From a virus, in IMG/VR virus record IMGVR_UViG_3300042896_001104, positions 1 through 36,617 of that record: 36,617 nucleotides of DNA, one strand, 5' to 3'. The notes under the pieces are model-generated. The model searched no databases. It was given only the letters and a program-made list of their open reading frames with translations, and was not told the DNA's origin. The translations under genes were made by a program, and so were the position numbers. Of this stretch, positions 1-36,617 are shown piece by piece (the stretch's first letter is position 1; each line of letters opens with the position of its first letter).

Positions 1-234
1 CCTGTTAGTTCTTTTAATGAAATTTGTTAAGGCATCATCTTTTAATTTATATGCAAATCTTTTTTTACCTGTAGAAGAGACCCATTTTTCTTTAGAACCT
101 AATTTAATCACATATCCTTTTGGGGTATTTCTAATTATTTTAAATTCTCTTAGGATAATTTCTACATTGTTTTCATTTTCCCATCCTCTCAATTCTTCAT
201 GGTAGCATACTTTTTCATATCTATATATTTCCAT
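1..234 (-). CDS. Hypothetical phage protein, partial (C-terminus off the left edge)
   Basis: An ATG at 234 on the minus strand opens a frame without stops to the window edge, 78 visible codons beginning MEIYRYEKVC. It starts two bases after the stop of the annealing-protein gene and continues the same leftward operon, so it is very likely real. The visible part is rich in charged and aromatic residues (RGWENE, KEKWVSSTGKKRFAYKL) with no motif I recognise. Its position next to an ssDNA-annealing protein suggests a role in early DNA metabolism, but that is only context. Confidence 0.6.
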   Translation of the reverse strand, partial: MEIYRYEKVCYHEELRGWENENNVEIILREFKIIRNTPKGYVIKLGSKEKWVSSTGKKRFAYKLKDDALTNFIKRTNR

Positions 235-236
235 AT

Positions 237-989
237 CTACTCAGTGATTTGAATGTTTTCTAAATAGGTTTTGATTCTTGGGTAAGCTTTTATTTGCTTC
301 TTTTCGATTACGGATTTTACGTCGTCGAAGTCGTTGGCCGGAATTAAGTCTTTTTTCAATTCGAATAAGTCAGACATTGCTTTGTGATTGTCCTGTGTTT
401 TTTCCATAACTCCTTTATTGAAAACTACTACGCTATCAATCTCTTCATCACGATTAAGATTGGCGCCAAACATTTTTCCGAGTTTTTTTGCTGCATTTTT
501 AACGGCTCGACTATAAGCGATACCTACTCCAAGTTCAAGAGCATTTGCTTTCATTGTGAAGTTGAATTGGTCTATTTTAGATCCTGAATCTTGCTGTAAT
601 GCCTTGGCTCCAATACCATCAATCTTTCTCATTTCCTGCGAAATAGGACATTTGTATGATAAAGTAGTTATGACAATAAAACTATTCAAGTCCCTAAAAG
701 AATTTTTTATTTCGAAGTCAATTTGGCGAAAGAAAATTTGACGTAATGCTTCTTCGACAACTTCGATTGGCACATACTCAAAGTCTTGTGCGTTTCCCGC
801 ATTAAGTCCTTTTTTCTGCATCTCGTCCTTCATTTTCTTAACCTTGATAGGTTCTTGACGAAGGGCTAAATTTAAAATTTGAACTTTTTTAGAAAGGGTT
901 TCAGCGCTTTCTATTTTTGATAAGAAAGCTAATCCGTCAAAAACGGCCACGTCACTTATACTTTGTATTACTGCTATTTCTTCTGACAT
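237..989 (-). CDS. Rad52/Sak-family-like ssDNA annealing protein
   Basis: The 250-residue product resembles phage single-strand annealing proteins of the Rad52/Rad22 (Sak) superfamily. The visible core is residues 74-120 (IEVVEEALRQIFFRQIDFEI, then a beta-rich stretch), followed by KIDGIGAKA near 122-130 and a helix AYSRAVKNAAKKLGKMFG near 158-175. That last pattern, an Ala/Lys helix ending in LG.xFG and then LN, is characteristic of Rad52-like annealing proteins. Such proteins coat ssDNA and anneal complementary strands during phage recombination. The neighbouring DUF1351-like protein fits a recombination cassette. RecT or Erf are the alternatives; the fold assignment rests on motif resemblance only. 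Confidence 0.65.
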   Translation of the reverse strand: MSEEIAVIQSISDVAVFDGLAFLSKIESAETLSKKVQILNLALRQEPIKVKKMKDEMQKKGLNAGNAQDFEYVPIEVVEEALRQIFFRQIDFEIKNSFRDLNSFIVITTLSYKCPISQEMRKIDGIGAKALQQDSGSKIDQFNFTMKANALELGVGIAYSRAVKNAAKKLGKMFGANLNRDEEIDSVVVFNKGVMEKTQDNHKAMSDLFELKKDLIPANDFDDVKSVIEKKQIKAYPRIKTYLENIQITE

Positions 990-992
990 AGT

Positions 993-1247
993 TTATTTGT
1001 TTTCTTCGTTTAGTTCACGTTGTTTTAGCATTGCATCGGCTATTTCATAACATTTTTTAGCAGAATCATTACTTGATTCATAACCTCCAAAAGAGCCATC
1101 AGTTCTTGAAATCATTCCTTCCATTGCTGAATTAGCAAAATAGTCTCTTAAAGTCATTCCGTTTTGTCCTGTTATTATAACTCCATGTTCATTTACTATT
1201 GTATTAGGAAATGCGATTGGATTATTTGGTTTTTTAGTTTCGGGCAT
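993..1247 (-). CDS. Conserved phage hypothetical protein (MTLRDYFA-type)
   Basis: 84 residues. The conserved-looking block GQNGMTLRDYFANSAMEGM (residues 27-45), followed by an Ala/Lys helix SAKKCYEIADAMLKQRE, matches a small hypothetical family common in prophages of several phyla, always among early genes. No catalytic motif or membrane segment is visible. It lies three bases from the downstream annealing-protein gene and two from the upstream NA37 gene, so it is co-transcribed with them. Function unknown. Confidence 0.7.
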   Translation of the reverse strand: MPETKKPNNPIAFPNTIVNEHGVIITGQNGMTLRDYFANSAMEGMISRTDGSFGGYESSNDSAKKCYEIADAMLKQRELNEENK

Positions 1248-1249
1248 GA

Positions 1250-2305
1250 TTATTTATTTTCTTTATTAAAATAAACTAAGTAGTAGTACATCTGTTTTTC
1301 TTCGTCCCATCCTTTTTCCAGGAACTTTTCGGCGCTTTCCGGATTTACAAAATCAAGTTTTATAGTGATGTTTGTATCTAAATTGATCACGTTTTTGTAC
1401 TTTTTTCTTGCGTCAGAAACGGCGGAATTCGAGATAGGAAAACTCGAAACATCTTCGATTGAATACTTCTCTCCTTTGTCGGCTTTAAAACTTTTGAATT
1501 CAGAGATTAGGTCGGGGTTATCCAATACTTCGTTTAAGAATGTAGTTTCTTCAAATTGGTCATTTTTAGCGAAGTGATTCATGGCCCGATTCATAAACAT
1601 TACTTCTTCTTTTTTGTCTTCCGCCGGAGCCACAACTTCTTTGGCAAAATCTTGAGCGAATTTCAAGTACTTTTTGGTTAGGAAGTTTTCGTCATGAAAC
1701 ACATCTAAGCCAAGAAAATGCTCCAACCAATATCGAGAGTCGTAGCGATTAGAGTCAACGGTCAAAACTTTGTATCCCTCTTCTTTTTTGTAGTTAAAAA
1801 TCAAAGCTCCTTTATCTAATTTATCAAGGGAGATTCCTTGCTTTAGAATCATATCTAAGTGACTTCCGTTTTCATCTAATTCTAAGAAATCTGCTTTAAT
1901 CTCAGATTTGAAAATTCCAATTGCATCCACAACTTCATTGTCTATGGAAACATTTTTGAGGTAAGCGATGTAAACCTCTCCATTCTTGATGTGCGGGTGG
2001 TTTGATTGCTCGAAAAGGTGTTTTGTAATCAGTTTTGAAACTCCGTGAGACATTTCTGGATGTTTGAAAATATCCGAAGCGTAATTAAATATATCGTTGT
2101 ATTCAAAGTCAACTTCATGAGCGAATTGAAAGTAGTTTTCTTCCTTTTCACGGAATGGTTTTAAGAAAAACTCCTTAATCAATGGAGTAATCTCATCATT
2201 CAAACGATACGGTTCATCTGATAAGAATATTGATTCGTTACGGCTTTTGTTCCCTACTCGGTGAAGGGAAAGAGATTCTATTTGAGCGTTATATAAATTA
2301 ATCAT
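1250..2305 (-). CDS. NA37/NdpA-like nucleoid-associated protein
   Basis: 351 residues resembling the 37-kDa nucleoid-associated family (PF04245). The order of features fits: an N-terminal block ending in EFFLKPF, a middle beta region with YIAYLKNVSIDNEVVDAIGI near residues 110-130 and FLELDENGSHLDMILKQG, then a C-terminal alpha domain with SISNSAVSDARKKYKN-like helices. Known members bind DNA and are usually chromosomal, but copies occur in Bacteroidota phages. The ATG overlaps the upstream stop by four bases (ATGA), indicating coupled translation. A role in compacting phage DNA or modulating host DNA is inference. Confidence 0.6.
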   Translation of the reverse strand: MINLYNAQIESLSLHRVGNKSRNESIFLSDEPYRLNDEITPLIKEFFLKPFREKEENYFQFAHEVDFEYNDIFNYASDIFKHPEMSHGVSKLITKHLFEQSNHPHIKNGEVYIAYLKNVSIDNEVVDAIGIFKSEIKADFLELDENGSHLDMILKQGISLDKLDKGALIFNYKKEEGYKVLTVDSNRYDSRYWLEHFLGLDVFHDENFLTKKYLKFAQDFAKEVVAPAEDKKEEVMFMNRAMNHFAKNDQFEETTFLNEVLDNPDLISEFKSFKADKGEKYSIEDVSSFPISNSAVSDARKKYKNVINLDTNITIKLDFVNPESAEKFLEKGWDEEKQMYYYLVYFNKENK

Positions 2306-2547
2306 AGTTTATTGTTTTTTAGTTGTTTTAAAAGTTTATGAATACCTCTGTCTGCTATTAATCCTTTTCCTTGAAACCAACCAGTGTAAGGAAATAACTT
2401 AATTACACTTTCTTTGTAGGTAAAATTTATTTCTATGAATTGACTTTCATTAGAAACTATCGTAGGGTTTAAACCTATTTTAGTTAATCTACCGATGGCG
2501 TAATCTGACCTTTCTTTGTCTATAGTTTTCGGACCTTCTTGCGCCAT
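2302..2547 (-). CDS. Conserved phage hypothetical protein
   Basis: 81 residues with the distinctive C-terminal block KLFPYTGWFQGKGLIADRG followed by HKLLKQLK (residues 50-78). Similar short proteins, with a Phe-rich strand, GK and RGI..LLKQL, recur in Bacteroidota prophages beside recombination genes. No catalytic residues are evident. It overlaps the NA37 gene by four bases and starts two bases after the coiled-coil gene's stop. Function unknown. Confidence 0.65.
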   Translation of the reverse strand: MAQEGPKTIDKERSDYAIGRLTKIGLNPTIVSNESQFIEINFTYKESVIKLFPYTGWFQGKGLIADRGIHKLLKQLKNNKL

Positions 2548-2549
2548 AA

Positions 2550-3692
2550 TTAAGATTGGATTTTAGTAGGTACGTTGTAGTTGCTTTTTAGCCATTTTGA
2601 ATATGATTTTTCGCCGGAATTCTTGAAATCTATTTCGATAGAATCCCAAGTAATTTCTTTTGGTAAATCATAACAAACGTTTGCTGTCGGTATTTCAGGA
2701 GCCAAAATTTCAGCAACTTCTACTTTTTCAGGTTGTGGAGTTTCTGAGGTAGAATACCCATCAGCAATAACAGCAGGTTCAGGTAAAGGAGTTTCGGTAA
2801 CTTTTATAGCGTTCAATTCAGCTAATCTATCCGCTTCCTCTTTCTCTTTCTTGTTAGAATCCAATTTAGCTTGGGCTTCGGCTATTTCCTTAGACTTTCT
2901 TTCATTTTCCTGACTGATTCTTAGATTTTCTTCGGCAATCTTTTTTTGTTCAGCTTCTAATTCGTCTTGAATTCTTTTATTTTCGGCTAAAATTGCTTTT
3001 TGATTTGCTTCAAATTCTGCTTTTTCCTTAGCGAATTTTATTGCTTCTTCTTCCAATCTCAACTTTTCTAAACGTGCATTTTCAGCGTTTGTAAGCGAAG
3101 ATGTTTTATCTGAAAGGTATTGTGTAAGTTCTTCGATTTTATTCGGAAACAAAGCCTCAAATTCCTGTAAAATAGTAGTATCGTAAGTTGTGTATGACTC
3201 AAGGAAATCGGCAGAAACTTTTTCAATAGAATCGAAGCTCATAATATTAAAAGCGATTTTCCATTCGGCAACGTAATCGTCAAGTTCTTTCTTGATATTT
3301 TCGATGCGTTGTTGTTCTAAACGTGCTTTCTCTTGGCGTTTTGCTTCAATCTCTGCTTCATAAATAGTAATAGGGTCTTGACGGATTCCTTCTTCTTTTT
3401 TTACATCAGAAACTAATAATTCGTATTCACCATCTACAACATCTAAAATGTTCTTTTTGATTTTACGTTTAACATCTGCTTGTTCTTTTTCAAGTCCAGT
3501 ACGTAGAGTTTTAACGGCTGTACGGCTTTTTTTTGCTAATTCATAAGTTGAATTATCAATAATTTCTACGATTGGATTTAATGCGATAACAGAGCCAATC
3601 TCTTCTTTTTTTGCCTGAAATTCCGGCAATTGCGCAATAGAGAATTTCTCTAAATTGAATACTTGTACTTCTTCGTTTACTTTTGGTGGCAT
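2550..3692 (-). CDS. DUF1351-like coiled-coil phage protein
   Basis: 380 residues. The N-terminal 100 residues (NLEKFSIAQLPEFQAKKEEI, then TYELAKKSRTAVKTLRTGLE) resemble the DUF1351 family found next to phage annealing or recombination proteins. Residues about 110-145 and 205-290 are strongly heptad-rich Glu/Lys/Ala helices (for example RLEKLRLEEEAIKFAKEKAE) and should form long coiled coils. A Pro-rich linker (about 295-335) precedes a short C-terminal domain containing ITWDSIEIDFKNSGEKSYSK. It probably acts as a scaffold or loader with the annealing protein two genes on; this is inferred from context. Confidence 0.6.
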   Translation of the reverse strand: MPPKVNEEVQVFNLEKFSIAQLPEFQAKKEEIGSVIALNPIVEIIDNSTYELAKKSRTAVKTLRTGLEKEQADVKRKIKKNILDVVDGEYELLVSDVKKEEGIRQDPITIYEAEIEAKRQEKARLEQQRIENIKKELDDYVAEWKIAFNIMSFDSIEKVSADFLESYTTYDTTILQEFEALFPNKIEELTQYLSDKTSSLTNAENARLEKLRLEEEAIKFAKEKAEFEANQKAILAENKRIQDELEAEQKKIAEENLRISQENERKSKEIAEAQAKLDSNKKEKEEADRLAELNAIKVTETPLPEPAVIADGYSTSETPQPEKVEVAEILAPEIPTANVCYDLPKEITWDSIEIDFKNSGEKSYSKWLKSNYNVPTKIQS

Positions 3693-3705
3693 AATTTAAT
3701 TTGAT

Positions 3706-3978
3706 TTAAGATTTTGTATTAATTGAATTGTATTTTTCGATGGCTAAATCTCTGTGATTCTCTGAAAGAACATGAGATTTATAGGTGTAGGAGTTTCCAA
3801 ACTTATTAACTTCGGTTAAGCATAAATGACACATCGGAATGTTATCGTCATTTACTAACTCACTAATTCGAGTTCTGAATCCGGACAACCATGGAAAGTC
3901 TTTAATAGAAACACATCCTTTTTCAATAAGAGTATGAAGTATTTCTGCCTTGTTTGTTTTGGGAATTGATAAATTCAT
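3706..3978 (-). CDS. Small winged-helix-like phage protein
   Basis: 90 residues. The N-terminus KAEILHTLIEKGCVSIKDFP followed by RTRISEL looks like a winged-helix/HTH segment (residues 10-45). A CxxC pair (MCHLCL) and a further His (NHRD) could bind a metal. It belongs to the early leftward operon. A DNA-binding role is plausible but not shown. Confidence 0.55.
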   Translation of the reverse strand: MNLSIPKTNKAEILHTLIEKGCVSIKDFPWLSGFRTRISELVNDDNIPMCHLCLTEVNKFGNSYTYKSHVLSENHRDLAIEKYNSINTKS

Positions 3979-3990
3979 AGTTAATAGTTT

Positions 3991-4173
3991 TTATCGCTTT
4001 CTTAATGCTTTATTCGTCTTATACTCTTGCATGTTTTTAAGAGTCTGCTCTACTACGGATAGTTTCTTCGGTTTTTTAGATTTTGGAACAATCAACTGTT
4101 TTGGCTGGAGTTGCTCAAAAATCGATTTTAGAACCTCTACCTGTTGTTCGTTAAGATAAATTGGATATTCCAT
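3991..4173 (-). CDS. Small basic hypothetical protein
   Basis: 60 residues, Lys-rich (QLIVPKSKKPKKLSVVEQTL), hydrophilic, no membrane segment. It sits 12 bases upstream of the winged-helix gene and two bases from the next upstream gene, so it is in frame with the operon's close packing. No family recognised. Confidence 0.5.
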   Translation of the reverse strand: MEYPIYLNEQQVEVLKSIFEQLQPKQLIVPKSKKPKKLSVVEQTLKNMQEYKTNKALRKR

Positions 4174-4175
4174 TT

Positions 4176-4394
4176 CTAATTATTAAGAATCCAATCTTGT
4201 CCATCCAAATGACCACATTCTAAAACTCTACAAAAGAGATTTTTTCCTTCGTCGTCTTTTATCAAAAACGATCCGTCTACAAAAACTTTTTTAACGGTAT
4301 AAAGTTTGTTAGGTGTCAAATATTCACTTTCTATTTCAGGAGTTTTTACACTATCTCCTTTTCTAAGGTTGGGGGCGAGTGAACTTTTATTCAT
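4176..4394 (-). CDS. Small beta-rich hypothetical protein
   Basis: I start this gene at the ATG at 4394 (MNKSSLAPNLRKGDSVKTPE), which overlaps the stop of the HTH gene by eight bases; an in-frame ATG 39 bases earlier would bury the N-terminus deep in the HTH gene. The 72-residue product (YLTPNKLYTVKKVFVDGSFL, then IKDDEGKNLFCRVLECGHLD) looks like a small SH3-type beta barrel. Similar proteins are frequent in flavobacterial phage early operons. Function unknown. Confidence 0.55.
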   Translation of the reverse strand: MNKSSLAPNLRKGDSVKTPEIESEYLTPNKLYTVKKVFVDGSFLIKDDEGKNLFCRVLECGHLDGQDWILNN

Positions 4395-4593
4395 TTTGTG
4401 AAAAAATTTCATTTTCAGGGACACCTGAAACATCCGATAAAAGTTTTAAGTAACCTACTTTGGTTAGCTCATTTGCGTCAGGTTTATCCAACCATCGGCA
4501 GATTGTGAAGTACGAAACCTGCAATTTAAAGCCTAATTCTTGCCTTAGCAGGGATTTTTTCATTTTTTTTGAAAATTCTGGTGTAAATGTCAT
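4387..4593 (-). CDS. Cro-like HTH regulator heading the early operon
   Basis: 68 residues with a helix-turn-helix-like segment LRQELGFKLQVSYFTICRWL (residues 16-35). The gene is first in the leftward operon and divergent from the repressor-like gene at 4733, across a 139-base region carrying a promoter and GTGAAA/TTTCAC half-sites. That arrangement is the classical cro/cI layout. Whether it represses lysogeny or activates the early operon cannot be told from sequence. Confidence 0.6.
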   Translation of the reverse strand: MTFTPEFSKKMKKSLLRQELGFKLQVSYFTICRWLDKPDANELTKVGYLKLLSDVSGVPENEIFSQNE

Positions 4594-4732
4594 ATTTATT
4601 AATTAAATTTGATTAAGCAAATGTTATATATGTGAAATGTCTCATCAAAAATAATATGTAATTTTTTGTTATGCAAATAAATATGAAACTATTTCACATT
4701 TAAAATAACTAATAAATTGTAAACAATTGGCT
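4594..4732. promoter_or_regulatory. Divergent early control region (genetic-switch candidate)
   Basis: For the minus strand, TTTG (4674-4677) and TATTTTTG (4646-4653) are 20 bases apart, a good match to the Bacteroidota -33/-7 promoter, giving a start near 4640. TGTGAAAT (4631-4638) overlaps that start and ATTTCACATT (4690-4699) lies upstream. These half-sites recur in other control regions of the window and are candidate repressor operators. The plus-strand promoter for the repressor is less clear. Confidence 0.55.
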
Positions 4733-5113
4733 ATGAAAGCGTTAGATATAATTAAAATCAGAAAAAATTTAAAACTTACTCAGGATGAGTTTGGTAAATT
4801 ACTGGGTGTAGATAAAAGAACTATAATTAATTATGAGCAAGGAAGTACAATTCCGGTTTCAAAAGTTAAACTTATAGAACTAATGATTTCTAATGGACTT
4901 TTAGATCCGGTTGAAGATAATAGTAAAAGTAAACCAACCGTTAAAATAGAAGAACCGGTTGATAATGAGCAAAACTTATTATCCGAAATAGAAATTTTAA
5001 AGGACCATATAAAAACCCTGAAAGATTTAATTGACGAAAAAAATAAACTTGCAGAAATGTATCGAAATGAGAATAACTTATTGAGAGAAAAGCTTGAATC
5101 AAAAGGAGAATAA
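4733..5113 (+). CDS. XRE-family repressor-like protein with coiled-coil tail
   Basis: 126 residues from ATG 4733 (an in-frame TTG lies six bases earlier). An N-terminal XRE helix-turn-helix is clear: IKIRKNLKLTQDEFGKLLGV then DKRTIINYEQG (residues 6-37). A linker and a heptad-rich C-terminus (LLSEIEILKDHIKTLKDLID) should form a coiled coil for oligomerisation. No LexA-type peptidase domain is present, so induction would not be by self-cleavage. It is divergent from the Cro-like gene and upstream of the integrase, which fits a lysogeny regulator. Confidence 0.7.
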   Translation: MKALDIIKIRKNLKLTQDEFGKLLGVDKRTIINYEQGSTIPVSKVKLIELMISNGLLDPVEDNSKSKPTVKIEEPVDNEQNLLSEIEILKDHIKTLKDLIDEKNKLAEMYRNENNLLREKLESKGE

Positions 5114-5122
5114 GTATAGTTT

Positions 5123-5143
5123 TTTTTACACAATTTTTACACA
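5123..5143. repeat. Tandem TTTTTACACA pair, left
   Basis: Two copies of TTTTTACACA (5123-5132, 5134-5143) separated by A. Identical to the pair at 5303-5323 except for the spacer base. Confidence 0.7.
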
Positions 5144-5302
5144 GAACATTCAAAAAAACACTTAAAATAGCTAATATGTATAACATACAACTTTTGACAT
5201 CAAAGGGATTAGTTTTATTATAAAAAAACATCAAAAATATGTTATTCGAAGATTTACTTAATAGTGCTATATAAATAAGGGCTTAACAAGGATTTTTATT
5301 AT

Positions 5303-5323
5303 TTTTTACACAGTTTTTACACA
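5303..5323. repeat. Tandem TTTTTACACA pair, right
   Basis: Two copies of TTTTTACACA (5303-5312, 5314-5323) separated by G, ending one base before the integrase ATG. Could serve as integrase arm sites and also autoregulate the integrase gene. Confidence 0.7.
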
Positions 5324-5324
5324 A

Positions 5325-6491
5325 ATGAAAAATAAATTTACAATTCCAAAACTAAACAAAAGTTCTAAGTATTGGTATGTTCATTACAGATATGAAGGAG
5401 TTCAATTTAGAGAAACTTACGGTCTAAATAAAATCGAAGATTTAAGTGTTAGAGAATTTGAATATGATAAAGTATGCAAGTCGTTACTTGTACAGTTAAA
5501 TAAAGGATGGAATCCAAATATTAAAGATAATCTTAACATGAGTACTGATATGTACTTTATAGAAGCATTAAGGTTTGCTTTGAATCATAAAAAATCTGAT
5601 ATAGGAAAAGCTACATACTGCTCATACAATGGAACTGTAAAGTTTTTAGAAATAGCTTCTGTAAATCTAAAAATAGATAAGCTAAAAATAATTGACTTAA
5701 AAAGAATGCACGTTAGAATGTTAATGGACGAGGCTAAAATAAATCGAAGTTGGTCCAATAAAGCATATAACACACATTTGCTGCATTTAAAAATACTTTT
5801 GTATGCTTTAATTAAATATGATGTATTAGAGTCTAATCCGGCCAGTAGAATTGATAATAAAAAAGTAGATAAAGAATCAGATTTCAATAAGCCGGCGACG
5901 GATAAAGACATAGAGATAATAAAAAAAACATTAATTGAAAAAGATTATAGATTTTATGTTTTTAGCATTACAGTATTTCACACCGGAATTCGTATGACAG
6001 CTTTGTTGCAAGTAAAAGTCGGAATGGTTGATCTAAATAATAATGAATTTCGATTACCAGGAAAAATAACCAAAAATGGTAAATCTATCACGGTTCCTAT
6101 AAATAAACATTTGAAAGAGTTTTTATTGAACATGGATATTGATAAAATGCCAAAAGATTATTATTTGTTTGGTAGTTTAAAAAGTCAAGGAAAAGGAAGA
6201 AAGGCAAAAGAGAATAAATTACTTCCTGATTTTTTACCAAGCAAGTTTCCTACTATTAGAAGAACTGCATCAATGAGGTGGAAAAAAATAGTTAAAGAAG
6301 AATTAGGAATAAAAATGAATCTATACGCTATGAAACATTACGGAGCCGATAAAAAAATACTTGCCGGCATGAGTATGGATAGTTTACGAGAGCTTTACGG
6401 ACACTCAAGCTATTTAATGACTGAAAAGTACGCCAAGATAATAAAAGAGGTTTACAGGAAAGACATTATGGAAAACTCTCCAGAATTTTAA
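5325..6491 (+). CDS. int: Tyrosine-family phage integrase
   Basis: 388 residues. An N-terminal arm-binding-like region (KSSKYWYVHYRYEGVQFRET) is followed by a SAM-like core-binding domain (about 75-170) and a catalytic domain with Arg223 in HTGIRMTALL, a Lys near 247-253, His338 in AMKHYGADKK, His360 in YGHSS and the nucleophile Tyr369 in TEKYAK. The usual HxxR box reads HYGA, so the second Arg is replaced, a variation seen in other Bacteroidota integrases. It follows the repressor and the paired TTTTTACACA sites and ends at a strong bidirectional terminator. Role: site-specific integration and excision. Confidence 0.88.
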   Translation: MKNKFTIPKLNKSSKYWYVHYRYEGVQFRETYGLNKIEDLSVREFEYDKVCKSLLVQLNKGWNPNIKDNLNMSTDMYFIEALRFALNHKKSDIGKATYCSYNGTVKFLEIASVNLKIDKLKIIDLKRMHVRMLMDEAKINRSWSNKAYNTHLLHLKILLYALIKYDVLESNPASRIDNKKVDKESDFNKPATDKDIEIIKKTLIEKDYRFYVFSITVFHTGIRMTALLQVKVGMVDLNNNEFRLPGKITKNGKSITVPINKHLKEFLLNMDIDKMPKDYYLFGSLKSQGKGRKAKENKLLPDFLPSKFPTIRRTASMRWKKIVKEELGIKMNLYAMKHYGADKKILAGMSMDSLRELYGHSSYLMTEKYAKIIKEVYRKDIMENSPEF

Positions 6492-6495
6492 ATAA

Positions 6496-6526
6496 AAAAA
6501 CCTCCCGATAAGAGAGGTTTTTGTTT
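6496..6526. terminator. Bidirectional intrinsic terminator
   Basis: AAAAACCTC (6496-6504) pairs with GAGGTTTTT (6514-6522) around a nine-base loop, with A and T tracts on the two sides. It separates the rightward integrase from the leftward DUF3127 gene and could stop transcription from both. Confidence 0.8.
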
Positions 6527-6531
6527 TTAAA

Positions 6532-6936
6532 CTAAAAAGGTAAATCGTCCGGTTCATCTTCAGGCGTTCCTCCGGATGGCTGAAACTCTTTAGGATTATT
6601 CTTCGTGTTATAATTTTCTACGGCACTTCCTCCTTGTGGAACCGGACTTTGTTGTGAAGTATCTTGTTTTGCTATCCTCCATCCTTGGATAGTATTAAAA
6701 TAAACAGTTTCACCTTGTGGATTTGTCCATTCTCTACCTCTTAAATTGATGTCAATTTTGACCGAATCTCCTAAGCCAAAATTATTCAACAAGTCACATT
6801 TGTCTTGAACAAACTGAACCAAAATATGTTGTGGATATTGTTCGTCTGTGGTGATTACTAGATCACGTTTTTTGAATCCTCCGGTTCCAACCTCTTTGGT
6901 TGTATCAATTAATTTAATTCTTCCTACTACTTCCAT
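6532..6936 (-). CDS. DUF3127 ssDNA-binding-like protein with SSB-type acidic tip
   Basis: 134 residues. Residues 1-90 (beta strands KKRDLVITTDEQYPQHILVQ, then GLGDSVKIDINLRGREW and YFNTIQGWRI) match the DUF3127 family, an OB-fold-like group common in Bacteroidota. The rest is a Pro/Gly/Asn-rich linker ending in EDEPDDLPF, closely resembling the acidic C-terminal tip of bacterial SSB that recruits partner proteins. It is the last gene after the cassette-array recombinase, ten bases downstream, so it is probably co-transcribed. ssDNA binding is inferred from the family and tip. Confidence 0.75.
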   Translation of the reverse strand: MEVVGRIKLIDTTKEVGTGGFKKRDLVITTDEQYPQHILVQFVQDKCDLLNNFGLGDSVKIDINLRGREWTNPQGETVYFNTIQGWRIAKQDTSQQSPVPQGGSAVENYNTKNNPKEFQPSGGTPEDEPDDLPF

Positions 6937-6946
6937 TTTTGTTTAT

Positions 6947-7783
6947 TTAATTTGTTAATATTATATTTTGTAAGGGTGATTGTATTTTGCTTATTAGGTT
7001 GTGCGAAATATGAGTATAAAGTAAAGTAGTTTTTACATTTGAATGACCTGCAAGTTTTTGTATCAAATTTATGTCTATTCCCGCTTCTACTAAATGCGTA
7101 AAGCAATTATGGCGCATTAAATGAGTATAAACTCGTTTGTTTATCCCTGCTTTTATAGCAAGTTGTTTCATTACTTGATTGACACTTGTGGACGAATATT
7201 GGTCTGAAAATTTACCTCCTAAAACATAAGTTTTTGTTTTATATTCAAAAAAATATTTTTCTAATAATGGAATTAAAGAACTATCAAGCATAACTTGACG
7301 GTCTTTATTTCCTTTTCCTCCAATGACATTAATAATCATTCGGCTGCGATCAATATTCGACCATTTTAGATTGATTAGCTCCGAAACTCGCAAACCACAA
7401 GAATAAAGTAAACTAAGAATTACTTTGTGTTTCAAATTTTCACAAACTGAAAACATTTTTTGAACTTCTTCGACGCTTAAAACTATTGGGAGTTTTCTTT
7501 CTGACTTTGGATATGGAATCTTCTGTATTTTAGAAGGCATACCAACTGTAATTTTATAGAAAGAATTTAAAGCGCAAAGCCTATGTTTTCTACTATTAAT
7601 TGTTTTCGCTTCTAACAACCATAACTTTATTTTTTCGTTGTCAATAGACTTTGGCTCAATTTCATTTCCAAAATTATTCAGAAAGCACCAAACTTGTGAT
7701 TTATAGTTTTTTCGAGTTGCTTCTGAATCGTAAACTAATTGAATGTCTATCGAATACTTATCGTACCATTTTCGAATGTCCAT
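6947..7783 (-). CDS. Xer-like tyrosine recombinase adjoining the cassette array
   Basis: 278 residues with the whole tyrosine-recombinase set: Arg132 (SCGLRVSEL), Lys157 (GGKGNKDR), His221-x-x-Arg224 (THLMRHN), His247 (AGHSNVKTT) and nucleophile Tyr256 (LLYTHIS). An N-terminal core-binding domain covers residues 1-90. The length and the C-terminal ISKIQSPL resemble XerC/D-type enzymes. The extra insertion typical of integron IntI integrases before the HxxR box is not seen. It is transcribed in the same direction as the cassettes and lies at their 3' end, an unusual layout. Role: probable recombinase of the attC-like sites, inferred from adjacency. Confidence 0.8.
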   Translation of the reverse strand: MDIRKWYDKYSIDIQLVYDSEATRKNYKSQVWCFLNNFGNEIEPKSIDNEKIKLWLLEAKTINSRKHRLCALNSFYKITVGMPSKIQKIPYPKSERKLPIVLSVEEVQKMFSVCENLKHKVILSLLYSCGLRVSELINLKWSNIDRSRMIINVIGGKGNKDRQVMLDSSLIPLLEKYFFEYKTKTYVLGGKFSDQYSSTSVNQVMKQLAIKAGINKRVYTHLMRHNCFTHLVEAGIDINLIQKLAGHSNVKTTLLYTHISHNLISKIQSPLQNIILTN

Positions 7784-7848
7784 ATCGTGAAGTATTAATT
7801 TTGTTGATTTTTTTTAAGGAAAATACATATAGTAGTTATAGTCAATGG

Positions 7849-8139
7849 CTACGAATTGTTTTCATTAGACCATTTTTCAAACTTTTTTACCGCATTTTTT
7901 TCGTTTGAAGCAACACAAGTAAAAATATAATCTATATCATTCCACATATTTTCAGTGGTATCAAAACGACCACTTCTTGTAAAATGATATTCTTTACAAC
8001 CATTTGGAATAATAGGTTTTTTAGGCTCTTTACTAGATTCGTTTTCTTTTTCGTAGTATTTACGTTCAGAAGTTTGAGCCATTGAACTTAGCATTGCGCC
8101 CATCATTGTCATCGCAAATAATTTTGATTTTGAACTCAT
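7849..8139 (-). CDS. Small hypothetical protein, paralogue of the gene at 10908-11198
   Basis: 96 residues. The N-terminus MSSKSKLFAMTMMGAMLSSM is Met-rich and weakly hydrophobic. The C-terminus YIFTCVASNEKNAVKKFEKW aligns with VFVCYSINDKNAIKKFQKY of the 10908 gene, also 96 residues. Both have a central stretch in which an aromatic or His residue precedes a G.F segment (YHFTRSGRF and YWFRDDGSF). It is the last gene before the array recombinase and lacks its own attC-like site downstream. Family and function not recognised. Confidence 0.6.
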   Translation of the reverse strand: MSSKSKLFAMTMMGAMLSSMAQTSERKYYEKENESSKEPKKPIIPNGCKEYHFTRSGRFDTTENMWNDIDYIFTCVASNEKNAVKKFEKWSNENNS

Positions 8140-8170
8140 AAGACTTTAAGTTTTAAAAACCGCCACTAAC

Positions 8171-8300
8171 TATAACAGCTTGTATAATTAATGCGGTATT
8201 AGTGTTTAATTTATAATTCAGTTTGTATTTGGATAATCTGTTTTTTGAATGGAATGATTCGGCTTATTTTTCCGCACTAACCATACAAGCGAAACGTTAC
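8171..8300 (-). repeat. attC-like site A
   Basis: Outer boxes TATAAC (8171-8176) and GTTAC (8296-8300). Inner arms GCTTGTAT (8178-8185) and ATACAAGC (8283-8290), continuing to TGCGG (8192-8196) with CCGCA (8272-8276). On the minus strand the arm is a continuous 19-pair stem with three G-T/G-U pairs. The right spacer is GAAAC and the left spacer a single A. It lies just downstream of the PAPS-reductase-like gene, whose stop is ten bases before the box. Confidence 0.75.
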
Positions 8301-8309
8301 AGGAAATGA

Positions 8310-9197
8310 TTAGAAACTGCATACACAATTAAAATCGTCCTCCGTTTGTAACTCCATTTTTATTGTTCTTGGTAATTCTGAAAGTTTTACTAAATCGGAT
8401 ATTGATTTATGACCACGAAAAGAAACACTATTATATTTTTGTTCCTCTTTTTCAAACCAATCAATAAATCTTGTACCATAAAGTATATTTTCAATTAACG
8501 TATCTTCCGATTTTTTCCAGCACAATTCACAATTTCCATATTTGCCGTGTATTTGTAATTTAAACGGTTGTTTTTTCCACCATTTATTTAAGTCAATTTG
8601 TGATATTGGTGTATAAAAATCAGTCAATAAAGGAAATATCTTTTGCCTTTGCTCTTTGATCTCAGCCCAAGAAATTCGTTTTGGCATATCCTCTTTTCTA
8701 AATCCTATTGCGATTTTATATTTATTCACGCCAAAAATATCATCACATAATTTTTTAGCGGGAAGCGTTTTTAAATTTTCAGAACAGTAAGGTGCATCTT
8801 TACTTGGTAATCCTTCAAAAATTCCTTTATTTTTATGCTCAATCATTTTAGAAAATGGCTTTGCAGTCATATTCATATTTTCCCAATCAACAATTTTATA
8901 TTTAACTCCAGTTCCTAAATCATTTGAATAAACACCTTCAATTTTCACTAATGGCATTTCCCAATGCTTTTCGATATTTTTAAGAAAATCAATTGTTTCA
9001 GGTCTTTCCATTCCTGTATTACAAAAAACAAAAACCTTTTCATAATTAGCATATTTTTCATTTGTTTGAATATGTCTTGCCATCATTGCGGAACTTCTAC
9101 CACCCGAAACAGTTATCATTAACGACCCATCACTTCCTGTAACACTCGTTTGCACGCATTGCGGATTTTGTAGTTCAATCATATTTTCGTTTCGCAT
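8310..9197 (-). CDS. PAPS-reductase/PP-loop family protein (cassette gene)
   Basis: 295 residues of the adenine-nucleotide alpha-hydrolase (phosphoadenosine phosphosulfate reductase-like) superfamily. The PP-loop is ITVSGGRSSAMMA (residues 28-40), followed by VFVFCNTGMERPETIDFLKN, PYCSENLKT with Cys138, IGFRKEDMPKR (164-174) and a Cys pair GNCELCWKKS (Cys223, Cys226), plus CVCSF at the end. The cysteines may hold a metal or Fe-S cluster. Phage and mobile-element relatives are linked to nucleotide or DNA sulfur chemistry (DndC-like) as well as sulfate assimilation; no sulfur-pathway neighbours are present. It is followed by attC-like site A, so it appears to be cassette cargo. Confidence 0.75.
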   Translation of the reverse strand: MRNENMIELQNPQCVQTSVTGSDGSLMITVSGGRSSAMMARHIQTNEKYANYEKVFVFCNTGMERPETIDFLKNIEKHWEMPLVKIEGVYSNDLGTGVKYKIVDWENMNMTAKPFSKMIEHKNKGIFEGLPSKDAPYCSENLKTLPAKKLCDDIFGVNKYKIAIGFRKEDMPKRISWAEIKEQRQKIFPLLTDFYTPISQIDLNKWWKKQPFKLQIHGKYGNCELCWKKSEDTLIENILYGTRFIDWFEKEEQKYNSVSFRGHKSISDLVKLSELPRTIKMELQTEDDFNCVCSF

Positions 9198-9234
9198 TAT
9201 ATTTATTTTTAGTTAGAAATTTTATTTTTACGAA

Positions 9235-9267
9235 GCCCGCAACGACGAGCAAGCGAGATAACGTTAT
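9235..9267 (-). repeat. Partial attC-like site (right half only)
   Basis: The sequence GAGCAAGCGAGATAACGTTA (9247-9266) resembles the right halves of the other four sites (stem, short spacer, GTTA box), but I find no matching left half between 9198 and 9235. As in sites B and D, a reading frame (9264-9497) ends with its TAA inside the GTTA box. Probably a truncated or decayed site. Confidence 0.45.
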
Positions 9268-9497
9268 AAGTTATATTTCCCAATAGTCCAGTAAAACCGA
9301 ATATTAGCTCTTGCTCCCCAAATATTATCAACAACAGCGGTTCTAAAGCCTTTTATCTTTATAATTTTCGTATAGTAATATTTACCATTTTCGTGCTTTT
9401 GTTTAAAATGATTCCAATTTATCAACTTGAATAAAAAATGAATACAACTTATAACAACGTGTATAAGAAATGGCTTTATTCGGCTTAATTTAAACAT
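9264..9497 (-). pseudogene. Cassette remnant ORF reading out of attC-like site B
   Basis: 77 codons, but the first 17 or so (MFKLSRIKPFLIHVV) are the translation of attC-like site B itself. The remainder (KGFRTAVVDNIWGARANIRF, then YWTIGKYNL) looks protein-like but is short. The stop lies in the box of a half attC-like site. The simplest reading is a cassette whose 5' part and start were lost when a neighbouring site was fused to it. A genuine short gene starting within the cassette cannot be excluded. Confidence 0.4.
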
Positions 9498-9577
9498 AGT
9501 TTTGTACTTTTAAGATTAGTAATAATTCAATAATTCGGGTGTGTTTTTACGCCACTTCCCATACACGCAACCGTTAG
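9449..9577 (-). repeat. attC-like site B
   Basis: Outer boxes TTATAAC (9449-9455) and GTTAG (9573-9577). Inner arms CGTGTAT (9458-9464) with ATACACG (9561-9567), then GAA/TTC and TGGC/GCCA, a 17-pair stem on the minus strand with three G-T/G-U pairs. The stem sequence differs from sites A and D while the layout is the same. The stop of the 9574-9852 gene lies in the GTTA box. Confidence 0.75.
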
Positions 9578-9852
9578 TGGCAATTATCAGAAACCCACAT
9601 TTTCAAAAGAACTAATGAAGTTGTAGCGGATTCGTATTTCGCATTTTCAGTTCTGTCTTTTACTTTTTCCGAATGTTTGTAAGTATTATCAATTCTGTTT
9701 TGAATTTCTTTTTCGACCTTATCAAAATTTGATTCCTTTTTTTTGGCTTGCATAATATCTTTGATGATAGTTTCTCCATTTTCGTCAACTAATTCATAAT
9801 GACTAAACGCTCCGTTATCTGCGTATTTTTCAACTGAAATAAATTTTTTCAT
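9574..9852 (-). CDS. Cassette hypothetical protein
   Basis: 92 residues, hydrophilic (YADNGAFSHYELVDENGETI, then a Lys/Glu helix KKKESNFDKVEKEIQNRIDN). No family recognised and no membrane segment. Its TAA stop (9574-9576) is formed by the GTTA box of attC-like site B, a hallmark of cassette genes, and its start follows site C by about 30 bases. One gene plus one site makes a complete cassette. Confidence 0.6.
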   Translation of the reverse strand: MKKFISVEKYADNGAFSHYELVDENGETIIKDIMQAKKKESNFDKVEKEIQNRIDNTYKHSEKVKDRTENAKYESATTSLVLLKMWVSDNCH

Positions 9853-9880
9853 AATTCGTTTTGTGTTAAAATAACTGCCA

Positions 9881-10001
9881 CTAACAGTCGCTATATTTCA
9901 GCGTTTTATTTAGTGGAATTATCGGTGGTTAATAATATTTTGCTTTCGGCAGAAAATATACGGTTCTAAGCCACGCCGAAATTATAGCGACGAACCGTTA
10001 G
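9881..10001 (-). repeat. attC-like site C
   Basis: Outer boxes CTAAC (9881-9885) and GTTAG (9997-10001). Arms GTCGCTATA (9887-9895) with TATAGCGAC (9983-9991), a bulged base, then nine more pairs including TTC/GAA and GCG/CGC. Right spacer GAACC, left spacer A. The stem sequence is unrelated to the other sites, yet pairing and spacers are kept. Confidence 0.75.
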
Positions 10002-10010
10002 CGGTTATTG

Positions 10011-10244
10011 CTACGAATCTTCCTGCGAAAGACATCTGTCACAATATGAAATATTTTCGCCAGAAGTTTTGTTTTCACAATAAATACATTTTTTACCTGT
10101 TTTCCCTTTAGATGAATATCGTTCCCAATTATCTGGTATTGGTTGATAAGCGGAATTATATCCAATATCGCCTACCTTCATTATGGTACCTTCGAATTCA
10201 TAATCTTTAGTGCAGATTATTTTAAATGGTTTTTTATCTTTCAT
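10011..10244 (-). CDS. Cassette protein with zinc-ribbon-like Cys pairs
   Basis: 77 residues. The N-terminal half (KIICTKDYEFEGTIMKVGDI) is beta-rich. The C-terminal half has CIYCENKTSGENISYCDRC, a CxxC-x11-CxxC pattern expected to bind zinc (residues 53-71). It overlaps the upstream gene by four bases (ATGA), so the two form one two-gene cassette closed by site C ten bases after the stop. Function unknown. Confidence 0.6.
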   Translation of the reverse strand: MKDKKPFKIICTKDYEFEGTIMKVGDIGYNSAYQPIPDNWERYSSKGKTGKKCIYCENKTSGENISYCDRCLSQEDS

Positions 10245-10510
10245 ACAAAGTTTTTAATTACAAAATTATGATGTTCTATATATTCTGCTTTTTCTAAACT
10301 TTTATCGTGCTTAGCAAAATTAAAGGGGTCTGTTATTTCTTTATAAAAACCACTTCTTCTCCAAGATTCTTTTATCCAACCCCTATTATTTCTTTCGGTA
10401 TAAGTTCCAAGAGCGAAAAAGAGTCTAGTAGATTTAGTAATTTCCTTTCTATCTGTTAGCTTCAAGCAATCTTGAACTACTTCTTGTGTATCTGTTATTA
10501 TAATATTCAT
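10241..10510 (-). CDS. Cassette hypothetical protein
   Basis: 89 residues, start about 30 bases after the box of site D. Visible features are RLFFALGTYTERNNRGWIKE and several aromatic residues; no known motif. It is the first gene of a two-gene cassette with the zinc-ribbon protein, coupled by an ATGA overlap. Confidence 0.55.
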   Translation of the reverse strand: MNIIITDTQEVVQDCLKLTDRKEITKSTRLFFALGTYTERNNRGWIKESWRRSGFYKEITDPFNFAKHDKSLEKAEYIEHHNFVIKNFV

Positions 10511-10542
10511 AAAAATTCAGTTTTTTAAACCCGAAACAACCG

Positions 10543-10668
10543 CTAACAGCTTGTATAGTTAATGCGGTATGGTGTTAAATTTACAGTTGATTTTGTACTT
10601 GATTGTTCAGTCTTGTATGGAGTGATTCGGCTTATTTTTCCGCACTAACCATACAAGCGAACCGTTAT
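10543..10668 (-). repeat. attC-like site D
   Basis: Outer boxes CTAAC (10543-10547) and GTTATA (10664-10669). Arms GCTTGTAT (10549-10556) with ATACAAGC (10651-10658), extending through TTA/TAA to TGCGG/CCGCA. On the minus strand this is a 19-pair stem with two G-T/G-U pairs. It is the closest relative of site A, including the loop motif GATTCGGCTTATTTTT. The stop of the excisionase-like gene lies in the GTTA box. Confidence 0.75.
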
Positions 10669-10907
10669 ACTTTGTTTAAGTATTTTTCGATTTCTACTTG
10701 AGAGATTCGAGGGGATTTCCCTATTATTTGAGTAGAAATATCACCACTTTTTATTAACCGGTGAATCGTTGATTGGCTAATTCCTAATTGTTTTGATGCT
10801 CCGATGATTGAGTACGTTAGGTTTTTTTTAGGTTGGCGAGATTCGACGATTTTGTCTATTTGATCTTCGGTGAGTTCTATGGTGAGTTCTATGGTTATTT
10901 TTTGCAT
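10665..10907 (-). CDS. Excisionase-like HTH protein (MerR/HTH_17 type)
   Basis: 80 residues. The C-terminal part is a clear excisionase-type helix-turn-helix: IIGASKQLGISQSTIHRLIK then SGDISTQIIGKSPRIS and EIEKYL (residues 34-78). The N-terminus contains a repeated ITIELTIELT encoded by a 12-bp tandem duplication. Its TAA lies in the box of attC-like site D and its ATG follows directly on the upstream stop (TAAATG). It may regulate recombination directionality of the phage or array; unproven. Confidence 0.7.
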   Translation of the reverse strand: MQKITIELTIELTEDQIDKIVESRQPKKNLTYSIIGASKQLGISQSTIHRLIKSGDISTQIIGKSPRISQVEIEKYLNKV

Positions 10908-11198
10908 TTATTTGGAGTTTTGGTCGTTTTTATATTTTTGGAATTTCTTAATTGCGTTTTTATCATTAATAGAATAGCAAACAAAAACACATTCATCTTT
11001 TCGCATTCTTTCACCTTGCTTTTCATTTAAAAAGCTTCCATCATCTCTAAACCAATAATGGAATGTTCCTGGTTGTTGTTTTGATTCTCTTGGTTCAGAA
11101 GGAATAAACGCTCTAACTTTATTTCGCTTAGGATAACTTACATTTTCCATCATCTCAGCCATCATAGCCATTGCTAAAAAACTTGATTTCATATTCAT
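10908..11198 (-). CDS. Small hypothetical protein, paralogue of the gene at 7849-8139
   Basis: 96 residues. Met-rich N-terminus (MNMKSSFLAMAMMAEMMENV), a middle RESKQQPGTFHYWFRDDGSF and a C-terminus CYSINDKNAIKKFQKYKNDQ shared with its paralogue at the other end of the array. The stop abuts the excisionase-like ATG. The low sequence identity but identical length and layout suggest old duplication or two related cassettes. Function unknown. Confidence 0.6.
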   Translation of the reverse strand: MNMKSSFLAMAMMAEMMENVSYPKRNKVRAFIPSEPRESKQQPGTFHYWFRDDGSFLNEKQGERMRKDECVFVCYSINDKNAIKKFQKYKNDQNSK

Positions 11199-11211
11199 AA
11201 TTTGATTTTTT

Positions 11212-11523
11212 TTAAAATAATATTCCGTGATTACGATGTAAAATCTTCATTACATTTTTTTTATTCAGAGCCGATATGTAGATACAGTTTTCTTTTACGG
11301 TTAATTTTTTATTTACCGAAATCATACCTTTCATTGCGTCTTCATATTTTACGGCTTCTGATTTGTCAAAATCAGCTAATTCAATAGTTTTTAGAGATAT
11401 ATTCACTTCAAATAAACTATGACCTCGTTTTGGATTTGTTCTGCCAATATGTACTTTTTGAGTTTCGAGTTTTGTTTGTTTTAAAAACTCTAATTTGTCT
11501 TGCTTTTCCTTTTCTATTTTCAT
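11212..11523 (-). CDS. Hypothetical phage protein
   Basis: 103 residues from ATG 11523 (a TTG lies six bases upstream). Charged N-terminus (MKIEKEKQDKLEFLKQTKLE) and a beta-rich C-terminus (KLTVKENCIYISALNKKNVM). It is the first gene downstream of the divergent control region at 11530-11664 and thus may head the leftward transcript that crosses the cassette array. No family recognised. Confidence 0.55.
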   Translation of the reverse strand: MKIEKEKQDKLEFLKQTKLETQKVHIGRTNPKRGHSLFEVNISLKTIELADFDKSEAVKYEDAMKGMISVNKKLTVKENCIYISALNKKNVMKILHRNHGILF

Positions 11524-11664
11524 AATCAATAAATTAAAAGTGAAATTGTTTCAGCAAAAATAGTAAAAATTTCACTTCTGACAATAAAAAAGTGAATTTT
11601 CTTTTAAAAAATATTGTCAAACGGATTTATATGTTTAAATTTGCTTAATTAAAACTACTAAATC
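11524..11664. promoter_or_regulatory. Divergent promoter region with GTGAAA operators
   Basis: Plus strand: TAAATTTG (11636-11643) with ATTG (11613-11616) 19 bases upstream drives the integrase at 11665. Minus strand: TATTTTTG (read on minus, 11555-11562) can drive the 11212 gene and the array. AGTGAAA (11539-11545), TTTCACT (11569-11575) and AGTGAAT (11591-11597) form imperfect inverted pairs between the promoters and match half-sites in the other control regions. Confidence 0.5.
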
Positions 11665-12906
11665 ATGAATATTTCATTTAAACTACAGGGTACTAAAGCG
11701 ATAAAGAAATTATCTGTCCGCTTATATCATAACAAGCTGGACGTTTCAGTAGCTATGGCGGTTATGCTTATGGACCACGAATGGGATTCAGTTTCACAAA
11801 CTGTTATTGATAATAGTGAATTGAATATTGCGTTACAAGGACTGAAACTCGATATTCTAAAACAGTACAACAAAGACTTTTGCAAGGGTGTAGTAATAAA
11901 TAAGCTATGGGTTCATAAAGTAGTAAAAACAAGCTTTATGCGTCCTAAATTAGAGAATGGATTAGTAAGTCCGGATTATACTATTTACGTGTCGGATTTT
12001 TCCTCCTGGTGGTTAGATAATCATTCTCAAGCGTGGAAAGTTTCACATAAAAAGCTAATGGATGAAGGATTGCGAAACCAATATACGAAATTTGTGAAAA
12101 TTTTGAAGGAATACGAAACGGTTGTAGGTGAAAAATTGCAGCTTAGAAATGTTTCTATTTCAGATTTGAATAGTTTTGTTGATTATTTAGATACTGAAAA
12201 CTACCAAATTTCTACAATAGAAAGACATCTTGGCCGGTTCCGTTTTTTCTTAAATCGTGCTTCGGAGCATAATATCGATGTGAACCAATCGTATAAACAG
12301 CGTATTTACTTAGACAAAGAGGATGATTTTGAAGGAATTTATTTGAACGAAACTGAAATTCAAAAAATTATTGATCAGGATTTTTCGTCGGATTACGAAT
12401 TGAATATTGCTAAACAAAACCTTTTAATTGGATTGCACACAGGATTACGTGTTAGTGACTTCTTAAAATTAGATACTTCTAATATTACCGATGGTGTTAT
12501 CAAGATAAGAACTAAGAAAACAAATTCAAAAGTTGTAATCCCGATGCATCCAGTTGTAAAGAGTGTTATTGATTCTAATTTTGGAAACTTGCCACCGAAA
12601 ATAAGTAGTTCAGAATTTAACAAGCACATAAAAACCATTTGTCAAGTGTGTAAAATCGACAACGTAATTCATGGTAAATTATTTGATAAAGATTTAAAAC
12701 GAAAAAAAATTGGGTATTTTGAAAAGTATAAACTAATTTCGTCTCACGTATGCAGAAGGAGTTTTGCTACTTTGAATTATAACAAAGTGAGTAAGGAAGT
12801 TCTGAACGCAATATGCGGATGGAGTAAGAATAGTAATCAATTAGAGAATTACAATAAAACTAGTAAATTAGAATACGCAGAAATAATGCAGAACCAATGG
12901 AAATAA
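11665..12906 (+). CDS. Tyrosine recombinase/integrase with SAM-like domain
   Basis: 413 residues. An N-terminal arm-type region (about 1-100) precedes a SAM-like core-binding domain (105-215) and a catalytic domain with Arg262 (HTGLRVSDF), Lys284 (IRTKKTNSKVV), His361-x-x-Arg364 (SSHVCRRSFA), Trp386 in place of the second His (CGWSK) and nucleophile Tyr396 (LENYNK). The Trp substitution is a known tolerated variant. It overlaps the zinc-finger gene by ten bases. This is the third tyrosine recombinase of the window and is typical of Bacteroidota phages and conjugative elements. Confidence 0.85.
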   Translation: MNISFKLQGTKAIKKLSVRLYHNKLDVSVAMAVMLMDHEWDSVSQTVIDNSELNIALQGLKLDILKQYNKDFCKGVVINKLWVHKVVKTSFMRPKLENGLVSPDYTIYVSDFSSWWLDNHSQAWKVSHKKLMDEGLRNQYTKFVKILKEYETVVGEKLQLRNVSISDLNSFVDYLDTENYQISTIERHLGRFRFFLNRASEHNIDVNQSYKQRIYLDKEDDFEGIYLNETEIQKIIDQDFSSDYELNIAKQNLLIGLHTGLRVSDFLKLDTSNITDGVIKIRTKKTNSKVVIPMHPVVKSVIDSNFGNLPPKISSSEFNKHIKTICQVCKIDNVIHGKLFDKDLKRKKIGYFEKYKLISSHVCRRSFATLNYNKVSKEVLNAICGWSKNSNQLENYNKTSKLEYAEIMQNQWK

Positions 12907-13259
12907 TTAAAGAAAGTCGTTTTTGTCCCGAATGCGGAAAGGAAATAGTCGGGAGGGCGGATAAGATGTTTTGCTCGGATTCATGCCGTAATAATCACAA
13001 CAATAAGGTAAACAAGGATTCTACCAACCTAATGCGTAATATAAACAACGCACTTAGAAAAAATTATAGGATTTTGTGTGATTTGAATTTGGGAGAAAAA
13101 ACGAAAGTAACTAAGAAGATTTTAGTTAAGAAAAAGTTTGATTTTGATGCTATTACATCAGTAGTAATGGCTAAAACTGGCAACACTTATTATTTTGTTT
13201 ACGATAAAGGATACCAAGAACTTGACAACGATATATTTTTGATTTTCAATAAAGATTAA
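12897..13259 (+). CDS. Zinc-finger protein coupled to the integrase
   Basis: 120 residues. N-terminal metal site FCPECGKEIVGRADKMFCSD then SCR (CxxC...CxxxC, residues 9-31) and an alpha/beta C-terminus. It starts inside the end of the integrase gene (ten-base overlap), so the pair is co-translated. Similar CPECGK/CSDxCR proteins accompany Bacteroidota integrases. A DNA-binding accessory role is likely but not proven. A strong terminator follows. Confidence 0.65.
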   Translation: MEIIKESRFCPECGKEIVGRADKMFCSDSCRNNHNNKVNKDSTNLMRNINNALRKNYRILCDLNLGEKTKVTKKILVKKKFDFDAITSVVMAKTGNTYYFVYDKGYQELDNDIFLIFNKD

Positions 13260-13277
13260 TAGTTTTTAAACGCAAAA

Positions 13278-13312
13278 AAAATCCCTCTATCAATTAAGAT
13301 AGAGGGATTTTT
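13278..13312. terminator. Bidirectional intrinsic terminator
   Basis: AATCCCTCTATC (13280-13291) pairs perfectly with GATAGAGGGATT (13298-13309) around AATTAA, with A and T tracts either side. It separates the rightward integrase/zinc-finger pair from the leftward small-gene operon ending at 13317. Confidence 0.9.
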
Positions 13313-13316
13313 GTTT

Positions 13317-13526
13317 TTATTTTTCTTTTTGTATTAATTCGTTTAAAATTTTTAGGTTGTTTCCTGCTACGCTTCCTGGTATTACTCCGGAGCTTCGGAA
13401 GACTAAAAGTCCGGTTGAGATTATCTTTTTACTTGATAGTTTTAACGCTATTATTTTAAAGCATTTGTCAAGTTTTTGAAAGGATTTTGTACTTTCGATT
13501 TCGGCGGTGCTAATTATGAATTCCAT
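13317..13526 (-). CDS. Small hypothetical protein paired with an XRE regulator
   Basis: 69 residues (KSFQKLDKCFKIIALKLSSK, then GLLVFRSSGVIPGSVAGNNL). It begins five bases after the stop of the XRE gene, an arrangement like small toxin-antitoxin or regulator pairs, but no toxin motif is recognisable. It is the last gene before the terminator at 13278. Confidence 0.5.
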   Translation of the reverse strand: MEFIISTAEIESTKSFQKLDKCFKIIALKLSSKKIISTGLLVFRSSGVIPGSVAGNNLKILNELIQKEK

Positions 13527-13531
13527 ATAAT

Positions 13532-13753
13532 CTAAGCATTTTTAATTAAAGAGATTAGTTCGATGTCGAGTGCGTTTAGAATGTTGTAAATCGTAAGGAA
13601 ATTACTTTTTTTCCAGTCTCCTTTTTCAATTCGTGAGATTGACGCATTGTGATTGTCTTCGCCAAAAATCTTTTCGGACAATTGTTTTTGCGATATTTTT
13701 TTTGATTTTCGGCGGTCTTTTATAATTGATCCGATTTCTTTGGCTGGGTTCAT
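13532..13753 (-). CDS. XRE-family HTH regulator
   Basis: 73 residues that are almost entirely one Cro/CI-type helix-turn-helix: IGSIIKDRRKSKKISQKQLS then EKIFG...ASISRIEKGDWKKSNFLT and a final helix IYNILNALDIELISLI. With the 69-residue partner downstream it could be an antitoxin-like or autoregulatory protein. It belongs to the end of the leftward small-gene operon. Confidence 0.7.
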   Translation of the reverse strand: MNPAKEIGSIIKDRRKSKKISQKQLSEKIFGEDNHNASISRIEKGDWKKSNFLTIYNILNALDIELISLIKNA

Positions 13754-13759
13754 GGTTTT

Positions 13760-13930
13760 TTAAGTTTTTTTATTATTTGTCATTTTGCTATAATAGTGAG
13801 TGCAAATTGCGTGTGCTGTTTTGTCTATTTTTAATGAAGCTCTATAAAAAGCATCACGTAAATGTTCAGGTGATTTTTCTACTTCTTGTAATATTATTTT
13901 TTCTTTATCTAAATTCCATTTAGTAGCCAT
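13760..13930 (-). CDS. Small Myb/SANT-like protein
   Basis: 56 residues, start ATG at 13930. The pattern KWNLDKEKIILQEVEKSPEH followed by LRDAFYRASLKIDKT..AICTHYY resembles the small Myb/SANT-like helical proteins of phages (Trp at the start, aromatic pair at the end, three helices). It lies between the XRE gene and the Cys-rich gene in the same operon. Assignment is from pattern memory only. Confidence 0.5.
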   Translation of the reverse strand: MATKWNLDKEKIILQEVEKSPEHLRDAFYRASLKIDKTAHAICTHYYSKMTNNKKT

Positions 13931-13944
13931 AATTATCTATTATT

Positions 13945-14235
13945 TTAAATTAAATCTTTTTCCTTAATATTAAATTCGTCACAATAACCTTTGCATAATT
14001 TAGAGCCACGCCATCCGCAAGGGAATACACTTTTTATTTGCTCTTCTCTGGGATAATTTTTTACTTCTTCATTTTCTAAATCAATAATTTTGTTTTCTTT
14101 ATTAAAAATACTTGGGCAGTTTTTGCAAGGGCTTTTGTGAATTTCTTTATATCTATTCGGATACATTAACTCGATTTTATTGTATTTGTCTAAATGATTT
14201 TTAATTAATTCTTTGATATCTTTTTTATAAAACAT
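13945..14235 (-). CDS. Cysteine-motif hypothetical phage protein
   Basis: 96 residues. Metal-binding pattern SPCKNCPSIF near the middle and FPCGWRGSKLCKGYCDEF at the C-terminus (five Cys in total). This layout is a recurrent small phage family in Bacteroidota. Probably binds zinc; function unknown. Confidence 0.6.
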   Translation of the reverse strand: MFYKKDIKELIKNHLDKYNKIELMYPNRYKEIHKSPCKNCPSIFNKENKIIDLENEEVKNYPREEQIKSVFPCGWRGSKLCKGYCDEFNIKEKDLI

Positions 14236-14244
14236 AATTTTTAT

Positions 14245-14547
14245 TTAGTCCGTATTTATAAAATCTATTTTTGTTGTTTTACCAGTTTCAGTTTCAGTTA
14301 AAATAACTCCAGTTAATTTATTTTCTCCATCATCAGTCCATACGAAATCACATTTAGCAATTTCAATATTTTTTAACTTTTCAGTGTCATTTGGAATTTT
14401 TTTTCTGACAGATTTTATAGCTTCATTGTAATAAATCAACCATTGTGCAAAATCATCTATCAATAGTTTTATATTATTATCATTTACAATATTGCAAATT
14501 TGATTTAATGTTTTAATTGTGTATGTTTTGTTTTTTGTATTTTCCAT
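14245..14547 (-). CDS. Small hypothetical protein
   Basis: 100 residues from ATG 14547 (MENTKNKTYTIKTLNQICNI); the longer frame up to 14610 would overlap a membrane-peptide gene. Visible features: CDFVWTDDGENKLTGVILTE and ETGKTTKIDF, suggesting a beta-hairpin C-terminus. No known family. Confidence 0.5.
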   Translation of the reverse strand: MENTKNKTYTIKTLNQICNIVNDNNIKLLIDDFAQWLIYYNEAIKSVRKKIPNDTEKLKNIEIAKCDFVWTDDGENKLTGVILTETETGKTTKIDFINTD

Positions 14548-14552
14548 TTTAT

Positions 14553-14624
14553 TTATTCTTGTTTTATAATTATTATAAAAAGTATTAATCCTACAATTAT
14601 TCCTAAGCAAAATATTATGTCCAT
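14553..14624 (-). CDS. Single-helix membrane micropeptide
   Basis: 23 residues, MDIIFCLGIIVGLILFIIII then KQE: one hydrophobic helix with a positive end. It fits exactly between its neighbours (stop five bases from the next start, start two bases from the previous stop), which is the argument for it being real. One of at least five such peptides in this operon. Confidence 0.45.
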   Translation of the reverse strand: MDIIFCLGIIVGLILFIIIIKQE

Positions 14625-14626
14625 GA

Positions 14627-14881
14627 TCAATTAAAAGTTATAGGATTTGGTTTTATTTTATTCATTAATTCATAAATGTCATTTTTAGTTCCGGAACAAG
14701 TAAAAGAAACCGAAGTTCTAAAATCATAAAATGCTTCGCCGTCGTCGCTTTTAGGCCACTCTATTTTTTTTATAGTACTATTATTCACATTATCAAAAAC
14801 TACTTCAATCTGTTTAATTAAATTTTCGATTTTTTCGGACGTGTATTCAACTAATTTTACGGTACAATTTTTAGTTTTCAT
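14627..14881 (-). CDS. Small hypothetical protein
   Basis: 84 residues, hydrophilic, with KKIEWPKSDDGEAFYDFRTS and a Cys in FTCSGTKNDI. No motif recognised; packed within the leftward operon. Confidence 0.5.
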   Translation of the reverse strand: MKTKNCTVKLVEYTSEKIENLIKQIEVVFDNVNNSTIKKIEWPKSDDGEAFYDFRTSVSFTCSGTKNDIYELMNKIKPNPITFN

Positions 14882-14898
14882 GTTTTCTATTGATTAAA

Positions 14899-15099
14899 TT
14901 AAAGTCCTAAAACTTTTTTGATTACTGCTATTTCTTCTTCTGTGACTGATTGAGAGCCTGCGAGAATGGTTTTTATACGATTTAAGGATATGTAGGTAGC
15001 TTTTGCTAAATCTACTTGTAAATAGCCTAAAAATCTTAATTCTTCTTTGGCTTCTTTTATGAATTGTTTTTTATCGGTTGGGATTTGGGTTTCGGTCAT
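14899..15099 (-). CDS. Small HTH-like protein
   Basis: 66 residues. QVDLAKATYISLNRIKTILA (residues 29-48) followed by SVTEEEIAVIKKVL looks like a compact helix-turn-helix of the XRE type lacking the usual N-terminal helix. Could be a transcription factor for the operon. Confidence 0.55.
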   Translation of the reverse strand: MTETQIPTDKKQFIKEAKEELRFLGYLQVDLAKATYISLNRIKTILAGSQSVTEEEIAVIKKVLGL

Positions 15100-15102
15100 A
15101 TT

Positions 15103-15261
15103 TTAGTTTTCAATAAATTCAAAGATTAGTTTTTCTGTTGTCGTTGACATTGCTACCATGTAGCGAAAGTCTCCATCAATATACCTCCCGAAATAATAAT
15201 CAATCTTCAAAGTATTTTCTTCAAGAAGTAATTCTGTTACTAATTCGGCGGTTATTTTCAT
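15103..15261 (-). CDS. Small hypothetical protein
   Basis: 52 residues, start ATG 15261, ending four bases before the HTH gene. Sequence begins MKITAELVTELLLEENTLKI and contains DYYFGRYIDGDFRYMVAM. Acidic, no membrane segment, no family recognised. Supported mainly by tight packing. Confidence 0.4.
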   Translation of the reverse strand: MKITAELVTELLLEENTLKIDYYFGRYIDGDFRYMVAMSTTTEKLIFEFIEN

Positions 15262-15279
15262 GGTTTTTGAGTTTTAGCT

Positions 15280-15465
15280 TTACGTGTTGATTCTTATTTT
15301 TTCGGCTTGGTATTTTAGCGATTCTTTTTCTCGGCTCTCTACGGTAGAAAATACATAATCTATCCAGTTGCCAAAATGCCTGCTGCTTTTTTCGAGTTCA
15401 GAAATATTTTTATCTCTTCGAATTTGTTCTCTTTTTTTCTCGTATTGTTTTTTTGGGTCTTTCAT
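15280..15465 (-). CDS. Small basic hypothetical protein
   Basis: 61 residues, charged helix (MKDPKKQYEKKREQIRRDKN) followed by SRHFGNWIDYVFSTVESREK. The final part resembles the C-termini of the paralogous proteins at 7849 and 10908 (aromatic, Val/Phe, then charged helix), but too weakly to claim homology. Confidence 0.45.
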   Translation of the reverse strand: MKDPKKQYEKKREQIRRDKNISELEKSSRHFGNWIDYVFSTVESREKESLKYQAEKIRINT

Positions 15466-15479
15466 AGTTTTTGAGGGTT

Positions 15480-15563
15480 TTAAAGTGCGGATAAAATGGC
15501 AATTAATATTATCAGGATAATAATTTGCGGTGCTAAGTCTTTTTTTTCTTTGTTGGGTTCCAT
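15480..15563 (-). CDS. Single-helix membrane micropeptide
   Basis: 27 residues: a charged start MEPNKEKKDLAPQ followed by IIILIILIAILSAL, one transmembrane helix, charged N-terminus probably cytoplasmic. It fits the gap between its neighbours within the operon. Confidence 0.45.
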   Translation of the reverse strand: MEPNKEKKDLAPQIIILIILIAILSAL

Positions 15564-15565
15564 GA

Positions 15566-15946
15566 TTAAGAGTTTTGAAGGTTGTACCATTTTATAAACT
15601 GTACAACTGTTTTATAAGTTGCTTGTAGTTTTTCTGTTCCTCCATAAGTTGCCCATTTTGAAAAAACACAAGGAGAAATAACAATTCCAGTTTCTTTTGT
15701 TATTGTTTGAATACAAACTGCATATTTTGTTATTTTAAATTGAATTTCATTTTGAAAATACTTTAAATTTTCAATCTTTTCTACTACTTCCATTAAAGAA
15801 TTCCAGTCGGAATCATATTTTAAAGATTCTAAAATATATAAATTATCCGTTTCGTTTTGGTTGTATTTGTAGTCTAAGAAATCTTGTTCCAGGATTGTTT
15901 TTAATCCTAAAAACTCCGCTATAATCTTATTGTTTTCTGTATTCAT
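15566..15946 (-). CDS. Conserved phage hypothetical protein
   Basis: 126 residues. The block YDSDWNSLMEVVEKIENL and the ending LQATYKTVVQFIKWYN belong to a very common hypothetical family of Bacteroidota phages (W..LM.VVEKIE ... KI.A.Y..V..FIKWYN). No catalytic motif. Its frequent presence near phage replication regions suggests an early function. Confidence 0.65.
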   Translation of the reverse strand: MNTENNKIIAEFLGLKTILEQDFLDYKYNQNETDNLYILESLKYDSDWNSLMEVVEKIENLKYFQNEIQFKITKYAVCIQTITKETGIVISPCVFSKWATYGGTEKLQATYKTVVQFIKWYNLQNS

Positions 15947-15951
15947 TTTTT

Positions 15952-16083
15952 CTATTTTTTTAATTTTTGTTTTTCTTGTTCTTTTGCAATTCTTAAAACT
16001 TCTTTCGCTTCTGATTTTAGGCGGGCGGTTTCTTCCCAGATAGTTTCCCTCTTTTCGGGAGGTCTTTTTAGATTTTTACTCAT
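15952..16083 (-). CDS. Small charged helical protein
   Basis: 43 residues, MSKNLKRPPEKRETIWEETA then a Lys/Glu helix. The start overlaps the stop of the next upstream gene by eight bases (ATGAGTAA). Function unknown; reality supported by the coupling. Confidence 0.4.
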   Translation of the reverse strand: MSKNLKRPPEKRETIWEETARLKSEAKEVLRIAKEQEKQKLKK

Positions 16084-16237
16084 GATAGAAAATAACTGCT
16101 TTAAAATACTCTTCTATGTGGTCGTAAAAACTCGATACATGAATAATCACAAAACCATTATTTAGTTTTTGCAGTTCATCAATTAGTTGGGAGCCTAAAT
16201 CGTCTGATTGCTTATTGGTTAAAATTATTTGATTCAT
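16076..16237 (-). CDS. Small hypothetical protein
   Basis: 53 residues, MNQIILTNKQSDDLGSQLID then LQKLNNGFVIIHVSSFYDHI. Coupled by overlaps on both sides (ATGA with the 21-residue peptide upstream, eight bases with the gene downstream). No family recognised. Confidence 0.4.
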   Translation of the reverse strand: MNQIILTNKQSDDLGSQLIDELQKLNNGFVIIHVSSFYDHIEEYFKAVIFYHE

Positions 16238-16299
16238 TTGAAAATAGTTTTTGTGATTTTGATTAAAAAGTTTTCGATTTGGTCTCTTATTGATTTCAT
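16234..16299 (-). CDS. Possible micropeptide
   Basis: 21 residues, MKSIRDQIENFLIKITKTIF then K; a short amphipathic helix. Only the ATGA overlap with the next gene supports it, so it could be a leader or chance frame. Confidence 0.25.
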   Translation of the reverse strand: MKSIRDQIENFLIKITKTIFK

Positions 16300-16303
16300 G
16301 ATT

Positions 16304-16966
16304 TTAGTTTATGACAAAGTTTTGTTTTTCAATTGCTCTTTTTTCGTTTAATTCTCTGCCTTTGTCAATTAGTGAATTTGCTTTATCAATAGTTAGATTA
16401 TAATACTCTGCAAACTTACCAACTGTTAAAAAGTTGTTTTTCCAATCTAAAAACATATTGATTAAGTTGTTTATTTCTTCTTTTTCGTCCGTTTCTTTAA
16501 ATGGTGTTTTAGCTTCTTCGTAAAGTGTTTTTAAAAGTTCTTTTGTTTCTCCTCCGTGAGCTTTTATGTAATCAATAAAACTAATTCCTGTATGAACATA
16601 TTCAGAACCAAAATAAATTGTTACACATACTATGCAGTTTTTGAAAATAAAGTTTTTATCTATTTTTTTATTTTCTTCTGAAGCTAAAATTTTAAGTATT
16701 TCAATATGTTTTTTTGCTTCTTGCTTTGCTTCGTCTTTTTGCTTCAATAGTTGAGTAAAATAATCACTTTCTTTTTGGCTCATTTTATAGCTTCCTTTTT
16801 CTTTTCCGGAAAACCTTAAAACTCCGTTATCATTATAAAAATCTCCACTTGATACAAAGTACTGAAGCGCTTCTTTTTTTGTGGTGTAAGGTTCGTATTT
16901 TTGAGTTTCTTTATTCAGTTGGCGAAACCATTTTGAATGGTTAAAAGGCGTGTTTAATAATTCCAT
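16304..16966 (-). CDS. Hypothetical phage protein
   Basis: 220 residues, the largest of this stretch. The N-terminus (SKWFRQLNKETQKYEPYTTK) and a central charged helix (about 65-105) precede IVCVTIYFGSEYVHTGISFI. The C-terminus FLTVGKFAEYYNLTIDKANS then LIDKGRELNEK looks like a helix-turn-helix-type tail (residues 180-210). No enzyme motif. Function unknown. Confidence 0.55.
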   Translation of the reverse strand: MELLNTPFNHSKWFRQLNKETQKYEPYTTKKEALQYFVSSGDFYNDNGVLRFSGKEKGSYKMSQKESDYFTQLLKQKDEAKQEAKKHIEILKILASEENKKIDKNFIFKNCIVCVTIYFGSEYVHTGISFIDYIKAHGGETKELLKTLYEEAKTPFKETDEKEEINNLINMFLDWKNNFLTVGKFAEYYNLTIDKANSLIDKGRELNEKRAIEKQNFVIN

Positions 16967-16993
16967 GATATAAATTTTTAAATATTAGTTTTT

Positions 16994-17242
16994 TCAGTCT
17001 TCAATTAGTGAGTTGTATTCTTCGTCGATGGGCAAAACTCCAAACTCTACTTTTGCAATTTTTCGGCTTGCTTCGGGTGTGTATCCTTCTTTTTGTAGTT
17101 CCTTTGCGTACAATTCCCACGAATGAAACTCGTTAACTCCATATATTACGGTTATTTCATTTTGTCGAGGAATACAACCATTGAATAAAAAATAGGCGCT
17201 TATAATCGTTAATATTGCGTAATGGGTTTTTAGCTTTTTCAT
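16994..17242 (-). CDS. Putative small lipoprotein
   Basis: 82 residues. The N-terminus KKLKTHYAILTIISAYFLFN followed by GCIP has the positive start, hydrophobic core and a Cys placed as in a lipobox (FNGC, Cys23). The mature part is acidic (WELYAKELQKEGYTPEASRK). It could be anchored in a membrane; a role in superinfection exclusion is a guess from similar phage lipoproteins. Confidence 0.5.
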   Translation of the reverse strand: MKKLKTHYAILTIISAYFLFNGCIPRQNEITVIYGVNEFHSWELYAKELQKEGYTPEASRKIAKVEFGVLPIDEEYNSLIED

Positions 17243-17244
17243 GG

Positions 17245-17544
17245 TTAATACATTTCAGTTCTTAATAATGTAAATTTTTCGTTATCGTTGTCGTAATTAG
17301 GGTTTATTATTTCCGCTATAAATTCAACGTTATAATCGTATTCGCTTATTTCGTTTAGAGTTTCCCACCCATTAACCAAAATTGAATTTATTATAACTTC
17401 GTCGGCATCGTATTCCTCTCTAATTGCTTGCTCTAATTTTTCAGAAATATTATTTTCTCCTGATTCGCAATTAATAATTGCTAATACTTTATCGTCCTCA
17501 TTTGTAAGAACTAGAAATCTTTGTTTTGTGAAATTTGTTTTCAT
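17245..17544 (-). CDS. Small acidic hypothetical protein
   Basis: 99 residues with beta-rich start (RFLVLTNEDDKVLAIINCES) and acidic C-terminus. Starts upstream of, and ends two bases before, the lipoprotein gene. No family recognised. Confidence 0.5.
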   Translation of the reverse strand: MKTNFTKQRFLVLTNEDDKVLAIINCESGENNISEKLEQAIREEYDADEVIINSILVNGWETLNEISEYDYNVEFIAEIINPNYDNDNEKFTLLRTEMY

Positions 17545-17573
17545 GATATTGAGTTTTAAATTTGAGTAAAAGT

Positions 17574-17666
17574 TTAAAGTTGAATGATAATAGAGATAAT
17601 AAACAAAGCGAAAATTAAAATCGTCGCTTTGCAGTTTCTTTGCGTGGGGTTGCTCCTGGTTTTCAT
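17574..17666 (-). CDS. Single-helix membrane micropeptide
   Basis: 30 residues: positive start MKTRSNPTQRNCK then ATILIFALFIISIIIQL, one transmembrane helix. It ends just before, and starts one base after, its neighbours, like the other micropeptides of the operon. Confidence 0.4.
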   Translation of the reverse strand: MKTRSNPTQRNCKATILIFALFIISIIIQL

Positions 17667-17667
17667 T

Positions 17668-17901
17668 TTACCAAGATTTTAATTGTAAATCCCAATCTTT
17701 TTTTAACTGTAATAACTTTTTTTCGAAAGCCTCAAAAGTGATTGAAACATTTACAAATTTGCCGTTAAACCAAATACGAAAATGATTGTTTTTAAAATCA
17801 CATTCAGCTTCCATAATTCCACAGTCTGAGGTTTCGGCAAAAATCTCATTATTAAAAACTATTGTTTTGCCTGCTAAAAGAGAACTTTTTAAATGTTCCA
17901 T
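17668..17901 (-). CDS. Small hypothetical protein
   Basis: 77 residues; beta strands FRIWFNGKFVNVSITFEAFE and a terminal helix KKLLQLKKDWDLQLKSW. No known motif. Packed next to the micropeptide. Confidence 0.5.
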   Translation of the reverse strand: MEHLKSSLLAGKTIVFNNEIFAETSDCGIMEAECDFKNNHFRIWFNGKFVNVSITFEAFEKKLLQLKKDWDLQLKSW

Positions 17902-17987
17902 AATAAATAAAGATTAGATTAATAAATGTTTGTGCCGTTATTGCTTCGATGCTACAATCGTAAAATTGAAACGGCTTTGTATTGGTA

Positions 17988-18575
17988 TTATAAGTTTTCG
18001 ATTAACCACTCTATTAAAGCGGTTTCATCGATTGCGTCGATTGGGTTAGAAAGGCTTTTTAAATTTCCGTAACCGTTAAAACTGATATAATCGTCTGACC
18101 AGTTAACATCTCCAAAACTTGCAGCCCTTGCCGCTTCCATTGGTTTATTGGCGAAGAAAATTTCAAAAAATTCATCGTCGAAACTATAAATTTCGTCCTC
18201 GTTTCTTTGTTCTGAACAATACTCATTCCAGTGACTAATTTTTTCGTCGTCGCTTAGATTTTCAAAATCCAGTTCTATATATTTGAAAATTTTGTCAAAG
18301 TCGCACCCTGATTCGCTATAAAACTCCTCCGGGAAGCCTTCAAAGTCTGTAATCATTGTTTCCTCTCTTTTACTTCCGTATTGATCCAAAGGACTTTTTT
18401 CGTCGCATTCTTTGAAGTGGTTAGAGATATACTCGTTTAATTCTTCGGCGTCGTTAAAATCGGCTAAATCTACCCAATGCCCGAACTCAAATTGAGTTCC
18501 ATTGTTATAACTTGCGTAATCAGTTAAGAAAATTTTTGCGGTTGTTGTTGTTGTTGTTGTTGCTGTTGCGTTCAT
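17988..18575 (-). CDS. ardA: ArdA-like antirestriction protein
   Basis: 195 residues. KIFLTDYASYNNGTQFEFGH then WVDLADFNDAEELNEYI (residues 14-50) matches the ArdA family start (strand, YNNG, W.DL, D..E). Later ITDFEGFPEEFYSESGCDFD and many Asp/Glu fit the acidic, DNA-mimic nature of ArdA, which occupies type I restriction enzymes. Length is within the family range. The N-terminus has a run of threonines (residues 6-12) encoded by seven ACA repeats. Expected role: protection of incoming phage DNA from host restriction. Confidence 0.72.
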   Translation of the reverse strand: MNATATTTTTTTAKIFLTDYASYNNGTQFEFGHWVDLADFNDAEELNEYISNHFKECDEKSPLDQYGSKREETMITDFEGFPEEFYSESGCDFDKIFKYIELDFENLSDDEKISHWNEYCSEQRNEDEIYSFDDEFFEIFFANKPMEAARAASFGDVNWSDDYISFNGYGNLKSLSNPIDAIDETALIEWLIENL

Positions 18576-18631
18576 GATGTAAATTTTTATAAGTTTTTAA
18601 ATGTTTGTTGTCGTTTTGTAATGATCGAAAA

Positions 18632-18757
18632 TTAACGGTAATAATGCGGAGTATTCGAGTAAATAAATACAATGAATGAAACTACACACGCAAAAAATAT
18701 AATTGCGCCTAATATCTCGTTTCTTTTGTCCGTTGGGGTGTTGTTGTTTGGGTTCAT
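18632..18757 (-). CDS. Small membrane protein
   Basis: 41 residues: hydrophilic MNPNNNTPTDKRNEI, one transmembrane helix LGAIIFFACVVSFIVFIY and a short tail SNTPHYYR. It fits the gap between ArdA and the first gene of the operon. Function unknown. Confidence 0.45.
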   Translation of the reverse strand: MNPNNNTPTDKRNEILGAIIFFACVVSFIVFIYSNTPHYYR

Positions 18758-18761
18758 GGTT

Positions 18762-18956
18762 TTAGTTGTTGGAGTTTAAAACAGTTTCTTTAAATAATTG
18801 TAATATGCTTTTTTCTTTAATTCCTAAAAAATCCTGTATAGTTCCCAGTAAATTAATTTTCTCTAAATTATTAGAGTTGTTAAATAAATTTCTTAATTGA
18901 GATTCCTTATTACTATTATTTAATAGTTTCATAAGTTCATTAAATTTTGCTTCCAT
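18762..18956 (-). CDS. Small Asn-rich hypothetical protein, first gene of the operon
   Basis: 64 residues, helical and Asn/Leu-rich (LMKLLNNSNKESQLRNLFNN then LGTIQDFLGIKEKSILQLF). First gene after the promoter at 19158 and the tRNA-like leader. No family recognised. Confidence 0.45.
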   Translation of the reverse strand: MEAKFNELMKLLNNSNKESQLRNLFNNSNNLEKINLLGTIQDFLGIKEKSILQLFKETVLNSNN

Positions 18957-18994
18957 GTTATAAGAGTATAAGAGTTAATAAAAAATTTGATTAG

Positions 18995-19043
18995 TTAACG
19001 GCAAAGGATTTGAACCTCTAAAACTCCCAAACGAGAACCGTTA
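18995..19043 (-). ncRNA. tRNA-like acceptor/T-arm minihelix
   Basis: On the minus strand TAACGGT (19043-19037) pairs with GCCGTTA (19002-18996) as a seven-pair acceptor stem. Next to it lies a perfect T arm: AGAGG/CCTTT stem (19019-19015 with 19007-19003) and the canonical loop TTCAAAT (19014-19008). Between the acceptor and T arm are only 17 bases with a short CTC/GAG hairpin, so there is no D arm or anticodon arm of normal size and no encoded CCA. It lies in the leader of the leftward operon. Could be a regulatory tRNA mimic or the relic of a tRNA attachment site. Confidence 0.4.
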
Positions 19044-19157
19044 TATAAATGAATGTAATTAGCGAAGTATTTAAACTATCTCAAATTTTAATATCTTGAG
19101 TGCCTTACTATTTTACTGCCTTTCGTTGTATTGGTAATCTCTACCCTTTCAACACTG

Positions 19158-19193
19158 CAAACATACAAAGGTTAATTTGTTCCCACAAGCAAA
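19158..19193 (-). promoter_or_regulatory. Promoter of the leftward small-gene operon
   Basis: Read on the minus strand: TATGTTTG at 19165-19158 is a perfect TAnnTTTG -7 element. CTTG (19189-19186) lies 20 bases upstream, with TTTG (19193-19190) just beyond. The start would be near 19150, giving a leader of about 190 bases before the first gene. Confidence 0.6.
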
Positions 19194-19196
19194 GAA

Positions 19197-19252
19197 GTGA
19201 AATATTTACGACATTAAACGTTTGTAAACGGTTAATATTTCACAATGTGAAA
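19197..19252. promoter_or_regulatory. Palindromic operator cluster
   Basis: GTGAAATATT (19197-19206) and AATATTTCAC (19234-19243) form a ten-base inverted repeat. TTTCACAATGTGAAA (19238-19252) is a perfect 15-base palindrome. They sit just upstream of the leftward -33 element, as a repressor or activator site would. Confidence 0.6.
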
Positions 19253-19357
19253 CAAAGCCAATAATAACAAGGGTTTACAACTGCATAAAATAATCAGTAA
19301 AAATGTAAGATAATTACAAAACAAAGTAAAATCTTACATTGAACACCTTCAAAACTC

Positions 19358-19680
19358 TTTAAGCCTAATAAATCAGGAGGGAAACAAACAACACGCAAAG
19401 ACAATAACATCACATAACCAATAAGACAAAAAGGCTATCAATCAATATAAGCCTATTTAAGCCTTTAAAACTTTAGACAAGGGCAAACGTACAGAATCAA
19501 AGACTTAAGGCAAACAAGCGTCAAAACTACCCAATAGAATAGAAGTTAAACACTAAGAGAAAACACAAGGGAATAACAAAGCCAAATTTCCAGGATCTTA
19601 AGCCTAATTTATAAGGCTAAGAAAAGAATCGTATAAGGCAGTACAACACGCACAACTCCCAACGTTTAAAGGCTTTTACA
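19358..19680. repeat. Iteron-like AAGCCT repeats, candidate origin
   Basis: Copies of TTTAAGCCTAAT-like sequence in both orientations: near 19358, 19431 (reverse), 19448, 19459, 19504 (reverse, AAGGC), 19600, 19612 (reverse), 19633 (reverse, partial) and 19668 (reverse). Flanks are AT-rich. Short repeats clustered in a non-coding region near a DnaA-domain-IV-like gene suggest initiator binding sites, though no Rep protein is identified here. Confidence 0.45.
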
Positions 19681-20181
19681 AGGTATTTCGTGATTAATAA
19701 TTGATTGGGTGCATAGTTTCACATTGTATTATTATAAACTCGGAGTAAAACGATACGATACAACCGTAAACCCTTACTATGATTGGTTTTATAGTTGGTT
19801 TTACTTAATCATACTAAGATTAAAATTGATGTGTTTTAGTGGGATCTATTGATTAATATTGCTTTTAGTTCCTTGCTTGTGCCTTATTACTTGGTTGGTG
19901 CTGGATTTGAAACGAATTTGAAAAGCAAAACCAAAAACAATACCCACCCCCTCGATAATTCCCGTTTCCTTTCGCATAATGTGGGGCGTAGTTCGGTATA
20001 TAACCCTACCCCTCACCTTTACTCTCTAAGATATATCCCTTGCTGTTGTTGAGAAAATGATGATACTCATGAGTTTTGATAGTTTTCTTCATTGTGGTTA
20101 AACGATAATGCTCCGGATAGGTTCTTATACCCCTTAAATAGTTTTAACGCTTTAAATAGCTTCTTTTGTTGTTTCGTATTA

Positions 20182-20247
20182 TTTCACATTGAAAGTGAAA
20201 ATATTTCACATTTTGTTTGGTGGTTTCTATAAATAGGCGCAAATTTG
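20182..20247 (+). promoter_or_regulatory. Promoter and operators of the rightward operon
   Basis: TTTG (20216-20219) and CAAATTTG (20240-20247, one mismatch to TAnnTTTG) are 20 bases apart. Directly upstream TTTCAC (20182-20187), GTGAAA (20195-20200) and TTTCACA (20204-20210) repeat the half-site of the other control regions, overlapping or adjoining the -33 element. Confidence 0.55.
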
Positions 20248-20290
20248 CCTTGTGGATGAGAAATAAGGGTGTTTTTACAAAAATCACTTT

Positions 20291-20378
20291 TCAATAATCC
20301 CAATGAGAGTCAAGGTAAAATGCTACCTCGTCACGCGGTGGAGACCGGAAACAAAAAGTGAAACTGAAATTAAAAACT
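20291..20378 (+). promoter_or_regulatory. Structured 5' leader
   Basis: AGGTA (20313-20317) can pair with TACCT (20324-20328), and CAC/GTG around GCG (20332-20340) extends towards CTC/GAG (20327-20329 with 20341-20343). CGGTGGAG (20336-20343) is the exact complement of CTCCACCG (22307-22314) in the intergenic RNA two kb downstream. Possible attenuator or sRNA target; weak evidence. Confidence 0.3.
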
Positions 20379-20591
20379 ATGAACGATACAATACACTCAG
20401 ACGGTAACGGCGGATTTGAAACAGGGAGTTTCAGAGAAGCGAAAGCGAAAGTAGAATTGAGTCCGGAGATTCGCTTAAAGTTCTTATACACGGAAAGGAA
20501 AAAGCTTTATAAGAAAGGGTGTAATGACGAAAAGTTGAATGAGAAGATTCGGTCACTACAGAGGGAAACTGGGTATAAGGTTTTTGAGTAA
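20379..20591 (+). CDS. Small hypothetical protein, first gene of the rightward operon
   Basis: 70 residues from ATG 20379; a GTG 21 bases earlier is in frame but lies in the leader. Sequence includes SPEIRLKFLYTERKKLYKKG and a Lys-rich C-terminus, probably helical. The stop adjoins the next ATG (TAAATG). Family not recognised. Confidence 0.5.
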   Translation: MNDTIHSDGNGGFETGSFREAKAKVELSPEIRLKFLYTERKKLYKKGCNDEKLNEKIRSLQRETGYKVFE

Positions 20592-20789
20592 ATGGCAGTT
20601 GACAAGAAAAAATACATTCCAGATTTGCTTCCTGCGGGTACGATTGTAGAAGTAGTAAAATACGATATTAAAACCGGAGAATATGTAGGAGCAAAACTAA
20701 TGACTCATGGAGAAGCAAAGAAGATGGAAAAGCAGTTTGGCTTTAGGTATCAAGAGTTTCAAAAGAATTTCTCACAATATAAAAAGTAA
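20592..20789 (+). CDS. Small basic hypothetical protein
   Basis: 65 residues: beta-rich DLLPAGTIVEVVKYDIKTGE and a helical tail GEAKKMEKQFGFRYQEFQKN. Directly abuts the preceding gene. Function unknown. Confidence 0.5.
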   Translation: MAVDKKKYIPDLLPAGTIVEVVKYDIKTGEYVGAKLMTHGEAKKMEKQFGFRYQEFQKNFSQYKK

Positions 20790-20815
20790 TAAGTTTTATA
20801 ACTAATAATCAAGAA

Positions 20816-22123
20816 ATGGCAAACCAACATACAGGAGGGAAATGGAATGTTTACGACGAGCAAATTAAGCAAATTTTAGAAGAGAATCAAGGTATAAAAT
20901 CTATTGAAATAGTAAATAAAATACAAGGTGATTTTGACACTCATCAGCGCGAGTCGTTTTCAAGATACATTAGTAGAAATATTAGTAGTAATAAGTTTTC
21001 TAAGGACGTTGAGATAGTTGTCGAAAAAGAAGTTGATGAAGATTTAGAGAACGAAACTACCACTGAAACTAGTCAATATCGTAAAAATCGTGGATTTACT
21101 GCTATTTCTTCTTCCGGTGGTATAATGGATATTAATCAATATTGCGAGTTCTACGGTTTCGATTATGACACTGTAAAGAGTTGGAAATTAGTTTCTCATA
21201 CCGGAACTCCATATTACAATATCGCTTTTTATAGTTCAGAAGAACAATTTGAGAATGATTACTTAGAAATAAAAGAGATTCTGACTACGGAACTTGAAAA
21301 ATGCATCAAACATACTTCTACAAGTATCGCAGGAAATGAAGTTGCAAATATTATAATTGGTGATCCGCACTTAGGAGCTTATATCAACGGATTAGTGAAT
21401 ACAAAAGATTTCTCTATTCCAATTTTGATTGATTACATCGAGGATATTGTTGTAAAAGTAAATAAAAGAGGGTTTAGCGAAGTAAATGTGATGTTTTTGG
21501 GCGATATGATAGAGAGTTTTACCGGTTTAAACCACAAAAACTCTTGGAAAGGACTGCAAAAAGGAATGATTGGAGCAGAGGTTATTAAGTTTTCTGTTAA
21601 AATATGGCATGAAAAGTTTCTGTCAAAAATCACCAACCTTAAAAAAGTGAAGTTGGTTGCTGGAAATCACGATAGGCTTACTTCAGATAAAGAAGAAGAC
21701 GTTGACGGAGGAGCTGCTGATTTAATTGCTTTTGGATTAGAACTTTTGGGATATGATATTGAGTTTCACCCAACGGTTATTTCATGTGAGATAGACGGCA
21801 TAAACTACATACTACTTCATGGTCATAAAGGAATTAGTAAGAAGGCGACTAAGGATATTTGTTGGGATTTCGGGAAGAAAGGAGTTTTTAACGTAATCCT
21901 TGAAGGACATCTTCATTCAATAATTCAAAAACTAAGCATGAATATGAAAGGAAAATTCAACATCATAAAAGATGATTCTGTGGACCACATTAGAATGCAT
22001 GCAAGGAGTTTATTTACCGGAAACGGATATAGTGAAGATTTAGGTTTTACGTCGAACGCCGGATTCTCTATAATCACCAATAATGGAAAAGGTCTTCCAG
22101 ATATTGATAACAAGCTATTATAA
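20816..22123 (+). CDS. Calcineurin-like metallophosphoesterase
   Basis: 435 residues. N-terminal 170 residues contain a helical region and a small domain (GGIMDINQYCEFYGFDYDTV). The C-terminal phosphoesterase has every metal motif: Asp183/His185 in IIGDPHLGAY, GD at 229-230 in MFLGDMIESF, Asn-His in VAGNHDR (281-287), His335 in LLHGHKG and GHLH at 364-367. Related phage enzymes act on nucleic acids or nucleotides. The stop overlaps the next start (TAATGG). Substrate unknown; a DNA-processing role is inferred from the replication-region location. Confidence 0.85.
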   Translation: MANQHTGGKWNVYDEQIKQILEENQGIKSIEIVNKIQGDFDTHQRESFSRYISRNISSNKFSKDVEIVVEKEVDEDLENETTTETSQYRKNRGFTAISSSGGIMDINQYCEFYGFDYDTVKSWKLVSHTGTPYYNIAFYSSEEQFENDYLEIKEILTTELEKCIKHTSTSIAGNEVANIIIGDPHLGAYINGLVNTKDFSIPILIDYIEDIVVKVNKRGFSEVNVMFLGDMIESFTGLNHKNSWKGLQKGMIGAEVIKFSVKIWHEKFLSKITNLKKVKLVAGNHDRLTSDKEEDVDGGAADLIAFGLELLGYDIEFHPTVISCEIDGINYILLHGHKGISKKATKDICWDFGKKGVFNVILEGHLHSIIQKLSMNMKGKFNIIKDDSVDHIRMHARSLFTGNGYSEDLGFTSNAGFSIITNNGKGLPDIDNKLL

Positions 22124-22305
22124 TGGCAAAATGTAAACAATGCGGGCAGAAAGATGGAGTTCATAAAATGGGTTGTGAATCTCAAAAACAAATAATAGTG
22201 CTACCTAAATTTCAAAATGAAGAGGATAAAAAGCATTGGGGATATGGAGAAGAGGCGCTATTCAAAATGCTAAATGACATTGCTAACGGAAAATTAAAGA
22301 AATAA
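22123..22305 (+). CDS. Small zinc-ribbon-like protein
   Basis: 60 residues with CKQCGQKDGVHKMGC near the N-terminus (CxxC-x9-C, residues 4-18) and a short helical C-terminus. Starts on the last base of the phosphoesterase gene, so translation is coupled. Function unknown. Confidence 0.6.
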   Translation: MAKCKQCGQKDGVHKMGCESQKQIIVLPKFQNEEDKKHWGYGEEALFKMLNDIANGKLKK

Positions 22306-22446
22306 ACTCCACCGAGGTAAAAAATCTGCGCTTGTCGGCGCCGTAGGAATCTATAAAGCTTGAGTCAAAAAGCATCTTGGTGGATGAAAAAAGTGACGTG
22401 CTTAATTTATAGACAGACTGACCGCTAAGAAAGTTTAGCATTTTTT
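22306..22446 (+). ncRNA. Candidate structured intergenic RNA with pseudoknot
   Basis: The gap between two coding genes can fold strongly. Outer stem TCCACCGAGGT (22308-22318) with ATCTTGGTGGA (22374-22384) gives 11 pairs. Inside are hairpins CTGCG/CGTAG (22326-22330, 22342-22346) and GCTT/AAGC (22358-22361, 22370-22373). TCTATAA (22350-22356), inside the outer stem, can pair with TTATAGA (22407-22413) outside it, a pseudoknot. It ends with GCTAA/TTAGC (22424-22439) and six T residues. It could be an sRNA, attenuator or one of the Bacteroidota RNA motifs; no Rfam match can be claimed. Confidence 0.45.
22424..22446 (+). terminator. Weak intrinsic terminator
   Basis: GCTAA (22424-22428) pairs with TTAGC (22435-22439) around GAAAGT, then A and six T residues. 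The stem is only five pairs, so it may be partial or regulated, at the 3' end of the candidate RNA. Confidence 0.4.
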
Positions 22447-22464
22447 CAAATTAAATTAAGATAA

Positions 22465-22659
22465 ATGGATTCTAAAAAACTAATCAATTTCAGCAATGTT
22501 TCTCAGGAGTTAACCGGAAATAAAAATACAATCAGAGCAAATAGAAACGGTGGTGAATTCTCAGAATCTATAAAAGAGCTTGTGGAGTTTTTAGATGGGT
22601 GGGTTTTGAGGAATTCAAAATCAAAGGGAGCTACTGTAATCATAAAAACTAAAAATTAA
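22465..22659 (+). CDS. Conserved phage hypothetical protein
   Basis: 64 residues. The N-terminus FSNVSQELTGNKNTIRANRN resembles a small phage family (TG...TIRANR) with a short C-terminal helix KELVEFLDGWVLRN. It overlaps the DnaA-like gene by one base (TAATG). Function unknown. Confidence 0.55.
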   Translation: MDSKKLINFSNVSQELTGNKNTIRANRNGGEFSESIKELVEFLDGWVLRNSKSKGATVIIKTKN

Positions 22660-22997
22660 TGAAGGAGTACGAAGTGATTAGTATGATTAAAGACATACAG
22701 AGAGAAACCGGTATAGATATTAGGATAAAGTGTCGTAAAAGAGAGAATTTCTATTCGAGAGTAGTAGTTTTCAGGGTTTTAAAGGAGCGAAAGTCAAGAT
22801 TATCATTAGAAAAAATAGGTTCAATCGTAAATACAAACCATACAGCAGTAATGCATACGATGAAAGCATATGAAAACCTAAAAAACTACCCTGATTTTAA
22901 GGAAATAGAAAGAAATATTAGAAATATAATCAGAGAGAGAAAAGTTTCTACCCAAATCTATTGCAACCAAATACCCTATCCAAATGTGCAAAACTAA
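22659..22997 (+). CDS. DnaA domain IV-like DNA-binding protein
   Basis: 112 residues. SRVVVFRVLKERKSRLSLEK then IGSIVNTNHTAVMHTMKAYE (residues 33-72) reproduces the DnaA C-terminal helix-turn-helix, including the signature loop (NHTAVMHT in place of DHSTVIHA). There is no AAA+ domain, so it is a stand-alone DNA-binding module. It may bind DnaA boxes to recruit or block the host initiator. It is coupled to genes on both sides. Confidence 0.7.
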   Translation: MKEYEVISMIKDIQRETGIDIRIKCRKRENFYSRVVVFRVLKERKSRLSLEKIGSIVNTNHTAVMHTMKAYENLKNYPDFKEIERNIRNIIRERKVSTQIYCNQIPYPNVQN

Positions 22998-23190
22998 TAA
23001 CAAGTACTCTATCGAAAGAGATAAAAAAATAACGAATGCTTACTGTAAAGAGTTTACGGTATTCGATGTGATTGAAGTTCTCCGGAAAGACGGTAAATCT
23101 AAGCTTTGGGAGAAAATAAAATCAAAATGGACCGTAGAAGACTGGAAAGAATTTTTTAAACTAAAAATAGATAATTATGAAACTGAATGA
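22984..23190 (+). CDS. Small hypothetical protein
   Basis: 68 residues (KKITNAYCKEFTVFDVIEVL then WEKIKSKWTVEDWKEFFKLK). The Trp-rich C-terminus is probably helical. Overlaps both neighbours by 14 bases. No family recognised. Confidence 0.5.
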   Translation: MCKTNNKYSIERDKKITNAYCKEFTVFDVIEVLRKDGKSKLWEKIKSKWTVEDWKEFFKLKIDNYETE

Positions 23191-23812
23191 AGCTGCTAAA
23201 CTACTTGTAAACAAAACACATGCTATTAAAGACGATTGTGGAAATTTCTACTTACTAAAAAAAGTATTAAAAGTAGCATTTCCAAATGATAAACTAACAG
23301 ATAGTTTTGAATTTAATAGATGTGATAATTTTTACGGGGCGTGTATTCATGAAAAGGATAGTTGGGCTAATATAGGTTCTTATATAAAAGATTTAAAAAT
23401 TATAAATCTTTCAGACATTGAAACCAAAAAAGCAGAACAAAAATCTGTTAAAATATCAGATTTACCAACTTACTCTCAAATAGAATATAACTCAGAAGCG
23501 GAATTTGAAAAAGTAGTTGATGAAACACTACAACAAATAAGAGAAACTCTAATCGCCAAAGGAAAAGAGTATAGACGTAATAACAATCCTTTTCACAATT
23601 TTGAAGTTGGCGCCAGGAAAAAGAATATTACACGAGAAAAAGTGTTGGATGGAATGTTGCTAAAACATGAAATATCTATCGAGGATATTACCAATGACTT
23701 AGATTCAGGAAAACTCCCTACGGAAGCAGTAGTTAACGAGAAGTTTGGAGATGTACTAATCTACTTAATCCTTAAAAAAGCAATGTTTTTACAAAGAATA
23801 CTTAACAAATAA
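23177..23812 (+). CDS. Nucleotide-modification-associated (DUF1599/Nmad-like) domain protein
   Basis: 211 residues. The first 85 are a variable domain. The C-terminal half, LIAKGKEYRRNNNPFHNFEV near residues 125-145, GMLLKHEISIEDITNDLDSG near 159-178, then EKFGDVLIYLILKKA, matches the phage DUF1599/Nmad-type pattern (KG.EY......NPF.NF, KH..SI.D, D...Y..L..A). Members are linked to nucleotide metabolism or DNA base modification and related to dUTPase-like or MazG helical folds. The specific reaction is unknown. Confidence 0.65.
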   Translation: MKLNEAAKLLVNKTHAIKDDCGNFYLLKKVLKVAFPNDKLTDSFEFNRCDNFYGACIHEKDSWANIGSYIKDLKIINLSDIETKKAEQKSVKISDLPTYSQIEYNSEAEFEKVVDETLQQIRETLIAKGKEYRRNNNPFHNFEVGARKKNITREKVLDGMLLKHEISIEDITNDLDSGKLPTEAVVNEKFGDVLIYLILKKAMFLQRILNK

Positions 23813-23817
23813 TTTTT

Positions 23818-24357
23818 ATGAATAACTCACCAAAAATACACTTCCTTAAAAATAGCGAAGGCAAATTCTATAATTCAAGACAAAGAGCATATTTCCCTGA
23901 AATTGTAAATGCTAACTACGAACGAGATAAGAAAATCATTGAAATTCTTATAGAGATGAAATTTAAAGACCATGAAGTTCATACCATTACAGAGCATGAA
24001 TTTATGGAAGAAATGGCTTCTCAAACAACGAATTGTGTTTTGGCCGGTGAGTATTTCGCAAATCTACTATTTAAACTTTCGTGCATACTCCCTACTGTTT
24101 CTCAAGTAAACAAAACTATGTATCAGAAATGTAAACTTGCGATTGAAGTTTTGAAGCCTTTTACAGATATGCATAAGGACTTTATCTCAAAGAAAGAAGA
24201 TGACACCGACGACGTTCAAGGAAATTATGCCGAGTTTATTTCAGAAGTTTCGAAGGTTCATATTTACGAAACTGCCGAAGTCACAGCTCTTTTAAAAGCC
24301 TATCACAAAGACAAAGCAAGTATGCTTGGAATCGCTAAAAAAGTCCTAAATCATTAA
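23818..24357 (+). CDS. Hypothetical phage protein
   Basis: 179 residues, mostly helical (LAGEYFANLLFKLSCILPTV, MYQKCKLAIEVLKPFTDMHK). A short acidic loop EDDTDDV lies near residue 127. No motif recognised. Starts five bases after the preceding stop. Confidence 0.55.
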   Translation: MNNSPKIHFLKNSEGKFYNSRQRAYFPEIVNANYERDKKIIEILIEMKFKDHEVHTITEHEFMEEMASQTTNCVLAGEYFANLLFKLSCILPTVSQVNKTMYQKCKLAIEVLKPFTDMHKDFISKKEDDTDDVQGNYAEFISEVSKVHIYETAEVTALLKAYHKDKASMLGIAKKVLNH

Positions 24358-24367
24358 AATAAATAGT

Positions 24368-24673
24368 ATGATCACGAAAGAAATATTTTGTACTGTAATC
24401 GAAAATCTAAGACAACAAATGTATTTAGATCAAAAATTTGGGGAAGCTATTCAGGATATGTTTGGCTCCGGAAGTCAATGCTCTTATAATGATAATTTGC
24501 TTGTAAAGTCGTTAATGATTTTGCTTCAAATTCATTTCCCAAAAGACGAAGACGGTTTCTGCTTAATTGAACACTATTGCTTTTTTATACAGTTTGGGAA
24601 ATTCGACAAAAATGAAATAATATCAGCAGAAGATTTATATGACCAATTAATCTCTAAAACCAAAACTACATGA
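24368..24673 (+). CDS. Hypothetical phage protein
   Basis: 101 residues: IENLRQQMYLDQKFGEAIQD then MFGSGSQCSYNDNLLVKSLM. The DNLLVKSLM..L...F section recalls a common phage hypothetical family. Overlaps the next gene by four bases (ATGA). Confidence 0.55.
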   Translation: MITKEIFCTVIENLRQQMYLDQKFGEAIQDMFGSGSQCSYNDNLLVKSLMILLQIHFPKDEDGFCLIEHYCFFIQFGKFDKNEIISAEDLYDQLISKTKTT

Positions 24674-24924
24674 ATATAGGATTAAAAGTAAATGTCATTC
24701 ACGTAGTATGCGAGGAAGATGTTGACCAACAAGAATTTGGAGTTGAGTTAAATCTTTCGGGCAAAACTATTGAAGAATACACGCTATACACGATAGATTA
24801 CACTAAGCGTTTCAATAGCAAAATAGGGATTGTGAGTTCAGCAGGATTGGATTTTATCGTGAATGAATCCTACGAAAGTCTGAATAGAAGAATTGCAGAA
24901 CGTCAAACTTTTAGATTCAATTAA
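24670..24924 (+). CDS. Small hypothetical protein
   Basis: 84 residues, beta-rich start NIGLKVNVIHVVCEEDVDQQ. No known family; coupled to its upstream neighbour and abutting the next ATG (TAAATG). Confidence 0.5.
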   Translation: MNIGLKVNVIHVVCEEDVDQQEFGVELNLSGKTIEEYTLYTIDYTKRFNSKIGIVSSAGLDFIVNESYESLNRRIAERQTFRFN

Positions 24925-25740
24925 ATGGACGAAGGCAAAAAAAAGCAACCTAAGAATAAGTCAAGGTATTATCCCGGCATGAAAAAGCAACCGAAAATCG
25001 GTAAGCCAAAACAGCCTAAGAAGAAATATGGACCATTCTCTTTGCAAGGAAAAATAAAGCCAGGAATGAGCGAATATCAAAAGCGAACAATGGTAGAGTT
25101 TATGAAAGTTCGTGAAGGAGAAACGGCAGCACAATGGGAAAAGCGTACTTCACGACGTAGGGTAAAAGAGGTTGATGAAGTAAAGGAATTGGCATTAATG
25201 CATCCGTTACGAGTTTTGCAGAGAAGTCGTGAACGAAACGTGATTGCAAGTAAGAATAAGTTTATTGTAGTTCAGCCGGTAGTTAGAGAATTCGATTTTA
25301 TGCGATATTACGGAATTGTGATAAACTACTATTCGATAAAATACGGAATCCGTAAAGAAGATTTGGAGGTTGGTTTTTATTTCTACTCTAATATTCCTTT
25401 TACAAAAGACCGATTTGAGAATACAATGGTTTTGATGACGGGTAGAAAATCAGGAAAACTAAATCGGTTTTTGAAGGAAGGAATGCTTGAAGAAATCATA
25501 AAAGTGAAGAAAACTCTAAACGGTCCTGATAAAGAAACCCGAACATATCTCTACCGACTCACAAGGACTTTCGTAGATAAACTAACATGGATTTACAGAA
25601 CATTAGGAAAGATGAATACCATACGAATGTCACAACCGGTTTTTACGCCGTTGAGCGCAGAAGAAAAACAGATTATAATGGATATGAATGACGAAATACA
25701 AGATATTCAAACTGGACGAAAACCACAAGAAACACTATAA
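24925..25740 (+). CDS. Basic hypothetical phage protein
   Basis: 271 residues. The first 70 are extremely Lys/Pro-rich (KQPKNKSRYYPGMKKQPKIG), an unstructured nucleic-acid-binding-like tail. Residues about 115-240 form an alpha/beta domain (VREFDFMRYYGIVINYYSIK, KDRFENTMVLMTGRKSGKLN, YRLTRTFVDKLTWIYRTLGK), perhaps winged-helix. It could bind DNA in packaging or replication, but no terminase motif is visible. Function unknown. Confidence 0.55.
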   Translation: MDEGKKKQPKNKSRYYPGMKKQPKIGKPKQPKKKYGPFSLQGKIKPGMSEYQKRTMVEFMKVREGETAAQWEKRTSRRRVKEVDEVKELALMHPLRVLQRSRERNVIASKNKFIVVQPVVREFDFMRYYGIVINYYSIKYGIRKEDLEVGFYFYSNIPFTKDRFENTMVLMTGRKSGKLNRFLKEGMLEEIIKVKKTLNGPDKETRTYLYRLTRTFVDKLTWIYRTLGKMNTIRMSQPVFTPLSAEEKQIIMDMNDEIQDIQTGRKPQETL

Positions 25741-25743
25741 ATT

Positions 25744-25902
25744 ATGGAAAAATTCTTTAGAATATTAAAAATGATTGCTATTTCAGTAGGATTTGCAATA
25801 GGAATAGCAAACGTAGAATTGGGAAAACAAAATACTTATTTATGGGTTGTTATCCTCATTTATACTTTATCAGATGTTTTCGAAAAATGTAAAAAAAATT
25901 AA
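25744..25902 (+). CDS. Small two-helix membrane protein
   Basis: 52 residues from ATG 25744. Two hydrophobic helices, MIAISVGFAIGIANV and YLWVVILIYTLSDVF, joined by a short loop, with positive ends. Starts three bases after the preceding stop. Could be a holin-like or regulatory membrane peptide. Confidence 0.5.
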   Translation: MEKFFRILKMIAISVGFAIGIANVELGKQNTYLWVVILIYTLSDVFEKCKKN

Positions 25903-25934
25903 CCAACAAATATTAAAATAAAGCAATATAAATT

Positions 25935-26108
25935 ATGCCTGAAAACGAAATACCTAAATGGTGGGAAGACTACAAAAAAGAAAACCCTACTGACAAAGAT
26001 GAATACAATCCGTCAAAACACTGTTGTAGAAGATTTTGGAAAGATTTCTGCGATTGCATTAAAAATCCTCCAGCTCCGAAAGATAGAAGATGGAAAAATA
26101 ATTATTAA
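25935..26108 (+). CDS. Small Cys- and Trp-rich protein
   Basis: 57 residues: MPENEIPKWWEDYKKENPTD then KHCCRRFWKDFCDCIKNPPA. Four Cys in 12 residues suggest metal binding. Small Cys-rich proteins like this are common in flavobacterial phage operons. Function unknown. Confidence 0.45.
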   Translation: MPENEIPKWWEDYKKENPTDKDEYNPSKHCCRRFWKDFCDCIKNPPAPKDRRWKNNY

Positions 26109-26149
26109 AACAAAAACCTCGATTGTATAGGCTAAATCTAATAAAAACT

Positions 26150-26734
26150 ATGAATACAGAAAAATTAATTGCTAAGAAAGTCAAACACAATTTTAACCAA
26201 AAGTTGAAACAAGTATTATTTGACGTAGAGAGTTTAAAAGAGCATTTCGACGGATTGCTAATTCATGAATCAGATATTCTTTATCTTGAAGAAGATGATG
26301 TGATATACGGATATGTAAAAGTAGGAGATGTGAGTTTTGACAACGCAGTTCCAAAGGAAGTCGTAGAAGAAGTAGAAACTCAGGAGCTTGAAATTGAAGT
26401 GGAGCCAATTGAAGTGGACGAAACTCCTAACTTATCAGTTGACGCCGATTTTCCTACCTATGAAAAAGACAATTCTGATTTAGAAGTTTTGGAGCCTAAA
26501 ATTGAATCAGAAGCAACCGCCGAAACTTTCGACGAAACTATCACCGTCGATGCAGAAGAAGTTTTCGTAGGAATATCAGATGAACCTTCTCAATTTACTA
26601 AAGAGCCAATTACAGAAGTGGCAGAAACTATTGTAGAGCCTCAGATAGTTAAGGCTGATTATGTTTTTGCCTCCATGCCGTCCGAAGAAATTATTCCGGC
26701 AAAAGTGGTTAAAACTAAAGCTGACAAAAAGTAG
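26150..26734 (+). CDS. Acidic low-complexity hypothetical protein
   Basis: 194 residues from ATG 26150; an in-frame TTG at 26123 is less likely. A short folded N-terminus (residues 1-65, ILYLEEDDVIYGYVKVGDVS) is followed by a long Glu/Val/Pro-rich disordered region (EVEPIEVDETPNLSVDADFP) and a Lys-rich end. Last gene before the terminator. Possibly scaffold- or DNA-mimic-like; unproven. Confidence 0.5.
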   Translation: MNTEKLIAKKVKHNFNQKLKQVLFDVESLKEHFDGLLIHESDILYLEEDDVIYGYVKVGDVSFDNAVPKEVVEEVETQELEIEVEPIEVDETPNLSVDADFPTYEKDNSDLEVLEPKIESEATAETFDETITVDAEEVFVGISDEPSQFTKEPITEVAETIVEPQIVKADYVFASMPSEEIIPAKVVKTKADKK

Positions 26735-26742
26735 TAAAACTA

Positions 26743-26785
26743 AAAAATCCCCGTCTTCATGTTATAGAAGCGGGGATTTTTCTTT
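26743..26785. terminator. Bidirectional intrinsic terminator
   Basis: AAAAATCCCCGTCTTC (26744-26759) pairs with GAAGCGGGGATTTTT (26767-26781) apart from one bulged T, flanked by A and T tracts. It lies between the convergent rightward operon and the leftward groES/groEL pair. Confidence 0.9.
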
Positions 26786-26796
26786 AAAACTCTTGA

Positions 26797-27093
26797 TTAA
26801 AAAACGATGACTATATCTCTATAATCAATCATCAAGTACGTTACTCCGTCCTGAGTGAAGTTTGTCATCTTAAATTTGTCGAAGATAACTTCGTCGCCAA
26901 TATTTAATGTAAATGATCCGTCGGCGAGTTTCGGACATTGCTCACCTATCGAAACTACCTTACCCCTCTTCTGCTTTTCATTAGCATCTACTACTCCGCT
27001 TAAATCAAATCCGGATGCTGTTTTGTTTTCGTTGAATACTTCCTCGACTATTACGATGAGATTCAGTGCTTTTCCTTTGAATTTATTTTCCAT
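26797..27093 (-). CDS. groES: Phage GroES-like co-chaperonin
   Basis: 98 residues. The GroES pattern is visible: ALNLIVIVEEV...SGFDLSG (mobile loop region), KRGKVVSIGEQCPKLADGSF, GDEVIFDKFKMTNFTQDGVT and YLMIDYRDIVIVF. It matches the family in length and strand order. The ATG lies 11 bases inside the end of groEL, so both are co-translated from one message. Expected role: heptameric lid of the adjacent GroEL ring. Confidence 0.82.
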   Translation of the reverse strand: MENKFKGKALNLIVIVEEVFNENKTASGFDLSGVVDANEKQKRGKVVSIGEQCPKLADGSFTLNIGDEVIFDKFKMTNFTQDGVTYLMIDYRDIVIVF

Positions 27094-28645
27094 CTTGACT
27101 GAATCTTTTTAAGGTTACTACATTATTCGTGCGAAGCAAGTTATTAGAAGCAGAAACAGCATTAATCAAGGCGTTTTTAATTCCTTTGGCGGTATCCAGA
27201 ATTCCGGCATCGAACATGTTTACTACTTTATAGTCTTTCACATCATAACCTGTGGGATAAACATCTTTTATATCATCTTGCCAAATAGCATTGGCGTTTG
27301 ACATTATTTTATCAAAAGGAGCGCGAATTGATTGTAGCGTAACATTATCTAAAACATATTCTAATATGTCCCAAGCAGACAATAAGGTAATTCCTCCACC
27401 CGCTACAACTCCACCGTCCTTAGAAGCTCTCACTGCACAAGTTGCGTCATCCACGCGCGCTACTTTCTCTTCAACTTCACTCGGAGTTACACCTCCAACC
27501 ATAATAGTTGAAATTCCTCCTGAAATCTTAGCGATACGCTCACGTAAATAGTTTCGCTCACCTTCATTGGTTTGAAGTTTTATCTGCGCCGTAAGGTCTT
27601 TAATTTTACCGTCGCATTTTTCTTTGTCAAGAGTTTTGCTTGGTGTGATTACGGAGTCTTTTTTACCAATCTCGATACGCTCACATGAACCAAGATATAA
27701 TTCTTCTTTTCCGTTATAGTTTGTACGAGTGATTCCCTGCAAAACTTCGCAACCTAAAACTAAAGCTAAATCAGCCATTGTTTCACGACCTTTCTTTCCT
27801 TGATACGGTGGTTTTATGACACAGAATGGGTATTTACTATTCTGAACATTAGTTAAAATCAGGTTAGAAATATCATGCTCCATATTAGCGATAAGCACTA
27901 ATGGTCTTCCTTGTTCTGAAGCATATTCTAAGAAAGGAATAACTTCGCTTGCAGTCTGAAAGTTAATCAAAGAGCAAAGCACAAGCGGATTGTCAAAAAC
28001 TACTGATTGCGTATCATTCACATTAATAAATCCTTCATTAGCGTATCCGGCGTCAATAGGATTTCCTGCAATGTGTTCGATATAAGTTTCGTCGGTAAAG
28101 CTTCGTTTGTGAGATACGATTCCAAACTCTCCTGCTTTGATAAATGCCTCTTGAACAATTTTAGCAATTTCCTCATCGCCGTGAGCAGAAGTTTTCGCAA
28201 TATCAAACATTAATTTGTCATCTACCGGAACTGCTATCTTATCGATATATTCTAATATTTTTATAACTGATTCGTCAATACGATTTTTAATTTCAATTGA
28301 TGAAGTTCCTTTTTTTAATTCCTCTAAGGAGTTTTTGAAGAAAGCTTGGGTAAGTACGCAAGTTAAAGTGGTGTTGTCTCCTACGATTTCAAAAGTCTTT
28401 TTACAAGCTTCTTTTAGTAGTTCGCAAGCAATATGTTCCATTGGGTCCTCCCAAAAGAGCTGTTCTAATGAATCCCAGCCATCGCTTGTGATATTAGGTA
28501 ATCCGCCAACAGTTTCGAATAAATTATTATTACCTCTGAAACCCATAGTATCGGAAACTATATCGCAACTTTTATTAAGCCCAGATAGTAATCTCGCTTT
28601 TGCATCGTCACCCGATACAACTTGCCTTAAAATTGTATTACTCAT
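27083..28645 (-). CDS. groEL: Phage GroEL-like chaperonin
   Basis: 520 residues from ATG 28645 (a longer frame to 28702 lacks promoter room). Group I chaperonin features: VGDNTTLTCVLTQ (Asp90, equal to E. coli Asp87), apical domain with FDNPLVLCSLINFQTASEVI, then RPLVLIANMEHDISNLILTN and CVIKPPYQGKKGRETMADLA, ERIAKISGGISTIMVGG, ARVDDATCAVRASKDGGVVA (Asp399/400, equal to catalytic Asp398) and GGG at 416-418. Both ATPase aspartates are kept, so it is probably active. The GGM C-terminal tail is absent. The gene order groEL then groES is the reverse of the bacterial operon. Confidence 0.88.
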   Translation of the reverse strand: MSNTILRQVVSGDDAKARLLSGLNKSCDIVSDTMGFRGNNNLFETVGGLPNITSDGWDSLEQLFWEDPMEHIACELLKEACKKTFEIVGDNTTLTCVLTQAFFKNSLEELKKGTSSIEIKNRIDESVIKILEYIDKIAVPVDDKLMFDIAKTSAHGDEEIAKIVQEAFIKAGEFGIVSHKRSFTDETYIEHIAGNPIDAGYANEGFINVNDTQSVVFDNPLVLCSLINFQTASEVIPFLEYASEQGRPLVLIANMEHDISNLILTNVQNSKYPFCVIKPPYQGKKGRETMADLALVLGCEVLQGITRTNYNGKEELYLGSCERIEIGKKDSVITPSKTLDKEKCDGKIKDLTAQIKLQTNEGERNYLRERIAKISGGISTIMVGGVTPSEVEEKVARVDDATCAVRASKDGGVVAGGGITLLSAWDILEYVLDNVTLQSIRAPFDKIMSNANAIWQDDIKDVYPTGYDVKDYKVVNMFDAGILDTAKGIKNALINAVSASNNLLRTNNVVTLKRFSQDGK

Positions 28646-28754
28646 ATTTATTTTGATTTGATTAATTACAGCAAAATTACGATTTTTTTTAAACGACAAC
28701 AAATGTTTGTTGTCTTTTAATTTATATCTTTGTCATTATTAAGTATTTGAGAAA
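28646..28754. promoter_or_regulatory. Divergent groEL / tail-fibre promoter with palindromic operator
   Basis: Minus strand: TTTG (28703-28700) and TAATTTTG (28679-28672) are exactly 20 bases apart, an excellent promoter for groEL. Plus strand: TATCTTTG (28725-28732) is a perfect -7 for the fibre gene, but the nearest TTTG is only 15 bases upstream. The palindrome GACAACAAATGTTTGTTGTC (28695-28714, nine-base arms, two-base centre) overlaps both upstream elements. Confidence 0.6.
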
Positions 28755-30749
28755 ATGACAAAAATTTCTAAGAAGACAGCTTATCCGATAAAAACTCCCA
28801 TAGCCCCAGACTACTTTGTAGGAACGGATAGCGAGAACAATGGAAAAACGGTAAATTTTTCATTTGAGTCGGCATCAAAACTAATAAATGAAATAAACGG
28901 AACCCCTATTGTAAATTACTTGTTCAGAACGGATGTAAACATTCCGTTGACAGTTTTGACCGATGGAGTTTTTTTATCTGCTGAAAATGAAACTTCTATA
29001 TCAAGTATTAGCAAGTTATACATTAACAAAAAGAATTTTAGCGAGGTTAATTTAACCGAGTTATTTCAGTTTATTTCGGTAAATCTTGAAGTGTTTTTGT
29101 TAAAACTACGCAATTCAAGTAACTTAAATAACGCCGTTTATTTTAAAATAACCGGAGCCGTAGAATATGAAAGCTATATTACATTAGACGTAACCATACA
29201 TCTTAATAATAGTGCAGTAACTGAACTTGTAAACTTTAATGTTTACTTCTTTGATTTTGAATTGAGTTCTTCTGATTTGGTAGTTTCATTACCTGAATTC
29301 AATAAAATCGTATCTCAAACAGGATTTACCTCTACTGAAACTCAAATTATTTTTAATCCTACATGGGTTTGGTTATTGAAAAATGTGAGTTACACAAACG
29401 CTTCAAGTGTCACCAAAACTATAAATCCAACTGCTACCGGTAAAAAAAGAATAGACGTATTTGTTTTAAATACTTCAAATACTTTTCAAACTATAAGTGG
29501 CGCAGAAACTACCGGAAGTCCCGTAAAACCAACAATTCCAATAGATACTTTAGAAGTTACATTTTGTATCGTAGGAGATACAGGGATTGAAAATGTAGAG
29601 CAGATAACAACTTCTGTAGTTACAGTTTATAAAACTTATTTTGTAAATAGCATTTTTGGAAATAATGATACAGGTATTTACCAAGATTCTACTAGGCCAT
29701 ACGCAACAATTGATTATATATTAGGATTATCAGCATTAAAAAGTGGGGATATAATTTTTTTACAAAATGGTGATGGAGTATTTCCATTTAATGGACAAAT
29801 ACCCACAAATTTTAATTTAATAATCAAAGCAGATCAAAAAGTTACTGTAGATTTTTCCAGTAATGCTAATGCTAATATTATTGCTAACTCTAGTGGATAT
29901 AAAATTTTAACTTTTGATATGCCTTTAGGTATTATTAAGAATGAGAGAAATAACGGCATAGGTGTTTCATTACGAGAAAATAATGACAGATTAAGTCTTT
30001 ATTTAAATATTGCAGAAATCTATTGGAATTGTTCATCTACTATAGGTGGTGTTGTTATAAATTCTGTTTTAAAAATAAATAAATTTTCAATGTCAGGTAA
30101 TAAGCCTACATATTCTATATTAAATTCCTCTGGTATAGTAGAGATTGTTTGGTTTGTTATATTAAGTGGAAGAAACTCTCCTGCATTAGCAAAAGAAGTT
30201 ACGATTCATTACATATCAGGCGCAGGAGGTTTTATGGCTCAAGGAGACGTTAAATATAGAATTGGCGATATTGCTACGACTCTTAGCTGCATGCTTGAAG
30301 TAGGGAATGGGAGTATTGATTTTATGGCTTCGGTTATTAATGTTAATGTAGAAATTGGGGGGTATTTAGGCGACCTTTTTATAACAGGAACTATTAAAAG
30401 CTGTCCTTTATTTACTAATAATGGAATTTGGAGTAACAATACAAAAACTTTAAAATTTTTAAATTTTGTTGTTAATTTTGGATTAGGTTCTATTCAAAAT
30501 TACGAATCTAATTTAGTCTTCGAGAATTGTTCTATCATAAGTACAAATTCGCCAATAAAACTTTTTTCAGGTGTAGGTACTTTAAAAATAAAAAATAGTG
30601 CTTTTGAAGTTATTAATGCTGTCCCTTTAGTTACAGGAGGAGCAGCATCTGGAAAAACTATAAAAATATCAGGAGTATCAAGCAATGCAACAATGCTTTC
30701 AGATCAAAACGGTACGGGAGTAACCATAACTCAATTTACAAACTACTAA
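28755..30749 (+). CDS. Putative tail fibre / receptor-binding protein
   Basis: 664 residues. Starts MTKISKKTAYPIKTPIAPDY then FVGTDSENNGKTVNF, an N-terminal module of tail fibres in Bacteroidota phages, and related to the start of the 32527 fibre. The middle (about 300 onward) has the short strand-rich pattern of a right-handed beta-helix (repeated ...DIIFLQNGDGVFPFNGQIPT, IYWNCSSTIGGVVINSVLKI, FENCSIISTNSPIKL). Probably a trimeric fibre or tailspike; no hydrolase motif is visible. Confidence 0.6.
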   Translation: MTKISKKTAYPIKTPIAPDYFVGTDSENNGKTVNFSFESASKLINEINGTPIVNYLFRTDVNIPLTVLTDGVFLSAENETSISSISKLYINKKNFSEVNLTELFQFISVNLEVFLLKLRNSSNLNNAVYFKITGAVEYESYITLDVTIHLNNSAVTELVNFNVYFFDFELSSSDLVVSLPEFNKIVSQTGFTSTETQIIFNPTWVWLLKNVSYTNASSVTKTINPTATGKKRIDVFVLNTSNTFQTISGAETTGSPVKPTIPIDTLEVTFCIVGDTGIENVEQITTSVVTVYKTYFVNSIFGNNDTGIYQDSTRPYATIDYILGLSALKSGDIIFLQNGDGVFPFNGQIPTNFNLIIKADQKVTVDFSSNANANIIANSSGYKILTFDMPLGIIKNERNNGIGVSLRENNDRLSLYLNIAEIYWNCSSTIGGVVINSVLKINKFSMSGNKPTYSILNSSGIVEIVWFVILSGRNSPALAKEVTIHYISGAGGFMAQGDVKYRIGDIATTLSCMLEVGNGSIDFMASVINVNVEIGGYLGDLFITGTIKSCPLFTNNGIWSNNTKTLKFLNFVVNFGLGSIQNYESNLVFENCSIISTNSPIKLFSGVGTLKIKNSAFEVINAVPLVTGGAASGKTIKISGVSSNATMLSDQNGTGVTITQFTNY

Positions 30750-30784
30750 GCTTTAAAAAATAAAACCCAACTAAAACAGCCCTC

Positions 30785-31042
30785 ATGAATAAAATACTAA
30801 ATGATACGCTAAAGACAAATGGTAAGTGGTCAAGAAAAAGTTTAACCATATTGGTGACTTTTATTTTCACTTTGGTATTAGGTGCTTTTATTGTAGTTAG
30901 TGATAAAATACTTGAAAAAGAAGTGAATCGATATGCTATTGATGTTTTTAATAGTTTATTAGTTTTTTTGTCATTATTAATGGGTTTGTCTGAAGCTTCA
31001 AAGAAATTCATTAATAAGCAATTCCCAGTAAAAGAAGAATAA
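30785..31042 (+). CDS. Holin-like membrane protein
   Basis: 85 residues with two membrane helices, LTILVTFIFTLVLGAFIVVS (residues 20-39) and SLLVFLSLLMGLSEA (57-71), with charged termini (KWSRKS; NKQFPVKEE). This layout, two helices and a basic tail just before an XhlA-like protein and an endolysin, is typical of a phage holin that permeabilises the inner membrane to time lysis. Confidence 0.7.
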   Translation: MNKILNDTLKTNGKWSRKSLTILVTFIFTLVLGAFIVVSDKILEKEVNRYAIDVFNSLLVFLSLLMGLSEASKKFINKQFPVKEE

Positions 31043-31052
31043 CATTTAAAAA

Positions 31053-31298
31053 ATGCCCCAAATGTCAGAAATACAAGAAATAACCAAAAAGGTAGATAAG
31101 ATTCTTTTTTACTTAGAAAGCGACGAAAAAACTAAGCAAGAAGGATTGGTAGAAAAAGTAAGTCGTATAGACAGCGAACTTGATAAGTTACTAATTCGTG
31201 AGAAAGTTTACTTAGCAAGATTTTCTGTTATTGCTGTTTTGGGAGGTGCTATATTTCAACTGATTTGGGTTTTTATACAGAAAATTTTTAAACAATAA
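31053..31298 (+). CDS. XhlA/hemolysin-like lysis accessory protein
   Basis: 81 residues: an N-terminal coiled coil (KKVDKILFYLESDEKTKQEG, VSRIDSELDKLLIREK) and one C-terminal membrane helix FSVIAVLGGAIFQLIWVFI with basic end. The order coiled coil then anchor is that of XhlA proteins, which act with a holin. Fits the lysis cassette. Confidence 0.55.
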   Translation: MPQMSEIQEITKKVDKILFYLESDEKTKQEGLVEKVSRIDSELDKLLIREKVYLARFSVIAVLGGAIFQLIWVFIQKIFKQ

Positions 31299-31301
31299 AT
31301 C

Positions 31302-31829
31302 ATGAACTACGATTATCTAAAAAAAGTAATATCTCCGCAAATTTTAGTGAAAGCATTAGAATTAATAGGAACAAAAGAAATAATTGGAACAATTCATAGT
31401 GACGTAATTATGGGTTGGGCAAAAGATTTAAAAATAGATAAAATTTATACCTCCGACGAAATAGCATGGTGTGGATTATTTATTGCAATAGTTTGTAAAA
31501 AAGCCGGTGTAGAAGCTGGAATTACTCCTAAAGAAGCTCTTTGGGCTTTAAATTGGAATAAGTTCGGAACAAAACAGACCAATGCCATGCTTGGTGATAT
31601 TTTGACCTTTAAACGTAACGGTGGCGGCCATGTTGGAATTTATGTTGGTGAGGATAAAACTTGCTACCATGTGCTTGGTGGGAATCAATCCAACATGGTT
31701 TGCATCACTAGAATCGAGAAAACTCGTTGTGCAGGAATAAGAAGAACGGCTTGGAGAATTGCTCAGCCAGAAAATGTGAAAGAAGTATTATTAACCGAAA
31801 GCGGATTTATTAGTAAGAACGAAGCTTAA
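31302..31829 (+). CDS. Endolysin, TIGR02594/CHAP-like cysteine peptidase
   Basis: 175 residues. Catalytic Cys57 in DEIAWCGLF, His110 in GGGHVGIYVGED and polar Asn128 in YHVLGGNQSN match the NlpC/P60-CHAP-type TIGR02594 endolysin family, as does the terminal GIRR. It should cleave peptidoglycan peptide bonds at lysis. No signal peptide, so release depends on the holin two genes upstream. A short C-terminal tail (about 150-175) has no known motif. Confidence 0.8.
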   Translation: MNYDYLKKVISPQILVKALELIGTKEIIGTIHSDVIMGWAKDLKIDKIYTSDEIAWCGLFIAIVCKKAGVEAGITPKEALWALNWNKFGTKQTNAMLGDILTFKRNGGGHVGIYVGEDKTCYHVLGGNQSNMVCITRIEKTRCAGIRRTAWRIAQPENVKEVLLTESGFISKNEA

Positions 31830-31841
31830 AAAAAAGAAACT

Positions 31842-32522
31842 ATGCAAATTAATTTACAAAGTCCGTTATTGAAAGAATCGTTAAAATATTTAGCGGTATT
31901 TATTATTGGAATATTAGTTGCGTCATGGTTTCATGGATGCTCAGCAAGTGAAATAGAACCACAAATAGCCAAAGTAGTAGTTCCGGAAGTAAAAGGAAAA
32001 TTTGAAGCTAAAAAGCCAGTTCATGAGTCAATTTTAAATAAGGCAAAATCGCCACAATTAAAAAATTCAACTAGTAAGGAAATTTTACAAGTTGAAAACC
32101 CAATCAATAAAAAACTCATTGCCGAAAACGAAAAACTAAAAAAGGATTTCGCCAAAGCTAATGATAGCATCAAACAATTATCATTCAACAAAGCTATTCA
32201 GATTAATAAATTTTCCACCAAATTTGAAGATGAAAATTTAGTATTAAACATCGATGGAATCGTGCAAGGCGAAGTCAAGGAAATCACTCCAAACTACAAA
32301 ATAAAAGAAAAGAAAATTGAAGTTCCGGTAAAGGTGAAAGAAACTGTGTTTAGACTTTTGGCGGGAGTTGAAGTTGGAAATACTACACAGTTAGATGCTT
32401 TTAAATTAAGAGCAAATATCATGTTTCAGAATCGAAAAGGAAATATAATATCAGGGAGTTTTGATACGAATCAAACGGTTTGGGTAGGTTATAATGTATC
32501 GATATTTAATATAAAAAGATAG
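31842..32522 (+). CDS. Spanin-like membrane-anchored protein
   Basis: 226 residues. One N-terminal membrane helix (YLAVFIIGILVASWFHGC, residues 17-34), then a Lys-rich linker, a coiled-coil stretch (KKLIAENEKLKKDFAKANDS, about 90-115) and a beta-rich C-terminus (EVGNTTQLDAFKLRANIMFQ). This resembles inner-membrane spanin (Rz-like) proteins that link membranes at lysis, but a Cys follows the helix, so lipoprotein anchoring is possible. Position after the endolysin supports the lysis role. Confidence 0.5.
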   Translation: MQINLQSPLLKESLKYLAVFIIGILVASWFHGCSASEIEPQIAKVVVPEVKGKFEAKKPVHESILNKAKSPQLKNSTSKEILQVENPINKKLIAENEKLKKDFAKANDSIKQLSFNKAIQINKFSTKFEDENLVLNIDGIVQGEVKEITPNYKIKEKKIEVPVKVKETVFRLLAGVEVGNTTQLDAFKLRANIMFQNRKGNIISGSFDTNQTVWVGYNVSIFNIKR

Positions 32523-32526
32523 AGTA

Positions 32527-33657
32527 ATGACAAAAATAAGTAATGATGTAGTTTACATTGTAGATACAGATGTTTCTGATTTAGATTCCTTGATAGGAAC
32601 TGATGGAAACTCTTTAGCGAAAAAAACGAAAAACTTTTTACTCGGACAGCTGAAAACTTACTTTATAAGTGGGCTTTCTCCGTTAACCGGTGGCGTTTTG
32701 AGATTTACTGAAATTACTTATTCAGGAGGCTTGTATGCTACTCATGCAGCAGTGCTAAATAATTTAGATCCGGTATTCGTTGTTGACCAATATCATGTAG
32801 TAATCGTGAATCTTAATGGCGTAAAGTCGATACTGAAACTACAAAACAGAAGTGTGGGTATTGATTTACCGGTAGTTTTGACGACTGATTTTATCACATT
32901 ACCTACTTCAATAGGTGCTACGGGACCACAAGGAGCGCAAGGTATTCAGGGTCCAACCGGTCCGCAAGGTCCAACCGGTCCGCAAGGAGTCGCAGGAACT
33001 AATGGAACAAACGGAACAAATGGTACAAATGCAACAGTAGTGCCTAAGACTGTTTCCACATATTCTGCTTCGGCTACTCCAACAGTTTTACCGTCTGACT
33101 TTAATCACGTATCATTTACAAATGGAATTACCTACTTACCAACCACAACAGAGATAGGAAAAGAAGTAGTAGTTTTTACGTATAGTGATTCAATAGTAGT
33201 TCGTGCAAATTCAGCAAATACTAATTTCATGACCGTTGAAGATGTGAATTCATATGTTTCAGCCATTACTCTTCCTATAAATGTTTCGTATAGATTCACT
33301 TACGTAGGAGATGGATATTGGAAAGCTGAATACATTAACGGTAAAATAAATTCTAACAATCTACAACGAGAAGCAAGTGCGAGTTTTACGCTTGCAGATT
33401 CTGATAATAATTTCGTCATAAACCTTAAAAACTCCACAAATATAACAATCACAGTGCCGTCAACCGGATTGAGAAGTAAGTTTAATGTTGGGTTTGTTAG
33501 AAAAGGCGCCGGAGAAGTTTCATTATTAGGAGCTTCGGGGGTAACGATAGAAAATGCAATAAGTGGCCTTAGAATCAACAGACAGCATGATTGCGTTTAT
33601 TTAGAGCGAGATGTTGCTACTCAGGTTTACACGTTGCTTGGAAATACTAAAGTATAA
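32527..33657 (+). CDS. Tail fibre protein with collagen-like repeats
   Basis: 376 residues. The start (MTKISNDVVYIVDTDVSDLD then SLIGTDG) resembles the 28755 fibre. Residues 130-168 carry Gly-X-Y repeats, GATGPQGAQGIQGPTGPQGP followed by NGTNGTNGT, that form a collagen-like triple helix. The C-terminal part (about 170-376) is beta-rich (FTYVGDGYWKAEYI, LLGASGVTIENAISGL). Typical trimeric phage fibre. The repeats may expand or contract. Confidence 0.7.
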   Translation: MTKISNDVVYIVDTDVSDLDSLIGTDGNSLAKKTKNFLLGQLKTYFISGLSPLTGGVLRFTEITYSGGLYATHAAVLNNLDPVFVVDQYHVVIVNLNGVKSILKLQNRSVGIDLPVVLTTDFITLPTSIGATGPQGAQGIQGPTGPQGPTGPQGVAGTNGTNGTNGTNATVVPKTVSTYSASATPTVLPSDFNHVSFTNGITYLPTTTEIGKEVVVFTYSDSIVVRANSANTNFMTVEDVNSYVSAITLPINVSYRFTYVGDGYWKAEYINGKINSNNLQREASASFTLADSDNNFVINLKNSTNITITVPSTGLRSKFNVGFVRKGAGEVSLLGASGVTIENAISGLRINRQHDCVYLERDVATQVYTLLGNTKV

Positions 33658-33660
33658 GCT

Positions 33661-34230
33661 ATGCACCCATTTAAAAAAATGATTCTAAGTATTGTGAATG
33701 AAGTTTCGGCTCCAGGAGTTTACTATGAGTATGGATTTTCGACGACCGGAAGAACGTCAGCATCATTAGCTTGTGACGAAACTACATTCCCTACATCACT
33801 ATTTTCTTCTGCAAGTACTATTGTTTCAGGAATGCGAGTTTTCACCGAATCTGCTTTGACAAATCCGTTTGTTGGTTATGGTTTGTGGTATCAATACGGC
33901 GCCGACGGAGTTTCGATGCAAATAGATAGTTCAGGTTATGTGTCGAATATTACAAGTTGCTCAATAGGACCAAGTCCGGAACCGTATTATAACATCAATT
34001 TCAGTAATAGTACGCCTTATTTAGCTTGTTCATCATCATCAATACCAACTACATATCCTTTGTCATTGTATGCGGTAAGACCGTTTCCAATATTAGGGGA
34101 TATAATTCATAACAATTCAGGGCTTTCGTCACCATTTTTGGGCGATGGTACTTATTATTGGATTTCATTGGCTTTTGGATACCAAATAAACTCTTCGGGA
34201 GAAGTAATCGGAGTAATAGATTGCGCTTAA
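33661..34230 (+). CDS. Tail tip/fibre protein with a duplicated domain
   Basis: 189 residues containing two similar modules of about 75 residues. Each has ACxxxxxPTxLxS, then L..PF.G.G.YY/WY..., then I.SSGYV/GEV and I..C (for example LTNPFVGYGLWYQYG and LSSPFLGDGTYYWIS). The two Cys per module may form disulfides or bind metal. Such repeat modules are found in flavobacterial phage tails. Function is probably adhesion. Confidence 0.55.
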   Translation: MHPFKKMILSIVNEVSAPGVYYEYGFSTTGRTSASLACDETTFPTSLFSSASTIVSGMRVFTESALTNPFVGYGLWYQYGADGVSMQIDSSGYVSNITSCSIGPSPEPYYNINFSNSTPYLACSSSSIPTTYPLSLYAVRPFPILGDIIHNNSGLSSPFLGDGTYYWISLAFGYQINSSGEVIGVIDCA

Positions 34231-34254
34231 AATAACAAATAAAAAAAAGAAAAA

Positions 34255-34494
34255 ATGGCAGATAAAAGAATACGACAAATTACAGAGAATATATTTGGTA
34301 GAGAGCCTTTTGTTTTAACTGTAGGGCAAAAGAGAAATTTACCGATAAATGGAGTAAGAGTATCAAGGGTTATATTTGAAATTATAGAAACCGAAACTTG
34401 CTATGAAATCTATATTGGTTCCGAAGAAAAAATGCAACATTGGAATGACATTGCAAAAAGCGACCGTGTGAATATACAATACTTTATTGACTAA
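34255..34494 (+). CDS. Small hypothetical protein
   Basis: 79 residues, beta-rich (GVRVSRVIFEIIETETCYEI then YIGSEEKMQHWND). Ends two bases before the next ATG. Its place among tail genes suggests a structural or assembly function; no family recognised. Confidence 0.5.
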   Translation: MADKRIRQITENIFGREPFVLTVGQKRNLPINGVRVSRVIFEIIETETCYEIYIGSEEKMQHWNDIAKSDRVNIQYFID

Positions 34495-34496
34495 TT

Positions 34497-35060
34497 ATGA
34501 GAATGACTGATAGATTTATTGTAACTCCTTTGAATGGGGAGAAATTCATAAATACTAAGCAAGTAGGCGACAAAACTCTTATCACCAATACTTCAATAGA
34601 ACACGCTTCTAATGTAAATCGTATAGGTGTAGTAGTTTCGCTCCCTTTAAATTATGAAGGAAACATTAAAGTAGGCGACCATGTAGTAGTACAACACAAT
34701 GTATTCAGAACTTATTTTGACTCACAAGGAAAGACAAGAGAATCTGATTTTCATATTCAAGGGGATTTATTTCAAGTTTTGCCCGAATTGATTTTTTTAA
34801 TCATTCGTGGAGAAAAAAAAATTGCAGTAGATAATTTCGTATTCGTTACTCCTATCGTAGAAACTAAAAAATGGATAGGAGAAGTAGAACAAGAACATGT
34901 GGGAATCGTAAGATATACTAATGAAATTCTACTAAAACTCGGTATCAATATAGGCGATAAAATAGCCTTCGGAAGCGACTGTGAATATGAGTTCTTAATC
35001 GACGACGAAAGACTATACAGAATGAGAACAAGCAGGATTCTTGCTAAATTAGAAGCATAG
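34497..35060 (+). CDS. Possible GroES-fold (tandem barrel) protein
   Basis: 187 residues. Two segments each look like a GroES-type beta barrel: RFIVTPLNGEKF...NRIGVVVSLPLNYEGNIKVG then DHVVVQHN (residues 6-70), and NFVFVTPIVETKKWIGEVEQ...HVGIVRYTN then GINIGDKIAFGSDCEYEFLI (about 120-175), with the D.LYRM ending. In the sense of gp31 or GroES, the GDxIxF-type turns match. It lies among fibre genes rather than next to groEL. Homology is suggestive only. Confidence 0.4.
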   Translation: MRMTDRFIVTPLNGEKFINTKQVGDKTLITNTSIEHASNVNRIGVVVSLPLNYEGNIKVGDHVVVQHNVFRTYFDSQGKTRESDFHIQGDLFQVLPELIFLIIRGEKKIAVDNFVFVTPIVETKKWIGEVEQEHVGIVRYTNEILLKLGINIGDKIAFGSDCEYEFLIDDERLYRMRTSRILAKLEA

Positions 35061-35109
35061 TTTCACTATGTATTTTTTAAACAAATAAACAAAAAAATTG
35101 GAAGAAACT

Positions 35110-36617
35110 ATGAAATACTCAATTACAAAAGAATCTACAAGTTTAGTTATAACTTTAGATACGGAGTCCGGAAAATACACTCCTCAGATAACTGCTTTTA
35201 ATGACCCAAATGTAGTTTTAGAAAATAATAGTGTTTGTTTTTTAGAAAATGGAATGCCATTAATGTTTCTACAATTTAATGAAATTGGGCTAATTGACGG
35301 AGTAGCACCTACGGATTTGAGCGATGCTATAATCAAAATATTGGTAGTAGTAAATAGCATTCGTACCTTGGCTTCTCCTAAGTTTAAAGGAAGCATCGTA
35401 CCTACTGATACTCCATCAGGAACAGAAGATGCTTATTGGATAGCTTTACAAGCAGGAACATATACTAATTTTGGAAACTTTGTTCTTCCAGCTAATACAA
35501 GAGCAGAAGTTTCAAGAGTTTCAGGAGTTTTTAGCAATAGCCAAACGACTTTAACATTAACCGAATATGCTAAAACTATTGATTTAATTAATAAAGCAGA
35601 TTTAGAACCGGGAAAAAATAAATTCAATAAGAATACAATTACAGCTGGTTACTTGCTTACGAATACAAATACGCTAACTGCAAATGCTGCTTATAATGTT
35701 TCAGACTATATTAAAGTAGATCCTTTGTCATCTTATATTTCTAATAAAAACATGAGATATGTTACCTACTTTAATGTAAGCAAGGTATATGTTTCCGGTG
35801 GTGCTTCTGCTAATTCAACAACCATTACAGTACCCGCAGGCGTTGAATATATTCGAGTTTCGTTAGATAGTACTATTGCGCCAATATCTACATTTCAGTT
35901 AGAATTAGGTAGTATTGCGACTACTTATGAGGACTGGAAATTAGTTGTTAAATTAGCTCAGGTTGAGTTATCAGCTTACGCAAAAAAAATAGATATCCCT
36001 GCATTTGTTGCGGATAAATTAGGAACGGTAACAGGTACAAATCTATTTAATAAAGATTCTGGCTTAGTTCAGAGTGGTAAATATGTGAACTATACTACGG
36101 GCGGTTATTCTACAAACGCAACTTATGCAGTTACGGGCAAAATAGCTATTCCATCAGGAACGACAAGCATAACAGTAAGCTACAAACATTTCTTGGCTTT
36201 TTACAATTCAGCAGGTATTTATATTTCGGGTTCAAATTCAAGCGATACAAACAAAACTCAAACAGTTCCTGCACTTGCTGTTTTTGTAGATTGTACAATG
36301 TTGGCTTCTGCTATAAATGTTTTTCAAATTGTAGTCGGAACTACATTGCCAAGTAGTTATTTTCCATACAAAAAAGTAGTTTCAAAAGATAATTTAGAAA
36401 TCTTTAGTTCTCAAATTATAAATGAAGGGAATTATGTTGTAGCGGATACGTATAAGTCTTTTTTACCAAAAGAAATATGTGTAGCAGTTGGAAGAACTAT
36501 TGAATTATACAACAATCAGGTTTTTTGGTGTGGTAATATAAATGATTATCATTTCTTATGGTCAGGTATTGGTAAATCTATGAAAAGAAAATGGACTTTA
36601 ACAGGTACAGCTATTGG
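35110..36617 (+). CDS. Large tail fibre / adhesin protein, partial (C-terminus off the right edge)
   Basis: Open from ATG 35110 to the window end (502 visible codons, no stop). After an N-terminal domain (MKYSITKESTSLVITLDTES) come two tandem modules of about 110 residues, each starting N.FNK and holding a central Y...(V/I)SGG.S...T.TVPAG/A and ending with (Y/F).P/EDWK (about 175-280 and 312-422). They look like carbohydrate-binding or jelly-roll modules of phage fibres. The final visible part (YKSFLPKEICVAVGRTIELY) resembles the approach to an SGNH-type hydrolase domain, which would lie beyond the window. Confidence 0.6.
   Translation, partial: MKYSITKESTSLVITLDTESGKYTPQITAFNDPNVVLENNSVCFLENGMPLMFLQFNEIGLIDGVAPTDLSDAIIKILVVVNSIRTLASPKFKGSIVPTDTPSGTEDAYWIALQAGTYTNFGNFVLPANTRAEVSRVSGVFSNSQTTLTLTEYAKTIDLINKADLEPGKNKFNKNTITAGYLLTNTNTLTANAAYNVSDYIKVDPLSSYISNKNMRYVTYFNVSKVYVSGGASANSTTITVPAGVEYIRVSLDSTIAPISTFQLELGSIATTYEDWKLVVKLAQVELSAYAKKIDIPAFVADKLGTVTGTNLFNKDSGLVQSGKYVNYTTGGYSTNATYAVTGKIAIPSGTTSITVSYKHFLAFYNSAGIYISGSNSSDTNKTQTVPALAVFVDCTMLASAINVFQIVVGTTLPSSYFPYKKVVSKDNLEIFSSQIINEGNYVVADTYKSFLPKEICVAVGRTIELYNNQVFWCGNINDYHFLWSGIGKSMKRKWTLTGTAI

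Follow-up and report, generated by a model that had tools for sequence, protein, structure and literature searches.

A probable integron-like cassette platform with a XerA-like recombinase in a flavobacterial phage

The window, the whole 36,617-nt stretch of IMG/VR virus record IMGVR_UViG_3300042896_001104 analyzed here, contains five hairpin sites interspersed with small genes. They lie immediately upstream of a tyrosine recombinase gene, and the genes and sites of this array are on the minus strand (Table 1). The sequence-only reading had described four palindromic sites, A to D, in an array spanning 7849–11198. All four are present within a few bases of the positions it gave, with the outer boxes, stem lengths and asymmetric spacers (4–5 nt on one side, 1–2 nt on the other) as claimed, but a fifth site, E, had been missed, and the interval was too long, as the array proper spans 7835–10666 and the gene at 10908–11198 lies outside. 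That reading also did not recognize that the neighbouring gene encodes the recombinase, that the genes are reversed with respect to attI, that related arrays exist in chromosomes, or what the cassettes contain.

Table 1 Coordinates of the cassette array and its flanking features
Feature	Position	Strand	Description
Tyrosine recombinase of array	6947–7783	minus	278 aa, XerA/NF040815-like
attI-like site and recombinase leader	7784–7837	minus	core AAC-TACTATATGTA at 7837–7824; crossover box AAC at 7837–7835
Cassette 1	7835–8298	minus	site A, gene 7849–8139 and R″ box GCCATTGACTATAAC
Cassette 2	8296–9265	minus	site E and PAPS-reductase-like gene, ORF 8310–9197
Cassette 3	9263–9575	minus	site B and 190-bp body
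Cassette 4	9573–9999	minus	site C and gene 9574–9852
Cassette 5	9997–10666	minus	site D and genes 10241–10510 and 10011–10244
Hairpin site A	8174–8298	minus	AAC to GTT, 8298–8174
Hairpin site E	9141–9265	minus	AAC to GTT, 9265–9141; absent from the sequence-only reading
Hairpin site B	9453–9575	minus	AAC to GTT, 9575–9453
Hairpin site C	9883–9999	minus	AAC to GTT, 9999–9883
Hairpin site D	10545–10666	minus	AAC to GTT, 10666–10545
Distal boundary	10664–10907	minus	helix-turn-helix gene 10665–10907, excisionase/regulator-like

The cassette 1 gene encodes a 96-aa protein of unknown function (PHROG 37413), and the cassette's own R′ and R″ boxes pair over 15 nt. The cassette 2 gene (PF01507, PHROG 424) probably starts inside the cassette with the ATG at 9119, and the body of cassette 3 holds no convincing gene. 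Cassette 4 encodes 92 aa, with a stop overlapping the R″ box, and cassette 5 encodes 89 aa (10241–10510) and 77 aa (10011–10244), all of unknown function. At the distal boundary, the stop of the helix-turn-helix gene overlaps a TAAC box. Upstream, this R″ box lacks a matching R′, which would be expected of a fixed flank, and the gene appears to be one; fixed distal ends are also present in loci L117, L120 and L121. Elsewhere in the window, a search found no relatives of the 664-aa protein encoded at 28755–30749.

When scanned for TAAC and GTTA boxes, spacers and stem score, positions 7800–10700 yield five sites, 200 dinucleotide shuffles of the same interval yield none, and the rest of the window yields none. 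A covariance model trained on 20 sites, including D and A but not B, C and E, retrieves exactly the five sites from the window (E values of 4e-10 to 2e-17). An Rfam search at the gathering threshold gave no match. Because folding energies of single sites are unimpressive for A and B, making them weak evidence, covariation across sites was used instead.

Among 116 distinct sites, R″ and R′ boxes flank a conserved imperfect hairpin of variable sequence, as in attC. In the stem, 17 of 19 pairs are changed on both sides, giving a covariation score of 0.68; shuffling lowers it to 0.16, and sliding to 0.13 or less. Each stem carries one invariant T-A pair and one invariant G·T wobble. The G·T wobbles sit on one strand. 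Folding is best for the gene-sense strand, corresponding to the bottom strand when viewed from attI. The sites are concentrated upstream of the recombinase on its own strand (125 in 343 kb, with 6 on the opposite strand), and only 3 occur in 511 kb downstream. Both this strand bias and the one-sided wobbles would fit recombination of a folded bottom strand, as for attC. At least 10 contiguous pairs form between a cassette's own R′ and R″ boxes in 71% of cassettes, compared with 1.7% for boxes from different cassettes; the boxes that remain unpaired point to missed or decayed sites. Some relatives have one site or none at the locus, often because the contig ends there.

As integrons have an attI beside the integrase gene, with cassettes inserting at GTT, so does this system. 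In ~50 related loci, the leader beside the recombinase is conserved, and mostly unrelated genes abut its AAC. Aligned similarity to L108, the nearest long relative, ends at 7840.

Cassettes have been gained, lost and reordered as discrete units. Loci L121 and L120 are ~99% identical in the recombinase and attI region, and share four cassettes that are 99–100% identical, but in the order P-Q-R-S in one and R-S-Q-P in the other, with others between. The exchange point is the TAAC box, and cassette S adjoins attI in one locus and another site in the other. The window cassettes are likewise rearranged relative to L013 and L106. Cassette 3 shares a 90% identical block with L013, which breaks at TAAC and continues into another site, and site E has a close copy elsewhere in the L013 array. 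The cassette 2 gene body is 92% identical in L106 but flanked by different stems, and this stem swap breaks at GTT, so a rule of exchange at AAC only is incomplete. Thus, the cassette movement with exact box breakpoints that the sequence-only reading had proposed to look for is found in related phages.

The recombinase residues R132, K157, H221, R224, H247 and Y256 are invariant among its relatives. Its best NCBIfam match is XerA (NF040815), below that model's cut-off, and it scores 157 bits with TIGR02249 against a cut-off of 265; such sub-cut-off matches were not counted because all 14 control genomes have them. IntI1 and the Shewanella IntI contain ~40 extra residues, the IntI-specific insertion, through which VchIntIA (2A3V) aligns to the Shewanella IntI. 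In the alignment, this insertion is missing from P0001, from Leef_1, a cultured relative with Polaribacter as host, and from the chromosomal array recombinases. Identity with a housekeeping Xer of dimer resolution was dropped, since the recombinase does not group with XerC/XerD (separate clade, 100/99 support) and, unlike XerA, XerC and XerD, adjoins a cassette array. In genomes, the closest relatives among the matches listed for the phage recombinase (L023, L024 and others) lacked adjacent sites in the loci searched. An AlphaFold model (pLDDT 69, pTM 0.37) was left unused. Pairing of the adjoining SSB gene (6532–6936) with the recombinase as a single-strand operon was also dropped, as its position is not conserved in relatives.

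The covariance model search across Bacteroidota genomes, also proposed in the sequence-only reading, gave matches in 47 of the 61 genomes from Flavobacterium and in 50 of the 198 from Bacteroidota. Related platforms turn out to be common in these chromosomes. Working from the arrays, we identified, at the end that carries attI, a related recombinase of their own; the attI-side geometry is as in the phage. This recombinase is extended N-terminally by ~75 aa, its gene has the 3′ end toward the array, and the arrays run to tens of cassettes. Chromosomal genes read away from attI rather than toward it by 53:1, as in integrons, whose attC sites are 3′ of the gene, whereas phage cassette genes read toward attI by 48:2.

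The shared site type and related recombinase in Flavobacterium raise the question of whether the phage system was recently acquired from an array on a host chromosome, with cassettes flowing freely between the two. This account of origin, not of mechanism, is unlikely given the opposite gene orientation and a tree in which the phage recombinases form their own clade apart from the chromosomal ones (100/100 support). Moreover, a recombinase was the only phage cassette protein with a match in the chromosomal loci sampled.

Considerably less probable is that the array is a captured fragment of a classical IntI integron (CALIN) served in trans by a host IntI, the adjacent recombinase being a mere phage integrase. 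CALINs are known in phages, and IntI1 uses attC2 of Polaribacter phage P12002L in E. coli (PMC9892861), the one P12002L site for which the portion of that report considered here gives recognition by IntI. The window also holds two further integrases, both longer. Against this, 69 viral loci carry a recombinase of the same clade, next to which the attI leader is conserved, the gene polarity is reversed, the recombinase of the chromosomal arrays is of the related type rather than IntI, and covariance model R1 finds sites in 0 of 200 proteobacterial control genomes. In P12002L, sites are detected by R1 as well as by the scanner, and the attC-like cassettes of this phage include methyltransferases (Qi et al. 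2023; PMC9892861). In the same portion of that report, IntI accompanied the complete phage integrons and the P12002L cluster lacked a recombinase, and no cognate recombinase or attI of the present type is described.

It is hardly credible that the palindromes act as terminators or as other hairpins between independent moron genes, with ordinary homologous or illegitimate recombination doing the shuffling. The hairpins are intergenic and phage genomes are mosaic, but breakpoints fall in the box between unrelated flanking stems, leaving no homology to recombine, and the 15-nt boxes specific to each cassette, the invariant wobble and T-A pair, and the long A+T-rich loops are unlike terminators. 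Least credible of all is a MITE or REP family inserted between genes, because, although A and D are alike over most of their sequence, more than 100 sites have unrelated stems on a common fold, the moving unit includes the gene, and no empty sites that lack only the hairpin, with target duplications, were seen in relatives; the earlier claim that the sites are not copies of one MITE thus survives.

Very probably, therefore, this flavobacterial phage carries an integron-like cassette platform made up of a XerA-like recombinase, attC-like hairpins and an attI-like site. The reordering, conserved attI and covarying stems argue that it works like an integron. The missing insertion, the separate phage clade and genes facing attI, rather than away as in chromosomal arrays, argue that it is not an IntI integron. 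The mobile cassette system with a recombinase unlike IntI that the sequence-only reading had suggested is supported accordingly by breakpoints, reordering and the insertion-less recombinase.

We infer that the array-adjacent recombinase inserts and excises cassettes, each a hairpin with one or two genes, at the attC-like hairpins and at the attI-like AAC-TACTATATGTA upstream of its own gene. The complementary 15-nt boxes at the cassette ends would pair in the excised circle to complete a folded site, on which the recombinase may act as a single strand. Strand exchange would take place within AAC/GTT, chiefly at AAC. The cassette genes face attI and the recombinase, opposite in polarity to those of classical integrons and of the related chromosomal arrays. 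DNA methyltransferases make up ~15 of 110 phage cassette genes, compared with none listed for 110 control genes. A payload this rich in methyltransferases and other modification genes suggests fast replacement of anti-restriction functions as its likely use.

Integrons are systems spreading antibiotic resistance, and their R boxes usually pair over 7 nt. Shared with them are R″/R′ hairpins ending in AAC/GTT with variable stems, a single attI-like site by the recombinase gene, exchange in GTT, and a bottom strand that folds best. Here, however, boxes pair over ~15 nt, the spacer is 5 nt instead of 1 nt, a G·T wobble is invariant in the stem and another is frequent in the R arm, and the phage attI lies 5′ of a recombinase gene lacking the IntI-specific insertion. 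That insertion is held essential for integron function (PMC8138268), so a recombinase without it either acts on folded sites by some other route or does not act on them.

On the best reading, the array represents a branch, carried by phages, of an integron-like system of Bacteroidota that reshuffles genes for DNA modification, probably with an anti-restriction role. More broadly, it seems likely that Bacteroidota and their phages carry a second integron lineage, with a XerA-like recombinase lacking the IntI insertion and folded attC-like sites with invariant wobbles, the phage form being a mirror image with reversed genes and an exchangeable anti-restriction store. IntegronFinder 2 reported integrons to be nearly absent from Bacteroidetes, listing In0 elements plus a single complete integron from Salinibacter, and the lack of integrons in some clades was called intriguing (PMC9024848); the present site type is frequent despite this. 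In Riemerella anatipestifer, also of the Flavobacteriales but outside the genomes sampled here, aph(3′)-IVb with a 140-bp attC-like 3′UTR, a gene with one stem-loop, integrates without homology by an unknown recombinase (PMC13148043), and this uptake now has a candidate mechanism. The finding raises the question of how folded sites can be used when the recombinase lacks the IntI insertion. Phages would swap DNA-modification genes through such a platform, and the switch in polarity between phage and chromosome may serve as a natural experiment on what determines cassette orientation.

The array holds five hairpin recombination sites, which follow one another on the minus strand in the order D, C, B, E, A. 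Each has the form TAAC, 4-5 nt, an 18-21-bp stem, a loop of ~65-80 nt, the stem again, 1-2 nt and GTT. The sequence-only reading had proposed four sites, A to D; these are present as such, but the count was too low, site E having been missed. Our site scan returned 5 sites in the window array versus 0 in 200 shuffles, and none besides these five in the rest of the window. A covariance model of the sites (R1), trained on 20 sites with A and D included and B, C and E left out, matched exactly the five in the window and no others.

In the 20 sites, 17 of the 19 stem pairs show both-sided changes, and the stem covariation score is 0.68 versus 0.16 for shuffled and at most 0.13 for slid stems. Pairing was a criterion for choosing sites, so that the percentage paired is inflated. 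This choice cannot account for the invariant stem positions. The sixth pair is T-A and the fourteenth G.T in all 20 sites, and the fifth is a C.A mismatch in 13 of 20. Sites are biased to one strand (125 versus 6 on the opposite), and 3 were found downstream of the recombinase in 511 kb. As in integrons, the better-folding strand is the bottom strand viewed from the attI-like site (attI).

The two ends of a cassette are complementary. The 15 nt from the GTT after a site (R' box) form the complement of the 15-nt stretch that closes the same cassette and finishes with AAC (R'' box). At least 10 contiguous box pairs occur in 71% within the own cassette versus 1.7% between boxes of different cassettes, and the window cassettes show own-box pairing in 5/5. 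G occupies the eleventh R' position in 80% of sites; T faces it from the R'' box in 91%. In an excised circle, the paired boxes would border the stem, lengthening the hairpin.

The leader before the recombinase start, common to most of the related viral loci, opens AAC-TA(C/T)TATATGTA, and the gene preceding this AAC differs in most phages. A conserved leader with a varying abutting gene is the pattern that a fixed insertion point would leave. Loci L117, L118, L119 and L120 share the same attI with four different abutting cassettes, and the distal flank, ending in ATAAC, is likewise fixed.

Cassette movement with exact box breakpoints, which the sequence-only reading had proposed to look for in related phages, was seen between phages L121 and L120, whose recombinase and attI are ~99% identical. 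Their four common cassettes are 99-100% identical, differ in order and have other cassettes interposed, with breakpoints at TAAC and unrelated neighbours. One of the four, S, is bounded by attI in one of the two phages; in the second, its end lies at another site. Window block 9576-9260 and site E recur in locus L013 in different neighbourhoods. A PAPS-reductase-like gene body (window 8296-9143) is 92% identical to L106:241-1092, with unlike stems on both sides; the left break is at GTT, which suggests that stems can be swapped independently of the gene. By our reading, which allows extension into similar stems, array-internal alignment ends coincide with an AAC or GTT box, and the remaining ends lie in flanks.

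Gene polarity was counted with site direction taken from site asymmetry and the longest reading frame taken per cassette. This frame points toward attI in 48/50 phage cassettes and away from attI in 53/54 in chromosomal arrays. Cassettes and recombinase gene are co-directional in both settings, the recombinase being first in chromosomes and last in phages. The polarity switch would bring the array into line with the way transcription runs.

The recombinase has relatives in 69 viral loci at 54-92% identity, and the best identity in bacteria and archaea among the matches listed is 43% (85,000 species searched). In a tree, phage recombinases form one clade (100/100), chromosomal recombinases a second (92/84) and IntI a third (100/99), all separate from the XerC/D-like clade. 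L023 and L024, among the best genomic relatives of the phage recombinase, and Polaribacter phage Leef_1 fall within the second clade; the Leef_1 recombinase is a long branch of unsure placement. The IntI insertion is absent from phage, Leef_1 and chromosomal recombinases. The expectation of a recombinase unlike IntI thus held, in both the missing insertion and the separate clade. The gene itself seems mosaic: compared with L013:7102-7929 and L111:10001-10831, its N-terminal part is diverged and its C-terminal part closely similar (89% nt identity, L013 versus window).

R1 sites occur in 47/61 Flavobacterium genomes (E<=1e-6) and in 50/198 genomes across the phylum Bacteroidota (1e-7); a proteobacterial control phylum, a control without its own positive, gave 0/200 genomes at 1e-5. 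Genome G054 has 34 sites within ~42 kb on a single strand. In G054, G016 and G037, the attI end of the arrays is occupied by a related ~350-aa recombinase; in G060, G035, G049, G020, G031 and G032, such a recombinase lies close to sites of the same contig. The chromosomal recombinase has an attI-like sequence of its own, AAC-TTGTATATA... At its far end, the G054 array has another tyrosine recombinase, distinct from the first, along with an incomplete copy of it (L194:3533-4516, L194:3-554).

The IMG/VR virus record that forms the window is 36,617 bases long, has 32% G+C and carries tail, endolysin-like, exonuclease, SSB and chaperonin genes. Its host is very probably a flavobacterium, because the only phage relatives of the exonuclease-like protein are in Cellulophaga, Tenacibaculum and Olleya phages.

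Features of the window with coordinates
Feature	Position	Strand	Remark
Site A	8298-8174	-	
Site E	9265-9141	-	
Site B	9575-9453	-	
Site C	9999-9883	-	
Site D	10666-10545	-	
attI	7784-7837 (with recombinase leader)		
Complete tyrosine recombinase	6947-7783	-	Directly past array; best NCBIfam match XerA
Longer tyrosine integrase	5325-6491	+	Flanks array and recombinase
Longer tyrosine integrase	11665-12906	+	Flanks array and recombinase; kept in L108
Small protein	7849-8139		In array; methionine-rich N-terminus
Small protein	10908-11198		Just outside array; N-terminus like that of 7849-8139
PHROG 2059 match	17988-18575	-	Outside array; anti-restriction protein
Exonuclease-like protein	20816-22123		
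GroEL-like protein	27083-28702	-	
GroES-like protein	34497-35060	+	

The 152 reading frames from 112 phage cassettes fall into 127 families, 113 of them singletons. In a payload scan of 110 proteins, five from the window, ~15/110 matched DNA methyltransferase families (8 N6/N4, 4 C5, 3 Dam, and single matches). TET-associated glycosyltransferases and PAPS-reductase/SspD-like proteins were also found, and many proteins had no recognised family. The control, 110 downstream genes of the same phages, gave terminase, capsid, portal, helicase and like families, with no DNA methyltransferase among the 25/29 families listed. The methyltransferase-rich cassettes, against none in the control list, therefore point to an anti-restriction role of the phage payload.

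In Leef_1 (MT732473; family Helgolandviridae), three or more such sites with paired boxes lie upstream of the recombinase. They go undetected in an R1 search, and are thus a diverged form; the diverged array lies at 3850-5650, with boxes CAAC/GTTG. Leef_1 is a cultured phage and a good laboratory model. In phage P12002L, sites are present and there is no recombinase; Qi et al. 2023 report it as a CALIN and its attC2 as used by IntI1 in E. coli (PMC9892861). Positions 31118-39709 of P12002L, minus strand, contain several more such sites than the two tested in the literature. According to IntegronFinder 2, Bacteroidetes are almost without integrons (PMC9024848). A 2026 paper describes how Riemerella takes up, without homology and by a mechanism unknown there, a gene whose 3'UTR is attC-like (PMC13148043).

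The array functions in the manner of an integron. We do not class it as an IntI integron, because the insertion that defines IntI is absent from this recombinase and gene polarity is reversed. The system may be a second integron lineage.
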